Shown here piece by piece: positions 1 to 64,000 of a DNA stretch of 64,000 nucleotides (position 1 is its first letter; each line of letters starts with the position of its first letter). Origin of the DNA: Bartonella birtlesii IBS 325 (GTDB taxonomy: Bacteria; Pseudomonadota; Alphaproteobacteria; Rhizobiales; Rhizobiaceae). The stretch lies in assembly GCF_000273375.1 (NCBI RefSeq), contig NZ_CM001557.1:15445-79444 (forward strand). The letters are read 5' to 3'. Made by a program: the position numbers and the translations under genes. The notes beneath the pieces were generated by a model. It saw only the letters and a program-made list of their open reading frames with translations, was not told the origin of the DNA and ran no database searches.

Positions 1-129
1 TGAATTTTTTACACAAAACAAAAGACCGAGCAAAAATCAGCTTTATAAAATACTTTCCCACCAACTCCGAAAACTTTTTTCTCTTAACAAGAAAAAAACC
101 AAAGTTTCAAGCCCTAAAATATAATGCCT

Positions 130-1047
130 TTAAGACTCTTGATGAGAATCAATCGCACGCAATTTTGTTAATTGAAACTGCTTATGACGTTCGCGAAAAC
201 GCTGCCTATCAGCGTCACTCTTCGTATTATAACAAGCATCACACGAAACACCCTCCTCATAATGAACCGATAGTTTGCTTTCAGCATTAAGAGGAGAACG
301 ACATGCATGACATAATTCGCGCCCACATTCTTCAAGACCATGTTTAACAGAAACACGCTCATCAAAAACAAAACACTCGCCCCACCACAAACTTTTTTCC
401 TTTGGAATTTTTTCCAAATATTTCAGAATCCCACCTTTTAAATGGTAAACCTGATCATAACCAAGATCACGCACATAAGCTGTTGATTTTTCACAACGAA
501 TCCCACCTGTACAGAACATGGCAATTTTCTTTTTCTTCTTTAAATCAGCCTCGTGCTTGAGCACCCACTCAGGAAATTCCCGAAATGTCTTAATACGCGG
601 ATCAATCGCTCCTTGAAAACTCCCAAGCGCATATTCATAATCATTACGCGTATCAATGAGGATTGTCTCTTCATCTTGAATAAGGGCATTCCAATCTTCA
701 GGATCGACATAAGTACCAACAGCCTTTAACGGATTAACACCTTCAACCCCCATTGTGACAATCTCTTTTTTCAACCGCACTTTCATGCGATGAAAAGGCA
801 TTTTTGATGCCCATGAATATTTAATCTCCGGCGTTTGGAATGCGGGCTCAGCTATAATAAAACTGACCAACGCTTCAATCGCAGCACAAGATCCTGCAAC
901 AGTTCCATTGATTCCCTCTTGTGCTAAAAGCAGTGTCCCTTTGATACCCTTTGTTTGACATAAATCTAGCAAAGGTTTCTGTAATTGACAATAATGCTTC
1001 AAATCTGCGAAGCAATAAAGTGCAGCAACTTTAAAATTCTTTTCCAT
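130..1047 (-). CDS. trhO: tRNA uridine(34) hydroxylase, rhodanese family
   Basis: Family knowledge: TrhO (formerly YceA) hydroxylates U34 of certain tRNAs, the first step to 5-methoxy/carboxymethoxy-uridine. Seen: an N-terminal acylphosphatase-like part ([29 protein letters not shown]), then a rhodanese domain with the active-site loop [15 protein letters not shown], then a Cys-rich tail with two Cys pairs (CHAC and CDAC), typical of this family. Length about 305 residues matches. The frame stays open upstream to a TTG at 1083, with an ATG at 1059. I prefer the ATG at 1047 because family members begin just before the FKVAALY segment. No clear ribosome-binding site decides between them. It stands alone, divergent from eda. 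Confidence 0.9.
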
Positions 1048-1157
1048 AAGTCTTGCCATAACGCGCGTTTCATTCAATTTCAAGATCTATTCATCTACTC
1101 TTTAACATATTGTGCTTAATCACACTATACGAACAACACACTCCTAGAGAAAAAACC

Positions 1158-1823
1158 ATGTGCCAAAAAATAAATCACCTTTTAACACTCCTCCAAGCAC
1201 AAACTGTCATCCCTGTTTTGCACATTGACGATCTCCAAATTGCTGTACCCTTAGCACGCGCTCTTGTTAAAGGTGGATTGAAAACAATGGAGATCACATT
1301 GCGAACATCCAATGCATACGATGCAATAAAAGCAATTACACAAGAAGTGCCGCAAGCAATTGTTGGAGCAGGAACAATTCTCAATACCATACATTATGAA
1401 CAAGCCGAACGCGCAGGAGCAAAATTTATCGTAAGCCCTGGATTATCAGACGAATTGATCGATTGTGCAAAAAACAGTGAAATCCCCCTTCTCCCTGGTG
1501 CAATAACACCAAGTGAACTCATGCAAGCATCGAATAAAGGCTATTCATATTTTAAATTTTTCCCTGCCAAAGCGGCGGGAGGTATGGATTTTATCCAAGC
1601 CTTAGCAGCCCCTTTCTCTGAAATCAGATTTTGCCCAACAGGCGGCATTACACAAAAAAATGCAGCTCAATGGCTCCAACTTTCTAACGTCTTCTGCGTT
1701 GGCGGTTCTTGGATAGCTCCCAAACAGCTTATTACAGCAAATGATTGGGATACCATCAGCGCACTAGCACATATAGCAGCACAACTCCCCTCTCATCCGA
1801 CAAAAGCACGTTCCACAACATAA
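1158..1823 (+). CDS. eda: 2-dehydro-3-deoxyphosphogluconate (KDPG) aldolase
   Basis: Cleaves KDPG to pyruvate and glyceraldehyde-3-phosphate in the Entner-Doudoroff pathway (cytoplasm). Seen: class I aldolase TIM-barrel motifs in order: TMEITLRT with the catalytic Glu, GAGTI, SPG, the Schiff-base lysine segment YFKFFPAKAAGG, and the phosphate-binding CPTGGI. An in-frame ATG at 1110 exists, but the ATG at 1158 gives the usual family N-terminus and has a weak GAGA just upstream. Its last 31 bases overlap the 3' end of the convergent fpr gene. The edd partner is not in this window. Confidence 0.92.
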   Translation: MCQKINHLLTLLQAQTVIPVLHIDDLQIAVPLARALVKGGLKTMEITLRTSNAYDAIKAITQEVPQAIVGAGTILNTIHYEQAERAGAKFIVSPGLSDELIDCAKNSEIPLLPGAITPSELMQASNKGYSYFKFFPAKAAGGMDFIQALAAPFSEIRFCPTGGITQKNAAQWLQLSNVFCVGGSWIAPKQLITANDWDTISALAHIAAQLPSHPTKARSTT

Positions 1824-2623
1824 GTCGCTGGTGCATTATTTGCACCTTCAACAAGACCAAAGGATTCACACATTCTTGCACAATCCTTCAGCATTGCCAT
1901 CGAACCACAAATCATCACACGATCTTCATCAGGATGAATTCTTGGCAAACCTGTCGTTTCAAAAAAAGTACCGCGTTCCATAACCGTCGTAATGCGACCC
2001 ATATGCTCAGAAGGTTCGCGAGTTGTCATAGGATAAAATTTCAACTGTTTTGCACACTCACCAATTAGTGGATCTTCTTGTAAAGAAGCAACAAGTTCTT
2101 TTGCATAAATAAGTTCATCTTTTTTTCTGGTTGTTTGAATAAGAACCACTTCTAAAAACTTTTCATAAGTTTCAGGATCACGAATAAGGCTTGCAAAGGG
2201 AGCAACCCCTGTTCCCGTTGAAAGTAGATAAAGGCGCTTGCCAGGAATAAGAGCATCCAAAACCAATGACCCAGTGGATTTTTTCCGCATCAAAACCGTG
2301 TCACCAATTTGAATTTTTTGTAGATGCTCGGTTAAAGGTCCACCTGGAACTTTGATTGAAAAAAACTCAAGCTGTTCATCCCAAAATGGACTGGCAATCG
2401 AATAAGCACGATAAATTGGCTTTTTGGCATTCGGTAAACCAATCATAACAAATTCACCCGAACGAAAACGAAAACTTTCCGGACGATTCAATCGAAATTT
2501 AAACAAACGATCTGTATAATGATAAACCTCTTGAACAATAAGCGCGAATACATTTTCAGAAATCGGAAAGTTTGACGTAACGCCGCTGATGTTTGATTGA
2601 ACATTGGTAGCGAACATATTCAT
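1793..2623 (-). CDS. fpr: Ferredoxin--NADP(+) reductase
   Basis: FAD enzyme exchanging electrons between NADPH and ferredoxin/flavodoxin, often linked to oxidative-stress defence and Fe-S repair. Seen: FAD-binding RAYSIASP near residue 72, the NADP-binding STGTGVAPF near residue 135, the CGS motif near residue 235, and the short C-terminal tail ending ERAFVG typical of bacterial subclass I FPRs. Length 276 is slightly longer than the usual ~257 because of an N-terminal extension of about 20 residues; a start at the third codon (Met) is also possible. It ends inside the 3' end of eda on the opposite strand. Confidence 0.93.
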   Translation of the reverse strand: MNMFATNVQSNISGVTSNFPISENVFALIVQEVYHYTDRLFKFRLNRPESFRFRSGEFVMIGLPNAKKPIYRAYSIASPFWDEQLEFFSIKVPGGPLTEHLQKIQIGDTVLMRKKSTGSLVLDALIPGKRLYLLSTGTGVAPFASLIRDPETYEKFLEVVLIQTTRKKDELIYAKELVASLQEDPLIGECAKQLKFYPMTTREPSEHMGRITTVMERGTFFETTGLPRIHPDEDRVMICGSMAMLKDCARMCESFGLVEGANNAPATYVVERAFVG

Positions 2624-3350
2624 AAAACTCTTCCCTATATCTCACTAAATATTAAATCTTGAATTTGCCAAGTGATATAATACTTGCATCATCATCTGCC
2701 AATATTTTTCTTAAAATACAAGCCTTACGATTAACACTTTTATATCAAAATTAGTTGCAAAGAAAAAACACACAAAACACCAAATTACATTATTATTTTG
2801 GTGAAAAAAGAAATTCGATCAAACGCAAATGAATAGACCGTACATGCTTGAACAAAGACAATCCTCCCAATAAAATAGCATAACTTGGCAAACAAACTAA
2901 AAATAATAAAAAGTTTTTTTGACTCTGTCATGGATCATAAAGCCCACCTTTAACTCATTACAGATAAAGTCAATTTTATTAAAAACACACTCCGCTCACG
3001 CTATTTATACTAAAATCTTTTGACTTCATTATGAAAAATAATACAACATAGCTGTGTTTTTATTTTTAAAGCATATGACAACTGCAAACAGGAAAAAAAG
3101 CCTATTCTTCTTCCAATTATCAGAGGATAAGATGTTTATAATCACATCAATAAAACTACGGAATCTCTTTATGATCCAGAAGCAAACATTTTACCTTAAA
3201 AGAGTACTTTAATAACATATGATCAAGATGAAGTGCTCATGACTTTAACAATAACAAACTTTATAGGCCTCCTTTTTATATATCATAAAAAACGATATGA
3301 GCGAAGCAAAGGGAACTTCGTGTCTCACAGACTCGAGAAAGAATTTTAAA
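2624..3350. other. AT-rich intergenic region between fpr and alr
   Basis: No convincing gene. The stretch contains only very short open frames. It should hold the fpr promoter (left side, minus strand) and the alr promoter (right side), but I see no strong -35/-10 pair. The last 54 bases are an open extension of the alr frame that I do not regard as translated. Confidence 0.4.
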
Positions 3351-4469
3351 ATGAATAAATCCATTAATGATGAAGAACATGCATTATTTCCTGCTACAGC
3401 TATAGCAACCATCGATGTGCGTGCTATTGTTGCAAATTACAAAACTTTAACCCAATATGTTGCTCCAGCAGAATGTTCTGCAGTTGTTAAAGCCAATGCT
3501 TACGGACTTGGTGCACACAAAATTGCCCCTGCACTTTATCAAGCGGGTTGCCGCATTTTTTTTGTCGCCAAAATTGAAGAAGCACTCCAATTAAAAAATA
3601 TTTTACCTTCCAATATCACACTTGCTCTTTTGAATGGTCTTCCACATACAGCAGAAGAATTTGTTGCACAATCGGGTATTATTCCTGTTCTTAATTCTTG
3701 GAAAGAAATTGAAAACTGGCAAATACTTTGCCAAAAAAAACATAAAAAGTTTCCAGCGATTATTCAAATTAATACCAATATGAACCGATTAGGACTTGAT
3801 AAAAAAGAGTTAGAAAAACTTATCAAACAACCCTCAATTTTTGAAAACGCAGAAATAAAATATCTTCTCAGTCACCTTGCAAATGGAGAGGATGACACAC
3901 ATTCATCCAACGATATACAATTAGCTGTTTTTAGAAATCTCCTTGCAAAATTGCCTATCTGTAAGGTCTCATTTGCCAATTCTGGAGGCATTTTTCTTGG
4001 TTCAGATTTTCATTTCGATCTTGTTCGCCCCGGCATTGCACTTTACGGTGTTGATCCCAATGGCAAACACCAAACCACTCTCAAACCCGTTTTAAAACTT
4101 GAAGCACAAGTCCTTCAAAGCCGCTTTGTTGACGCAGGAATACCTGTGGGTTATGGAGAAAGCTTTATTACCAAAAGACCGAGTACTCTTGCAACCATTT
4201 CTATCGGCTATGCAGATGGTTGGCCACGCATTCTTTCGAATAAAGGTAGCGTTTATTTCAACGGGCACAAACTTCCTATTGTTGGACGCGTTTCTATGGA
4301 CTCTATCATAGTTGATGCTACCGATCTTGATAAAAAACCTCAAAGAGGTGATTGGATAGAACTCATTGGCCCCCATCAAACCCTCGAAAAAATAGCAACC
4401 GACGCCAACACCATTCCAAATGAAATTCTTACTTCTTTAGGAAACCGCTATAAACGTATTTATATTTAA
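3351..4469 (+). CDS. alr: Alanine racemase
   Basis: PLP enzyme making D-alanine for peptidoglycan. Seen: the PLP-lysine motif VVKANAYGLGAHK near residue 35, the barrel segments HLANGEDD and YGVDPNG, and the C-terminal domain with the catalytic-Tyr region SIGYADGWPR and GRVSMDSIIVD. The frame is open from an ATG at 3297, but the ATG at 3351 is preceded by GAGAAAG at good spacing and gives the family's usual length (372 residues), so I chose it. No partner genes adjoin it and no terminator is evident directly after it. Confidence 0.94.
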   Translation: MNKSINDEEHALFPATAIATIDVRAIVANYKTLTQYVAPAECSAVVKANAYGLGAHKIAPALYQAGCRIFFVAKIEEALQLKNILPSNITLALLNGLPHTAEEFVAQSGIIPVLNSWKEIENWQILCQKKHKKFPAIIQINTNMNRLGLDKKELEKLIKQPSIFENAEIKYLLSHLANGEDDTHSSNDIQLAVFRNLLAKLPICKVSFANSGGIFLGSDFHFDLVRPGIALYGVDPNGKHQTTLKPVLKLEAQVLQSRFVDAGIPVGYGESFITKRPSTLATISIGYADGWPRILSNKGSVYFNGHKLPIVGRVSMDSIIVDATDLDKKPQRGDWIELIGPHQTLEKIATDANTIPNEILTSLGNRYKRIYI

Positions 4470-4684
4470 AACACTTTCAAGAAAGACAAAATCATCCTGT
4501 TCATTACATGATTTTAAACAGCCAAATATAAAGCTATCCATTAATGCTTTCTTCAAACTTTGTGTATCAATATTTTTCATCAACATGCTTAAACAGAATA
4601 ATGAAAAGCACTAATTTATTTAAAAACTCTTACGAAAAAACAAAAACCAAGGGAAAATTGTCCAATTTATCATAACAGGTGAAA

Positions 4685-4715
4685 AAAAGCCCACACATTT
4701 CGTGTGGGCTTTTTC
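4685..4715 (-). terminator. Rho-independent terminator after gcvP
   Basis: An inverted repeat AAAGCCCACAC / GTGTGGGCTTT with a short AT loop lies 17 bases beyond the gcvP stop. Read on the minus strand it is followed by a run of seven T. The other strand also ends in TTTTT, so it could act for alr as well. Confidence 0.85.
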
Positions 4716-4731
4716 CTTCATATAAATAAAT

Positions 4732-7536
4732 TTAATACGTATTCCCCAATGGTGGACAAGAACAAATAAGCACTCTATCTCCCGCAACATTATCAATACG
4801 TGAAACAGGAGGCCAATATTTATTTGCTGGATCAAGAGAACTGTCGGGAAAAGCCGCCTCTTGTCGTGAATAAGGTCGCGTCCAAGCATCATCTAAAGCA
4901 TCCACCAATGTATGTGGTGCATTTACCAAAGGATTATCTTCTTTAGGCCAAACACCGCTACCGACTTTCTGAGCTTCTTCAGCAATAGAGAGCAAAGCAT
5001 CACAAAAACGATCAATTTCTGCTTTTGGTTCTGATTCCGTTGGTTCAATCATCAAAGTCCCAGCAACAGGAAACGACATCGTCGGCGCATGAAACCCGTA
5101 ATCAATCAAACGTTTTGCAATATCATCAACACTCACCCCATACTGCTCTTTCAGCACACGAGTATCCACAATACATTCATGTGCAACACGCCCATGCTTT
5201 CCCCGATAAAGAATGGAATAAGCCTTTGAAAGACGCGCAGCGATATAATTAGCATTCAAAATTGCTGTTTGTGTTGCGTATTTCAAGCCATCGGCGCCCA
5301 TCATCCGAATATACATCCAAGTAATAACAAGAATAGATGCACTTCCATAAGGAGCTGCTGAAACCGCATGTGTTGATCCATCTTCTTCATGACCTGGTAA
5401 AAAGGGCTTCAAATGTGTTGCCACACCAATTGGCCCCATACCAGGACCACCACCACCATGGGGAATGGCGAATGTTTTGTGAAGATTCATATGACAAACA
5501 TCCGCCCCAATATCTGCTGGACGAGCAAGCCCAACAAGCGCATTGAGATTAGCACCATCAAAATAAACTTGCCCACCATTTGCGTGGATAATAGAGCAAA
5601 TCTCCTTAATGTTTTCTTCATAAACACCATGAGTTGAAGGATAGGTAATCATGAGAGCTGCCAATTTATCCTTATGCAATTGTGCCTTCATTTTGAGATC
5701 ATCAACATCAACATCACCATCACTTAGGCATTTCACCACAATAACTTCCATACCCGCCATATGAGCTGAAGCTGGATTGGTACCGTGCGCAGAAGCAGGA
5801 ATGAGACAAAGTGTGCGTTGATGGTCTCCCCGTGATTGGTGATATCGGTGGATCGCTAAAAGCCCCGCATATTCACCTTGTGCACCAGAATTTGGCTGGA
5901 AAGAAACTTGCGAAAACCCTGTGATTTCACACAACCACGCATTTAATTGGTTAATCATTTCCAAATACCCTACCACATCCTCTTTAGGTGTGAAGGGGTG
6001 TATATTGGCTACCGTAGGCCAACTCACAGGCATCAACTCAGCTGCTGCATTAAGTTTCATCGTACAAGAACCAAGCGGAATCATTGCCCGATCTAATGCT
6101 AAATCTTTGTCGGCCAAACGACGCAAAAAGCGCATCATATCCGTCTCTGAATGAACGGCATGAAAAAACGGCTGTGAAAGAAAAGCAGTATCACGTCTTT
6201 TCCCCATAAGCCTTGGAGAAACTTGATCAACTAATTGTGCACCAAAAAGCTGCGCTAAAGCATAAGCATCTTCTTGTGTTGATAATTCATCAAAATTGAT
6301 CACAACTCGATCATCATCGAGAACACGAACAAGACGCCCACCTGCTTTCGCTTGACGCGCAATCTCTCGAGATTTTCCCTTAACAACAATGCTTACACAA
6401 TCAAAAAAAGCTTCTCCTTCACAAAGAATACCTGCTGCCTCTAAACCAGCAACAAAGCGACACGTTAAATGATGAATTCGCTGAGCAATTTCCTGCAAAC
6501 CTTGCGGTCCATGCCAAACGGCATAAGCCGTTGCCATATTTGCCAACAAAGCCTGTGCTGTACAAATATTCGACGTCGCTTTATCACGCCGGATATGTTG
6601 CTCACGTGTCTGCAATGCCAAACGAAAACCAACGCGTCCTTTTGTGTCAACGGATTGACCTACAATACGTCCTGGAATGAGGCGGGTTAAAGCTTCGCTT
6701 ACCGCGAGATAACCAGCATGGGGACCACCAAATCCCATAGGAACGCCATAACGTTGCATGGAACCTACAACAATATCAGCCCCCCATTGCGCTGGTGGTT
6801 CCATCAAGGTAAGTGCCAAAGGATCAGCAACAACGATCACCAGAGCCCCTTTTGCTTTTGCCTCTTTAATGACGTCAGTGTAATCGTTAAAAGAGCCTTT
6901 TGTATCTGGCCAAGACAAAACAATCGCAGCTGTATCAGAACAAATTTCGCTCTTTTCGTTTATATGAATCCCTTGTGTTTCAGCACGCGTTTGTGCAACA
7001 CTTAATGTCTGGGGATGCAAAAGACTTTGAACTGAAATTTTTGTCTTTTTCTCACGCGCAAAACGCACAGCCAGCGCGTTGGCTTCAGCTAAAGCTGTTG
7101 CTTCATCAAGAAGTGAAGCAGCTGCAACAGGCAAACCAGTGAGTTCACTCACCAATGTCTGAAAATAAAATAAAAGCTCCAAACGACCTTGGCTAATTTC
7201 TGCCTGATAGGGTGTATAAGCGGTGTACCAAGCTGGATTTTCAAAAAGATTCCGCAAAATAACGGGAGGCACATAGGTTCCATGATATCCCTGCCCAATA
7301 AAACTTTTGTGCACATGGTTACGTTCCATCATCTTGGATAATTCTTCCAAGGCTTGCCCTTCACTTGCAGCCTTTGGGAGATTAAGCGAACGCCCCAAAT
7401 GGATAGAATGCGGAACAGCTTGAGAAACCAGTGTGTCAACACAATCTAGCTCTAAAATATCAAGCATTTTTTGTGTTTCATCAGAACGAAGTCCAATATG
7501 GCGAGAAAAAAAATGACGCTCCAACATAGCAATCAT
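4732..7536 (-). CDS. gcvP: Glycine dehydrogenase (decarboxylating), P-protein
   Basis: P-protein of the glycine cleavage system: PLP-dependent decarboxylation of glycine and transfer of the aminomethyl group to lipoyl-GcvH. Seen: single-chain form of 934 residues (normal is 930-960) with both homologous halves. The first half carries [18 protein letters not shown]; the second carries the PLP-lysine segment [20 protein letters not shown]. Also present are the [16 protein letters not shown] motif (here [13 protein letters not shown]) and SAAPYGSA. It overlaps gcvH by four bases (ATGA), so the two are translationally coupled. Methionine 4 is an alternative start. The operon order is gcvT-gcvH-gcvP on the minus strand, behind the glycine riboswitch. 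Confidence 0.96.
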
Positions 7537-7901
7537 CCAATCAGTGCTTTATAAGCAGCCTCATCCAGCAACCCTTCAAGTTGCGTTGCATCCTGCAATG
7601 TCATTTTCCAGAGCCAACCTTCTTTTTCAGCCTTTTGGTTGACCAGTTCAGGATTATTTGCCAATGCCTCATTCATTTCGACCACTTCACCATCAAGAGG
7701 AGCATAGACATCTGAAGCCGCTTTCACTGATTCCACAACGGCAGCAGAATCCCCCTTAGAAAGCTGTGTCCCCTTCCTTGGCAAATCAACAAAAACCAAA
7801 TCCCCTAACTGTTCTTGAGCATAATGTGTAATCCCAACAGTAACCACTTGTCCTTCAACACTGAGCCATTCATGATCTTGTGTAAAATAAGTTTTAGACA
7901 T
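7533..7901 (-). CDS. gcvH: Glycine cleavage system H protein
   Basis: Small lipoyl carrier that shuttles the aminomethyl intermediate between P, T and L proteins. Seen: 122 residues, the lipoylation motif [14 protein letters not shown] with the modified lysine at about residue 60, and the conserved DHEWL near the N-terminus. An AAAGGAT ribosome-binding site sits 8 bases before the ATG. Five bases separate it from the gcvT stop and its own stop overlaps the gcvP start. Confidence 0.96.
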
Positions 7902-7906
7902 AAAAA

Positions 7907-9025
7907 TTATCCTTTAAAATAACGTTGTTCGACAAAAGGAAGTGAATGGACAGACAGTGCCATCTTTTTGCCACGCAACTCCGTAAAGACTTCCGTTCCT
8001 TCTACTTTCCAATCAACAGGAACATATCCCATCGCAACAGGACCATCAAAAGAAGGACCAAAACCACCTGACGTCACCACGCCAATTTGCTTTCCCTCAT
8101 CATCGAAAAGTATCGCACCCGCACGAATAGGCTGACGCGTTTGCGGTTTTAATCCAACACGACAACGAGAAGGCCCTTTCTGAAGAGCTTCAAGAAAAGC
8201 CTTTGCTCCATAAAATTGCGCTTTTTCTCGTACATTTTTGGGAACAGCCCATGTCAATGCAGCATCAATAGGTGTCGTATCGGGCGTAATATCATTCCCA
8301 TGTAAACACAATCCTGCTTCTAGCCGAAGACTATCACGCGCCGCAAGACCAACCCATTCAACACGAGAATCTCTCAATAATTTTTCAGCCAATGCATGAG
8401 CTTGCCCTATGGGAAGAGCAATTTCAAAACCATCTTCTCCCGTATAACCAGAACGCGTTATAAACCAATCTTGTTGTGGCTCAAATCCTTGCATAAACAA
8501 CAGTTCATTACCAGGCACCCCAGCATCAGCCATAACAGCTGCCGCTTGTGGACCTTGGAGAGCAAGCAATACCCTCTCAAGAGCAATGACTTGGCAATCA
8601 AAACCAACAACACGCCTCTCAAGCTCCGCAAGATCCGCTTGTGCATTTCCAGCATTGGCGACCAGCATAAAACGGTTTTCTGCCAATCGAGTAATGATAA
8701 GGTCATCAAGGATACCAGCCTGCTCATTAAGCAAATAATTATACCGTGATTGACCAATCTTTAACAATGCTGCATCAACAGGGAGAGCGTACGATAAATA
8801 TTCTGCTGCTTGTGCACCCTCAATGGCAATCAATTTCATATGAGAAATATCAAAAAGTCCTGCATGTGCACGCGTATGAAGATGCTCCTTCAAGACTCCA
8901 AGAGGATAGGTCAACGGCATTTGCCAACCAGCAAAAGCACCAAACTTCGCTCCAGCCTTTTCATGCAATTCGTGTAAAGGAAGCATTTTTAAAGAAGATG
9001 TTTCAAATTCTTGTGATGTACCCAT
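7907..9025 (-). CDS. gcvT: Aminomethyltransferase, glycine cleavage T protein
   Basis: Releases ammonia from the aminomethyl-H-protein and forms methylene-tetrahydrofolate. Seen: FDISHM, the [10 protein letters not shown] motif near residue 195, [14 protein letters not shown] and a C-terminal GCV_T barrel ([15 protein letters not shown]). It has 372 residues, within the family range. A GGAG five bases before the ATG at 9025 supports that start, although it adds about 13 residues before the usual family N-terminus (a second Met is at 8986). First gene of the operon; the riboswitch ends just upstream. Confidence 0.95.
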
Positions 9026-9059
9026 AATATCTCCAAAGCTGCGCTAACGCCCACACGAT

Positions 9060-9256
9060 ATGGACGTCTCTGCACCCTTCTGTTACAAACCTGAGAGACT
9101 CGCGAAAAGACTTTTCGCTTACACCTTCGGCGCGGACCTTTCCGACTTTCCAGATCTGCCTTGCTCCTTTTACGGTCCTTAGAGCCTGAGAGATTATGGG
9201 CTATTTTCCCCTTCGGCGGCAGGTGCGAAAGTTTGCAGTCTGCACTCTCCCGCAAA
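9060..9256 (-). promoter_or_regulatory. Tandem glycine riboswitch upstream of gcvT
   Basis: Read on the minus strand the leader shows two glycine aptamers in tandem. Aptamer 1 (about 9256 to 9168) begins GCGGGAGAGTGC, has GCCGCCGAAGGGGAAA, then AATCTCTCAGGC and AAGGACCGTAAAA. Aptamer 2 (about 9154 to 9064) has TCTGGAAAG, CGCCGAAGGTGTAAGCG, TCTCTCAGG and AGAAGGGTGCAGAGACG. These are the hallmark conserved blocks of the gcvT-type glycine riboswitch. The usual role is to switch on the glycine cleavage operon when glycine is abundant. About 30 bases lie between aptamer 2 and the gcvT ribosome-binding site, so control of translation initiation or a nearby terminator is plausible. Confidence 0.93.
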
Positions 9257-9318
9257 AGAATGAAAGAAACGATAACGCCCTTTCCGACATATTTCAGTCT
9301 ATATCCTATCTTTGTCAC

Positions 9319-9745
9319 ACTGTCATTAGGAAAGTGATGAAAGCATTCTAATTTTAAACTTGCATAAGCTACTTTAAAAGACTTATAATGTAGATCTTTT
9401 GAGAATCCTGAAAATTGTTAAGCGGCCGCGTTTCAGAAAATCAAGGAGAAAAATTTTTTAAAGGCCATACACAAAGATATAATTTGAAAAAAGCGAAAAT
9501 TTCACGTTGAAAAAGGCCGAAGATCTTAGGTCTTCAAGAAAATTATAACACAATATCCCTCTTGCACAGACTAATTTTAAACCACAGAGTTTTATATCTT
9601 TTAAGAGGAAAGATTCCACGTATTTTATAAACTTAACACACAAGAAATTGATTTTTCTTCTCTTTCGATTTTTGTCTCTAAATAGTGTCATAAATTGCGG
9701 TTATTTACATACCAAACTTCATCGAACAAAGGTTACAAAATACTC
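9319..9745. other. Intergenic region upstream of the Lon-domain gene
   Basis: No gene supported. The left end must contain the promoter of the riboswitch-gcv operon (minus strand). The right end carries the promoter for the plus-strand Lon-domain gene. A short open frame at about 9458-9691 is AT-rich and has no family features. Confidence 0.35.
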
Positions 9746-10402
9746 ATGAAAGCCGGCAATATCCATTACAATTGTGAAAATGATCTCCCAAAACAAATTG
9801 CTCTTTTTCCACTAGAGGGAGCACTCTTACTGCCTGGTGGTTTTCTATCACTCAATATTTTCGAACCAGAAGCGCTTGAAATGGTTGAAAATGTTATGGT
9901 ATCTAATCGTTTACTGGGAATCATTCAACCGCTTTCATCGGCACCAGATTGCTGCTCCACACAGCTTTACAAAACAGGCTGTATAGGACGCATTACCAAT
10001 TATAGTGAAACAGGCAATGGGCAGCTTTTCATTATCCTACAAGGCGTTTGTCGCTTTACTCTAGAACAGGAGTTGGTGCACACAAAACCTTATCGAACTG
10101 CTCTCATCCGATCAAATATAAAAGACTTACAAGAGCACGATATTGCAGCAGACATTAATCGAGAAAACCTCCTCAATATTGTTGAGCAATATCTCACGAT
10201 AAATGAAATGGAATATAATTGGAACAGTATCATACAAGCACCCACCCCGCTATTGGTGAATGCTTTTTCAGCCCTTATTCCCTTTACACCAGCAGAAAAA
10301 CAAGCTTTACTGGAAGCTCCAGATATCGGTAGTCGCGCCCAAACTCTTCTTGCTTTAACGGAATACTCACTTATGAAACAAACAGGAGCGGAGTACCATT
10401 GA
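9746..10402 (+). CDS. LON substrate-binding (N-terminal) domain protein
   Basis: A stand-alone protein homologous to the N-terminal substrate-recognition domain of Lon protease, without ATPase or protease domains. Seen: IALFPLEGALLLPGG followed by SLNIFEPEALEMVE near the N-terminus, then GCIGRITNYSETGNGQLFIIL, the usual LON-domain strands. Length about 218 residues. The frame extends upstream to a TTG at 9695; the ATG at 9746 fits the family start better. The YcaR/Trm112-like gene follows 18 bases later, an arrangement common in Rhizobiales, so they are probably co-transcribed. Biochemical role unknown. Confidence 0.85.
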   Translation: MKAGNIHYNCENDLPKQIALFPLEGALLLPGGFLSLNIFEPEALEMVENVMVSNRLLGIIQPLSSAPDCCSTQLYKTGCIGRITNYSETGNGQLFIILQGVCRFTLEQELVHTKPYRTALIRSNIKDLQEHDIAADINRENLLNIVEQYLTINEMEYNWNSIIQAPTPLLVNAFSALIPFTPAEKQALLEAPDIGSRAQTLLALTEYSLMKQTGAEYH

Positions 10403-10420
10403 AAGAATAAAGGATAAAAT

Positions 10421-10621
10421 ATGAAAAAAATGACCACCGACCCCAAAATGCTTGAATTGCTCATTTGTCCAATCACAGGGGGCACACTTTCTTTAAACCG
10501 AAAAACACAAGAATTAATTTCACTCAAAGCAAAACTTGCTTATCCTATTCGTGACGGTGTTCCTATTATGCTTGCTTCTGAAGCACGTTCTTTGAAAAAT
10601 AATGAAAAAAATAGCACATAA
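10421..10621 (+). CDS. YcaR/UPF0434 (Trm112-like) small protein
   Basis: A 66-residue protein of the UPF0434/YcaR family, related to Trm112 zinc-ribbon partners of methyltransferases. Seen: LLEL-like start ([14 protein letters not shown]), [24 protein letters not shown] and EARSL, which align over the full length with the family. Compared with gamma-proteobacterial YcaR, the second Cys of the CPxC pair and the ELIC Cys are replaced by Thr and Ser, so zinc binding is doubtful; I believe this is usual for alphaproteobacterial versions. It follows the Lon-domain gene closely. Confidence 0.82.
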
Positions 10622-10959
10622 GAATAACAACCCTTATACATTTTTGTTGATGATAGCGTACTGTTCTCGAGTCCTTTTTCACCAAAAGATCTCTTTTATT
10701 CCTATTTTTTTATATTTTCTCGCTCGAAAAAGAAATTTTCTAACAAGCTATCCGCCACAATTTTCTTGAAACACTTCTAATGTTGTGTAGCTTTAAAAAG
10801 TTCATGAAGAAATTTTCCGCAAGTTCTTTTGCGCTCTTACAAAAAATTATGATCTTAAAGACAACACATCTATTGCCCTCAAATGGCATTTTAAAATACA
10901 CTAAAAACTAAGGAATTATCCTATCAATAAACTTGTAATTTTGGGTATCATCCCTAAAA

Positions 10960-11125
10960 TTCTATAGAATCTGGAAGCTCAAAAATTAAATACTAAATAA
11001 ATTCGCTTGGTGGATATTTCAGAGATTTCGGAAGCTCTTATGATGTCCAAGTGCTTTGCAGCACCAAAAGCAAGAGATTGACTCGGTTTCAATACTTCCA
11101 AACTCCATACCAGATTCCATAATTG
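10960..11125 (+). ncRNA. Degenerate Brt-like RNA element, copy 1
   Basis: About 150 bases align, with many substitutions, to the element at 13030-13185. Matching blocks in the same order are a GGA(a/g)GCTC block, CGCTTgGtGGaTAT, ATTTCGGaaGCTCTT, CCAAGTGCT...AGCAC(C)AAAAGCAA and a CTTCCA(a/g)ACTCC block. The hairpin GTGCT-TTGC-AGCAC here corresponds to GTACT-CGA-AGTAC in the other copy, a paired change that suggests a folded RNA. No regulator gene follows this copy. Probably decayed. Confidence 0.42.
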
Positions 11126-11245
11126 AAGATACGGTTATAATAAAGCCATTGTCATACAAAAGGATGATACAAGCTTTGCGTAAGCCATGTTATGAGTCTA
11201 ACTTTACATTATAACTCCAACTTAATTTTACATCTGAATGACAAA

Positions 11246-12487
11246 TTATCTACGGCGATCGTCATCTACTGTAGTGTTAAGCGGTGTTATAGCTTTATTT
11301 TTCTTAATTTTTATAACTCCAATAATTCCAGTAGAAATAATTAATGCAGACATAGTTAAAAAAGAGCTCATTAATCCCACAAGTGCAAAAAATCCAGCAA
11401 TAAAGCCAGATACTGCTTCAGCAGAGTTCGCTAAAGTTGAAAAAGTTCCAAAACTTTTACCAAAATCTTCACGACGAGAATATAATTGAAGAGCTGAGAC
11501 TAAACTAATATCCACAAATGCACCAATAAATCCTAAAACAAATGCTAACACTAGAAGGAGTTTTAAATAAAATATTGCGGCTAAAGGCATAACAAACATA
11601 ATAACCCCATACAAAAGCCAAAATATCATGAGCTTCAACGATGTAACATTTAATATAATTTTACTATATAACAAACCACCTACAATAGTTCCAACAGCAA
11701 TGAGAGAAAAAATATAACTAACAAAGCTTTCCTCTCCCCCTATAGAAAGAACAAAAGCTGGAATTAAAAATCTTAAAATTGCCCCAGTAAAGAGAATAGC
11801 AAATGATGAGCCAACGAGCATAATAAATAAATTATTATTTTCTGTAGAAATATATTTAAGATAGAAGGCTGTTTCTCGATAAATTTTTATAAAATTAAAC
11901 AATTTATTCTCATTTGAATTTAAATTCATGAGGTTAAATAACAATATAATAGATATAAAATAGGTAAAAAAATCAAAAATGAGTACTGTCGATTTATTTG
12001 CCAAAGAAAGCAGTACCGAACAAACTAAAGGGCCAATTACCGATGCAGTCTCATTTATAATTTGTGCAATGCTATTTGCCTTTGTAAGATCATTTATTGA
12101 AAACATTCTCGGAATAGCAGCTTGAAAACTTGGTTGAAAAATACTTCTTCCTATCGTTGTACATATTGCTGCAAAAATAAGAAAAATAATATGTGTGCTA
12201 CCTGTTATATATGTTATAAAAATGAATAATGAGGTTGATAATCTAACAAATTCACTTAAAATCATATTTTTCTTCAAAGAAAAATTATCAGCTAACCAAC
12301 CTCCTATAGGACCAAAAAAGAGAAAAGGAATAAATCGAAAAAAATACACAAGACCTGTAAAAAAGTAGTTATCTGTTAATTCTAAGACAAGTAAAATAAA
12401 AACAACTTCATAAGCATAATCACCAACTTTAGAAATAAAGAGAGAACAAAAAAGAGAGAAGGGACTCTTTTTCAAAAATAAATTCAT
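11246..12487 (-). CDS. MFS transporter, EntS/macrolide-efflux-like
   Basis: A 413-residue, very hydrophobic protein with about 12 predicted membrane segments. Seen: the MFS loop 2-3 motif in the form GPIGGWLADNFSLKKNM and the PSFQAAIPRMF segment after TM4, as in the EntS/MefA-like branch of exporters. The substrate cannot be told; drug or siderophore export are the family's usual roles. Base composition is even more AT-rich than its neighbours and Ile/Phe/Leu codons dominate. It stands alone, flanked by two diverged copies of a Brt-like element and by an integrase-leader-like remnant, so recent horizontal acquisition is likely. Confidence 0.8.
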   Translation of the reverse strand: MNLFLKKSPFSLFCSLFISKVGDYAYEVVFILLVLELTDNYFFTGLVYFFRFIPFLFFGPIGGWLADNFSLKKNMILSEFVRLSTSLFIFITYITGSTHIIFLIFAAICTTIGRSIFQPSFQAAIPRMFSINDLTKANSIAQIINETASVIGPLVCSVLLSLANKSTVLIFDFFTYFISIILLFNLMNLNSNENKLFNFIKIYRETAFYLKYISTENNNLFIMLVGSSFAILFTGAILRFLIPAFVLSIGGEESFVSYIFSLIAVGTIVGGLLYSKIILNVTSLKLMIFWLLYGVIMFVMPLAAIFYLKLLLVLAFVLGFIGAFVDISLVSALQLYSRREDFGKSFGTFSTLANSAEAVSGFIAGFFALVGLMSSFLTMSALIISTGIIGVIKIKKNKAITPLNTTVDDDRRR

Positions 12488-12634
12488 CTCAACTATCCGA
12501 TATTAAACTTTCTTACACTTAAAGTTATACTCCCTTTAATAAAATTGGTGATATAAACTTCAAAGAAATCGTATATTCTTATAAATTGCTTAATAAATTA
12601 TAAGTTCATAGAAAACCTTTAAAAAATACTCAAA

Positions 12635-12765
12635 CTTCTTGGCATCTGAACCAATCCATAAGAAGTATTTCTATTCCTCCCTGTCCTTATTTCTACCCAT
12701 ACGCCCGCCCCGCTTTTGACGTGTAAGCAAATGATTTTATTGCCCCCAAGGCATTAAAAATACAC
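12635..12765 (-). other. Remnant resembling a prophage integrase leader
   Basis: On the minus strand this stretch aligns with the leader of the integrase fragment at 53960-54247. The blocks run ATCATTTGC, GGGGCGGGCGTATGGGTAGAAA, AAGGACAGGGAGGAATAGAA and CTTCTTATGGATTGG, matching CTCATTTGC, GGGATGAGTGTGTGGATAAAA, a purine-rich ribosome-binding site and CCTTATGAATCG. No integrase coding capacity survives. It sits just upstream of the MFS gene. Confidence 0.4.
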
Positions 12766-13014
12766 CAAGTAATAAGAAACAAATTCTCAATAAAATAATC
12801 AATTAAAAATCTGAACTCACCCCTTTTAAAACACAGAGCATTTAAGCATTCATGGCTTTCAAAAAAATAGAGAAAAAATGAACTAAATTCTTATGAAAAC
12901 AGCAAAGACACATTGTAACAGTTGCATGTAAATTTTGCAAAAAAACAACAAGCACAACCGCTTTAATTCTAATTAACGATTTAAAGAAAGTCTCCTATGA
13001 ATGAACTCGTGATA

Positions 13015-13212
13015 TTTGTCATATATGCAACAATCAATAGGGCCTGGAGGCTCTAACATCGAACACAGAACAAGTCCGCTTTGCGGGTATCCCGGAATTT
13101 CCGGGGGCTCTTGTTATATACAAGTACTCGAAGTACTAAAAGCAAAAAGCTGATTCAATGCCAGTGCTTCCAGACTCCGGAATATTAATGCGAAGACGCT
13201 CGCACCCAGAGG
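13015..13212 (+). ncRNA. Brt-like structured RNA upstream of a broken XRE regulator
   Basis: A non-coding stretch unusually rich in perfect small hairpins: CCCGGAATTTCCGGG, CTTGTTATATACAAG and AGTACTCGAAGTACT lie one after another at about 13089-13138. It ends with GCGAAGACGCTCGC shortly before the degraded XRE regulator. Known: Bartonella henselae has a family of about 200-nt RNAs (Brt1-9), each immediately upstream of a small XRE regulator gene (Trp), which acts on badA expression. Size, structure and position all fit. The identification is by recognition and layout, not by alignment to a reference. A second diverged copy lies at 10960-11125. Confidence 0.6.
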
Positions 13213-13219
13213 GGATAAA

Positions 13220-13528
13220 GTGCGTGCGAAAAATCCACATTTTAACGATATCACTGTAGGAAAAAATTCGTCTCAGAAGAAACATCATAGAGCTTTCACA
13301 ACAACGATGAGGCAGTCGCTTAGGTGTTACTTTTCAACAAATTCAAAATATGTAAAAGGCATAAATCATGTGAGCACAGGACGCTTGCAGAAAATTGCCG
13401 ATATACTGGATGTTCCAGTCTCCTTTTTTTATGCAGATATCTTAACAAAAGGAAAGACCTCAGCCCCCTATGATGACAAAATATCGAGCAAAATTGCTCA
13501 TGAAGAAAACAGCAGCTTATTTTCATAA
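13220..13528 (+). pseudogene. Degraded XRE-family HTH regulator (Trp-like)
   Basis: The open frame (GTG start) begins AKNPHFNDITVGKN and ends KGINHVSTGRLQKIADILDVPVSFFYADI, the last part being the C-terminal half of an XRE helix-turn-helix domain. The DNA between them encodes the missing middle in another frame: RLRRNIIELSQQR, a TGA at 13308-13310, then GSRLGVTFQQIQ. Two single-base frameshifts (about 13265 and 13352) and one in-frame stop therefore break a normal regulator. It follows a Brt-like RNA, as such regulators do in Bartonella. No longer functional as read. Confidence 0.75.
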
Positions 13529-13886
13529 TTTTCCTCAAGCTTGCTGCAACAAAAAACTTTAAAAACTTATTACAAAAGATAAAAGCATGGAGGCTCTTAC
13601 AAAAAACTTAAAGAACACAATAGATAAAAGCGAAAGAATTCAGAAAATTAAAACATGAAGTAATCTTCACATAAGCCTAGTATAAAATATTCAAATTTCC
13701 TCCACTCTCAAATATACAAAAACGCTAATGTGCAAAATAAGCTAAATCTATCAGCTTAATGAAACTTGTACATAAAGATTAACTTTCTGAAAATTGAGAA
13801 GATACCTAAATATTCCTTGACCAACGCACCTTCTCCTGAGTATAGCCCGAAGGGAGAAATGTGGAGAGGAACAGGAGTATAAAAAA
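13529..13886. other. Intergenic region upstream of asd
   Basis: No gene seen. The right-hand end carries the asd promoter described separately. Confidence 0.4.
13817..13846 (+). promoter_or_regulatory. Putative asd promoter
   Basis: TTGACC at 13817-13822 and TATAGC at 13841-13846 are separated by 18 bases, a good sigma-70-type pair about 40 bases before the asd start. A TTCTCC/GGGAGAA inverted repeat (13831-13858) overlaps the -10 and could be an operator or a leader hairpin. Confidence 0.45.
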
Positions 13887-14918
13887 ATGAGTTTTAAAGT
13901 TGCAGTTGTTGGCGCAACGGGAAATGTTGGTCGTGAAATGCTCACAATTTTAGAAGAGCGTGGTTTCCCTGCCCATGAAATTATTCCTCTCGCATCACGG
14001 CGTTCATTAGGGCAAGAAGTTTCTTATGGTGACAAAACTTTAAAAGTAAAAGCGCTTGATACATACGATTTTTCCGATACCGATCTATGTCTTATGTCTG
14101 CGGGAGGAAATATTTCCAAAGAATATGCTCCCAAAATCGCTGCTGCTGGCTGTGTGGTAATAGACAATTCATCCACTTGGCGCTACAATGCAAATGTCCC
14201 GTTGATTGTTCCCGAAGTCAATGCACACGCTATTGATGGTTTTTCCAAGCGTAATATTATAGCAAATCCTAATTGTTCAACAATTCAACTTGTCTTAGCT
14301 TTAAAACCTCTTCATGATGCAGCAATCATTAAACGCGTTGTTGTATCCACTTATCAATCGGTTTCTGGAGCTGGTAAAGAAGGAATGGATGAACTCTTTG
14401 AACAATCGCGAGCAGTTTTTGTTGCAGATCCAATCACAACAAAAAAATTTACCAAACGTATTGCCTTTAACGTCATTCCCCATATCGATGTGTTCATGGA
14501 AGATGGCTATACCAAAGAAGAATGGAAAATGACGGCTGAAACAAAGAAAATTCTTGATCCTAAGATCAAACTAACAGCCACTGCTGTTCGAGTACCTGTC
14601 TTTATCGGTCATGCTGAAGCTGTAAATGTTGAATTTGAAAAACCACTAAGCGCCTATGAAGCACAAGCCATTCTGCGTGATGCACCTGGCTGCCAAGTTA
14701 TCGATAAACATGAAGACGGTGGTTATACCACTCCCTATGAATGTACTGGTGAAGATGATACCTTTATTAGCCGTATTCGTGAAGATATCACCGTTGAAAA
14801 TGGCTTAGCTTTCTGGGTTGTTGCTGACAATTTAAGAAAAGGAGCGGCATTGAATGCCGTGCAAATTGCTGAACTCCTTATTGCACGTAATTTGATAAAA
14901 CCTAAGGCAGCAAATTAA
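13887..14918 (+). CDS. asd: Aspartate-semialdehyde dehydrogenase
   Basis: NADPH-dependent reduction of aspartyl phosphate to aspartate semialdehyde, feeding lysine/diaminopimelate, threonine and methionine synthesis. Seen: N-terminal Rossmann motif VVGATGNVGREML, the catalytic cysteine in NPNCSTIQLV (about residue 132), and the C-terminal RVPVFIGHAEAVNVEFE with the active-site histidine. Length 343 is normal. AGGAG precedes the ATG by about 9 bases. A terminator follows, so it is monocistronic. Confidence 0.96.
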   Translation: MSFKVAVVGATGNVGREMLTILEERGFPAHEIIPLASRRSLGQEVSYGDKTLKVKALDTYDFSDTDLCLMSAGGNISKEYAPKIAAAGCVVIDNSSTWRYNANVPLIVPEVNAHAIDGFSKRNIIANPNCSTIQLVLALKPLHDAAIIKRVVVSTYQSVSGAGKEGMDELFEQSRAVFVADPITTKKFTKRIAFNVIPHIDVFMEDGYTKEEWKMTAETKKILDPKIKLTATAVRVPVFIGHAEAVNVEFEKPLSAYEAQAILRDAPGCQVIDKHEDGGYTTPYECTGEDDTFISRIREDITVENGLAFWVVADNLRKGAALNAVQIAELLIARNLIKPKAAN

Positions 14919-14927
14919 ATAAAAAGA

Positions 14928-14971
14928 GCAGCATGAGATATTCTTCCGTTTCATGCTGCCATAATTTTTTT
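14928..14971 (+). terminator. Rho-independent terminator after asd
   Basis: A nine-base stem GCAGCATGA / TCATGCTGC with a 14-base loop, followed by ATAATTTTTTT, ten bases after the asd stop. Confidence 0.85.
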
Positions 14972-15004
14972 CTGTTATCCTAACAACAATAAATTTTTTC
15001 ACCC

Positions 15005-15631
15005 TTATGGAGCAGGATAAGTTACAATACGGTAACGCGTTTCATTGCGCTCAAAGTTTTTGAAATTGACATCTTCAGGGAAAAATGGATTATAAGCATT
15101 TACATGCTTTACAGAGACGCCTTGTGCTTTTGGTGATGGATTAAAAATTGTTCGTTCATCTCTTTTTTTGACCCCCGTTGAATCAATAATCATATCTGTT
15201 CTGTATAATTTTTGCACGTTTTTTCGTGTTTTTTGAGGTACTTTCATAGATTTGAAACGAGGAGTAGCCTGTTTCACTTTTCCTTTTTGTGTTTTTATCA
15301 TAGAGTGCGGCTTTACACGCATATGTGCAAAAGAAATCGTAGGAACATTGTTAACATTTACATAATGTGCCAAAACCCAACCATCCTTGCCATTATAACG
15401 TAGAGAACACCAAGCTTTATTGGAGAGACAACCATGAATTTGCACTTTTCCTCCCATTGGAATGGTAGCAATAACCTTGTAAGCTTTCGCTGGTCCTGTA
15501 CGTAAAACCGCCTTACCCGATGCGACGCGCGCAACTGTTCCAGCTACCGCATGAGAAACAGTCATTCCAAGCCCCAATCCACCCACAGCTAACAAAATCA
15601 TTGTGGTTGATAAGAAATTCTTTTTTAACAT
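15005..15631 (-). CDS. Secreted SH3-domain protein
   Basis: A protein of 208 residues with a signal peptide (MLKKN, then a hydrophobic core LLAVGGLGLG, cleavage near SHAVAG) and a bacterial SH3 domain at about residues 30-95 (GKAVLRTGPAKAYKVIATIPMGGKVQI, CLSNKAWCSLRYNGKDGWVLAHYV). The rest is basic and low-complexity with no recognised fold. Bacterial SH3 domains usually bind cell-wall peptides, so a periplasmic location is likely. The frame opens upstream to 15691, but the ATG at 15631 has a GGAGAGG ribosome-binding site and starts the signal peptide. Monocistronic; similar proteins are common in Rhizobiales. Confidence 0.82.
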   Translation of the reverse strand: MLKKNFLSTTMILLAVGGLGLGMTVSHAVAGTVARVASGKAVLRTGPAKAYKVIATIPMGGKVQIHGCLSNKAWCSLRYNGKDGWVLAHYVNVNNVPTISFAHMRVKPHSMIKTQKGKVKQATPRFKSMKVPQKTRKNVQKLYRTDMIIDSTGVKKRDERTIFNPSPKAQGVSVKHVNAYNPFFPEDVNFKNFERNETRYRIVTYPAP

Positions 15632-15691
15632 TATTTTTTTCCTCTCCAGAGTATGAAAGACAAAATATTTGTCATTGCAAAAATTTGCCAC

Positions 15692-16141
15692 GTTTCAGTC
15701 AAATAGTAATAAATTCTTGTCTCGCCTTCAAAAACCCATCACATTTAGAGAACAGCTCTCTTACTTTGTCCCCTGCCACCCTATACACCGGGCTATTGTT
15801 TTGATTGCACAATATTTGACGCGTAGATTTACTGCTAAAATATCATCTGATTGCTTGGCTATTCAGCCAATCATCACTTAAAGAAGTTTTGAAAGTGCTA
15901 TTGGTTCCCCAAACAAATAACTGCGATACAAAAATTATTATCTAGATTGAAAAAAGGTACCGCGAGCGCACAATGTTGTTTTTTAAAGAATGCTTACAGT
16001 ATAGGAAAAAATAACATTCTTTTTTGAATAAAAATGATTGAATATTCTATAAAGCTTTTATAAGCTTAAAATCCCTATAATACAGAATTACATTTTCTTC
16101 CCTCAACAAGTCTCTTGGAAAAGAAAAAAGGATAAACATCC
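15692..16141. other. Divergent intergenic region before metQ
   Basis: Contains promoters for the SH3 gene (left, minus) and metQ (right, plus). A TATAAT lies at 16076-16081 with no strong -35 partner. AAGGA precedes metQ. I see no SAM-riboswitch consensus. Confidence 0.4.
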
Positions 16142-16960
16142 ATGACATTAAAGAAATTATCTCGGAATGCCACCATCGGATTCCTCCTTCCTCTCTTTGC
16201 ACTTTTCTTGTCTGTTCCCTTTTCCATGGCAACAGACAAATCAAAAATCAAACTCGGTGTTATGGAAGGGCATGAAGCAACTATTTGGAAAGTTGCTGGC
16301 GAACAAGCTAAAAAAGCGGGTTTAGAGATTGAACTTGTTTATTTTTCTGATTACACTTTGCCTAACGATGCGGTTAATGCAGGAGAGATTGATGCGAATG
16401 CTTTTCAACACTCCCCTTATCTTAAAAATCAAATTGAACAGCGTGGCTACAAACTTTCAACTGTGGGGTACACATTTATTGCTCCCATTGGTATTTATTC
16501 ACACAAAATCAAAGATTTAAAAGAACTGCGTGATGGCGCACATGTTGGTATTCCTAACGACCCATCAAATGGTGGAAGAGCCTTACTTCTTCTCAATTCT
16601 TTAAATCTCATTAAGTTAAAAGATCCTCACGATATTCTGGCTTCTCCGCTTGATATTATTGAAAACCCTAAAAACTTGCAAATTCGTGAATTAGATGCCG
16701 GTATGTTAGGACGAGCGGTTGATGATTTTGATATTGCAATTGTAAACACAAATTGGGCTTTGGTTTCTGGATTAGACCTACAAAAAGACGCGATAGCATG
16801 GGAAAAAGCAGAAAATAATCCTTATAATAATATCATTGTTGTGCGCACCAGCGATAAAGATGAGCCATGGGTCAAAAAATTAGTTGCTGCTTACAATAAC
16901 GAGACTGTCCGTGCGAAAATCAAAGAAATTTTCGGGCCAGCCGCGCAAACATCTTGGTAA
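16142..16960 (+). CDS. metQ: Methionine ABC transporter, MetQ/NlpA-family binding protein
   Basis: Periplasmic binding component of the methionine importer. Seen: a signal peptide (FLLPLFALFLSVPFSMA), then IKLGVMEGHEATIWKVA, DYTLPNDAVNAGEIDANAFQHSPYL, GIPNDPSNGGRALLLL and DIAIVNTNWAL, the diagnostic NlpA-family segments. Unlike the enterobacterial lipoprotein there is no lipobox cysteine, so it should be a soluble periplasmic protein. Length 272 is typical. It is first in a metQ-metN-metI operon, with the ATPase 23 bases downstream. Confidence 0.93.
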   Translation: MTLKKLSRNATIGFLLPLFALFLSVPFSMATDKSKIKLGVMEGHEATIWKVAGEQAKKAGLEIELVYFSDYTLPNDAVNAGEIDANAFQHSPYLKNQIEQRGYKLSTVGYTFIAPIGIYSHKIKDLKELRDGAHVGIPNDPSNGGRALLLLNSLNLIKLKDPHDILASPLDIIENPKNLQIRELDAGMLGRAVDDFDIAIVNTNWALVSGLDLQKDAIAWEKAENNPYNNIIVVRTSDKDEPWVKKLVAAYNNETVRAKIKEIFGPAAQTSW

Positions 16961-16983
16961 TTACGCCAAATTGGTAGTTATGA

Positions 16984-18018
16984 ATGGAAAAACCCGCTCT
17001 GATCTCCTTAAAAAACGTCAGCCGTTATTTTAACAAGACGGCTGGCATTCCGGCTGTTGACAATTTATCTCTCAATATCCACGCAGGTGAAATTCTTGGT
17101 ATTATTGGTCGTAGTGGAGCAGGAAAATCAACACTTATTCGCTGCTTAAATGGACTAGAGAGAATTGACGCAGGGTCTATTTTTTTTGAAGGCGTAGATG
17201 TTTCAAATCTGTCAGAAACACAATGGGCGCCTTACCGCCAACGTATTGGAATGATTTTTCAACATTTCAATCTTTTATCATCACAAAATATTCTTAATAA
17301 CATCGCATTACCACTTAAATTAAGTGGTATAAACAAAAAACAGCGCTACAAACGTGCCCTTGAACTCATCGAATTGGTCGGCTTATGTGGTAAAGAGCAC
17401 TGTTATCCGGCAGAATTGTCAGGAGGGCAAAAACAACGCGTTGGCATTGCACGCTCTTTAGCTGCTAATCCTAAAATATTGTTATCAGATGAAGCAACCT
17501 CTGCTCTGGACCCTGAAACAACACAATCTATTCTGGAACTTCTTGCTGATATTAACAATCGTCTAAATCTCACTATTGTACTCATTACCCACGAAATGGA
17601 AGTTGTACGCACTATTGCGCATCGCGTTGTTGTCCTCAATCAAGGACGCATTATGGAACAAGGACGTGTGAAAGACATTTTCACCTCTCCGCAAGAGGAA
17701 ACAACCATTGCCATGCTCAAACTTGTTACTCCACAACTTCCTGAAAAATTTGCAAAAAATCTTAAACCAATAGGCCAAGAAGCTGTTATTGAAATCAATA
17801 TTGCAGGTGAAATTGCCCAACAACCTTTTCTCAATCTTTTGGAAGATGAAATCGGTTTAAGAGCACGTATTCTGCATGGTGGTATTGATACAGTCCAAGG
17901 AGAAACCATCGGGCGACTATTCTTAGGTCTCCCAACAAAAGATAAAGAAGCTTTAGAAAAAGCTGTTCAGTGGTTGACAGAAAAAGGACAATATTGCGAG
18001 GTTTTAGGTTATGTTTAA
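16984..18018 (+). CDS. metN: Methionine ABC transporter ATP-binding protein
   Basis: ATPase of the D/L-methionine importer. Seen: Walker A GRSGAGKST, Q-loop IFQHFN, signature LSGGQKQRVGIARSL, Walker B ILLSDEATSALD and H-loop LITHEMEV. After residue ~260 comes a C-terminal NIL (ACT-like) domain, which in MetN binds methionine and inhibits transport. Length 344 is normal. The 3' end overlaps metI by eight bases. Confidence 0.95.
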   Translation: MEKPALISLKNVSRYFNKTAGIPAVDNLSLNIHAGEILGIIGRSGAGKSTLIRCLNGLERIDAGSIFFEGVDVSNLSETQWAPYRQRIGMIFQHFNLLSSQNILNNIALPLKLSGINKKQRYKRALELIELVGLCGKEHCYPAELSGGQKQRVGIARSLAANPKILLSDEATSALDPETTQSILELLADINNRLNLTIVLITHEMEVVRTIAHRVVVLNQGRIMEQGRVKDIFTSPQEETTIAMLKLVTPQLPEKFAKNLKPIGQEAVIEINIAGEIAQQPFLNLLEDEIGLRARILHGGIDTVQGETIGRLFLGLPTKDKEALEKAVQWLTEKGQYCEVLGYV

Positions 18019-18670
18019 TGTTCTCTCTCGTGAACTCCCCAACGCTGTTTTTGATACAATCTTGATGACGATAAGCGCTTCTTTGATGGCGCTTATTATA
18101 GGACTTCCCCTTGGCCTTCTCCTTTACATAACCGCACGTGGAAGGATTTTTGCCTCCTGTCTTATCAATCGCCCTTTGAGTATCCTCATTGATAGTATTC
18201 GCGCCATTCCCTTTATTATTCTTGCATTTTATCTTCTTCCTGTCACCCGTATGGTTGTAGGAAGAGGTGTGGGAATGCCTTCTGTGATCTTTGTGCTCAC
18301 AATCTCAGCTATTCCTTTTTATGCACGAATGGCAGAACTCTCTTTTAAAACCGTTGAAAACGGTCTAATTGAAGCTGTTCGTTCTATGGGAGCAAGCCGT
18401 CTTCAAATTATTAGGCATGTTCTTATTCCTGAAGCGCTCCCTAGCCTGATCACAGGTTTTACAGTCATGATTATTTCTCTTATAGGAGCCACTTCGCTTG
18501 CCGGATATCTCGGCGGAGGCGGTTTAGGCGACATGGCAATTCGCTATGGCTATCAACGCTATAATACCTCAATCATGACAAGTGTCATCATCCTTTTGAT
18601 TATTCTTAATGTTATTACCCAGTGGTCTTCTGATAAAATTGTGCAGAGATTGGATAAGAAAAGACATTAA
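18011..18670 (+). CDS. metI: Methionine ABC transporter permease
   Basis: Inner-membrane permease with five or six membrane segments and the EAA loop for contacting MetN (GLIEAVRSMGASRLQIIRHV, 20 residues). The conserved GGGGLGDMAIRYGYQRYN segment comes near the end. Length 219 matches MetI. Its start overlaps the end of metN, so the two are translationally coupled. A decayed second copy of its last ~50 codons follows at 18716-18866. Confidence 0.94.
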   Translation: MFNVLSRELPNAVFDTILMTISASLMALIIGLPLGLLLYITARGRIFASCLINRPLSILIDSIRAIPFIILAFYLLPVTRMVVGRGVGMPSVIFVLTISAIPFYARMAELSFKTVENGLIEAVRSMGASRLQIIRHVLIPEALPSLITGFTVMIISLIGATSLAGYLGGGGLGDMAIRYGYQRYNTSIMTSVIILLIILNVITQWSSDKIVQRLDKKRH

Positions 18671-18715
18671 AATTTAACAATTTCAATTTTTCAAAACCAT
18701 CATAATGAACAATGA

Positions 18716-18866
18716 AAATGATTTAGGTGGTATGAAAGGTCACTATGGTTATCAGCATTATAATAGCTCTATTATGATAAGCACCATCATCCTTTTGATC
18801 ATTGTCCGTGTCATTACTCAATAATTATCTGATAAAATTGTGCACAAACGCGAGAGAACAAAGCAC
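18716..18866 (+). pseudogene. Duplicated 3' remnant of metI
   Basis: Reads DLGGMKGHYGYQHYNSSIM, then STIILLIIVRVITQ, a TAA at 18822-18824, then LSDKIVHKRERTKH. This parallels the metI C-terminus (GLGDMAIRYGYQRYNTSIM, SVIILLIILNVITQ, SSDKIVQRLDKKRH) residue for residue with about two thirds identity and one in-frame stop. A partial tandem duplication of metI that has decayed. Confidence 0.85.
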
Positions 18867-18875
18867 GTAAACAAT

Positions 18876-19355
18876 TTAAGAGTTCGCGGGATTCTCTCCA
18901 ACCACTGCCACAATAAGCCACTGAGCAATGAGAGCTGGTTTTTTTAACTGTTCAATTTCCACCGTGACGCCATAATGAAAAACAACCCGACCAGAAGGTC
19001 GAATCTCGGCATCATTTAAAACAAAACGAGCACGTACCTGTGTACCTGTTTTCACAGGGCTCATAAAACGCACTTTATCAAAACCATAATTAATCCCCAT
19101 TGTTGCCCCCTCCAACTCTGGAAGAGCCTCATAAGCTAACGTAGACAAAAGTGATAAGGTTAAAAAACCATGTGCAATAGTACCACCAAAAGGTGTATTT
19201 CTAGCCTTTTTTTCATCCACGTGGATCCATTGATGATCATCTGTCGCTTGTGCAAATTGATTAATCATATCCTGCGTAACAAGACGCCACTCCGATACCC
19301 CGACTTCTTTCCCAATAAAATTGACGACATCTTGTACTGCTATTTTTTGCTGCAT
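18876..19355 (-). CDS. MaoC-family dehydratase
   Basis: A hot-dog-fold protein of 159 residues. Seen: the hydratase motif FAQATDDHQWIHVDEKKA with the catalytic Asp/His, then FGGTIAHGFLTLSLLSTL. The closest family role is (R)-specific enoyl-CoA hydratase, though the substrate is not evident. The frame is open to 19415; the ATG at 19355 is preceded by AGGAAG at normal spacing. Monocistronic. Confidence 0.88.
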   Translation of the reverse strand: MQQKIAVQDVVNFIGKEVGVSEWRLVTQDMINQFAQATDDHQWIHVDEKKARNTPFGGTIAHGFLTLSLLSTLAYEALPELEGATMGINYGFDKVRFMSPVKTGTQVRARFVLNDAEIRPSGRVVFHYGVTVEIEQLKKPALIAQWLIVAVVGENPANS

Positions 19356-19520
19356 AACGCTCTTCCTATTTATTTGATAAAAGTCGCCCACGCCTCTTGC
19401 TTTTATAAAACCCATTGATTAGAGCATCAAGAATAAAAGATGAATTATTGTAAAAACAAACGCACCTGATAGAGTAGAAAATACCTTTTTGATAAGGTAA
19501 TTTTCAAATGGGAAGAAAGA

Positions 19521-20756
19521 ATGGCAAGCAATGTGAGCCTAACAGGTTTAGCGCGTGATTTGAAACAGCGTGCAGAAACCAACCCACCCATCCGTGTTGG
19601 ACTCATTGGTTGTGGTGAAATGGGAACAGACCTATTGTCCACGGTTGCACATATGGATGGCATAGTAGTTGCAGCCGTTGCAACAAGAACACCCACACGT
19701 GTTTTTGATGCCGCAGCATTAGCCTATGGCGAAGATGGGCATGTACGAGAAATCGAAAATGCCCATGCCCTTACGCAAACTATTGAACAAGGTCTAATTG
19801 CAGCAACCGATGATCTTGATCTTGTTTTACACCATGAACAAATTGATATTATTGTTGATGCAACAGGTTATCCTGAAGCTGGAGCGAAAATTGGTATCAA
19901 AGCACTTGAAAACAACAAACATCTTGTCATGATGAATGTTGAAGCAGATGTTACAATTGGCACTTATCTCAAACATGAAGCAGAAAAACGAGGACTCATT
20001 TATACACTTGGTGCTGGAGATGAACCTACTTCTTGCATGGAACTTATCGAATTTGTTTCAGCCCTTGGGCATAAGATTGTAGCAGCTGGTAAGGGAAAAA
20101 ATAATCCTCTACTCTTTGATGCCACACCTGATGCTTACGAAGAAGAAGCATTACGGCGTAATATGAATGTACGCATGTTGGTCGAATTTATTGATGGTTC
20201 CAAAACGATGGTTGAAATGGCAGCGATTGCCAATGCCACTGGTCTTCTCCCCGATTGCCCAGGAATGCATGGTCCACAAGCAGCACTTCAAGATTTAAGC
20301 AAAGTACTTATTCCAAAACAGGATGGTGGTATTTTGGAGAAATATGGCGTTGTAGATTACTCAACAGGCCAAGGTGTTTCTCCAGGTGTTTTTGTCATTG
20401 CAGAAATAGCACATCCACGTTTGCGCGAACGTATGGAAGATTTAAAAATTGGTCAGGGACCTTACTTTACCTTTCATCGCCCTTATCATCTCACAGCAAT
20501 GGAAGTTCCCCTTACCTGTGCACGAATTATGCTCTATGGTAAAAAAGATATGGCACCTCTTGATCACCCCACAGCAGAAGTTTGCGCTGTTGCTAAAAAA
20601 GATTTATATCCTGGTGATCAGCTAGACTTTATCGGTCTTTATACTTATCGTGCGTGGATAATGAGCTATACAGAAGCCCGTACACACCAAGCCATCCCCT
20701 GCGGGCTTCTAGAAAAAGCAACCGTAACAGCTAAAATTAAAAAAATGAACTTATAA
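19521..20756 (+). CDS. Homoserine dehydrogenase-like oxidoreductase with SAF domain
   Basis: An N-terminal Rossmann domain (IRVGLIGCGEMGTDLL) resembling homoserine dehydrogenase, a middle catalytic-like region (GAGDEPTSCMELIEF) and a C-terminal SAF-type domain (AEVCAVAKKDLYPGDQLD) of the sort found in sialic-acid synthase and sugar-acid enzymes. Length 411. Family members are annotated as NAD(P)-dependent oxidoreductases, some in sugar-acid catabolism, but the substrate here cannot be inferred. Not the biosynthetic Hom: no ACT domain. Stands alone. Confidence 0.78.
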   Translation: MASNVSLTGLARDLKQRAETNPPIRVGLIGCGEMGTDLLSTVAHMDGIVVAAVATRTPTRVFDAAALAYGEDGHVREIENAHALTQTIEQGLIAATDDLDLVLHHEQIDIIVDATGYPEAGAKIGIKALENNKHLVMMNVEADVTIGTYLKHEAEKRGLIYTLGAGDEPTSCMELIEFVSALGHKIVAAGKGKNNPLLFDATPDAYEEEALRRNMNVRMLVEFIDGSKTMVEMAAIANATGLLPDCPGMHGPQAALQDLSKVLIPKQDGGILEKYGVVDYSTGQGVSPGVFVIAEIAHPRLRERMEDLKIGQGPYFTFHRPYHLTAMEVPLTCARIMLYGKKDMAPLDHPTAEVCAVAKKDLYPGDQLDFIGLYTYRAWIMSYTEARTHQAIPCGLLEKATVTAKIKKMNL

Positions 20757-21285
20757 CAGTGTATAATACCGCTATTCGTGAAGATCAGTGGATTGCACGT
20801 CTTCGCACCAAACAAAACCTTTTACTTCAAGACCTTTCTCATTCATGCATACCCTCCCCCCTATTACTTTAAATTTGTCTTATTGATTTATATTTAATTT
20901 ATCGTTTTTCTTCCTGCATGAAAGCCGTGAATATATAGGGATATTTTTTATTTTATCCTGTTATGAAATATAAAAAACATTTTAAAAAGGGTAAAATATG
21001 CTTTTTATAAATAACTCTCATATTAACAGCAGGTAAAGAATATTAAAAGGCTAATAAAGAGAACGAGAGTGCTCGTTTTATAACTAAAAAAATAATCATA
21101 AACTGTAAAAAATTAGATTCTACCATTTTAAAAAGAAAAAACGTCAATTGCACAATTTAGAATTTTAATAATGCCAACACAAGATACATTTAGCGTTAAC
21201 TAAAGCTTCCTTTCTATTCAATACAGTATAAATCATTTCAAATATTGATTTTTTAAACATAATGGGGTGAACCAAAAATACACAA
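20757..21285. other. AT-rich intergenic region
   Basis: No supported gene. Only short open frames, none resembling a known family. Confidence 0.4.
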
Positions 21286-21636
21286 CTATAGTGTACAGAA
21301 TAATCCTACAAGAGAGACAACAGCACTAACGAAATCACCAACACATAAAGAAGCAAAAAGTGATACAATACCTATTCCACCCCAAAAAGCTGAACCTGAA
21401 AATACAGAAACTTTTTCAACTTTTCCAAAAGCGAATCTATTTTGTCCTGCAAGATCATGGATAACAGCTCTATCTAGCGCTTCAATAACTATACTTTTCT
21501 CTAGTGTAGAAATAATTCTACCCTCTTGAAATTGATTTTTTACCAAACTTGCATTCCCTTCCACAGTTTGTACAAAAAAAAGAATAAAGACTGCAGAAAC
21601 AATTGAATAAACAATATTGTTAAATATTTTAAACAT
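21286..21636 (-). CDS. Small exported or membrane protein, unknown
   Basis: 116 residues. The N-terminus looks like a signal peptide (MFKIFNNIVYS, then VFILFFVQTVEG) and closely resembles the signal peptides of the autotransporters in this window, for example MVTIFTKHLSLCAL..ILFFVQSVNA. The C-terminal third is hydrophobic (GIGIVSLFASLCVGDFVSAV) and could be a membrane segment. No known domain recognised. AT-rich surroundings and no neighbours within 380 bases. The reading frame may be a real small Bartonella-specific gene; function unknown. Confidence 0.6.
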   Translation of the reverse strand: MFKIFNNIVYSIVSAVFILFFVQTVEGNASLVKNQFQEGRIISTLEKSIVIEALDRAVIHDLAGQNRFAFGKVEKVSVFSGSAFWGGIGIVSLFASLCVGDFVSAVVSLVGLFCTL

Positions 21637-22022
21637 AACTTTCTTTTCTCATCTTTTTTCTTTAAAACAATAAATAATTTTATGTATAAAAACCCAAAAA
21701 TTATATTTTATAACTTATATATATACACATAATATATTAAAATATATTAAATAATACATTATGCAACATATAAAGACACAAAATTAACATAATTTAAATT
21801 CACACACTCTTTGAAAATTGGGAGCTCTCATAGCATATCAAAAATTGAAATAACTTTTTTCAATGAGGTTTACCATTAAAAATTTTTACTTCTGTTGCAC
21901 CCTTATTTGTTGTAAAAGGACTTTTATTTGCGTTTGTCTCATAGATAGGTTAAATTGAAGGCTGCAACCTTAGCGCCTTTAATAACTTTGTTTCTATTAA
22001 CTTTTCTTTTGGGCAATAATTC
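21637..22022. other. Very AT-rich intergenic region
   Basis: Long A/T runs and repeats of ATATA. A frame at 21955-22206 overlaps the creatininase gene and is a shadow. No gene or clear signal seen. Confidence 0.4.
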
Positions 22023-22766
22023 ATGCTATCTGATATGCCTTTTCTTTCTCTCTTACCCCTGGGCGCACACGAATATCACGGGGATCACCTTCCTTTTGAA
22101 ACAGACTGGATTATTGCTGAATCTTTTGCAAAAGCACTCACTTTACAAACAAAAGAACAATTTCCTATCGCACTTTTACCGGTTGAAAAAATTGGCTATT
22201 CTGTAGAACATATGGATATTAAGGGCACAAAAACCCTCAGCTTTTCTGATGCTATTGAGCGATGGATAAGTATTGGTGAGAACTGCTACCACAAAGGCAT
22301 AAAACGTTTTCTTCTTCTCAATGCTCATGGAGGAAATTCACCTTTAATGAGCATTGTTATCACTGAACTACGAAGACGTTTTTCAATGCTTGCAGTAGCA
22401 ACAAGTTGGAGTCGTTTTGGTCTCCCGCAAGGTTTTATGGAGCCCTCTCAACAGCATCTTGATATCCATGGAGGATTTATAGAAACCTCCCTCATGCTCT
22501 ATTTAGCACCAGAAAAAGTACATATGGAAAAGGCTAAAAATTTTCATAATAAGCAAGCTGATATGATTGCCAATTATCGCTATTTACGCGCTTATGGTCC
22601 TCATGCCTTTGGGTGGAAAATGCAGGATCTGAACACACAAGGAGCAGCAGGCAATGCAAGTGAAGCAACGCCACAAGCAGGTGAAGCGATTTTTGCGCAT
22701 ATTCTTTGCGGACTTCGTGATTTACTTGAGGATATCAACCGATTTGAAATAAATGTATTACAATAA
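22023..22766 (+). CDS. Creatininase-family amidohydrolase
   Basis: Seen: PLGAHEYHGDHLPFETD near the N-terminus, carrying the Glu, His and Asp metal ligands of the creatininase/MftE/ArfB family, then LLLNAHGGNSPLM and a later GGFIETS. 247 residues, normal length. Substrates in this family vary (creatinine, formamides, mycofactocin precursor peptide), so I only assign the family. The start is the first ATG after an in-frame TAA; no strong ribosome-binding site. It is followed 12 bases later by the CobW gene, probably one transcript with the WD40 gene. Confidence 0.84.
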   Translation: MLSDMPFLSLLPLGAHEYHGDHLPFETDWIIAESFAKALTLQTKEQFPIALLPVEKIGYSVEHMDIKGTKTLSFSDAIERWISIGENCYHKGIKRFLLLNAHGGNSPLMSIVITELRRRFSMLAVATSWSRFGLPQGFMEPSQQHLDIHGGFIETSLMLYLAPEKVHMEKAKNFHNKQADMIANYRYLRAYGPHAFGWKMQDLNTQGAAGNASEATPQAGEAIFAHILCGLRDLLEDINRFEINVLQ

Positions 22767-22778
22767 AAGACGTAAACC

Positions 22779-23807
22779 ATGGAAAAGATACACAATACGC
22801 TCAGCAAAATCCCCGTTACGGTTCTCACAGGCTATCTTGGTTCAGGAAAAACTACTCTTCTCAATCGCATTCTCAGCGAAAACCATGGCAAACGTTATGC
22901 CGTCATTGTCAATGAATTTGGTGAAATTGGTATTGATAATGACCTTATTGTTGAATCAGACGAAGAAATTTACGAAATGAATAATGGCTGTGTTTGCTGT
23001 ACCGTGCGTGGCGATCTTATTCGTATTTTGGAAAGTCTGATGCAACGCTCTCATCGATTTGATGCCATTATTTTAGAAACAACAGGACTTGCTGATCCCA
23101 TTCCTGTTGCGCAAACTTTCTTTATGGATGATACTGTCCATGAAAAAACTGCTCTCGACAGTGTTATCGCAGTCGTTGATGCAAAACATTTTCCACTCCA
23201 GCTTAAAAAAAGCCGTGAAGCTGAAGATCAAATTGCCTTCTCTGACATTATTTTGTTAAATAAAATTGATCTTGTTAGTGCAGAAGAACGTGCACATGTG
23301 CAATCGCTTATTTTCGCAATTAATCCCCGAGCCATACTTTATGCAACGGAACGCGCCAATATCCCACTTAATAAACTCCTAGACCGTGGTTCATTTGACC
23401 TACAACGCACACTAGAAAACGATCCCCATTTCCTCAATCACCAGCATTCAGATCATGTGTGTGGTCCCGATTGCAGTCATCATCACGTACATCACCATAC
23501 TTCCACCATTCATGATATTACGATAAGTTCCATAAGTTTAAAAACAAGTGCTCTTCATCCAGAAAAATTTTTCTCTTGGATCCAACAAGTAACTCAGAAA
23601 CAAGGCCCTGATATTTTGCGTTTAAAGGGTATTATTGCCTTTCAAGGAGACGATGACCGTTATGTCGTTCAAGGCATACATATGATCCTTGAAGGACAAC
23701 ATCAACGTCCATGGCGTGAAGATGAAAAACGTGAAAGCCGACTTGTTTTCATTGGTCGCAATCTTGATCCCGAAAAGCTTAAAATTGGTTTTGAAAATTG
23801 TGCATAA
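22779..23807 (+). CDS. CobW/P47K-type GTPase (metal chaperone)
   Basis: Seen: P-loop [12 protein letters not shown] at about residue 18, the metal-binding CXCC motif in [13 protein letters not shown], the GTP-specificity motif NKIDL, a His/Cys-rich stretch at about residues 222-242 ([20 protein letters not shown]) and a C-terminal CobW domain. COG0523 proteins of this kind deliver zinc or other metals to client proteins under limitation. No cobalamin genes are nearby, so a zinc role is more likely than cobalt. It sits between the creatininase and WD40 genes in the same direction. Confidence 0.9.
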
Positions 23808-23817
23808 GTGAGTGACA

Positions 23818-24789
23818 ATGCCAAGCATTACCCATTATGATCTCCAAAGTTATTGTCTTTCCTGTGGCTTTATTGAGAATAAACCAACCTTCGTTTCCGT
23901 AGAAGGTTTAATTGTTTTTTTAGAATCTCCCCCCAAAACCATTAAAGTTCACCAAGGAATAATTTCAAGCCATTTTGCACATGATAACACAGCTATCATC
24001 ACAGGTGGAGAAGATGGAAAGGTCTGTCAAACAACAGCAGATGGTCGTACAGAATTGCTAAGCAAACAAGAAAGCAAATGGATAAACAACGTTGCTTTTG
24101 GACCACAGAAAATTTTTGCCTTTTCCTCCTCACGTCGAACATGGGCAAATGTTGGTAACGGACTACAAGAACTCCTCCATGAACGCAGTATAGAAGGGCT
24201 TGCTTTCGCTCCAAAAGGTTTACGGCTTGCTGTTGCCCATTACAATGGTGTGACTCTTCATTGGTTATCAACGCAAATACCCCCAACCACATTAGCATGG
24301 AAAGGAGCCCATTGTGGTGTTACTTTCTCACCAGACAACCGCTACGTCATTTCCACTATGCAAGAAAACGCTCTCCATGGCTGGCGTCTTTCTGATAATC
24401 AACATTTACGCATGAGTGGCTATCCGAGCAAAGTTAAAAGCTGGTCATGGAGTGCAAAAGGAAAATGGCTAGCAACATCAGGCGCATCCGCAGCAATTGT
24501 TTGGCCTTTTCATGCGAAAGATGGTCCCATGGGAAAAACACCATTAGAACTCGGCACACGGGCAAATGCATTTGTCACCACTGTTTCATGCCATCCAAGC
24601 AAAGAGATTGTCGCAGTAGGTTTCAATGATGGAATGATTTTATGTGCACATTTTCATGATGGCAAAAAAGTTCTTCTCAAAGATTGTGGGAAAAGTGCTA
24701 TCTCCACCCTAAACTGGGATAAAATGGGACATAACCTAATCTTTGGAAGTGAAGGGGGTGAATGTGGGATTATCAACATCACTGCCTAA
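23818..24789 (+). CDS. WD40-repeat protein
   Basis: About 323 residues with several degenerate WD40 repeats (ITGGEDGKVCQTTADG, HCGVTFSPDNRYVISTMQ, HPSKEIVAVGFNDGMILC, LIFGSEGGECGIINI), predicted to form a beta-propeller. No signal peptide, so probably cytoplasmic. A GTG at 23812 is an alternative start. It lies 10 bases after the CobW gene, a pairing seen in other Rhizobiales, and may work with it as a scaffold, which is inference. Confidence 0.82.
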   Translation: MPSITHYDLQSYCLSCGFIENKPTFVSVEGLIVFLESPPKTIKVHQGIISSHFAHDNTAIITGGEDGKVCQTTADGRTELLSKQESKWINNVAFGPQKIFAFSSSRRTWANVGNGLQELLHERSIEGLAFAPKGLRLAVAHYNGVTLHWLSTQIPPTTLAWKGAHCGVTFSPDNRYVISTMQENALHGWRLSDNQHLRMSGYPSKVKSWSWSAKGKWLATSGASAAIVWPFHAKDGPMGKTPLELGTRANAFVTTVSCHPSKEIVAVGFNDGMILCAHFHDGKKVLLKDCGKSAISTLNWDKMGHNLIFGSEGGECGIINITA

Positions 24790-25342
24790 GAAAAACATCA
24801 ATAATAATAGGACAGATAAAAACAATCCCTCACCTTTCAGTAATGACGAAACCTTCCCTCCTTTTACAGCAGGTTTCCCCATTACAAAATACTAAAAAGA
24901 TATATAATTCAAAACTATTTTTAAAAACGCTGTAAGCTTCAAAAAAATCATCACTGTAAAAACACAATAAAATGTATTTTGAATATTCTTTATGATATCT
25001 TATTCCTCCCCTTCTTCCTTGTTTAAAATAGGAAAAATACTAAAAAATATTTCAGAAACCACTTAAAAAGAAGAGAGAGATTAATCTCTACCAAGAGTGC
25101 ATAGATTTTATGTTTTTATATAAGAAAAAAACATCAATACCAAATACAAATAATCCTTTGCAACACTATGCCATGAATATAAAGCATTTATCATGTGACA
25201 TTTTCACTCATCAGCAAAGCAATCACATATTGTGACTCTTTTTATAAAGAAATAAAGAGCCCTTAAAAGACAATAAGAGAAATTTTAATAAATTAAAAGG
25301 TAGCAGAATATGCTGCCTCGCAAAAATACACATCCTATCTTA
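24790..25342. other. Intergenic region at the left edge of the autotransporter island
   Basis: No gene seen. At 25298-25318 a weak stem AGGTAGCA/TGCTGCCT could be the terminator of the neighbouring decayed autotransporter (minus strand). Confidence 0.4.
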
Positions 25343-27043
25343 TCAAAAACGATGGCGCAAACCAGCAGAAAAACCTGCTTCAGTAAGCCGATGCTGATAG
25401 ATTACATCTCTATGAAGTGTGAATTCGGAGATAATTGTGCATTAAAACCAAGCCCTGCTTCAAGAAATAAACAAAAAGCACCCAACTAGAAATCTTTTTC
25501 AAAAGAGACAATCTGTTTATCTTCACAACTACGTGAAAGATAAAACTTATTATAAAAGGAAACAACACGACCTTCTTTAGAAGTAGAAAGAACCTTGGTA
25601 AAACGTCCACCAACACGCGCTATCCATTGTTCAACATTTCCCAAAATCAACATCAAGCTCATCAATATCACGCACACGATCAGACTGAAGATTCTGATAA
25701 ATTAACTGCACCTGTGGATCAAAGAAAATACCCTTATGTCTCACAGCAAATGTTTTACCGCCCTTTATGGCAATATTGACCTGCTTACTTTTTAACGTCG
25801 CTGTTTTATCCCGAATAAGTAAGAGAGCATCCCATCCATAAGAGAAGAAGTGCTCGCTTTAACCAATAGAGAAGCCTGACTTTCAGCTTTTAACAATAAA
25901 TCACCAAAGATCTTCGTCTTTTCTGAGAATTCAAGAGTGCCTCTAATCCCATAATTCTTAGCCCCCTTCACATAAATAGCAATACCGTCTGGAACTGTCA
26001 TATTTGTCTGTGATAAATAAACGAATGCTTTCCCCGTTACAACTGTTTTAGATTCTAAAAGCTTTTCATCCTCCCATTGCCTCAATATTTTCGCAAGTTC
26101 TTCTAGAGCTAAAACATTAAAATACAGACCATATGCTCCCTCCCTCTGTATAAAAATATCATTTTTTTCTATCTTAATACTTGTATTCTGAAAGCCATTT
26201 TGTAAATTATATTTTTGTAATGATTTGCCATTTTCATCTGCATAACCTGAAAAATTTTTAATCAAGAAACCATGCATATGCTTAAGCTGAATCAATTATT
26301 TTTCAAATAAACATCACCATCTTGAGAAATCTCAAAAGCTTCTGGTAATATTCCCATAGCTTCACCACTATTTATTATAGCTTCTTCTCTCTGCCCTTGT
26401 CCCGTAATAACCATAATATCGAGAAGATAGTGCCCGCCAAACCGTGTTGAAAATGAGCCAGTCTGATTAAAAGTAACGGTACCGCTTGACATTCTAAACA
26501 TTGCACCCAAACCACGAACAAGTCCAATCCCTGTCATATTTAAATTATCCGTCTCAATTTCGATATTCACACTCGATAAAGTAATATCCGTTTCTCTCCC
26601 CCATGCGTAAACAGCATGTGATATTCCCTTAATTGCCCCTACCGTCATACCAATAACTGCATTCTGAGCACGAATCCCAGCTATATCCTTAAAATTTGAA
26701 GCTATGAGATTAAGCCTTCCACCATTTTTTACATAAGCACTATATGCAGATATTTTATCTGGATTATCACCATAAACTGTTATCTGTGATGCATTAACAA
26801 TAGTGTCTACATTTTCTATATACAGAGCTGCAACAAGCGCCATACGAAGAGACGTATGCTGAAAATTTTTAAGTAATAAACTCTATCTGCAAATGTGCGT
26901 ACCCTACTATCATTAGCACTATAAAACGCCTTTCCTAAATCACCTGAAGTTCCTGCGGCATGAACATAACTAATTGGTAAAAAATAAAAAATAGCTGTTG
27001 TAAAAGTGCATAAAAATATATGATTACGAAATACATTGACCAT
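25343..27043 (-). pseudogene. Decayed autotransporter with frameshifts and internal deletion
   Basis: Starts with an autotransporter signal peptide (MVNVFRNHIFLCTFTTAIFY) and ends with the barrel's last strand (HRLTEAGFSAGLRHRF). Fragments in three frames: signal and start (26816-27043), N-terminal passenger (26292-26843), more passenger (25792-26295), then broken barrel pieces (25343-25690). At about 25840 the passenger segment LLVKASTSSL runs straight into a barrel-like MDGMLSY, so several hundred codons of passenger, pre-barrel module and early barrel are deleted. Closest in-window relative is the next gene (27194-31224), whose passenger it resembles line by line. Not functional. Confidence 0.85.
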
Positions 27044-27193
27044 AACTCTTCTTCACCCCTACTTAATAACGAAGAATATTTTGAATGTATTTAATTATAG
27101 TAAAGTTCTTAAAATATAAAAACGATAAACTAATTTAATACTTAATATAACAATTTATAATTATATATAAATCATTCTATATTTTATTTATAG

Positions 27194-27964
27194 CTAAAAA
27201 CGATGACGTAAACCACTAGAAAAACTTACTTCAGAAAACCCAGCTTTAGTAAGCCGACGCTGATAGGTTATATTTCCATGAAATGCAAGCCTTGGAGATA
27301 ATAGAGCATTAAAACCAAGCCCTACCTCTAAAGGAGTGCCAAAAGCACCTAATTGAAAATCTTTTTTAAAAGACACAATCTCTCTCTCTCTAAAATTATA
27401 GGAAATATAGAGCTTACTATAGAAAGAAATAACACGCCCTTCCTCAGAAGAAGAAAAAAACTTACTTAAACACCCACCAAAACGCGCTGTCCATTGATCA
27501 AATTTTCCCAAATCAACATCAATATTATCAACATCATGCACACGATTAAATTGAAGACGCTGATAGAGAAGCTGAATCTGTGGATTAAAAATGATACTCT
27601 TATGCCCTGCGATAAATGTTTTACCACTAGTCAAAGAAGTATTAAGCTGTCTTCCCTTTAACGTTGCTGTCTTATCCCGAATAAGGGTAAACACATCTCC
27701 CTTAAACAAACCATAAGAAAATACGCCATTTACGTAAAAATCTGTATCATGCTGCATATTTCCATAAGCAGCAACAGACCATTTATCAAATGGACTCTTT
27801 TTGCTATATTCAACATCTTGAGGATACAGGGAGAGGCTTCCATAAGTGCCCATAACCCCAAATAATGTGTGACTGTATAAACTTTCAATTTCTTTTAAAA
27901 AAATACCTGCTTCTAGTGCCGTATAATCGAGATCAGCCCCATACCCATATTCAAGAGCAGACAA
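27194..27964 (-). CDS. Autotransporter beta-barrel, frameshifted from its passenger
   Basis: The 256-residue frame covers the barrel of the gene whose passenger is at 27913-31224, beginning at SALEYGYGADLDY and ending SSGLRHRF with the C-terminal Phe needed for outer-membrane insertion. The strands match the intact autotransporters here (SYGLFKGDVFTL, KTATLKG, FGGCLSKFF, FQLGAFGTPLE). It has no signal peptide of its own and would not be exported alone. It is the second part of one gene broken by a frameshift at an A5G5 tract (plus-strand 28004-28013). Confidence 0.8.
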   Translation of the reverse strand: MSALEYGYGADLDYTALEAGIFLKEIESLYSHTLFGVMGTYGSLSLYPQDVEYSKKSPFDKWSVAAYGNMQHDTDFYVNGVFSYGLFKGDVFTLIRDKTATLKGRQLNTSLTSGKTFIAGHKSIIFNPQIQLLYQRLQFNRVHDVDNIDVDLGKFDQWTARFGGCLSKFFSSSEEGRVISFYSKLYISYNFREREIVSFKKDFQLGAFGTPLEVGLGFNALLSPRLAFHGNITYQRRLTKAGFSEVSFSSGLRHRF

Positions 27965-30900
27965 ATTTGAAGCATAATGATAATTTCCGCCATAACCACG
28001 AACAAAAAGGGGGAAATTTCATCATTTTTCAAAAGACTACCAGCAACCCTTCGCATAATTTTTAATTTTTTATTTTGAATGGTCAAATCCATCAAGCCAG
28101 CTTGGAACAGGGCATTGGGCAACAAAAGATATGTTGGCAATTGCGGAACAATAGCTCTAACTTGAGACTTAGGCTGAATATCAGGCTGAACAGAAACCTC
28201 TGGCAAAGAATCTACGGGTTTAAATGGCTCAGAAGACTTTGGCTCAATAGATGTAAGAGAGAAAGAAGCCGTGGGGTCAGATGGCTCAGATGATGGTACA
28301 GGCAAAGAAGATGCAGGAAGAGAATCCTTAGACAAAGTATTTACAAGAACAGATGGCTCAGATGGTAGTACCTCTGTAGGTGTTTTAGTTGGTACAAACG
28401 GCACAGATTGCGCAGAAGAAGGATTCTTTGGATCAGGTGGAATGGACGCAGATAGAGTGGAATCCGTAGGAAGAGAATCTACCAAAGCAGATGGTACAAC
28501 AGAAGAAGGCTTTTTTTCAATAGATGTAAGAGAAAGAGAAGCCGTAGGATCAGGTGAATCAGATGATGGTACAGGCAAAGAAGGTGCAGGAAGAGAATCC
28601 TTAGACAAAGTATTTACAAGAACAGATGGCTCAGATGGTAGTACCTCTGTAGGCATTTTAGTTGGTACAAACGGCACAGATTGCGCAGAAGAAGGATTCT
28701 TTGGATCAGGTGGAATAGATTCGGATAGAGTGGAATCCGTAGGAGGAGAATCCACCGAAGCAGATGGAATAACAGAAGAAGACTTTGGTTCAATAGATAT
28801 AGGTGAAAGAGAAGCTATAAGATCTGACGGTTCAAGTACTTCAGACAAAGACGGTGTAGATGATGGTACAGGCAGCGGTTCAATAGAAGAAGATGCAGAA
28901 ACAGAATCCTTAGACGGAGGAATGACCGAATCGATTGGTTCAAATGGTGGAACTTCAGCAGAAGTTTCAGTTGGAACAAGTGGTGCAGGCACAGGTTGTA
29001 CAGAAGAAGAATCCCTTGGATCAGCTGGAACAGGTACAACTGGAGCAGAATCCATAGATGGAGAAACTATAGGAGTAGATGCCTCAGCCCCGGAAGTCCC
29101 TGTTTCTACAGCTGTAGAAACGGTAGAAATAGAATTCGTAGGAGCAGATGTTTCAAATGATTCAGATACTTCAAGTAAAGACGGTGTTGATGCTACAGGC
29201 ACTGAATCAACAGAAGGAGATTGTTCAGCTAAAGACGATGGAGGCGAAATGGGCTCTACTGGTGGCTCAGAAGGAACAATTCCTGATTCAGGGAGGGATG
29301 GTAAAAATGGAGAATCTAAAGACGAAACAGAAGTAGATTTAGATTCAGAAGAATTTGATTTAGGATCAATATAAACACCTTCGAGACGAAAATCCCAAAA
29401 ATCTCCACTTCCTGCAACCAATCGATTCTCTAATTGTGATTGTCCCCAAGAAGAAGTTGGACCATAAGCGCGAAGATGATATTGATAAGGAAAACCATTA
29501 ATTGTAATATAATTATTAATTAATTTAAAAGAATTTTCCTCCGCCGTCCCAGCAACTTGAACAAGTGAAATACTTTGACTTTCTTTATTGCCTACTTCTT
29601 CTCCTGAAGTTTTGGAAAAGTTTTCCATCACGAGCAATGTAGTTCCCCAGACATTCCCGTAGATCAGAATGCGATCAGTTTTCTCAGGATCAAATAAACC
29701 ATTCTTATTGAGAAACGTGCCGAGCTTAATCTGAGTATTACCATCTGCACCATATACATACTCCTCGTCATCTAACATTACTTGGTTTATATCACTTTCT
29801 TTTCCAATATGCAGCGTTTGATAACCACTAGATTGATAATGATCAAAAGCAATTGTACTATCTTCAAGAGAAATACCTGAAAGCGATGAAACCGTAGCAT
29901 CTGCCTCCTGTGAGCCTTTATATTTACTTTTGGTAAGAAGCCATTTAGAACCACGCTTTAAATTCAAATAAATATCAGAAGTATCTTCAACACGAGAATC
30001 TCCTGTAAGTGTAGAGGAATTTGCTTCAACGAGAAGATAAGAATCATTCTCAGCTTTTAATAACAAATCACCGGAGATTTTTGTGTTTTCTAAGTTAACT
30101 ATAGCTTGAGCTCCATAAACATCATCTCCGGCACTATAAATAGCTATACCATCTGGAACCGTGAAATTTGTCTCTGATAAATAAACAAACGCTTCTCCCA
30201 TAACAACTTGTTGCGCTTCGGAAAACGTTGAAGGTGTTATATAATCCTCTAACAAATCAACCCATGCATTTGGATCTAACCCATAAAAATACAGACCACG
30301 TGCTCCCTTCCCCTTAATAGAAATATCTGTATTTTCAATTTTAATATTTGTCTTTTTAAACTCATACGATGAATTAAATTTATTAATTAATTTGCCATTA
30401 TCATCTGCATAACCTGTAAAATTTTTAATCAAAAAACCATGCATGCCAATAAGTTCTACCGGACTATTCCTTAATTGAACGTTACTACCTTGAAATACCT
30501 CAAAAGCGCCTAGTAATTTATCAATATTTTTTTCGTCTTCTATAACAGTTTCTCGTTTCCCTATTCCCTTAATAACAGTATTATCAAAAGTATATTGCCC
30601 TCCAAATTGTGCTGAAAACGCACCAATCTCATTAAAAGTAACGGTACTGCCTGACATCCTAATCTTTGAACCAAAACTGCTAACAAGACCTATCTCTTGT
30701 GTACTATTTAATTGACTTGGTTTAGTCTCAATATTTATACGCACCAAAGCAACATCGGTTTCTATCCCAAATGCATCCATAACAAGAGAAGTCCCCGTAA
30801 TCGACCCATCTGTCATGCGAACAACTGAATTTTGAGCATGAAGTGCAAGAACATCCTTAAAATTTGCATTTTTTAAATCAAGATGTGCACCACCTTTTAG

Positions 30901-31224
30901 ATATGCACCATACACATTTCCTTGACCTGAATTATCGCCCGTAACAGTTATCTCAGATGCATTAACAACTGTACCTTGTCCTTCTATATACAAAGCTGCA
31001 ATAGGAGCGGAATCAGAAGAAACTCTCCAAGAATTTTTTAAATGATAAGTTTTATTTCTTATTGTGTGTTTTTTACCATCACCGCATATATACACACTCT
31101 CGCTGTCATCACAGTTTTTCTTAAAACTATTGGGAGCTGCATAAACACTCATGACGAGCAAAAAAGAAACAGGTGCAGCTGTAAAAGAGAATAAAAACCT
31201 ATATTTTCTCAGTATATTAACCAT
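27913..31224 (-). CDS. Autotransporter passenger with Ser/Pro-rich repeats (frameshifted)
   Basis: Signal peptide MVNILRKYRFLFSFTAAPVS..SVYA, a Cys-pair start (CDDSESVYICGDGKKH), a beta-helical passenger, the pre-barrel module (SLVQVAGTAEENSFKL, YHLRAYGP, then WDFRLEG near residue 615), a Ser/Pro/Glu-rich linker of about 390 residues with 91-residue repeats, then VPTYLLLPNALF and the first barrel strands. At TCCCCCTTTTTG (minus strand) the frame slips and the protein ends in an unrelated tail. One added T would restore RGYGGNYHYASNL and join the barrel at 27194. Surface adhesin or toxin-like autotransporter of the Bartonella family; function unknown. Confidence 0.82.
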   Translation of the reverse strand: MVNILRKYRFLFSFTAAPVSFLLVMSVYAAPNSFKKNCDDSESVYICGDGKKHTIRNKTYHLKNSWRVSSDSAPIAALYIEGQGTVVNASEITVTGDNSGQGNVYGAYLKGGAHLDLKNANFKDVLALHAQNSVVRMTDGSITGTSLVMDAFGIETDVALVRINIETKPSQLNSTQEIGLVSSFGSKIRMSGSTVTFNEIGAFSAQFGGQYTFDNTVIKGIGKRETVIEDEKNIDKLLGAFEVFQGSNVQLRNSPVELIGMHGFLIKNFTGYADDNGKLINKFNSSYEFKKTNIKIENTDISIKGKGARGLYFYGLDPNAWVDLLEDYITPSTFSEAQQVVMGEAFVYLSETNFTVPDGIAIYSAGDDVYGAQAIVNLENTKISGDLLLKAENDSYLLVEANSSTLTGDSRVEDTSDIYLNLKRGSKWLLTKSKYKGSQEADATVSSLSGISLEDSTIAFDHYQSSGYQTLHIGKESDINQVMLDDEEYVYGADGNTQIKLGTFLNKNGLFDPEKTDRILIYGNVWGTTLLVMENFSKTSGEEVGNKESQSISLVQVAGTAEENSFKLINNYITINGFPYQYHLRAYGPTSSWGQSQLENRLVAGSGDFWDFRLEGVYIDPKSNSSESKSTSVSSLDSPFLPSLPESGIVPSEPPVEPISPPSSLAEQSPSVDSVPVASTPSLLEVSESFETSAPTNSISTVSTAVETGTSGAEASTPIVSPSMDSAPVVPVPADPRDSSSVQPVPAPLVPTETSAEVPPFEPIDSVIPPSKDSVSASSSIEPLPVPSSTPSLSEVLEPSDLIASLSPISIEPKSSSVIPSASVDSPPTDSTLSESIPPDPKNPSSAQSVPFVPTKMPTEVLPSEPSVLVNTLSKDSLPAPSLPVPSSDSPDPTASLSLTSIEKKPSSVVPSALVDSLPTDSTLSASIPPDPKNPSSAQSVPFVPTKTPTEVLPSEPSVLVNTLSKDSLPASSLPVPSSEPSDPTASFSLTSIEPKSSEPFKPVDSLPEVSVQPDIQPKSQVRAIVPQLPTYLLLPNALFQAGLMDLTIQNKKLKIMRRVAGSLLKNDEISPFLFVVMAEIIIMLQICLLLNMGMGLISIIRH
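28245..28830 (-). repeat. 273-bp tandem repeats in a Ser/Pro linker
   Basis: The block starting GAAGCCGT (plus-strand 28265) recurs at 28538 and, degenerate, at 28811, a spacing of exactly 273 bases or 91 codons. The repeated protein unit includes DPKNPSSAQSVPFVPTK and EVLPSEPSVLVNTLSKDSLP. Two nearly identical copies and a third diverged one. Confidence 0.85.
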
Positions 31225-31310
31225 ATACCCCTCTCATAATCTCCCTCCCCCTTAATTTGTATCTAAAAGAAAATAAAATCTAAAATAATACTAAATTAAA
31301 TACACAAATA

Positions 31311-31352
31311 ATGAGAAGTATAAAATTTAAATATTCATTTTATACTTCTCAT
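31311..31352. repeat. 16-bp perfect inverted repeat, possible terminator
   Basis: ATGAGAAGTATAAAAT and its exact complement are separated by ten AT bases, just downstream of the autotransporter ending at 31398. AT-rich stem and weak T-run, so a terminator is possible but not certain. Confidence 0.5.
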
Positions 31353-31397
31353 AACACTCTATAACTTACGTAAAACTTACTTTATATTTCATAAGTA

Positions 31398-34019
31398 CTA
31401 AAAACGGTAGCGAAGACCGCCTGCAAAACGCGTTCCTGAAAAACCAGCTTTGCTTATCTTATGCTGATAAGTCACATCTCCATGCAAAGCAAAGTTCGAA
31501 GACAATTGCGCATTAAAACCAATTCCTGCTTCTAACAAAGAGCCAAAAGCACCCAACTGGAATTTATCTCCAAAATGCACGAACTGTTTTCCTGCAAAAC
31601 TATGAGCAAGATGAAGCTTTCCACTGAAAGAAACAATGTTACCTGTTTGAGATGCAGGAAGTGTCTTGCTTAAACGTCCACCAGCACGCATTACCCACTG
31701 ATTCAGTTTTCCTATTTCAATATCAAAACCATCGACATCAGATGCTTTATCAAAGAGCAGATTCTGATAAACAATCTGAATCTGTGGATCAAAAACAAGA
31801 CCTTCATATCCTGTCATAAATCTCTTACCGCTAACCAAGGAAGCATTCAGAGAATTTCCCTTCAACGTTGCTGTTTTCCCTCTTTTAAGAGTAAGAACGT
31901 CGCCCTTAAACAATCCATAAGAAAACAAACCATCTAGATAAAAGCCACTATCACTCTGCATGCTGCCATAGGCTGTAACCGACCATTTATCAAATGCACT
32001 CTTCTTGCTCTCTATGACATCCTGAGGCTGTAGAGAAATTTTCCCATAAGTTCCTATAATTCCAAAACTTGTGTTACGATCTGCACTTTCTATTTCTTTC
32101 AGCAAAAAACCTGCCTCTACAGCATGATAACCAAGATTTCCTCCATAGCCATATTGAAGCTCAGGAAGATCCGAAACATAATGGTTATGTCCACCATAAC
32201 CCCGCACAAAAAAAGCAGGATTTTCACTATTTTCCAAAAGACTTCCAACAGCAGCACGGAGTGTCTCTAGCTGTTTATTCTGATTACTAATATCGACTAA
32301 ACCAGCATGAAACAAAGCATTTGGCAACAATAGATATGTTGGAACTTGTGGGACAACAGCTTTAACGCCCTCGTCAAAATAAAAAACAGAACCATCATGA
32401 CCAGCAAAAACATCATTATGATGAGCATGAGATCTAATAGAGCGAGATATGCGAGAATGAGATACCTGCCCTTTTAACCGAGAGGCCTTCAATTGAGCAG
32501 AACGAGGAGAGCGCTGAACATATTCGGCTTCAAGGCGGAAATCCCAAAAATCTCCATTATAAATATTTTTTTCTTTAGCTAATTTGTTTTTATCTTTTTC
32601 TTGCCGATGAGAAGAATTAGGACCATAAGCACGCAGATTATATCGGTAAGGTGCCCCTCTTAAAGCTACATAATCAGTCGCCAGTTTAAAGGAATCTGCC
32701 TCGGCCTTTCCATAAACCTGAATAATTGAAACACTTGGGCTCTCCTTTTGCTCACCTTGGCTACGCCCCTTTCCTTGCGCTGTAGCAGCTGAAATTTCCA
32801 CAACCTGCACTTTTGTTTTTCCATAAACATCACCATAGACAACAAGTTTATCAGCCTTTATTTCCTTTTTTTGACCATCCGTAGCAAAAGATGCATTTAC
32901 AATAAGTCGCGCATTGCTTGCAACATATGCATAATCTGAGACAAGATCATCTGCCCCAATCTGAAGAGTTTGATAATGACCATCTTTCGGTTTTTGGAAA
33001 AAAATAGAACTGTTAACATTCCTTACAAATGAAACAGATGAAACCGTAGATTGTACATTTTTTCGGTTATTACTTTTTCTTGGTGTCACAGTCCATTGCG
33101 ATTTATTAAACAAATTAAGCTCTGCATAAGAGCTTTTATCAATATGCGTGCTCCCTGTAAGAAAAGAAGCATCAGCTAAAACTGACGCATATGAATTATT
33201 TTTAATCTCTAATAACCGATTAGCAAAGATACGTGACCCCTCTATTGCAGTGATATAAGAGGATCTTCTGATATCATCAGCATAAATAGCCGTGCCATTA
33301 GGAACTTTTAAAGAGCTCTTCTTAAAAAGAACCTCCCCTAATGGAAACAACGCCTCTCCTTCCGTATATTTATCTTCTGAAAGACCTCCCAGAAAATACA
33401 ACCCACGAACCCCGTGTCCCTTAAGAGTAATATCTGAACTTTCAAACACAATATCAGACTTACCGCTCATTCCTTGCGAACCTTTTTCTTTTTGCTCAAG
33501 CAAAGAAAAAGCTGGGGCACTTTCAGCTACTAAACCATAAACATTGCTAACATTAACCGTGTTATCCCTAACAAGGAGAGCCCCACCTTGTTCTACGCCG
33601 AAAATCGCCTGATTTACACCATTATTACGACCACTTACTTTTTTACTATTATGTGTATTTTTTCCACTACTGGTAATTGAACCGCTTTCCAAAACAACCT
33701 TTGTCTTTTTGGGTGAAAACACATCTGATGTAATTGTGCCAGCTTTTTTTAATTTTAAAATCCCATCAATATTTAATGCTTTCTCTCCTACCTTAATAGA
33801 AGCCGGCGAAAACCCCTTTATAACTGTAACACCAGCAATATCAGGACGGGCAACATCAGTGTTCTCAATTTTCCCAAGATCATCACATTTATGTGAATTT
33901 AAAAGGGAACTGCATGAAGGTTTAGAATCTTGTGCTCCAGCATTTATATTGGTTATAAAGAAAAAAACCGATGTTGTAAGGGCACATAAACATACATGGT
34001 GTTTTAAGACTTTAATCAT
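31398..34019 (-). CDS. Autotransporter, intact (873 aa)
   Basis: Signal peptide MIKVLKHHVCLCALTTSVFF..INAGA, then CSSLLNSHKCDD. The passenger is rich in short beta-helix repeats and ends in the conserved module: SVSIIQVYGKAEADSF, YRYNLRAYGP and WDFRLEAEYV. A basic, His-containing linker follows (SRSIRSHAHHND). The last ~315 residues form the barrel, from VVPQVPTYLLLPN to FAGGLRYRF. It belongs to the Bartonella-specific autotransporter family that includes the inducible (Iba) and angiogenic (BafA) types, but I cannot say which subgroup. All family landmarks are in one frame, so it is probably functional. A promoter-like TTTACA-N17-TACAGA lies upstream. Confidence 0.88.
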   Translation of the reverse strand: MIKVLKHHVCLCALTTSVFFFITNINAGAQDSKPSCSSLLNSHKCDDLGKIENTDVARPDIAGVTVIKGFSPASIKVGEKALNIDGILKLKKAGTITSDVFSPKKTKVVLESGSITSSGKNTHNSKKVSGRNNGVNQAIFGVEQGGALLVRDNTVNVSNVYGLVAESAPAFSLLEQKEKGSQGMSGKSDIVFESSDITLKGHGVRGLYFLGGLSEDKYTEGEALFPLGEVLFKKSSLKVPNGTAIYADDIRRSSYITAIEGSRIFANRLLEIKNNSYASVLADASFLTGSTHIDKSSYAELNLFNKSQWTVTPRKSNNRKNVQSTVSSVSFVRNVNSSIFFQKPKDGHYQTLQIGADDLVSDYAYVASNARLIVNASFATDGQKKEIKADKLVVYGDVYGKTKVQVVEISAATAQGKGRSQGEQKESPSVSIIQVYGKAEADSFKLATDYVALRGAPYRYNLRAYGPNSSHRQEKDKNKLAKEKNIYNGDFWDFRLEAEYVQRSPRSAQLKASRLKGQVSHSRISRSIRSHAHHNDVFAGHDGSVFYFDEGVKAVVPQVPTYLLLPNALFHAGLVDISNQNKQLETLRAAVGSLLENSENPAFFVRGYGGHNHYVSDLPELQYGYGGNLGYHAVEAGFLLKEIESADRNTSFGIIGTYGKISLQPQDVIESKKSAFDKWSVTAYGSMQSDSGFYLDGLFSYGLFKGDVLTLKRGKTATLKGNSLNASLVSGKRFMTGYEGLVFDPQIQIVYQNLLFDKASDVDGFDIEIGKLNQWVMRAGGRLSKTLPASQTGNIVSFSGKLHLAHSFAGKQFVHFGDKFQLGAFGSLLEAGIGFNAQLSSNFALHGDVTYQHKISKAGFSGTRFAGGLRYRF

Positions 34020-34098
34020 AATTTACTACAAACTTTCTTATCTCATTCACATAAAAAACTGAGGAGACATATCTACCGATAGCTCCATTAAGAAGTTT

Positions 34099-34127
34099 TC
34101 TGTAATTCGTTTTGTGTTGTATGTAAA
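34099..34127 (-). promoter_or_regulatory. Putative promoter of the 31398-34019 autotransporter
   Basis: On the minus strand TTTACA (34127-34122) and TACAGA (34104-34099) are 17 bases apart. The spacer TACAACACAAAACGAAT resembles that of two other autotransporter genes here. Confidence 0.5.
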
Positions 34128-34207
34128 GTTAAAATCAAAAAAATAACACAATAAAGTCACTATTTGTATTTTAAAAATTTTGCTAAAAATATATCAAGAA
34201 AAAATGC

Positions 34208-34953
34208 AATTAAAAATGATAACAGAATCCACTAGGAAAATGTGTTCCAAAAAAACCAGCTTTGGTAAATTTAGATAGGTCAGATCGCTATGAAATGTAA
34301 TCTTTGTAAACAATTGTGCATAAACACCCAACCTTGCTTCCAGAAAAGAACCCAAAGCACCCAATAGAAAAGTATCCCCCCAATACACGAATTATTTATC
34401 ACTAAAATCACCAACAAAATGAAATTTACCATAGAAAGAAACCACATGTGCTTCTTCAAATGCTGTAAGAACCTTGGTTAAATACCGGTCAACACGCGCC
34501 ATCCAATAATCTGGTCTTCTCATTTCAATATCAACACCCTTAACATCATATGTCTTACAATAACTGAAGATGTTGATAAACAAATTGTATCTGTGGATTA
34601 AAAACAAAATTTTCGCACCCCACTATAAACGCTTTACCTGTTATCTAAGTACTTTTGCCTACATAACCATTTACATACGAAATACCATTAATAATGATAG
34701 CATCTGCTCCAATGACTGTATTTTCCCCTCAGGCCTCTATCACTGCATCAGGATTTTCACTCCTAACTATATAAGTTTTTTCAGAGATTTTATGTTCTTT
34801 TCCATCATTACAGTGATAAAATGAAGCATTTTTACTACATGAAAATTGTCTCTTGCCAGCAGATTAATCATGAGCATCAGCATTATGTACAAAAATAAGA
34901 ATAATTATTGTAAAATGACATAAAGAGGGGTGATTTTTAAATATTTTGATCAT
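34208..34953 (-). pseudogene. Short autotransporter remnant
   Basis: Begins MIKIFKNHPSLCHFTIIILIF (signal peptide) and continues with YHCNDGKEHKISEKTY, which resembles the start of the neighbouring 35321-37975 gene. After stops and frameshifts it jumps to late barrel sequence (GKAF, VFNPQIQFVYQ, VDIEMRRPDYWMARVDRYLTK, LLGALGSFLEARLGVYAQL). About 2 kb of the ancestral gene is missing. Non-functional. Confidence 0.85.
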
Positions 34954-35266
34954 AATTTCTATAGATTTCCTTCCTGTTCCTATGAAAAACAACAAACCAA
35001 CTTTCACGTAATTTCTTTTATTAATTGTGCACAAGAGATATAATACATTTTATATTTTGTTGATCCGTTATGTGTTTTATGTAAAGGTAAAAAATCACGC
35101 CCCAAAGCTGCAATATCAGCAAAAATACAATCAAAAAGAAAAGCACATACCCCCTCAAAAAACATTCTCTAAAAACAGTAAATTTGTAGGAATGGAAAGC
35201 AACCCAACAAAAGCAAGGAAATTTTAAAAAGAAAAAACTCTAAAAATAACTAAACGACTGTTATCA
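34954..35266. other. Upstream region of the short remnant
   Basis: Contains a decayed version of the autotransporter promoter block: TTTACA (minus strand, 35085-35080) with the usual spacer but CAACAA at the -10 position. No gene seen. Confidence 0.45.
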
Positions 35267-35296
35267 AAAAAGCCACAAATATAATTTGTGGCTTTT
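35267..35296 (-). terminator. Rho-independent terminator of an autotransporter gene
   Basis: AAAAGCCACAAAT / ATTTGTGGCTTTT stem 25 bases after the stop of the 35321-37975 gene, followed on the minus strand by TTTTTT. Confidence 0.85.
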
Positions 35297-35320
35297 CAAA
35301 ATATTCATTACAAAACCAAA

Positions 35321-37975
35321 TTAAAAACGATAGCGCACCCCTCCAGAAAAACTTATTCCAGAAAATCCACCCTTAGCAAGCTTATGCTGATAAGCCAGAT
35401 CTGCATTAAGGGCAAATTTTTGAGTAAACTGAGCATTAAAACCAAAACCAGCTTCTAGAGAAGAGCCAAAAGCACCTAAATGGAAAACATCTTTAAAGCG
35501 CACAGATTTTTTTTCTCCAAAACTATGAGCAAGATGAAGTTTCCCATATAAAGAAATATTACCCCTCTTTTCAGGCATAGAAAGGCTCTTACTCAAACGT
35601 CCACCAACACGTGCCACCCATTGATTAAGCCTGCCCATCTCAATATCAAAACCATCAATATCATGGGACTTATCAAACTGGAGATGTTGATAAATAACCT
35701 GAACTTGCGGATCAAATACAAAACCTTCATATCTCGTTGCAATTGTCTGACCACCAGTCAAAGAAACACTTAAAGGATTGCCTTTTAATGTAGCAGTTTT
35801 ACCTCGTGCAAGGGTAGACACATCACCTTTAAACAAACCATAGGATAAAAGACCATCCACGTAGAAGCCGGCATCACACTGTATACTACCATATGCTGTC
35901 GCCGTCCATTTATCAAATGTGCTTTCTTGGCTTTGTGTAACACCTAAAGGTTTTAGAGAAAGTTTTCCATAAGATCCCATAACCCCGAAGGATACGACAC
36001 TATCAGCATTTTCAATTTTTTGCAATAAAAGTCCTGCCTCTACAGCCTGATAACCTAAATCGCCTTCGTAACCATACTCAAACACAGACAAATCTGAAGT
36101 GTAACGGTAACTTCCACCATATCCACGCAAAAAGGAAGCAGGATTTGCGCCAGTACTTAATATCCCATTTGATATACCCCGTTGTATCTCCAACTGCTTA
36201 TTTTGGTTGCTGATATCCATTAAACCAGTATGCAATATACTATTTGGCAAAAGCAAATAATTTGAAACTTGCGGAACAACAGCCTTAACACCTTGCTTGG
36301 AATGGGAAGAAGGCCTAGAATCCTGAGTTTTTCTAGATGTCGTATCAGAATCAACAATTCCATTTTCGAGGCGGAAATCCCAAAAATCTCCTTCACCCTC
36401 AACCAATCTTTGAGAAATATTTGCTTCTCCTAATTCAGAGCCTGGACCATAAGCGCGAAGCCTATACTGATAAGGCAAACCACCCAGTGCAATATAATCA
36501 CCATCCAATTCAAAAGAATCCTTCTCTGCCTTTCCAGAAACCTGAATAACTGAGATACCTTTGGCATTTTCATAACGCCCCGTACCACCTCCTGGACTTC
36601 CAGCAACGCTTTGCACATGTACTACTGTTTTCCCTTCAACATCACCATAGATTAAAAGCCGATCCGTTTTTTGATCTTGAAGAGCACCACCCTTATTTAA
36701 ATAAGTGTTTAAATAAAGGCGCGCATTGCCTTGCGCCTTATAAACCTCACCTGTTCCTCTCCCAACACGAAGCGTCTGATAACCATCAACTATGTTAGTT
36801 TCTGATTGTTCAAAAACAATAGAACTATTACTAAGATGTATCAATGAAATCGATGAAACACCTATAGCATCAGAATCTTGCAAACTTTTATTTTTTGGTC
36901 GTGACAAAATCCATTTTGAATCATCTCTTAACCGAAATTCAGCAGAAGAATCTGCATCAATACGTGCCCCCCCCACAAGTGTAGAAGCATCAGCCGAAAT
37001 TTTTACAAAAGAGCCATTCTCAGCCTTCAGTAACAAATCTCCAGAAAGTTGGGAATTTCCGAAAAGTTTGATAAGACCACCGGATTTGTTACTATAAATA
37101 GCGGTACTATTTGGAACCATAAACTTAGTATCGTATAAATAAACATTCCCTCGCACAGGCAAGTTCCCCTCCGGCACACCTCCGAATAATTCGCTTTCCC
37201 CCCAAAAACGATAAATTCTTTCTTTTGTAAAAGATTCTTTCTTACCTTCAAACTCTCCCTCCCCCGAAAAATGGAAACCATAAGATTCATGTCCCTTCAC
37301 CACAACAGTGGAACCAAAAAAATCAATATAATGAAGTTCTCCCTGAAATGATACAGCATGAGTATCGATAACCTCAACGTTACCTTTCACAAAAAGAATA
37401 AAGCCACCATATTGTGACATCTGAAAAGCTGAATTTTTAGCATCATTGGCTATACTTTTTTCTTGGATGCCTTTTTCAGCAATCGAGACATTGTTTAACA
37501 CAACGTGTCCCTCTTCTCCTGTATAAACTGCATCACCATTTATAAAATTAATCACTCCTTCCTTTATATCAACCCGTCCAAATTTATCTGCCATTATGCC
37601 ATATTTCCAAAAGCTTTTTTTTGAACCATTGTTTATATTTGAAGCACTATTAATAGTTATATTCTCGCCAAAAATTTTTGTTCCGTTTTCAGATATGTTT
37701 ATAGCCGCCTCTTCAGCATTGTGCTCATCAGTGAACTGATAAGTTTTACTAGAAATACGATGTCTTTTACCATCATTACACCGATAAAATGCGGTCATAA
37801 CACATGAAGTTTTCTTCGGACTATTTTGTATCTCACCATCAACAGAAGAATGAGCTTGTGCCTCAGAACTAACAACAGCATCAACTTGATCTTTAGCATT
37901 AACACTTTGTACAAAAAAAAGAATAGCCGTAGTCAAAGCACATAAAGAAAGATGTTTTGTAAATATTGTAACCAT
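35321..37975 (-). CDS. Autotransporter, intact (884 aa)
   Basis: The frame opens at 38026 but the signal peptide begins at the ATG at 37975 (MVTIFTKHLSLCALTTAILF, cleavage near SVNA). Domains: a Cys/Asp start (CVMTAFYRCNDGKRH), a beta-helical passenger, SVIQVSGKAEKDSF, YQYRLRAYGP, WDFRLENGIV near residue 545, a short linker and a ~310-residue barrel ending FSGGVRYRF. Its barrel is nearly identical over long stretches to that of the 42720-48619 gene, while the passengers differ. It follows a promoter-like block and is closed by a terminator. Likely surface-exposed virulence-type protein; specific role unknown. Confidence 0.88.
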   Translation of the reverse strand: MVTIFTKHLSLCALTTAILFFVQSVNAKDQVDAVVSSEAQAHSSVDGEIQNSPKKTSCVMTAFYRCNDGKRHRISSKTYQFTDEHNAEEAAINISENGTKIFGENITINSASNINNGSKKSFWKYGIMADKFGRVDIKEGVINFINGDAVYTGEEGHVVLNNVSIAEKGIQEKSIANDAKNSAFQMSQYGGFILFVKGNVEVIDTHAVSFQGELHYIDFFGSTVVVKGHESYGFHFSGEGEFEGKKESFTKERIYRFWGESELFGGVPEGNLPVRGNVYLYDTKFMVPNSTAIYSNKSGGLIKLFGNSQLSGDLLLKAENGSFVKISADASTLVGGARIDADSSAEFRLRDDSKWILSRPKNKSLQDSDAIGVSSISLIHLSNSSIVFEQSETNIVDGYQTLRVGRGTGEVYKAQGNARLYLNTYLNKGGALQDQKTDRLLIYGDVEGKTVVHVQSVAGSPGGGTGRYENAKGISVIQVSGKAEKDSFELDGDYIALGGLPYQYRLRAYGPGSELGEANISQRLVEGEGDFWDFRLENGIVDSDTTSRKTQDSRPSSHSKQGVKAVVPQVSNYLLLPNSILHTGLMDISNQNKQLEIQRGISNGILSTGANPASFLRGYGGSYRYTSDLSVFEYGYEGDLGYQAVEAGLLLQKIENADSVVSFGVMGSYGKLSLKPLGVTQSQESTFDKWTATAYGSIQCDAGFYVDGLLSYGLFKGDVSTLARGKTATLKGNPLSVSLTGGQTIATRYEGFVFDPQVQVIYQHLQFDKSHDIDGFDIEMGRLNQWVARVGGRLSKSLSMPEKRGNISLYGKLHLAHSFGEKKSVRFKDVFHLGAFGSSLEAGFGFNAQFTQKFALNADLAYQHKLAKGGFSGISFSGGVRYRF

Positions 37976-38079
37976 AATTCCACCATAATTTCTTTCCCCC
38001 ATCAAATAAAAGACACACCCAACCACATTGCCTTAATCAAAAACAATGTTTAATACGCTTCATCAGAATATTGCGTAGG

Positions 38080-38108
38080 TTATTAATATGTTTTGTATTT
38101 TATGTAAA
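38080..38108 (-). promoter_or_regulatory. Putative promoter of the 35321-37975 autotransporter
   Basis: TTTACA (38108-38103) and TAATAA (38085-38080) on the minus strand with a 17-base spacer TAAAATACAAAACATAT, similar to the blocks at 34099 and 42285. Confidence 0.5.
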
Positions 38109-38940
38109 CACAGAATTAAAAATTTTCTAAAAATAAAAGACAATAAAAAAGTGCACTATAAAAAGCTGTTGCACAAAAACAACTAATGCGTGCTTCCATT
38201 CTTACCAAAGAAAAATAATCAACCCTAAAAAATACGTAATTGAAATAAATAAGAGAATTAATAAATAATTACGGTATTTATCATCAAAGAAGCAAAAATA
38301 TTATGTATACTTATCTAAATTATCTCTGATAATAGGATTACAGCTTCATTTAGGAAAAGTAAAAGTCATAAAGGTAAAAAACCAATTTCCATCTTTACTG
38401 CTTCCTTTTTAATGCCTACTTTACAATCTTCAAAAACATTTAAACGCCCTATTCGCTCTATTCAAAGAGTAACAACGCATTTTCTCTTATTTTCCTTACT
38501 GCTTTTTCTGAAATAGAATTATATCCCTCACAAAAACAGCAAAGCATTGTGCCGTGCATTTGCGCACTTTTTTAAAGGATCTATCATTTTTCTCAATTTC
38601 ATCTCGCAACATCACCGATCTATAATATAAAATGAATTAAACAATACCATTTTCATACTAAAAAATACAAACAGCATTACCATTTAATTTTCTAACTCAA
38701 AATGTTTACAAATACCTTGCTTTGCAACGGTTTTAAGAGATATCTTTAGCCTTTTATAAAATGATTTTTATCCATATGTCCATTCCATTTATAATATACA
38801 AGCATTTGATTTTGTTGTATTTATTCAAAAAAGATTAAAAAGAGAAATGTGACAATTTCAACGATTAATTATTGAACACAAAAACGCATTTAAAACACGA
38901 AAAATACCTATTCCTTAAAAAGGTAAGAGTTCAAAATGAT
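38109..38940. other. Long intergenic region with a faint integrase-leader remnant
   Basis: No gene supported. On the minus strand at about 38715-38810 the sequence AATCAAATGC..GGAATGGACATATGGATAAAAA..AAAAGG resembles the leader of the integrase fragment at 53960-54247 (AATCAAAACC..GGGATGAGTGTGTGGATAAAAA..GAAAGG). The rest shows only short AT-rich frames. Confidence 0.35.
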
Positions 38941-38970
38941 AAAGTCACAAGCTATGCTTGTGACTTTTTA
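38941..38970 (-). terminator. Hairpin terminator of an autotransporter gene
   Basis: AAAGTCACAAGC / GCTTGTGACTTT, twelve-base perfect stem with a three-base loop, 26 bases beyond the stop of the 38996-42067 gene. The plus-strand side ends in TTTTT; the minus-strand T-run is shorter. Confidence 0.75.
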
Positions 38971-38995
38971 AAGGATTAGCTAAAAACTAATAAAA

Positions 38996-41900
38996 CTAGA
39001 AATTATAACGCAGTCCACCAGAAAAACTAGTACCAGAAAAACCAGCTTTCGTTAGCTTGTGCTGATAAACCAGATCACCATGAAGTACAAATTTCGGAGA
39101 CAATTGAGCATTAAAACCTAATCCCGTCTCTAGTGCAGAACCAAAAGCGCCCAATTGAAAAGCATCTTTAAAATGCGCAAATTGTTTCCCTCCAAAACCA
39201 TGTGCGACATGCACCTTTCCGTAAAAAGAAATGACACGCGCTTCTTCTCCTACAGTAAGCATCTTTGTTAAACGTCCACCAACACGTGTTACCCACTGAT
39301 CAATATTTCCTATCTCAATATCAAAATCATCTATATCATGGGCCTTATTAAATTGGAGACGCTGGTAAACGACCTGAATTTGGGGATCCAAAATAAGACC
39401 TTCATCGCCTATCATAAACGGCTTACCAGAAGTCAATGAAGCGCTTAGAGAATTCCCTTTTAACGTTGCTGTCTTATCCCGCGCAAGAGTGAGAACATCA
39501 CCTTTAAACAAACCATAAGATAAAAGGCCATCAACATAAAAACCCGCATCCCACTGCATACCACCATACGCCGTAACGACCCATTTATCAAAAGTACTTT
39601 TTCGACTCTGTTCAACGTTTAGAGGCTGTAAAGAAAGCCTTTCATAAGATCCTATCACTCCAAAAGAACTAGAACCATATATATTTTCAATCTTTTGTAG
39701 CAAAACACCTGCATCAATGGCATTATAGTCAAGTTCACCTCCATACCCATATTCAAGCATAGAAAGATTTGACGTATAACGGTGATTACCACCATAACCA
39801 CGCATAAAGAAAGCGGGGGTTTCACGCATTTCTAACATCCCACCGGAAACAACGCGTAATGACTCCAACCACTTGTTTTTATTATCAATATTAATCAAAT
39901 CTGTATGGAACAAAGCATTTGGCAAAAGCAAATAAGTTGGAACTTGTGGAACAACAGCCTTAACACCCGGCTTAGGAAGAGGCTCTGGTTCTGGAGAAGG
40001 TGTGGGCCCCGGTAATGGATCAGGAGCCGGCTTTGGCTCAGGCTCAGGCTCAGGCTTAACATATCCATTTTCAAGACGAAAATCCCAAAAATCCCCTTCA
40101 CCTTTAACTTGTCTTTGAGAAGCTTCCCCCTGCCCTAATTCAGAACTTGGACCATAAGCATAAAGTCGATACTGATAAGGTGCATTATCTAACGCGACAT
40201 AACCACCGTCTAACTGAAAAGAATCCTTCTCTGCCTTACCAGAGACCTGAATAATTGAAATTCCTTGGTTATTTCCACCACTACCCGTAACTCCTCCTGG
40301 ACTTCCTGAAACAGCACGCACATGAACCATAGTTTTTCCCTCAACATCACCATGAATTAAAACACGATCTGTCTGTTGTTTATCAAGGGGCCCTCCCTCA
40401 TTCAGATATGTATTAAAATAAATATGCGCACCATCTTGCGCCTTATAAGCAACACCAATGCCATTTCCAATGCTAAGTTTTTGATAACTGTAGCTCTGAT
40501 CAGCTGCAGGCTTTAATTTTGTAAACTTAATAGAACTCTCATTCATAAGAGTAACGTGTGAAACAGATGAATCATTTATCAAACTCAATCCACTCTGTTC
40601 TCTCTCTCCTGATTTTCTTAAAATCCATTCAGAATTATCGCCCAAATAAAGTTTAGCAGTAGAAATGTCATCAATATGAGCTCCCCCCTCAAGGGTAGAA
40701 TGCGTAGCCAAAACTGTTAAAGAAGCCCCCTTCTCAGCTTTTAAGAATAAATTCTTTGAACTCAACGTACTTTCTGTTAAACTAACAATACCTTTAATGA
40801 TGTTAGTGCTTTGAATAGCATTATCTTCAACAGAAAATTTTGTCTTATTCAAATCAACAAATTCCATTCTAGAGCGTTTTTTGTCTTCTTCTGATGAATC
40901 TTCTTCGTGAAGATTAGATTCTGTCAACGGCTTATTTCCTTTAAAATAGATACCGTAAGATCCATGACCATTTACATTAACAGAAGAAGATTTAATATTA
41001 ACTTCAGTTACAGAAACTTTCGACTCGGAATCCTCATCCGATAAATCTTTAACTTTCTGAAAAGGAATAGAATTGGAGATATTGACTGCATTTTCTAATA
41101 ATATGCCATGGATATCCGTAGCACTAATAGTAGTACCCTTTAAATTCACATCCCCCTCTAAGTCCGTATGTACAACTGCATGATTACCCGAATTTTTTTC
41201 TTTACCCTTCCCAGTAATTTTAACATTCTCGAGATTTATCTTTCCACCTAGCCTCGAAGAAATCCCATGGCTGTTCATAAAATCAATGGATCCACCAGAC
41301 ATCCAAATCTCTGAACGATCATAACTTAAAAGACTTGCATTCCCATTAGCAGTTTTAATATCTGTATCTTCTAAAAGAACAAACGAACTCTCTGCTGCAT
41401 CAACACCCTCATGATTTTCTTCAATCTTCCCATTCTTTACCTCAATCACTCCATTAGTCGCACGAAGAGCTATAGTTGTACCTTTGACAGTCGGAGCTTC
41501 CAAAACGATCTTGCCATTCTCTGATGCATGCATACCAATTAGAAAATTTTCATCAGAAACATTACCACTAACCGTTACATCCTTACCCTTAACTTCTGTA
41601 CCTATTCCCTTCACCGTTATAGCAGTAAAGCTAGTAGGTTCCCATTCGTTGGTAGAATTATTGGTAGAATTATAAGATTTATTATCAATTTGACCGTTTC
41701 CGCAATCATTGCATATATAATATGTACCATCATATAGCGTCACCTGATTCTTAGCGGTATCATACTTATAAGTATAGCTACCATCCTTATCCCCACCTAT
41801 CCCACTAAGAGGCTTAGAGTTATTCCCACTAAGAGGCTTAGAGTTATTATTCCCACTAAGAGGGGAAATAGCAGAAGCGAGATTTATAGTTCCACTCGAC

Positions 41901-42067
41901 CCAGGAGATATAACAGGAGAGCCATCTAGATAAGAAGGCACTATAGGAATAACTTTGATAGTATATTTCTCTGAATTTGCACCAACTGCTACTCCATTTT
42001 GTAATAAAGAAAAGACAGCTGTTGTGACAGTATATAAACACATACGATTTCTAAATATTTTAATCAT
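38996..42067 (-). CDS. Autotransporter, intact (1023 aa), Pro-rich linker
   Basis: Signal peptide MIKIFRNRMCLYTVTTAVFS..GVAVGA, then a low-complexity stretch with the repeat SGNNSKPLSG (direct repeats at plus-strand 41800-41863) and a CNDCGNGQ Cys pair. The passenger is rich in Gly/Asn/Lys beta-helix turns (MHASENGKIVLEAPTVKG, MSGGSIDFMNSHGISSRLGG). Pre-barrel module: GISIIQVSGKAEKDSF, YQYRLYAYGP and WDFRLENGYV. A Pro/Glu linker (PEPEPEPKPAPDPLPGP) of about 40 residues and a ~320-residue barrel ending FSGGLRYNF follow. The promoter block TTTACA-N17-TATACA lies 220 bases upstream. Likely functional. Confidence 0.88.
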   Translation of the reverse strand: MIKIFRNRMCLYTVTTAVFSLLQNGVAVGANSEKYTIKVIPIVPSYLDGSPVISPGSSGTINLASAISPLSGNNNSKPLSGNNSKPLSGIGGDKDGSYTYKYDTAKNQVTLYDGTYYICNDCGNGQIDNKSYNSTNNSTNEWEPTSFTAITVKGIGTEVKGKDVTVSGNVSDENFLIGMHASENGKIVLEAPTVKGTTIALRATNGVIEVKNGKIEENHEGVDAAESSFVLLEDTDIKTANGNASLLSYDRSEIWMSGGSIDFMNSHGISSRLGGKINLENVKITGKGKEKNSGNHAVVHTDLEGDVNLKGTTISATDIHGILLENAVNISNSIPFQKVKDLSDEDSESKVSVTEVNIKSSSVNVNGHGSYGIYFKGNKPLTESNLHEEDSSEEDKKRSRMEFVDLNKTKFSVEDNAIQSTNIIKGIVSLTESTLSSKNLFLKAEKGASLTVLATHSTLEGGAHIDDISTAKLYLGDNSEWILRKSGEREQSGLSLINDSSVSHVTLMNESSIKFTKLKPAADQSYSYQKLSIGNGIGVAYKAQDGAHIYFNTYLNEGGPLDKQQTDRVLIHGDVEGKTMVHVRAVSGSPGGVTGSGGNNQGISIIQVSGKAEKDSFQLDGGYVALDNAPYQYRLYAYGPSSELGQGEASQRQVKGEGDFWDFRLENGYVKPEPEPEPKPAPDPLPGPTPSPEPEPLPKPGVKAVVPQVPTYLLLPNALFHTDLINIDNKNKWLESLRVVSGGMLEMRETPAFFMRGYGGNHRYTSNLSMLEYGYGGELDYNAIDAGVLLQKIENIYGSSSFGVIGSYERLSLQPLNVEQSRKSTFDKWVVTAYGGMQWDAGFYVDGLLSYGLFKGDVLTLARDKTATLKGNSLSASLTSGKPFMIGDEGLILDPQIQVVYQRLQFNKAHDIDDFDIEIGNIDQWVTRVGGRLTKMLTVGEEARVISFYGKVHVAHGFGGKQFAHFKDAFQLGAFGSALETGLGFNAQLSPKFVLHGDLVYQHKLTKAGFSGTSFSGGLRYNF

Positions 42068-42666
42068 AGTTCCCTCGAAACTTTCTTTCCCCTCTCATTG
42101 AAAACAAAAGCACTGATAAAAACATGCCGACGAGCACCTCAAAACACAAAAAGGTGTAACCAAAAGAACGGATCTACCGCTTATTTGAACTGTGTAATGA
42201 ATTGCTCCAATAAGTTTGGCTGAAGGTCTACACGGAAGACAACAACTACCTATAAGAGAACAATCATTATACGCAATCTATACGTGTATAATGCATTCTG
42301 TATTTCGTGTAAAGAAAAAATAAAACTATAGAGTGTAATTAACAGGATAATCAATCTATCATTGTGAATTTTAGAAATTTGACAAAAATATGCATAAAAA
42401 GGGCTATGAAAACCAATAAAAATTCTAAAAGCGAAAAATTTAGAAAATACAAAGGGGCACAGCAGATAAATCAGATGTATATAGAAAAGCATACTGTACA
42501 CTAATACTAAGCACGAAAACTATCAAAGAGTCTTAGAATGAGTGACCGTATCATATCATGATACGCAAAATTTTAAGAAAGTTCGCTTCACCATAAAGAT
42601 GCTCTCATATGTGAAACCAATTATGGCTTTTTCGTTCCTCTCAAAAGAAAACAACACAAAAAGAAA
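42068..42666. other. Intergenic region between two autotransporter genes
   Basis: Carries the promoter block at 42285-42313 for the gene to its left. No gene is seen in the rest. Confidence 0.4.
42285..42313 (-). promoter_or_regulatory. Putative promoter of the 38996-42067 autotransporter
   Basis: TTTACA (42313-42308) and TATACA (42290-42285) on the minus strand, spacer 17 bases (CGAAATACAGAATGCAT). This is the best match to a sigma-70 promoter among the autotransporter genes. Confidence 0.55.
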
Positions 42667-42692
42667 AAAGGCAGCACACAGTGCTGCCTTTG
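42667..42692 (-). terminator. Rho-independent terminator of the large split autotransporter
   Basis: AAGGCAGCAC / GTGCTGCCTT stem 28 bases after the stop at 42720, with TTTTTT on the minus strand. The same GGCAGCAC stem closes the autotransporter ending at 61178. Confidence 0.85.
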
Positions 42693-42719
42693 TCTAAAAT
42701 GTCCGTACTATAAATTATC

Positions 42720-45700
42720 TTAAAACTGATAACGGACTCCTCCAGAAAAACTTGTTCCAGAAAAACCAGCCTTATTGAGTTTATGCTGATAGACAAGATC
42801 CCCATGAAGAGAAAACTGTGCAGACAATTTGGCATTAAAGCCTAAACCAGCCTCTAAAGAAGAACCAAAAGCACCTAACTGGAAAGCATCTTTGAAATAC
42901 ACAGCTTTTTTGCCTCCAAAACCATGGGCAAGATAAAGCTTACTATAAAATGTAACAACATTCACTGCTTCAGAGTTCTTAGGAGTCTTACTCAAACGTC
43001 CACCAACACGTGCTACCCACTGATCAAGTTTTCCCATTTCAATATCAAAACCATCAATATCATGGGCTTTATCAAACTGCAGATGTTGATAAATAACCTG
43101 AACTTGCGGATCAAATACAAAACCTTCATATCCTGTTGCAATTGTCTGGCCACCAGTCAAAGAAACACTTAAAGGATTGCCTTTTAATGTGGCTGTCTTA
43201 CCTCGTGCAAGGGTAAGAACATCACCTTTAAACAAACCATAAGACACAAGACCATCTATATAGAATCCAGCATCATGCTGCATACTACCATATGCCGTAG
43301 CAGTCCATTTATCAAACGCACTTTCTTGACTTTGTTCAACATTCAAAGGCTGTAACGAAAGTTTTCCATAAGATCCCATAACTCCAAAGGACACAGTATT
43401 ATCAACATTTTCAATTGTTTGTAATAAAAGCCCTGCCTCTACACCATTATAATCAAGGTCACCTTTGTAACCATATTCAAGTGCAGACAAATCTGAAGTG
43501 TAACGGTAATTTCCACCATAGCCACGCAAATATAACGCAGGACTTTGGCGACCTTCTAACATTCCATTAAACCTAACTCGCAGTGTTTCCAACTGCTTGT
43601 TTTGATTGCTGATATCCATCAAACCAGCATGGAATATGCTATTAGGCAAGAGTAGATAAGTTGGAACTTGTGGAACAACAGATCTGACAAATCTTTCAGA
43701 AAGAACAAATCCAACCATAGGAGTGGTAGGTTTAACATACTGATTTTCTAAACGAAAGTTCCAGAATTCTCCTCCATCCTTAACAAATTTTTGCTGAACA
43801 TGCTCCTGTTTCGAAGTTTCTTTTGGGCTATAAGAACGAAGAGCATATTTGTAAGGTGAATTCAACAGTGCAACATAACCACCATTCAGCAAGAAAGAAT
43901 CTTTTTCTGCCTTTCCATAAACCTGAATAACTGGAACACTATGAGGAATCCTTTTATCACTCCTACCTTTTTCTCCTACATCACCGGAAACTCCTTGTAC
44001 ATGTATTTTTGTTTTTCCAGAAACATCACCATGAATTACAACCCTATCAGTTACTTGCTCTTCACTCCGATCACTAGGGTTTAAACGCGCATTGAGACGT
44101 ATTGAAACGTTACCGTGAACCTCATAAACCTTGCCGCTCCCATTTCCAATACGGAGAGTCTGATACAGATTTCCAGATTCTGGAGCAACAAACTCAATAG
44201 CACTATCTACAAGACGTACAGAGGAAGCACAAGAATCTACACACTCTGAATCTGTAGTACCCCAATTCTTATGTTCACCTCTTTTTATAAACCACTCTGA
44301 TCCATTAGTCAGATCTAAATTGACATAAGAATTTTTTTCAATACTTGAACCTCCTACAATAACCGAGTCATTAACCGAAAGCGATATATTAGAATTATTC
44401 TCAGCTCTCAACAATAAGTCACCAGAAAGTTTTGTTTTATTTTCTAAGGAAACACCTCCACTAGAATGATTTCCATAAATAGCAACACTCTTTATAACTT
44501 CGAAATCAGTTTTTTTCAATGAAACCATACCCGTTGTTATATCTATAGGTGTTCTTTCTTGTAAAGATTTAGCACTTCGCTTAACAACATCGGCTTTCTC
44601 AGCAGAATGTCCTCTTTCAGTCGACTTGGCAACAACCTTCACTGGAACCTTATTTTTATTCTGTTGACCAACCTCTTGTTGCTCTCTCCCATCAAAATAT
44701 ATACCATAGGATTTATCACCTTCCACCCTAACAGTTGAAGATTCAATTTTAGCATAATTCATAGAAGGTTTAGCATAATTCATAGCAGGAAGAATATCAG
44801 AAGATCTCTTTTTCCTAGAAGAACCGGTTTCAACAACATTACTCGTTCCTTTAACCCACAAAGCATTGGCATCAGTGACAACATTACCATTTGCAAACTC
44901 AACAGAAGCATTATCACTCACCAAAATAGCAGCACGTCCAAACCTATCTATAGAATTCGACTCTCCTGTACCTTTTTTAGCCGTAATGACAACCTTATCT
45001 AATTTAATATGCGCCCCTGTTTCTGCCCGAACTGCTATCCCATTTTTCAGAGAAATTGTCCCAGAATCCATAGTTATCTCACCGCCTTTACTCGCTAAGC
45101 CAGCGGCAACCCCTCCCCCTACCATATTAATTTTCGTATTACTTAAATTAACAGATGCTCCAGTGCCAGCCAAAGCTCCCACATAACGAGCATTGACCAT
45201 TCCTTCAATCATTTTCACCTCCCCACCTTTTTGCGCTTCCAACCCAATCACAGAAGATGTAATGTTTGATTTCTTATCTAGAATAACTTTCGCACCTTCT
45301 TCTGCAAGCACAGCACTCGCAAACTGAGATCCAGTAAAATCAACATCATTTTCATTACCAGAAGAACCTGCTCCGCTAATTGTAGCACCTTCTAGGTTAA
45401 TGACCGTATCCTGACTTTTTGCATACATAGAATGCTGAGCTTGATTACTCGCTGTCAGTGTAACTCCTTTAACCGTATATGATTTACCATTATCGCATGA
45501 ATAAGAAACTAGCGATTTCTTATCACCATTTCCATTCGAAATACTACAATTAGAACCATCTTTTTTACCTGTACTAAGCCCCTCAGAAGTCAAAGGCTTT
45601 GTAGGCTTTGTAGAGGCAGTAGACTTCAATGAAACTATAGCTACAGGTTCATTCGGTACTGTAAAAGTAACATTCTGAGGTAATTGAGAATTTCCAGAAC

Positions 45701-46238
45701 CAGGCAAAAGACGTCCTACTGCTGAAGATTCTTTCTGTTTAGACACCGTGGATTCTACATTTTTAGAACCTTCATTAGATTTAGAACCTTCATTAGATTT
45801 AGAACCTTCATTAGATGAAGTAGGTGTAACAGTTACGATAGACGGACCAGATGGAATTCCAGTAGATGGAATTGTTACAATATCAATTTCATTAGAATCA
45901 CTATCAGATATTATTGTATTACCCTCTTCATCTACTACATCATATCCTTGCCTATCCAATACTGCTCCAGTACCTGTTACGGTAAGAGATTCTGTAGTTT
46001 CAGAATTTTCACTATCCTCTTCAGGGGATTCAAAAGAAGGAACTAATGTTACAGAAGGCTCACTTTCTTCGGTTTCTTCGGTTTCTTCAGTTTCTTCAGA
46101 CACTGGAATGGTAAGCGCACGAGCTTTAGACACATATAAAAAATGTCCGTTATCCTCATAGGGTATATTTTGGCTTTCTAAACGAAAATCCCAAACATCT
46201 CCACTATTCCTCACCAATGTCTTATCAAAATAATTCAT
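42720..46238 (-). CDS. Second passenger and barrel of a dual-passenger autotransporter
   Basis: 1172 residues from the first Met of this frame, but with no signal peptide: it opens MNYFDKTLVRNSGDVWDFRLESQN, which is the end of a first passenger. Next come an acidic linker (EETEETEETEE, then SNEGSK three times), a new passenger start (CSISNGNGDKKSL..YSCDNGKSYTVKG), beta-helix repeats, a basic KKRSSD stretch, SVPVIQVYGKAEKDSF, YKYALRSYSP, WNFRLENQYV and a barrel ending FSGGVRYQF. The frame is open upstream without stops as far as the A7 tract at 46389-46395, where it joins the 46316-48619 frame. Best read as the 3' part of a single gene. Confidence 0.85.
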   Translation of the reverse strand: MNYFDKTLVRNSGDVWDFRLESQNIPYEDNGHFLYVSKARALTIPVSEETEETEETEESEPSVTLVPSFESPEEDSENSETTESLTVTGTGAVLDRQGYDVVDEEGNTIISDSDSNEIDIVTIPSTGIPSGPSIVTVTPTSSNEGSKSNEGSKSNEGSKNVESTVSKQKESSAVGRLLPGSGNSQLPQNVTFTVPNEPVAIVSLKSTASTKPTKPLTSEGLSTGKKDGSNCSISNGNGDKKSLVSYSCDNGKSYTVKGVTLTASNQAQHSMYAKSQDTVINLEGATISGAGSSGNENDVDFTGSQFASAVLAEEGAKVILDKKSNITSSVIGLEAQKGGEVKMIEGMVNARYVGALAGTGASVNLSNTKINMVGGGVAAGLASKGGEITMDSGTISLKNGIAVRAETGAHIKLDKVVITAKKGTGESNSIDRFGRAAILVSDNASVEFANGNVVTDANALWVKGTSNVVETGSSRKKRSSDILPAMNYAKPSMNYAKIESSTVRVEGDKSYGIYFDGREQQEVGQQNKNKVPVKVVAKSTERGHSAEKADVVKRSAKSLQERTPIDITTGMVSLKKTDFEVIKSVAIYGNHSSGGVSLENKTKLSGDLLLRAENNSNISLSVNDSVIVGGSSIEKNSYVNLDLTNGSEWFIKRGEHKNWGTTDSECVDSCASSVRLVDSAIEFVAPESGNLYQTLRIGNGSGKVYEVHGNVSIRLNARLNPSDRSEEQVTDRVVIHGDVSGKTKIHVQGVSGDVGEKGRSDKRIPHSVPVIQVYGKAEKDSFLLNGGYVALLNSPYKYALRSYSPKETSKQEHVQQKFVKDGGEFWNFRLENQYVKPTTPMVGFVLSERFVRSVVPQVPTYLLLPNSIFHAGLMDISNQNKQLETLRVRFNGMLEGRQSPALYLRGYGGNYRYTSDLSALEYGYKGDLDYNGVEAGLLLQTIENVDNTVSFGVMGSYGKLSLQPLNVEQSQESAFDKWTATAYGSMQHDAGFYIDGLVSYGLFKGDVLTLARGKTATLKGNPLSVSLTGGQTIATGYEGFVFDPQVQVIYQHLQFDKAHDIDGFDIEMGKLDQWVARVGGRLSKTPKNSEAVNVVTFYSKLYLAHGFGGKKAVYFKDAFQLGAFGSSLEAGLGFNAKLSAQFSLHGDLVYQHKLNKAGFSGTSFSGGVRYQF
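45763..45816 (-). repeat. Three 18-bp tandem repeats (SNEGSK)
   Basis: TTAGAACCTTCATTAGAT occurs three times in a row (plus strand), coding for SNEGSK in the linker of the dual-passenger autotransporter. Copy number could change in frame. Confidence 0.85.
46064..46099 (-). repeat. Four 9-bp tandem repeats (EET)
   Basis: TTTCTTCGG-type units (plus strand), coding for the EETEETEET stretch in the same linker. Confidence 0.75.
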
Positions 46239-46315
46239 TTTTGCAGGGATAGACGGACCATAACCACGAAGAACATACTTATAAGGCGTCCCTTCTCGTG
46301 TAATATAACCACCTT

Positions 46316-48619
46316 CTAAAGTAAAACTGTCGCTTTTTGCCTCTCCAAAAACTTGAATAAGTGATGTGCTATAAAGTGTATCCTGTTCTTTTTTTCATTA
46401 CTATTTGAAGTGTCATGTACAGACACTTTTGTTTTCCCATCAACATCACCATGAATTAATAACCTATCGGATATTTGAGAATTCTCCGCTTCGCTAGGCA
46501 TCAAATTCGCATTGAAATGAACTTTAGCATCACCCTTAGTGCTAAAAACTACACCATCCCCTTTCCCTATACGAAGTATTTGATAACCTTGGTTTACTTG
46601 CTTTACTTGCTTTACTTGCTTTGCTTGATCTCCACCGTTTACTTGCTTTGCTTGGTCTGCTTGATCTCCACCTTGAGAGGCTGCATTGTTTCCAGATCCC
46701 AAAGACATAAACCGAATATTACTATTTCTAAGTGTTATAGACGAAATACATGAATCTAAACATTTAGAGCCATCAAGCCTCTGATTTTTATCTTTTATTA
46801 AATGCCATTCCGATCCCTGTAAAAAAATCTTTGCATTAGAACTTTCATCAACACGAGCAGGACCACCAATTAAAGAGTTATAAGCAAAAATCGACATATT
46901 AGAAGAAGATTCAGCTTCCAATAGTACTCTTCCAGAAAGAACAGATTCGTCTTTTAAGATAACAGAACCATTTAAATCAAGACCCAAAACTGCCACACCA
47001 TCTGGAACTTTAAAAGAGGATTTCTTTAAAAGAACCGCACGCAAATTGGCTTTTTTTCCTACATTTCCTCTACTTTCTTCTTCCTCTTCTTGCTTCTTAC
47101 TAAAGTGGATACCATAAGTATCTCCCGTCAAACGAATCCTTGAAGATCTAATACTAGCACTAACCCCTAAAGAATCTTTACTAAAGAAACTATCCCCCTC
47201 TGTAATAGCTTTTATAGTGGAGACAACATCATCAAAAGCTTCATTTTTAGCTTGATAAGCTCCATAAGCTCCATAAGTTTCATGAGCTTCAATAACTTTA
47301 TCAAGGGAATGCGCTCCATTCTCCTCATGAAAAAGAGAAACATTATCAACAAAGGGAATACCACCTGAAACGTGGAAATCAGTATTTGAATTAGGGATAG
47401 GAGGTATTTCATTACTAGGTTCTGGTATCGGAACACCAGCTAACGAGTTAATATTATTCTTGGAAACACTAGAAACTTCATCACGAATCCAGAAAAGAGG
47501 AACATTAGAAATATCTAATTTCCCATTATCAAAGGAAATAAAACCTTTTGTATCTGACAAGAAGACAAAACTCCCTGTATTACTTGTCCCATTACCACCA
47601 GGTTTAGATTTAATTTTAACTTTGTCTAAATTAATAGCAGATCCATCTCTCGACACAACTCCTATTCCACCCATTTTGGGAAAAATAATTGACCCAGACT
47701 TCATCATAATACCGGAATGGTTATCAGCAAATAAACCAATTTTAGTGGTATCATCCTCACTAGTATTATTATAGTAACTTACATCAACTTCAACATGACC
47801 CAAAAAAATAGACGAAAAACTATCAGCAAAAGCACCAATATCAACATTTCTGATTTTTCCCCCCTTCATGGTAATCCATCCACCTTGTTCAGCATGAAGT
47901 CCGACAGCAAAAGTCTTAATATTTGATTCGTCTAATCTAACCCTTGAACCTGCTTTTGTCACAAATACAGCACTCCCCTTTCCTGCTGCTTCACCGGACC
48001 CCTTGTTTTCATCACCACTTCCCAAAAGACGTTGGATAGGAGACTCAAAACCGCTATCATTAGAAGGACGGACTCCCCACAAATACATTTTCTGTAGTTT
48101 AATATCCGTCCTCCTATAGTCTTCCCCTGCTTTTCCTTTTGTAGATATGGGATTTTCACTATATTTTGTTACTTCAATTTTACTGTTTTTTGCAGTGTAC
48201 ACTCCACCACTGCAGACAATAGGTTTATGCTCAAGATTATAATTACTATGATGATTATCTTGAGCAGTACCTATCTTACACTTACTGACGGACTCCGCCC
48301 TAGGAGCACCACCGGAAGGAATGCTATTAATACCATTATCTCGAATACCATTATCTCGAATACCATTATCTTGAATACTATTATCTTGAATACTATTATC
48401 TTGGATACCATTACCCCGAATACCACTACCCCGAATATCATTACCCCGAATACCACTACCCTGAATATCATTACCCTGAATATCATTACCCTGAATATCA
48501 TTACCCTGAATATCATTACGTACCTGTGCCCCCACAGAAACATTAACAGCTTGTAAAAAGAAGAGAGCACTTGTCGTCAGTGCGCACAAACGTGTACGCT
48601 TTTTAAATACATTGGTCAT
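46316..48619 (-). CDS. First passenger of a dual-passenger autotransporter (frameshifted)
   Basis: Signal peptide MTNVFKKRTRLCALTTSALF..NVSVGA, then a run of 5-residue repeats (NDIQG / NGIRD type, about 12 copies), a Cys pair, and a beta-helical passenger with familiar blocks (GRVLLEAESSSNMSIFAY, SSITLRNSNIRFMS, YQILRIGKGDGVVFSTKGDA, DRLLIHGDVDGKTKVSV). The frame ends abnormally just after EKKN. In the DNA beyond, the other frame encodes the expected TSLIQVFGEAKSDSFTLEGG and YKYVLRGYGP, then the 42720-46238 protein. One extra A in the A7 tract (plus-strand T7 at 46389-46395) would fuse both into about 1966 residues. Confidence 0.85.
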   Translation of the reverse strand: MTNVFKKRTRLCALTTSALFFLQAVNVSVGAQVRNDIQGNDIQGNDIQGNDIQGSGIRGNDIRGSGIRGNGIQDNSIQDNSIQDNGIRDNGIRDNGINSIPSGGAPRAESVSKCKIGTAQDNHHSNYNLEHKPIVCSGGVYTAKNSKIEVTKYSENPISTKGKAGEDYRRTDIKLQKMYLWGVRPSNDSGFESPIQRLLGSGDENKGSGEAAGKGSAVFVTKAGSRVRLDESNIKTFAVGLHAEQGGWITMKGGKIRNVDIGAFADSFSSIFLGHVEVDVSYYNNTSEDDTTKIGLFADNHSGIMMKSGSIIFPKMGGIGVVSRDGSAINLDKVKIKSKPGGNGTSNTGSFVFLSDTKGFISFDNGKLDISNVPLFWIRDEVSSVSKNNINSLAGVPIPEPSNEIPPIPNSNTDFHVSGGIPFVDNVSLFHEENGAHSLDKVIEAHETYGAYGAYQAKNEAFDDVVSTIKAITEGDSFFSKDSLGVSASIRSSRIRLTGDTYGIHFSKKQEEEEESRGNVGKKANLRAVLLKKSSFKVPDGVAVLGLDLNGSVILKDESVLSGRVLLEAESSSNMSIFAYNSLIGGPARVDESSNAKIFLQGSEWHLIKDKNQRLDGSKCLDSCISSITLRNSNIRFMSLGSGNNAASQGGDQADQAKQVNGGDQAKQVKQVKQVNQGYQILRIGKGDGVVFSTKGDAKVHFNANLMPSEAENSQISDRLLIHGDVDGKTKVSVHDTSNSNEKKNRIHFIAHHLFKFLERQKATVLL
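46592..46672 (-). repeat. 9-bp repeats coding for KQV/DQA units
   Basis: Repeated ACTTGCTTT / GCTTGATCT units (plus strand), giving QADQAKQVNGGDQAKQVKQV in the first passenger, a Gln/Lys-rich hydrophilic insert. Confidence 0.7.
48331..48519 (-). repeat. 15-bp tandem repeats (about 12 copies) after a signal peptide
   Basis: Units such as TACCATTATCTCGAA and TATCATTACCCTGAA (plus strand) repeat with period 15, coding for N-x-I-x-(G/D) pentapeptides. Related sub-variants are grouped (CTGAA, CCGAA, TTGAA, TCGAA), which suggests stepwise local duplication. All changes of whole units keep the frame. Confidence 0.9.
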
Positions 48620-48706
48620 ATGTCAAACTTTCTAAATAATGTTGCAAAAACACTAGAATTAAGTGAAAATGAGATAAGTACACGTTCTGTAACATACATT
48701 AGTCTA

Positions 48707-48735
48707 TTTTACAACATAGTGTAATTTATTATAAT
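48707..48735 (+). promoter_or_regulatory. Putative promoter of the iron ABC operon
   Basis: TTTTAC (48707-48712) and TATAAT (48730-48735) 17 bases apart, about 80 bases before the binding-protein gene. Just downstream, TTTGTACACAAA (48741-48752) has five-base inverted arms and could be an operator. It does not match a Fur or RirA box that I can recognise. The divergent autotransporter promoter overlaps the same 196-bp gap. Confidence 0.4.
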
Positions 48736-48815
48736 ATCGCTTTGTACACAAAAATGTCTAAATATAAGTTTTTAAGTACGTAAACCCTTAATATTTTATA
48801 AAATAAAAGGATAAA

Positions 48816-49757
48816 ATGATGATGATAAAATATCTAAAATGGGTAACTTCTGTTCTGCTAATCGCAATAAGTTTTACAACTTATTCATGGGCAGGTATAG
48901 ATGTTAAAGAAAATATAACTATTGATCATGTTTCAGGCACAACTTCTGTTCCCACTGCTCCACAAAAAGTTATTGTGTTTGATATTGCCTCACTTGATAA
49001 TATGAATCGACTTGGGATCAAAGCCGTTATCGGTATTCCTGAAGGGAAAAAGCCTTCATATTTGCAGCAGTTTAATGATGCACAATATGAAAAAATTGGT
49101 ACCCTTTTTGAACCTGATTATGAAAAAATTGCCACTCTTCAGCCTGATCTAATTATTATTTCCTCAAGAACTCAAGCTAAATATAAAGATTTATCCAAAA
49201 TTGCTCCAACTATTGATCTAACTGTAGGAAATGAAAATTCTCTTGCGGATATCGAACGAAATGTGTCTATCCTTGGGAAAATTTTTGGCAAAGAAAAAGA
49301 AGCTGAAGCAGAGATTACAGTACTTAAGGAAAATTTAGCAAAAGTCCGTGAAAACACCCAAGGGAAAGGCACAGGGCTTGTACTGATGACTTCTGGTGGC
49401 AAAATCAGTGCTTTGGGTTCAAAATCGCGGTTTGATATTCTCCATTCCGCCTTTGGTATTGCTCCCGCAACCGATAAACTCACAGTACAAAAACATGGGC
49501 AGCTCATTTCTCCTGAATTCATTCTCGAAACCAATCCTGATTGGTTATTGGTTATTGATCGGGATGCAGCAATCGGACGGGAAGGACAATCTGCTGCACA
49601 ACTACTTAACAATGAGCTTGTTCACCGCACAACGGCCGGCCAAAAAAAGCAGATTATTTATTTAGATTCTTGGAGTTGGTATCGTGCAGCTGGTGGTTTA
49701 ACAGGGCTTAACGAAGCAGCACAACAAATCAATGAAGCCTTTACAAAAAGCAAATAA
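48816..49757 (+). CDS. Iron-siderophore ABC transporter binding protein
   Basis: Periplasmic binding protein of the FatB/CeuE/YclQ type. Seen: signal peptide (MMMIKYLKWVTSVLLIAISFT, cleavage near SWAG), then PQKVIVFDIASLDNMNRLG, the domain core YEKIATLQPDLIIISSRTQ, LILM-like LVLMTSGGKISALG and a C-terminal IIYLDSWSWYRAAGGL. No lipobox cysteine. 313 residues. Probably binds a ferric siderophore or haem-derived iron complex; which one is unknown. AAAAGGAT precedes three consecutive ATG codons. A strong terminator separates it from the permease genes, so it may be made in excess over them. Confidence 0.9.
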   Translation: MMMIKYLKWVTSVLLIAISFTTYSWAGIDVKENITIDHVSGTTSVPTAPQKVIVFDIASLDNMNRLGIKAVIGIPEGKKPSYLQQFNDAQYEKIGTLFEPDYEKIATLQPDLIIISSRTQAKYKDLSKIAPTIDLTVGNENSLADIERNVSILGKIFGKEKEAEAEITVLKENLAKVRENTQGKGTGLVLMTSGGKISALGSKSRFDILHSAFGIAPATDKLTVQKHGQLISPEFILETNPDWLLVIDRDAAIGREGQSAAQLLNNELVHRTTAGQKKQIIYLDSWSWYRAAGGLTGLNEAAQQINEAFTKSK

Positions 49758-49795
49758 GCACACGAAACAGCTTGCTTGTTGTAAAAATAAAATTT

Positions 49796-49833
49796 AAAAG
49801 CGAGGGTTGTTTATCAATAACCTTCGCTTTTTT
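49796..49833 (+). terminator. Terminator between binding-protein and permease genes
   Basis: A 13-base stem AAAGCGAGGGTT / AACCTTCGCTTT with one G-U pair, a nine-base loop and a run of T. It lies 40 bases after the binding-protein stop and just before the permease, so probably attenuates the operon. Confidence 0.8.
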
Positions 49834-49853
49834 CTGTTGGAAAATAACTTAAC

Positions 49854-50810
49854 GTGAAAAATTATTGGATAACCATAACAATTCTTGTTTTGCTCTCTAT
49901 TCTCAGCATTTTTGTTGGTTATTCTGATATAAAACCTTCTGACCTCTTATCAAACAATCCCTATGCATGGCTTATTTTTTGGCAAACGCGCCTTCCTCGT
50001 ACGATTGCGGTGCTTTTGGTAGGTGCGGCCCTTGCACTCTCAGGTATGATTATGCAATTGCTTGCGCGCAACCATTTTGTCGAGCCATCCACCACAGGAA
50101 CCGTTGAATCAGCCTCCCTTGGTATTGTTTTTGTCATGATTTTCCTGCCCAATATTCCTGTTTTAGGAAAAATGGTAGTTGCAGCGATTTTTGCCATGTC
50201 TGGCACACTACTCTTTATGTTTTTACTGCGTAAAATTCCTTTAAAATCTGGCCTCATTGTACCCCTTATAGGAATTATGCTAGGCTATGTTATCGGTTCC
50301 TTAACCAATGCCATTGCTGATTATGAAATGTTGCTTCCCTCTCTACAAAGCTATTTATTTGGCAGTTTTGCGATGATTCTTGAGGGAAAATATGAACTTT
50401 TATGGCTTTCTCTTCCTCTCTGTATTCTTGCCTATTTGACTGCTGACCGTTTTACCGTAGCAGGTCTTGGAGAAGATTTAACCAATAACCTTGGACTAAA
50501 TTATCGTACTATGATGCTCTTTGGTCTTTTTATTATCGCATCAATCACTGCCGTTGTTGTTTGTACAGTCGGCCGAATTCCTTTTGTAGGACTGATTATT
50601 CCAAACCTTGTTTCAAATTTCATGGGAGATAATATGCGCTACACGGCTCCTTGGGTAGCAATCAGCGGTGCAGGACTTGTCTTGATCTGTGATCTTTTAG
50701 GACGAATCATGCACCCGTCCCTTGAAATTCCCATCAGCACAACAATGGGTATTATCGGCAGTTTTATTTTTATGATACTACTGTTGCGCTGGAGAAAGCG
50801 TCTTGGATAG
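49854..50810 (+). CDS. Iron-siderophore ABC transporter permease 1
   Basis: FecCD/BtuC-type permease, 318 residues, 8-10 membrane segments. Seen: RLPRTIAVLLVGAALALSG near the N-terminus, NHFVEPSTTGTVESASLGI, GLNYRTMMLFGLF and VGRIPFVGLIIPNLVSNFMG, the FecCD coupling motif. It starts with GTG. It overlaps the second permease by eight bases. With the neighbouring permease it would form the FatD/FatC-like inner-membrane channel. Confidence 0.9.
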   Translation: MKNYWITITILVLLSILSIFVGYSDIKPSDLLSNNPYAWLIFWQTRLPRTIAVLLVGAALALSGMIMQLLARNHFVEPSTTGTVESASLGIVFVMIFLPNIPVLGKMVVAAIFAMSGTLLFMFLLRKIPLKSGLIVPLIGIMLGYVIGSLTNAIADYEMLLPSLQSYLFGSFAMILEGKYELLWLSLPLCILAYLTADRFTVAGLGEDLTNNLGLNYRTMMLFGLFIIASITAVVVCTVGRIPFVGLIIPNLVSNFMGDNMRYTAPWVAISGAGLVLICDLLGRIMHPSLEIPISTTMGIIGSFIFMILLLRWRKRLG

Positions 50811-51753
50811 AAAAAAAGCAACAACACTTGTACTGACAACACTTATCGTAATGGCATGTAGCTTCATCAGTCTTTACATGACATGGAATATCAACATCTA
50901 TACGTGGACATTTCGACTCACAAAACTTATTTCTCTTCTTCTCATTGCCTATACGATTACGGTTGCTACTATTTTTTTTCAAACAATTGTCAATAATCGC
51001 CTCCTCACCCCTTCACTTATGGGATTTGATCAGCTTTATATTTTCATAAAAACTACCATAATGTATTTTTTTGGTTCCCTTTCATTGCCCCTGTTAAATG
51101 AAGAAGGGCAGTTAGTTCTTGAAGCTCTTATTCTCATTTTCTTTTCCATAAGCCTTTTTCGCTGGCTCTTTTCAGGAACCCTAAAAGGACTTCATGTAAC
51201 ACTCTTGATTGGTATTATTTTGGGGGGATTTTTTTTCAGCTTACGCATGTTTATGCAATTGCAACTCAACCCAGATCAAATGATGAATTTAACGGATATC
51301 ATGTTCGCAAATTTTAATAAATTCAACACGTCACTCGTAAGCTTTGCTACAATTACTGTTTTCGTCGTGAGTCTAATTGCTTGGCGCTTACGTTATCTAC
51401 TTGATATTCTTGCCCTGGGACGCGAAAACGCGCTTAATCTAGGGGTAGATTATCGCAAAAGCGCTACAGCTATTCTGATTTTTGTTTCTATTTTTGTTTC
51501 AATTTCTACTGCACTAGTAGGACCTGTTACTTTTTTTGGGTTACTCGTTGCCAATCTTGCTTATGAACTTTCCCCACAAGCAAAACACGCAGTTGTCGTA
51601 CCTATTGCGATATTACTAGCGATTATATGTCTGGTTGGTGGACAATTCATTTTAGAACAAATTTTCCATATGGTAGGGCGTTTAAGTTTTATTATTGAAT
51701 TTTGTGGCGGTATTGTCTTTTTAACTTTGCTGATGAAGGGAAAACTAAAATGA
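50803..51753 (+). CDS. Iron-siderophore ABC transporter permease 2
   Basis: Second FecCD-type permease, 316 residues. Starts at a TTG inside the end of permease 1, with GGAGAAAG as ribosome-binding site. Seen: NNRLLTPSLMGFDQLYIF, NLGVDYRKSATAILIFVS, GPVTFFGLLVANLAYEL and QFILEQIFHMVGRLSF. The Pro-Ser-Leu-Met-Gly form of the N-terminal motif is typical of FatC/YclO-like proteins. Stop overlaps the ATPase start (ATGA). Confidence 0.9.
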   Translation: MDRKKATTLVLTTLIVMACSFISLYMTWNINIYTWTFRLTKLISLLLIAYTITVATIFFQTIVNNRLLTPSLMGFDQLYIFIKTTIMYFFGSLSLPLLNEEGQLVLEALILIFFSISLFRWLFSGTLKGLHVTLLIGIILGGFFFSLRMFMQLQLNPDQMMNLTDIMFANFNKFNTSLVSFATITVFVVSLIAWRLRYLLDILALGRENALNLGVDYRKSATAILIFVSIFVSISTALVGPVTFFGLLVANLAYELSPQAKHAVVVPIAILLAIICLVGGQFILEQIFHMVGRLSFIIEFCGGIVFLTLLMKGKLK

Positions 51754-52508
51754 TTGAGATCAATCACCTTTCCAAAGCTTATGGAGCTAGATTGATTATC
51801 GATAATTTATGCCTTAAGCTCCCAAAAGGAGGAATTATTTCTCTCATTGGTCCCAATGGTTCTGGTAAATCAACGCTTTTGATGTTGATTAGACGTCTTT
51901 TGCCGCATCATAAAGGAACAATCCATATCGACAACCTTGATGTCGATAAAGTTCCTCACACTATTTTAGCGCAAAAACTCTCAATTTTGCGTCAAGATAA
52001 TCCTTTATCTTTTCGTCTTACCGTGTACGATTTAGTAAGTTTCGGGCGCTACCCCTACTCAAAAGGCTGGAATACACATGAAGACAAACAATTTATTGAC
52101 AGTGCCCTGCACTATCTCGGTTTACAAGACTTAAAAGACTGCTTTTTGGATGAACTTTCTGGTGGACAGCGCCAACGTGCTTTTATTGCCATGGTTATTT
52201 GTCAAGATACCGACTATCTCTTGTTAGATGAACCCTTAAACAATCTTGATATGAAACATGCCGTTGCCATGATGAAGCAACTACGCCGTACTGCCGATGA
52301 ACTCAAAAAAACTATTCTTATTGTGATGCATGATATTAATTTTGCTTCTTCTTATTCAGATATGATTGTTGCCCTAAAACATGGCAAAGCAGCATATTGT
52401 GGAACAGCACAAGAAATTATGCAACCAGAAATTCTTAAAGATATTTACGATGTGGACATTCAGATCAAAACAATCGATGACATTCCTATCGCCTTTTATT
52501 ATCGATGA
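51750..52508 (+). CDS. Iron-siderophore ABC transporter ATP-binding protein
   Basis: 252 residues from the ATG at 51750, which overlaps the preceding stop by four bases. The frame is open back to 51702 but that extension lies inside the permease. Seen: Walker A GPNGSGKSTLL, Q-loop LRQDNPLSF, signature LSGGQRQRAFIAMVI, Walker B YLLLDEPLNNLD and H-loop VMHDINFA. Family FecE/YclP. Last gene of the operon; no outer-membrane receptor or TonB lies in the window. Confidence 0.92.
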   Translation: MIEINHLSKAYGARLIIDNLCLKLPKGGIISLIGPNGSGKSTLLMLIRRLLPHHKGTIHIDNLDVDKVPHTILAQKLSILRQDNPLSFRLTVYDLVSFGRYPYSKGWNTHEDKQFIDSALHYLGLQDLKDCFLDELSGGQRQRAFIAMVICQDTDYLLLDEPLNNLDMKHAVAMMKQLRRTADELKKTILIVMHDINFASSYSDMIVALKHGKAAYCGTAQEIMQPEILKDIYDVDIQIKTIDDIPIAFYYR

Positions 52509-52595
52509 ATTCTTCTCATCATCAATAATCGCAAAACTTCTCTTTTATCCTTGCCTGCACTCTAAAATCTGCTAAAAATGGTGCTATTGGCTTAT

Positions 52596-52669
52596 TGGGG
52601 AATAGTTTAATGGTAGAACAGCGGACTCTGACTCCGTCAATCTTGGTTCGAATCCAGGTTCCCCAGCCA
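52596..52669 (+). tRNA. tRNA-Gln (anticodon CUG)
   Basis: Folds as a complete cloverleaf: acceptor TGGGGAA/TTCCCCA, D-arm GTTT/GAAC, anticodon stem GCGGA/TCCGT (with one G-U) around loop CTCTGAC with anticodon CTG, T-arm with GGTTCGAATCC, discriminator G and encoded CCA. It marks the left border of a degraded, prophage-remnant-containing region. Confidence 0.95.
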
Positions 52670-53475
52670 AATTCAATACACTCTGAGTGTATTAGCTTGC
52701 CACTAGGTTTTGCAGCAATCTATTTTTTCAAAGCCTTCTTTGATTTTTAACTCAAATTCCGATTTTTGCCATTTTTCACTCTTTTTTAGATTTTTAACTG
52801 TCAAAATCCAATTTGAAAAAACACCCACTTCATTATGAAAATATAATAAAAATATTAAGTTAATACATATCTTTTTCTCATTCCACCTCTTCACATTTAG
52901 TACAAAATTTACTATCAAACTACAAAGAAGTTTGAAAATTTTTTATCAATTTTATGGCATATTTTTTATAATTCACGCAACATATCATAAAAGATGTATT
53001 TTTGCCTTAATTCAATCAAAAGTTGTATTTATTTATAAAACTGTAACCATGTGTTATGTGTTGTCTGCACTCTTTCAAACCATTTGCTTATTTCTTAACA
53101 ACAACCACACAAACTACAAAAGAAAAAACCTCTTCATTATGAAAATCATATCTTTAACACACACAGCTTAAGGTATATTTGCGATGAATAAAAACACCAA
53201 TATCTCAGCAAAATGAAATATAGAAATTAATGAAAAAAGCTCTTCTAAAATGCATATTTTATACTCTCTCAAGGCAAATAGAAAATGCTCAACACATTCC
53301 ATACAAATCAGTTAATGTAGATCATAGAATATAAAAGACTCAACATGCACATCACCCCCATTACATAGAATCATGAGATACAAAGAAAAAACAAAACATT
53401 TTGATTTTTAAGACACTGCAGTACAATCTTGAAATACTGATTTTTCAAATTTGTGCCTCCAATACGCTTTGCCCC
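52670..53475. other. Gene-free stretch after tRNA-Gln
   Basis: About 800 AT-rich bases with only short open frames. No RNA, repeat or gene that I can support. Confidence 0.4.
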
Positions 53476-55003
53476 TTATATTGTAGTGTAGGCAACACTT
53501 CTCTTACAACTTGGGGAAAACTCTGTATCTTTTCCGATAATGCCAAGATCTTTAATTAATAAGGGGTTTTCCTATTTCTTCATTATAGGCTTCAACGTGA
53601 ATGCTTTTCCCTTTCACATTTATAAGATAATAATCTCCGTTTAAAAGTGCACCAGCTGTATAGACAGGAATATTGCCAAAAACCTTATCATTTTTTGCAC
53701 GGCAATAAGACTTGATAACGCGTATGTGCAACAAATATTGCTTTAACATTATGAGAAGTAATAATTGACTTAAATACTAACAAATCTTTAGCATTCTGTT
53801 TACGAATAAAAAATGTTTCGCCCGTTCACAGAAGCAGCACGAGCATCGTGAAAATTAATAATTGTCACTTTACCTCTTGCAGCAGCAGCTAAATCTTGTT
53901 TAAGCCAATCCAAAGATTTACTGATTTGTACTTCCACAGATTGTCCTCTCAAATGCACTGTTCAACTTGGATAAAAAAACATCTCGCAACGCTCCCAAGC
54001 CCATTTCACGACGGCGCCCGTGAAGGGTATAACGGTAAATCTATTGAGCACCCCCATCTTTACGCTTATGAAGGAGCAAGCCAGCTCCCAATGTTGCAAC
54101 AGCCCTTGCATTCAGACGATTCATAAGGACCATTTTTACTCCTTTCTTATACAGTTTTTATCCACACACTCATCCCACTTGTTATGCGCAAATGAGTGGT
54201 TTTGATTGATTCAAGATACACAGATTTGAAATGAGAGAATCTTACGTTATTCGAGACTCTCATTCAACATACAAAACAGTGAATTATCATTATAAATCAA
54301 TTTCTTGTATAATTATGAAGCTGCACATAATGAACATCTTCATAATCCCAAGAATAACTCAAGCTCCCTTTAATTGTATGAATATCCCCACCCGAAACAG
54401 GAAAAAAACTTCCAGTAACATCCGCACTAAAATGAGATAACTGGCTACGATATTTTTTGATTTCCACCACCATTCTTAAAACTGCACTTACAGCGCAGGC
54501 ATCCCTATAAAAATTGAACACTTCAGGCATAGTACCAAGACCAACATTATTCACATAATCATGGTTACCCAATCCCTCATAGATAGGAGAGCTAAGATTT
54601 TTATAGGGATTCTTATAATCATCATAGTTTTTCTGCTGACCAAATTCTGTCAAATCACCATTCACAATATGGAAAGCAACATTCTGCGCTTTTATGACAT
54701 TGGTAACCTGCTCATTGATTTTTAACCACGGCTCCCTGTTAGACAGTCCATTAGCATCACCAGAATTCAAACGCTACGGCTGAGAATCAGCCATAATAAT
54801 GGCGGTATAATTTTTTGTAAGAGACTTTTCTTTTATGGACCAATCCATTAACGTATTATAAAGTCTCTCATTTTTTTTGCTTTTTCAGCCCCAATATTAA
54901 AACAGCCAGAAAGAATAAAAACAATCGTAATGATTGCTATATATTCAGTTTTATATCTCATAAACGCAGCAACATAAAAAACATTACGTATTTTGTTTAT
55001 CAT
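53476..55003 (-). pseudogene. Lipoprotein metallophosphoesterase, broken and interrupted
   Basis: On the minus strand: MINKIRNVFYVAAFMRYKTE, then the lipobox FILSGCFNIG, a frameshift in a poly-A tract, KNYTAIIMADSQP and an in-frame stop. The longest frame (54297-54770) carries calcineurin-like motifs VNGDLTEFGQ and GLGNHDY. After WDYEDVHYVQLHNY the gene is interrupted by about 340 bases containing an integrase fragment. It resumes at RGQSVEVQISKSLDWLKQDL, GKVTIINFHDA and the decayed metal motif FVAHTRYQ (normally GHTHY). Further shifts lead to KDLGIIGKDTEFSPSC. At least four lesions besides the insertion. Confidence 0.85.
53960..54247 (-). pseudogene. Phage integrase N-terminal fragment with leader
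   Basis: After a leader (TTTCAAATCTG..GGATAAAAAC) and a GAAAGGAG ribosome-binding site it reads MVLMNRLNARAVATLGAGLL, LHKRKDGGAQ, a stop in place of Trp, then IYRYTLHGRRREMGLGALRDV. This is the arm-DNA-binding (DUF4102-type) start of a tyrosine recombinase, cut off before the catalytic domain. It sits inside the metallophosphoesterase pseudogene. A diverged copy with the same leader lies at 61372-61680 on the other strand. Confidence 0.75.
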
Positions 55004-55561
55004 AAAAAACTTCTAAAAGCAGTTTTTTGATTTTTGAGCCAAGAATATGTCAAAAGCGCAAAATAATGACTATTTATATACGCACAATTTCAATGTTCTG
55101 AAAGCAGCATTCACTTTAAACTTTCAGTTTTCAGCTTTTTTATTTATTGAAATTCAGCACAAAATACATTTTTCTTGCTCTGCATCAACACAACGCATTT
55201 TGATCAAAAATATACTCCCTGCCCCTAGTTCTATCAAGAACTTTAAAATATCGGTATAATATCAAATATCCCTATAAAGAAACACATAAGCAACGAGCAC
55301 AACGAGCAGATTGGTATTATATTTGTACAAAGAATCCTTTTATATTAAGGCCAAATACATTCAACGAAAAGCTCTTAACAAATAATTCAAAAGCAATGAA
55401 CAATAAAAGGTCATATGCAATAACAGAAATATAATAATTTATAAATATAGTACAAACACTACTATAAATACTATTATAATGTACAATACTCATTGCACTT
55501 ATAAATACATTATGAAATTAATTATATATTTTGAAAATTAAAATTTTATTTTTGATAACAT
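55004..55561. other. Intergenic region upstream of the large repeat autotransporter
   Basis: AT-rich, no gene. A small open frame at 55047-55259 has no recognisable features. Confidence 0.4.
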
Positions 55562-55590
55562 TTGACAGAGAAAGAAAAATAAATTATCAA
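55562..55590 (+). promoter_or_regulatory. Putative promoter of the large repeat autotransporter
   Basis: TTGACA (55562-55567) and TATCAA (55585-55590) with a 17-base spacer, about 100 bases before the start codon. Differs from the TTTACA block of the minus-strand autotransporters. Confidence 0.45.
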
Positions 55591-55688
55591 CGCTAGGAGT
55601 AATTAACGAAAAGCAATATCTATTTCTATTCTTCTTTTAAAAGAATGCGGGGAAATAAGTATTGGGGGCTTTTAAAAGGAGAGTACAA

Positions 55689-58600
55689 GTGTATAAAAAA
55701 TCCCTTCTGTCATCTATAGCAACAGCAGCTATTGTGCTTTTTAATATTCAGTTTAATGTGCACGCAGAATCTCTTGAATCTTCTGGAGAGAAAAAAGAGG
55801 TTAAAGATGCCACTTATGAGACTCTTCATGCCCTAAAGGAAGGGCAAATCATCGGAACTGATCTAAAGGTAACCGGAAATAAAGATACAAATTCAAGCTC
55901 AAACACAAATATCTACGTTATAAGCGTTGAAGGCAAAGACAGTGCAATTAAATTAACGGGAGATAAAACAATCATTCAAGGAACGGATTCTGATATCCGC
56001 TTGGGTCTTGAAGCAAAAGAGAATGCTATCCTTCAAATGACTGGGGGAACTGTTACGGTTTCCGACATTGGTGTTCACTTCTCGAATAGTAATAGCTCCG
56101 AAAACAAACTGGAAAATGTAACCATATCAAGTGGTAAAAAAGATGCGTTTCTCACGAATGGAATCAATACAAACAACAGTACAGTCGCTTTAAACAATAT
56201 AACCGTGACGCAAGCAGGAAAAGCCATAGTCGCAGACAATGAGTCTACAATAACAGTCTCTGGAGGTTCATTTAATGCAAAAGAAGCAACAATAACTGCT
56301 AACAACAACAGTACCATTACCTTAACCAACGATGCTCACATCACCTCATCTGAGAACTCAGGACTTCTCGCACAAAACGGTGGCGCCATCAGTATGACAG
56401 GGGGAACCATTCAAGCTGCCCACGCTGGTGCTGACTTCAAAAACAGTAAGAGCGAAAAAAACAAACTAGAAAATGTGACCATATCAAGTGGTAAAGCCGA
56501 TACGCTGCTCGAGAATGGAATCTTGGCAGAGGATAGTACAGTCGCTTTAAAAAATGTAACCGTGACGCAAGCAGGAAACGCCATAGTTGCAGACAATGAG
56601 TCTACAATAACAGTCTCTGGAGGTTCATTTAATGCAAAAGAAGCAACAATAGTTTCTGAAGGCAACAGTATCATTACCTTAACCGACAATGCTCAAATCA
56701 CCTCATCTGAGAACTACGGACTTCTCGCGCAAAACGGTGGCGCCATCAACATGACAGGGGGAGCCATTCAAGCTGCCACCGCTGGTGCTGGCTTCAAAAA
56801 CAGTAAGAGCGAAAAAAACAAACTAGAAAATGTGACCATATCAAGTAGTAAAGCCGATACGCTGCTCACGAATGGAATCTTTGCAGAGGATAGTACAGTC
56901 GCTTTAAAAAATGTAACCGTAACACAAGCAGGAAACGCCATAGTTGCAGACAATGAGTCTACAATAACAGTCTCTGGAGGTTCATTTAATGCAAAAAAAG
57001 CAACAATAGTTTCTGAAGGCAACAGTATCATTACCTTAACCGACAATGCTCACATTACGTCATCTGAGAACTACGGACTTCTCGCGCAAAACGGTGGCGC
57101 CATCAACATGACAGGGGGAGCCATTCAAGCTGCCCTCACTGGTGCTGGCTTCAAAAACAGTAAGAGCGAAAAAAATAAACTAGAAAATGTGACCATATCA
57201 AGCAGTAAAGCCGATACGCTGCTCACGATTGGAATCTTGGCAGATAATAGTACAGTCGCTTTAAAAAATGTAACCGTAACACAAGCAGGAAACGCCATAT
57301 CTGTAGACAATGATTCTACAATAACAGTCTCTGGAGGATCATTTAACGCAAAAGACGCAACAATAGTTTCTAAAGGCGACAGTATCATTACCTTAACCGA
57401 CAATGCTCAAATCACCTCATCTGAGAACGCCGGACTCCTTGCAAATGAAAATGGTGCCATCAGCATGACAGGGGGAACCATTCAAGCTGCCCTCACTGGT
57501 GCTGGCTTCCAGGGCAGTAAGAGCGAAAAAAATAAACTGGAAAATGTGACCATATCAAGCAGTAAAGCCGATACGCTGCTCACGTTTGGAATCTTGGCAG
57601 ATAATAGTACAGTCGCTTTAAAAAATGTAACCGTAACACAAGCAGGAAAAGCCATATCTGTAGACAATGATTCTACAATAACAGTTTCTGGAGGATCATT
57701 TGAGACAAAAGACGCAACAATAGTTTCTAAAGGAGACAGCAGCATTACCTTAACCGACAATGCTCACATTACATCATCTGAGAACGCCGGACTTCTCGCG
57801 CAAAATGGTGGTGCAATCAACATGACAGGGGGAACCATTAAAGCTGCCACCGCTGGTGCTGACTTCCAGGGCAGTAAGAGCGAAAACAACAAACTGAAAG
57901 ATGTGACCATATCAAGCAGTAAAGCCGATACGCTGCTCACGACTGGAATCCATGCAAATAAAAGTACAGTTGATTTAGACAATATAACCGTGACAAACGC
58001 AGAAAAAGCCATAGTCGCAGAGGATAAGTCTACAATAACAGTTTCTGGAGGATCATTTGAGACAAAAAACGCAACAATAATTGCTGACGACAACAGTAGC
58101 ATTACCTTAACCAACGATGCTCACATTACGTCATCTGAGAACGCCGGACTCCTTGCAAATGAAAATGGTGCCATCAGCATGACAGGGGGAACCATTAAAG
58201 CTGCCACCGCTGGTGCTAACTTCCAGGGCAGTAACAAAGCAGAAAACAAACTGGAAAATGTGACCATATCAAGCAGTAAAAAAGATGCATCGAGTGGTAA
58301 AGATGATACGCTGCTCACGAATGGAATCTTGGCAGATGATAGTACAGTCACTTTAAACAATGTAACCGTAACACAAGCAAGAAATGCCATATCTGCCGAT
58401 AATGAATCTACAATAAAGGTCTCTGGAGGATCATTTGACGCAAAAACAACAGCAATAGTTGCTCAAAACGACAGTAGCATTACTTTAAACGATACTACAG
58501 TTACATCATCTCATGAAAATGGTGTTCATGCGCAAACAGGTTCAAAAATTACCATAACAGGAGGAAGTGTAACGACAAAAAGTAACAATATTGCATTGTT

Positions 58601-61178
58601 TGCAGAAAAAACAGGACAAATTGATGCCACAAATATTACCCTAACAACAAATGGGAAGGGAACTGGTGCAACCGCACTTGGCTCTGGTAGCAAAATTAAA
58701 CTGCATGGCAAAACAACCATCAACAATACTTTAAACGGTCTTTACGCATCTAATGGTGGCAAAATCACCAGCGAAAATTTAACAGTCATCGGTAATGAAT
58801 CAATCAGTTCTGGATCCGAAACAAAGCGCTCTGGTATAACTACAAATGACTCTAAGAGTGAAATTAACTTAACGGGCACAACAATCATTCAAAATGTTGA
58901 TGAAGGCCTTTATGCAGACGATGGAAGCAAGATCACGAGTGGCGATCTAACAATAACCGGTGGTAAGAGTAAAGATATAACCAGTGCTGTAAATTCCTTC
59001 GAGCCTAAGAGCAAAATTGAATTAAATGGTAAGACAACTATTAAAAATTTTGATGTTGGTCTTTTTGCAAGCAATAATGCTTCAATTAAAATGAAGGATG
59101 GCACAAAAAATGAAATAGATGTAAAAAAAGTTGCACTAATGGCAGTAGGCAAAGGAAAGATTGACCTAAAAAATACTTTTGTAAAAGCAGAAAACATAGG
59201 CATAGAACTCGTAGCTTTATCGGAAACGAATGCAAATGGGTCAAATGATCCACAAACATATGAAAACAACGAAATCAATCTGACTAAGACCAATATTCAC
59301 GTTGATAATGGCACTGGAATTCTCATTGGAGCTCTTGTTGAAAAAAGCATTGAAAATAATCCTACTCTATCAATCGGTACAGCCAACCTCGAAGATTCAG
59401 AAATTCATGCCGATGTGTTATTAGACAATGGTGTTTTTTGGGACACAGCTCTTGGGAATAATGAAAATTCCTGGAATGATAAAACTATGAAGAAGATATC
59501 CTCCGGTACCTTCACATTAAATGCAAATCATTCCATTTTAGAAGGAAAAGCAAACATTGTAAACGACAGAACGGTACGCTTTGATCTGACAAATCAAGCA
59601 CAATGGATCTTGAAAACCAGCACACAAGAAAAAGATGCTGCTGGCAATCTGCTTGATATCGCTCAAAGATCACGTTCTGATATTTCTGTTCTCAACCTCA
59701 ATGACAGCTCTATCGTTTTTAAAGAACCAACAGAAGGTCATTACCACACATTGCATATAGGCTCGGGAAATCCAAATACCAAGGCAGTCTATAATGCAAG
59801 AGGCGATGCAAAAATTTATTTCAATACAAAATGGACTAATGGCAAGCCAATAGCAGAACAAGAAACCGATCATCTCCTCATTCACGGCGATGTTTCAGGC
59901 TCCACAACAGTTTACATTGCAAGCGATTTAGGAGATAAAGAGAGTGCCATAAATGCTTCCAATCCTTCGAACATAAGTGGGCTTTCACTTATACAAGTTT
60001 CTGGAAAGGCTGATGAAAATTCTTTCAAATTAGCTCACGGCTATACCACAAGAGGTGGTTCGCCTTATAAATATACGCTAACCGGTTACGGATTAGAATC
60101 AAGCCATGGCAAAGCAAATATTGAACAAAATCTCTTTGATGAAAAAAATGAAAATTTCTGGGATTTCCGCTTACATAAAAATTTTCTTGGTCCTGATCCA
60201 ATAGTAGAACAACTTGTACCACAAACGGCAAGCTATTTGGTCATGCCAAATGCTCTCTTCTATAGTGGATTGACTGATATGACTGAGCAGAACGCATTGT
60301 TAGCCAATCTCAGAACATCTGTCGTAGGGAAAAGACAAGGAAGAGAACAAAATAACGGTTTCTTCTTACACACCTATGGAAATACAGGAACTTTATCATC
60401 CGCGCGGGGAGCTCTTGAATATGGGTATGGCGCTCATATTCGCTATGCCGCCTTACAAGGAGGTGTTAACTTCACAGCGCTGGAAGGGCATAATACTACA
60501 GTACATTTTGGTCTTGCCGGAACCTATGGGCAACTTTCTTTCACCCCAAAAGATATGCAAGATGCTGGAAAAAACACCATTGATAAATGGTCGCTCACTG
60601 CCTATAGCACCCTACAGCATGACAATGGCTTTTACCTTGATACGCTGTTATCCTATGGGATTCTAAAGGGAGAGATCACCAATGCCCTCATTGGTACAAC
60701 AGCAAAATTGAAAAATGCTAAAATGTTGAGCATCTCCACAACTATTGGCAAACAATTTGCAACTGGAATGGAAGGTTTAACCTTCGAACCACAAGCACAA
60801 GTTGCTTATCAACATTTGATGTTTGATACAATTTCAGATGCCGATAAATTTACTGTTGATATGAACGATCCTCATCAATGGATAATCCGTATTGGTGGGC
60901 GTTTAACCAAAACTGTTGTCAGTGCTGAAAACGGACGTGCTGTTTCCTTTTATGGAAAAGTAAACGCCCTCAAAACCTTGAACAATAATCAAGTAATCTA
61001 CATTGATAAGGATTATAAACTTGATCCTATGGGCTCTTCCCTCGAAGGTGGATTTGGTATCAATGCACAATTGTCGCAAAACGTCTCACTTCAAGGTGAT
61101 GTTAGCTATCAACAAAAACTACAAAAAACGGGTATATCTGGAGCAAGCTTCTCAGGTGGAATACGCTATCAGTTCTGA
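55689..61178 (+). CDS. Large repeat-rich autotransporter (1829 aa)
   Basis: The GTG at 55689 follows AAAAGGAGAG and starts the signal peptide (MYKKSLLSSIATAAIVLFNI, cleavage near NVHA). The frame opens 27 bases earlier at a TTG. Residues ~139-940 are six 119-residue repeats plus a partial seventh, each with ENVTISS, TVTQAG.A, STITVSGGSF and GGAI.MTGGTI, typical of a beta-helix. Then come further helix repeats (SKIKLHGKTTINN, SKITSGDLTITGG), GLSLIQVSGKADENSF, YKYTLTGYGLES, WDFRLHKNFL and a barrel from VPQTASYLVMPN to FSGGIRYQF. The barrel is clearly a different subgroup from the minus-strand cluster; closest in style to inducible (Iba-like) Bartonella autotransporters, which is recognition only. 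Confidence 0.9.
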   Translation: MYKKSLLSSIATAAIVLFNIQFNVHAESLESSGEKKEVKDATYETLHALKEGQIIGTDLKVTGNKDTNSSSNTNIYVISVEGKDSAIKLTGDKTIIQGTDSDIRLGLEAKENAILQMTGGTVTVSDIGVHFSNSNSSENKLENVTISSGKKDAFLTNGINTNNSTVALNNITVTQAGKAIVADNESTITVSGGSFNAKEATITANNNSTITLTNDAHITSSENSGLLAQNGGAISMTGGTIQAAHAGADFKNSKSEKNKLENVTISSGKADTLLENGILAEDSTVALKNVTVTQAGNAIVADNESTITVSGGSFNAKEATIVSEGNSIITLTDNAQITSSENYGLLAQNGGAINMTGGAIQAATAGAGFKNSKSEKNKLENVTISSSKADTLLTNGIFAEDSTVALKNVTVTQAGNAIVADNESTITVSGGSFNAKKATIVSEGNSIITLTDNAHITSSENYGLLAQNGGAINMTGGAIQAALTGAGFKNSKSEKNKLENVTISSSKADTLLTIGILADNSTVALKNVTVTQAGNAISVDNDSTITVSGGSFNAKDATIVSKGDSIITLTDNAQITSSENAGLLANENGAISMTGGTIQAALTGAGFQGSKSEKNKLENVTISSSKADTLLTFGILADNSTVALKNVTVTQAGKAISVDNDSTITVSGGSFETKDATIVSKGDSSITLTDNAHITSSENAGLLAQNGGAINMTGGTIKAATAGADFQGSKSENNKLKDVTISSSKADTLLTTGIHANKSTVDLDNITVTNAEKAIVAEDKSTITVSGGSFETKNATIIADDNSSITLTNDAHITSSENAGLLANENGAISMTGGTIKAATAGANFQGSNKAENKLENVTISSSKKDASSGKDDTLLTNGILADDSTVTLNNVTVTQARNAISADNESTIKVSGGSFDAKTTAIVAQNDSSITLNDTTVTSSHENGVHAQTGSKITITGGSVTTKSNNIALFAEKTGQIDATNITLTTNGKGTGATALGSGSKIKLHGKTTINNTLNGLYASNGGKITSENLTVIGNESISSGSETKRSGITTNDSKSEINLTGTTIIQNVDEGLYADDGSKITSGDLTITGGKSKDITSAVNSFEPKSKIELNGKTTIKNFDVGLFASNNASIKMKDGTKNEIDVKKVALMAVGKGKIDLKNTFVKAENIGIELVALSETNANGSNDPQTYENNEINLTKTNIHVDNGTGILIGALVEKSIENNPTLSIGTANLEDSEIHADVLLDNGVFWDTALGNNENSWNDKTMKKISSGTFTLNANHSILEGKANIVNDRTVRFDLTNQAQWILKTSTQEKDAAGNLLDIAQRSRSDISVLNLNDSSIVFKEPTEGHYHTLHIGSGNPNTKAVYNARGDAKIYFNTKWTNGKPIAEQETDHLLIHGDVSGSTTVYIASDLGDKESAINASNPSNISGLSLIQVSGKADENSFKLAHGYTTRGGSPYKYTLTGYGLESSHGKANIEQNLFDEKNENFWDFRLHKNFLGPDPIVEQLVPQTASYLVMPNALFYSGLTDMTEQNALLANLRTSVVGKRQGREQNNGFFLHTYGNTGTLSSARGALEYGYGAHIRYAALQGGVNFTALEGHNTTVHFGLAGTYGQLSFTPKDMQDAGKNTIDKWSLTAYSTLQHDNGFYLDTLLSYGILKGEITNALIGTTAKLKNAKMLSISTTIGKQFATGMEGLTFEPQAQVAYQHLMFDTISDADKFTVDMNDPHQWIIRIGGRLTKTVVSAENGRAVSFYGKVNALKTLNNNQVIYIDKDYKLDPMGSSLEGGFGINAQLSQNVSLQGDVSYQQKLQKTGISGASFSGGIRYQF
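56103..58530 (+). repeat. 357-bp tandem repeats coding for 119-residue passenger units
   Basis: The block AACAAACT(a/g)GAAAATGT begins at 56103, 56460, 56817, 57174, 57531, 57888 (diverged) and 58245, an exact 357-base period. Units 2-5 are almost identical; unit 7 has a 10-codon insertion (KKDASSGKDD) and then degenerates. Whole-unit gain or loss would keep frame. Confidence 0.95.
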
Positions 61179-61217
61179 GGCAGGATTATAAAATCTATTA
61201 TATTCCGTTCATCTTAA

Positions 61218-61246
61218 CAAAAGGCAGCACAACGTGCTGCCTTTTT
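61218..61246 (+). terminator. Rho-independent terminator of the large autotransporter
   Basis: AAAGGCAGCAC / GTGCTGCCTTTTT, eleven-base stem and T-run, 40 bases after the stop. Confidence 0.88.
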
Positions 61247-61371
61247 AGTTTATTACAATTTATATTATTATGGAAAAATACTAATTAAATTGTTTTTTCT
61301 ATATACATACAATATATTGATTCATAAGCATAATTAACTATTTTGCATATTGAATTAAGAGCTCCAAATGC

Positions 61372-61680
61372 TGTAAGATTTTCTTATTTCAAATCTGATG
61401 TTGAATGAATCAAAACCATCCACTTGCACATTATAAGCGGAATTAGCATATAAATAAAACCGTGAAAAAGAGAGGTAAAATGCTTTTTATAACCCAACAC
61501 AGATTTCCAAAAACTATAGCAATTATTAGGGAATTAGAAACGTGTAATGATAGCACCAGCTTGCATCTTCATAAGCATAAATAAGTATAAAGATGATGAT
61601 ACTTCATGGATTTATCGTTATACCATTCATAGGTGCACGCATAAAAATGAGTGCGAAAACATTAAAAAATACTTCTTTTA
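61372..61680 (+). pseudogene. Diverged integrase leader and N-terminal remnant
   Basis: The leader TGTAAGATTTTCTTATTTCA and AAATCTG..GAATCAAAACCA matches the minus-strand leader at 54247-54190. Downstream, frames read LHLHKHK and KDDDTSWIYRYTIHRCTHK, which parallel LLLHKRKDGGAQ.IYRYTLHGRRR. Stops and shifts are frequent, and an insertion separates leader and coding remnant. A second, older relic of the same integrase type, in inverted orientation to the first. Confidence 0.6.
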
Positions 61681-61756
61681 AAACAGCCTATGAATATACA
61701 ACATACAAGTTATTTTATCGAAGGCTACTTCGATATTAAAAACACGATAAATAAAA

Positions 61757-62290
61757 GTATAATGCACCAATATTATCACCCGCTTGACCTTGATCCAAAA
61801 GCTTGCGGAACATTTCAACACCCGTAACTGTTGTCTTAGAGGTGGGACGAATACCAATAATTTCAATCTCCTCACCCACCTTAATAACACCACGCTCAAC
61901 GCGACCAGTAACAACTGTACCACGGGCCCGATATGGAAAACACATCCTCAATCGGCATCAAAAATGGCTGATCAACTAGACGCTCAGGGGTTGGTATATA
62001 ATTATCAACCTCATTCATCAAAAGACAAACCGCGCCTTCACCAATGCTTTTATCTTTATCTTCAAAAGCTGCCAGTGCCGAACCTTTAACGATTGGTATA
62101 TCATCTCCTGAGAAATCATATTTTGACAAAAGCTCACGTACTTCAAGCTCAACAAGCTCCAAAAGCTCTGCATCATCAACCTGATCAACCTTATTGAGAA
62201 AAACAACAATCGCTGGGACAGCAACCTGACGCGCTAGCAAAATATGTTCACGTGTTTGAGGCATCGAACCATCAGCAAAAGCAATGCATA
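61757..62290 (-). pseudogene. Truncated, frameshifted elongation factor Tu fragment
   Basis: Reads [40 protein letters not shown], then [21 protein letters not shown] single extra C in GGGCCC shifts frame before [20 protein letters not shown] and [12 protein letters not shown]. This corresponds to about residues 105-280 of EF-Tu with both ends missing. Amino-acid identity to a normal EF-Tu is high, so the duplication is fairly recent. The full tuf gene is not in the window. Confidence 0.92.
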
Positions 62291-62376
62291 ATCCCTATTA
62301 TTTTAAAGACATCGCCGTGAATATTTTTAAAACTCGTGGAGCTGAATTAAAAGAAGATGATAAAGCTGGAGATTAA
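62282..62376 (+). other. Possible 3' gene fragment
   Basis: Immediately beside the tuf fragment, a short frame reads [20 protein letters not shown] and then ELKEDDKAGD before a stop. The composition looks like real coding sequence with a charged C-terminus rather than random AT-rich DNA, but I recognise no family. It may be the tail of a displaced gene. Confidence 0.3.
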
Positions 62377-62961
62377 TTTTCATCCACACCATCACCATCC
62401 CTTGAGAGAGTTCACTTCGCTCAAATCAAATATGATAAAGTTCTTCATTTCCAAAATAAATGCGAAATTTTCAAAAAAGTAACCCTATCGTTTTATAACA
62501 TCGAACAAACCTAACGATATTGATAAAAAATATAAAACATTTTAGCTCTTTTATTGACAAGGTGCGCACTTATTTTCTCTTCTATGTGCAAATCCTATAT
62601 ATATAGAGAGAGAAAGCTAATAAAAGCTCCTTTTACAAGTGTAATAACATATCTTTTTCAAAACTCTGTAGAATTTCCATAATAGCAAGCTTTAAGCAAC
62701 AAACATTCTTACAAAATTTCTGTTTTATAGCGTTTATGATACACAGACTTATCAAGCAAACTTTTCTACAATCCATGTTCTCTGAGTTATACGATTATTT
62801 TAAAAGATTTTCTCATATCAATTTTCAAATCATAGAGCACCACATAATATTTCGTTTTGTTCTTTACATGAAAAACATAATGATATAAAAACGCTAGAGT
62901 ACTTGCGCCATCAGGGGAATGAAGTAAGCATTAAAGGCATACCAATACTAAAGGCATATCT
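62377..62961. other. Intergenic region upstream of the last autotransporter
   Basis: AT-rich; no gene or clear signal seen. Confidence 0.4.
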
Positions 62962-64000
62962 ATGTGTAAGAAATCTATTTATAAGAAAAATCTTTTGTTA
63001 TGTACAATTGCTGGAACTTTCATTTTTTCTCATTTTGCTTCAACCTATGCAAATACACAAACTCCTGAAATTATTAATGAATTTAAGCTGGATGGGGGAG
63101 AAAAAAAGACTCTTAATAATGTTTTTATCCGCAATAAGGAAGCTGGAGTATCTGCAACTGACAAAGCAATTGCCACAATTACAAACTCAACAATACACAC
63201 AGAATCAGCTGCTTTTTCTGTATCAAAAGGTGGGCACATTCACGCTAAAGGAATTAATGCGAATTCAATATACAAAGGTTTAGAAACTAAGAACGGTATA
63301 ATCAATATTGAAGATTCGAGCATAACCGTTCAAAAAGGTGGGGGTGGAGGTATCATTCTCTATGAAACTCCAAAGAATAATGTAAAAGAGGGTGAAAGTG
63401 TCATTAATAAAATTAGTCTTACCAAGAGCAAAATTTTTGTAAACGATGGTGTCGGTATTCGGGGGCCTTATGGTTCAAAATCTGTTGCTGAAATTTCCCT
63501 CAAAGATTCAGAAATTCGCGCTGATGTTTTATTGAGAAATAAAACAAAACGTAAATATTATGACGACGATACCCTTCCTGTCTCTCTTACATTAACTGCT
63601 GAAAATTCGATTCTAGAAGGAAGAGCAAGAACACTAAAAGTGAATACAACAGCTCTCACTCTGAGTAATAACAGTAAGTGGTACTTAAAGGTCAGTCGAG
63701 AGGATGTAGATACTGACTTCAACACCTTCAATTTTGAACTCAGTGACATTAAACAACGAGCGCTTTCTACTGTTTCGGTACTAAACCTTAATAATAGTTC
63801 TATCATATTTAATGCACCATCCGCTAATGTAACACCTGCTTTGGGAAAGGATCAATATCAAACCTTGAGTGTAGGGCGAACTGCTGAAGTTTATAAATCA
63901 CGAGACAATATGGTCCCTACAGAAGCAACAGTTTACAATGCAACGGGTGATGCCAAGATTTATTTCAACAGCGAGTGGAGTGATGGTTTAAAGACGGAAC
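62962..64000 (+). CDS. Autotransporter, 5' part (runs off the window)
   Basis: Starts MCKKSIYKKNLLLCTIAGTF with a signal peptide (cleavage near STYA). The passenger has the same late-passenger blocks as the 55689-61178 gene, in order: SLKDSEIRADVLLRN, LTAENSILEGRAR, STVSVLNLNNSSIIF, YQTLSVG, TVYNATGDAKIYFNSEWSDG. The frame is open to the end of the window (346 codons), so the pre-barrel module and barrel should lie beyond. Compared with its neighbour it lacks the 119-residue repeats and has a much shorter passenger. The frame in the other register at 62903-63283 is a shadow. Confidence 0.85.
   Translation, partial: MCKKSIYKKNLLLCTIAGTFIFSHFASTYANTQTPEIINEFKLDGGEKKTLNNVFIRNKEAGVSATDKAIATITNSTIHTESAAFSVSKGGHIHAKGINANSIYKGLETKNGIINIEDSSITVQKGGGGGIILYETPKNNVKEGESVINKISLTKSKIFVNDGVGIRGPYGSKSVAEISLKDSEIRADVLLRNKTKRKYYDDDTLPVSLTLTAENSILEGRARTLKVNTTALTLSNNSKWYLKVSREDVDTDFNTFNFELSDIKQRALSTVSVLNLNNSSIIFNAPSANVTPALGKDQYQTLSVGRTAEVYKSRDNMVPTEATVYNATGDAKIYFNSEWSDGLKTE

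What the first reader, a model, noticed from the sequence alone, without database searches (positions are those of the whole stretch)
42720..48619. Dual-passenger autotransporter fused into one ~1966-codon frame, switched by an A7 tract
The first passenger (46316-48619) ends with the usual module, whose second half continues in the next frame (TSLIQVFGEAKSDSF, WDFRLESQN). That runs without a stop into a linker, a second complete passenger and a barrel. One signal peptide and one barrel would thus display two tandem passengers. Only one A in a seven-A tract (plus-strand T7, 46389-46395) breaks it. This looks like a fusion of two genes in which the first lost its barrel, possibly under slippage control. 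I know of no described Bartonella protein of this design.
Basis: partly seen in the sequence, partly recalled or inferred. Interest (0 to 1): 0.75.

Follow-up and report, generated by a model that had tools for sequence, protein, structure and literature searches.

The report
Broken copy of ancient two-headed autotransporter
A Bartonella surface protein that carries two tandem passenger domains on a single membrane anchor is split by a frameshift in this genome, but many related species carry it whole, so it looks like an old shared design with a damaged or misread copy here rather than a new fusion.

Summary
The reading frames are as described. ORF1 (46316-48619, minus) has a signal-peptide-like start and a pertactin-like passenger. 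The second half (open frame 42723-46394) has the rest of the first stem module, a linker, a second passenger and a barrel. The frames meet within about 46394-46370, beside the T7 (A7 in sense).

The interpretation changes. By a profile of passenger 1, 42 of 71 Bartonella genomes carry the locus (my cut-off). In 38 it is one open frame of 1653-2405 aa. Of the other four, two run into assembly gaps, one lacks passenger 2, and one is the window. First and second modules form separate groups across species. The dual-passenger protein is old and shared; the break is particular to this genome. The locus is probably CFA (inferred).

A slippage switch is not supported: A-runs are not enriched (4 seen, 3.3 expected), the tract is not conserved (A>=7 in this loop in 2 of 21 orthologues), and it is only 7 bases. 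An in-register A AAA AAG heptamer leaves -1 slippage open, without a detected stimulator. Recent inactivation and assembly error are the leading explanations. No mend or read-through was made.

The parts
46316..48619 (-). ORF1: signal-peptide-like start, passenger 1 (predicted pertactin-like beta-helix) and the first part of stem module 1; no barrel
48527..48619 (-). signal-peptide-like N-terminus of ORF1 (hydrophobic core from about residue 12)
   Evidence: the end is my estimate, no cleavage-site predictor was run
46391..47041 (-). module 1, left part (HMM positions 10-196, two stretches)
46370..46394 (-). interval in which the reading frame changes (hypervariable loop of module 1)
46389..46395 (-). 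A7 in sense (T7 on plus); read as ..A AAA AAG in ORF1's register
46251..46379 (-). module 1, right part, in the frame of the second half (HMM positions 204-245 fall at 46251-46376), followed by the WDFRLE motif
42723..46394 (-). open frame of the second half (first ATG at 46238; ORF2 42720-46238 including stop)
45525..46169 (-). Ser/Glu/Thr-rich linker between the two passengers (bounds approximate)
43803..44561 (-). module 2 (end of passenger 2; overlaps the Pfam AC_1 match)
42798..43532 (-). autotransporter beta-barrel, PF03797
48816..52508 (+). divergent four-ORF transporter operon (one ORF confirmed as FecCD permease) that marks the same position in relatives

Best explanation
This is the window genome's copy of an old, widely shared Bartonella classical (type Va) autotransporter with two tandem passengers, each ending in the same kind of stem/autochaperone-type module, then a single barrel. 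It is probably the locus published as CFA. In intact relatives one signal peptide takes the chain to the periplasm, the C-terminal barrel inserts in the outer membrane, and both passengers should be threaded out and fold from the C-terminal side, giving a long two-part rod (inferred from general knowledge of type V secretion, not tested). In this assembly a frame change in a variable loop of module 1 separates passenger 1 (exported but without an anchor) from passenger 2 plus barrel (no signal peptide, so not exported). The copy is therefore probably off. The break is most likely a single recent inactivating change, since 768 and 1224 codons on either side are still open. Shown: architecture, orthology, and the frame break in the assembly. 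Inferred: the CFA name, loss of function, recency.
For: P1 profile on 71 Bartonella genomes: 56 match at E 1e-60; 42 match at about 1e-105 or better, which I count as the locus (cut-off chosen after seeing the list). 38 of the 42 are single frames of 1653-2405 aa; in 37 of the 38 a second module match is listed in the same frame, and G048's second is. In fetched loci 23 distinct intact frames carry two modules followed by 354-369 residues, the size of a barrel; 49 of 54 database homologues carry both modules. In 22 of 22 fetched loci with such a frame (L001-L017, L019-L021, L023, L024) a divergent ORF of about 310-338 aa lies directly upstream. P2 modules group with window ORF2 (support 0.985); P1 modules group with window ORF1 (0.98 for 22 of 23, 0.45 for all 23). 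Predicted ORF1 fold is pertactin-like. Reviews describe CFA as a hypervariable Bartonella autotransporter needed for bacteraemia (passages).
Against: No close strain was found (best homologue over the whole of ORF2 59% identical, others up to 76% over parts; 80% in one segment of L025), so the break cannot be shown to be real or fixed. Loss of a factor reported as needed for bacteraemia would be odd in a field isolate, which favours error, laboratory passage or slippage. A slip heptamer in register could still give some full-length protein. In 3 of 23 intact frames a hydrophobic stretch (12-residue mean 2.0 or more) lies between the modules, so an internal export signal was not excluded by a proper predictor.
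Confidence: 0.55

Rival explanations
1. Sequencing or assembly error: the gene is intact in the organism and the frame break is an indel error in the assembly.
For: Among the 40 of 42 copies not run into assembly gaps, only the window's shows a frame break. The break lies at or beside an A7. A second autotransporter in the same window (27913-31224 / 27194-27964) also changes frame beside short C and T runs. CFA is reported as needed for bacteraemia (review passages).
Against: Eight of ten non-autotransporter ORFs checked in the window match near-complete curated domains; the MFS and WD40 proteins are not decisive. The assembly is one contig listed as 99.98% complete. These are weak arguments.
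Confidence: 0.28
2. Reversible phase variation: slipped-strand changes at the A tract toggle the dual-passenger protein on and off.
For: Mononucleotide contingency loci are published for Bartonella, e.g. the badE adhesin and virB9 A8-9, and one listed ON/OFF gene has A7-9 (PMC11466379: abstract, passages and sections 10-11).
Against: A>=7 runs in ORF1+ORF2: 4 seen, 3.3 expected. Runs of 8 or more are fewer than expected in 23 intact frames (A 5 vs 7.4, T 3 vs 11.6), although A>=6, T>=6 and T>=7 are modestly above expectation there (104 vs 89.8, 70 vs 58.1, 39 vs 27.6; A>=7 40 vs 32.4). The tract is not conserved (A>=7 in 2 of 21 loops). It lies about 97% through ORF1 and over a third of the way into the two halves together, not near the 5' end as in the published set. 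None of the relatives examined was off by a tract.
Confidence: 0.09
3. Recoding: the ribosome (or RNA polymerase) slips at the A AAA AAG heptamer, so that a fraction of product is full length without any DNA change.
For: The heptamer is in the right register and the second half lies in the -1 frame. A AAA AAG is the dnaX-type slip sequence (recalled, no call).
Against: No unusual downstream structure (z = 0.63; z = 0.48 for the wider stretch) and no Shine-Dalgarno-like stimulator seen upstream by eye. In-frame A AAA AAR words occur 16 times (0.12 per kb) in 23 intact frames that do not need them, and once more inside ORF1 itself at 47057.
Confidence: 0.06
4. Two separate genes: passenger 2 plus barrel is expressed and exported independently.
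For: An ATG at 46238 opens a 1172-codon ORF.
Against: No signal-peptide-like stretch in the first 620 residues of the second frame (best 12-residue hydropathy 1.4, against 2.1 in ORF1's N-terminus). No ATG, GTG or TTG in the 52 codons upstream of that ATG. Promoter-like sites in 45500-48850 are at chance level (11 vs 11.1, both strands). Relatives have single frames.
Confidence: 0.02

Closest known systems
Bartonella CFA (CAMP-like factor autotransporter)
   Same: Large classical autotransporter with a hypervariable passenger (review passages). B. taylorii, B. henselae and B. quintana homologues of ORF2 carry two modules.
   Different: This copy is frame-broken. I could not read the primary papers, so I do not know whether they describe the two tandem passengers or whether this exact locus is the one named.
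Pertactin / Vag8 / UpaB-type classical autotransporters (type Va)
   Different: Two passengers, each with its own stem module, on one barrel; pertactin has one passenger (recalled).
SSR contingency loci of Bartonella (badE, virB9, vblA)
   Same: Frameshift at or near a mononucleotide run in a surface-protein gene.
   Different: Run of 7, not conserved, not enriched, not 5'-proximal; on/off variation within the species could not be tested.
dnaX-type -1 programmed frameshifting
   Same: A AAA AAG in register and a -1 second frame.
   Different: No downstream structure or upstream stimulator detected; intact relatives read one frame.

Membership tests
Classical type Va autotransporter | C-terminal PF03797 barrel | tested here: met
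   ORF2 903-1147, E 1e-24
Classical type Va autotransporter | N-terminal signal peptide on the same chain as the barrel | tested here: not met
   In this allele the signal-peptide-like start is in ORF1 and the barrel in ORF2's frame. The 23 intact frames have a hydrophobic N-terminal segment (12-residue mean 1.5-2.5) on the same chain.
Classical type Va autotransporter | beta-helical passenger with autochaperone-type C-terminal stem | tested here: met
   Predicted pertactin-like fold for ORF1 (mean pLDDT 64.5, 222 residues at 90 or more). AC_1 in ORF2. ORF1 alone has no Pfam hit.
Dual-passenger autotransporter locus of Bartonella | two stem modules, one barrel, next to the divergent transporter operon | tested here: met
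   in the window module 1 is split by the frame break
CFA | orthology to the published cfa gene | tested here: inconclusive
CFA | cohemolysin activity / requirement for bacteraemia | not testable with these tools
   reported in a review (passages)
SSR contingency locus | long mononucleotide run, more than codon shuffling predicts | tested here: not met
   A7 only; 4 runs of A>=7 vs 3.3 expected
SSR contingency locus | run conserved in relatives | tested here: not met
   A>=7 in 2 of 21 orthologous loops; 3 of 24 frames were not matched by the pattern and were dropped
SSR contingency locus | length variation between strains or cells | not testable with these tools
   no second strain of this species and no reads available
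Programmed -1 frameshifting | slip heptamer in register with -1 second frame | tested here: met
Programmed -1 frameshifting | downstream stimulatory RNA structure | tested here: not met
   z = 0.63; pseudoknots were not modelled

The most novel reading that the evidence does not exclude
The tandem-passenger, tandem-stem design on one barrel is a distinct subclass of type Va autotransporter kept by one large group of Bartonella species, not described as such in the passages I saw (the primary CFA papers were unseen). In this species its production from a frame-broken allele is kept low by -1 recoding at a dnaX-type slip heptamer, a translational throttle on a dominant antibody target.
Probability: 0.05. 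Interest if true: 0.75.

Novelty: new member of a known kind. Interest (0 to 1): 0.38.

Why it matters
The dual-passenger frame, seen in 38 of the 42 genomes counted as having the locus, shows that one barrel can be kept in evolution with two pertactin-type passengers in series. That bears on how autotransporters stack modules and diversify surface antigens. A natural copy without passenger 2 (G019/L043) gives a comparison. If the break in this genome is real, an isolate without the presumed CFA would bear on how dispensable that factor is; if it is an error, the annotation should be corrected.

Tried and rejected
Recent fusion in this genome: rejected, because relatives have single frames in the same place and P1 and P2 modules form separate groups across species.

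G019 (L043; L037 in the tree) is one open 1171-aa frame with a P1-type module and no second module, not a frameshift.

Second signal peptide or internal promoter for ORF2: not found by hydropathy or consensus scan. Sequence search for solved relatives of either half: no hit at E 0.01. Foldseek's first row for ORF1 was an alginate lyase with TM 0.11; pertactin came second with E 4.7e-4. Literature: 'two passenger domains' with 'autotransporter' gave 0 papers and 'inducible autotransporter' with Bartonella 0; some searches gave listings, from which I read passages of some papers. None of this shows that the design is unpublished. The first loop pattern matched only 7 frames; the improved one 21 of 24, with L020, L023 and one L046 frame dropped.

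Tree caveat: the clade of all 23 P1 modules has support 0.45 and the grouping of P1 with P2 0.47, so internal duplication versus fusion of two old genes is not resolved.

Full report
What is in the sequence. On the minus strand ORF1 (46316-48619, 767 aa) starts with a signal-peptide-like segment, and ORF2 (42720-46238, 1172 aa) ends with an autotransporter barrel. The frame of ORF2 is open from 46394, 52 codons before its first start codon, and is closed upstream by a stop at 46397; ORF1 stops at 46318. ORF2's frame is the -1 frame of ORF1. The T7 at 46389-46395 is real.

A profile of the stem module (end of beta-helix plus autochaperone-type region), built from five of the window's own autotransporter ORFs, matches ORF1 at model positions 10-130 and 126-196 and the start of ORF2's frame at 204-245. 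It then matches a complete second module in ORF2. One module is thus cut by a frame change. The allowed interval is about 46394-46370: the stop at 46397 sets the upstream limit and the conserved anchor after the loop the downstream one. The interval lies in a loop of 19 to 43 residues among 21 orthologous frames, so homology cannot say whether the A tract or a neighbouring base is the altered site.

How general it is. A profile of passenger 1 was run against 71 Bartonella genomes: 56 had a match at E 1e-60. I count 42 with the locus itself, those with a match at about 1e-105 or better, a cut-off chosen on seeing the list; the other 14 are presumably single-passenger paralogues, not checked one by one. 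Of the 42, 38 have it in one frame of 1653-2405 aa, median about 2000. The four exceptions are the window (768), G024 and G036, whose short frames run into N, and G019, which has a 1171-aa frame with a P1-type module, a barrel-sized end and no second module. In a tree of 125 module sequences, P2 modules plus the window's ORF2 form one group (0.985), and P1 modules plus the window's ORF1 another (0.45 for all 23, 0.98 for 22). The architecture therefore predates the split of these species. Whether it arose by internal duplication or by fusion of two genes is not resolved.

Is it a switch? I applied the two tests used in PMC11466379 (sections 10 and 11 read): prevalence against codon shuffles, and conservation. 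ORF1+ORF2 have 4 A-runs of 7 or more, with 3.3 expected. In the 23 intact frames, runs of 8 or more are below expectation (A 5 vs 7.4, T 3 vs 11.6), while A>=6, A>=7, T>=6 and T>=7 are modestly above (104 vs 89.8, 40 vs 32.4, 70 vs 58.1, 39 vs 27.6). That mild excess of short runs is against my reading but is not specific to this site. An A-run of 7 or more sits in the same loop in 2 of 21 orthologues. That paper surveyed runs of 9 or more and found them concentrated at 5' ends, though some on/off genes had runs down to A7 or A8. This tract meets neither test.

Could slippage express it anyway? The tract reads ..A AAA AAG in ORF1's register, the dnaX slip word (recalled), and the second half is in the -1 frame. 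There is no unusual downstream structure (z 0.63 and 0.48). Such words occur in intact orthologues at about 0.12 per kb, and a second one lies inside ORF1 at 47057. I leave this open at low probability.

Why is it broken here? Either the change is real and recent (both halves still fully open), or it is an assembly error. For error: it is the only frame break among the 40 copies free of gaps, it is by a homopolymer, and another autotransporter in the same window (27913-31224, barrel in 27194-27964) also changes frame beside short runs. Against: one-contig assembly with high completeness, and eight of ten ordinary neighbours checked match near-complete domains. No close strain was found (best 59% over the whole of ORF2), so this cannot be settled here.

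Comparison with the known. Reviews describe CFA as an autotransporter present across lineage 4 (PMC10936683, passages) or in all Eubartonellae, lineages 1-4 (PMC10288214, passages); hypervariable, a target of neutralising antibodies, and needed by B. taylorii for bacteraemia. Variability fits, and B. taylorii homologues of 1661, 1707 and 1770 aa carry both modules. The primary papers were not held, so the name is an inference. Comparative papers describe the autotransporter clusters as expanding and contracting by tandem duplication and deletion (PMC2697382, PMC3610622, passages); a second passenger is not mentioned in the passages I saw. Frameshift loss of the unrelated trimeric adhesin BadA in isolates is published (PMC8859334, passages).

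Verdict. The dual-passenger idea is right but old and shared. The fusion and switch readings are not supported, and the break in this genome is most likely a recent inactivation or an error.

Noticed in passing
27194-31224 (-): A second autotransporter is frame-broken: passenger and AC_1 in 27913-31224, barrel in another frame (27194-27964), beside short C and T runs.
   Followed up: partly
25364-25879 and 34269-34568 (-): Barrel-like fragments with stops inside, within the autotransporter array, signs of decayed copies.
   Followed up: no
L043:1858-5370: Genome G019 has passenger 1 followed directly by a barrel-sized end in one 1171-aa frame, with no second module: natural single-passenger version.
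   Followed up: partly
L046:1787-9001 and 13493-18805: One genome with two dual-module frames (2405 and 1771 aa) in the same array, suggesting duplication of the gene or its parts.
   Followed up: no
L016:11105-14219: B. vinsonii berkhoffii neighbour autotransporter split into two overlapping frames inside the same stem module, a similar kind of break in another gene.
   Followed up: no
46407-46429: Short inverted repeat (8 pairs including a G-T, loop 7) just before the A tract in sense; listed as terminator-like on the plus strand, probably chance.
   Followed up: no
48329-48519: 15-bp tandem repeat, about 12.7 copies, near the start of ORF1; the unit is a multiple of three, so copy number could change without breaking the frame.
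   Followed up: no
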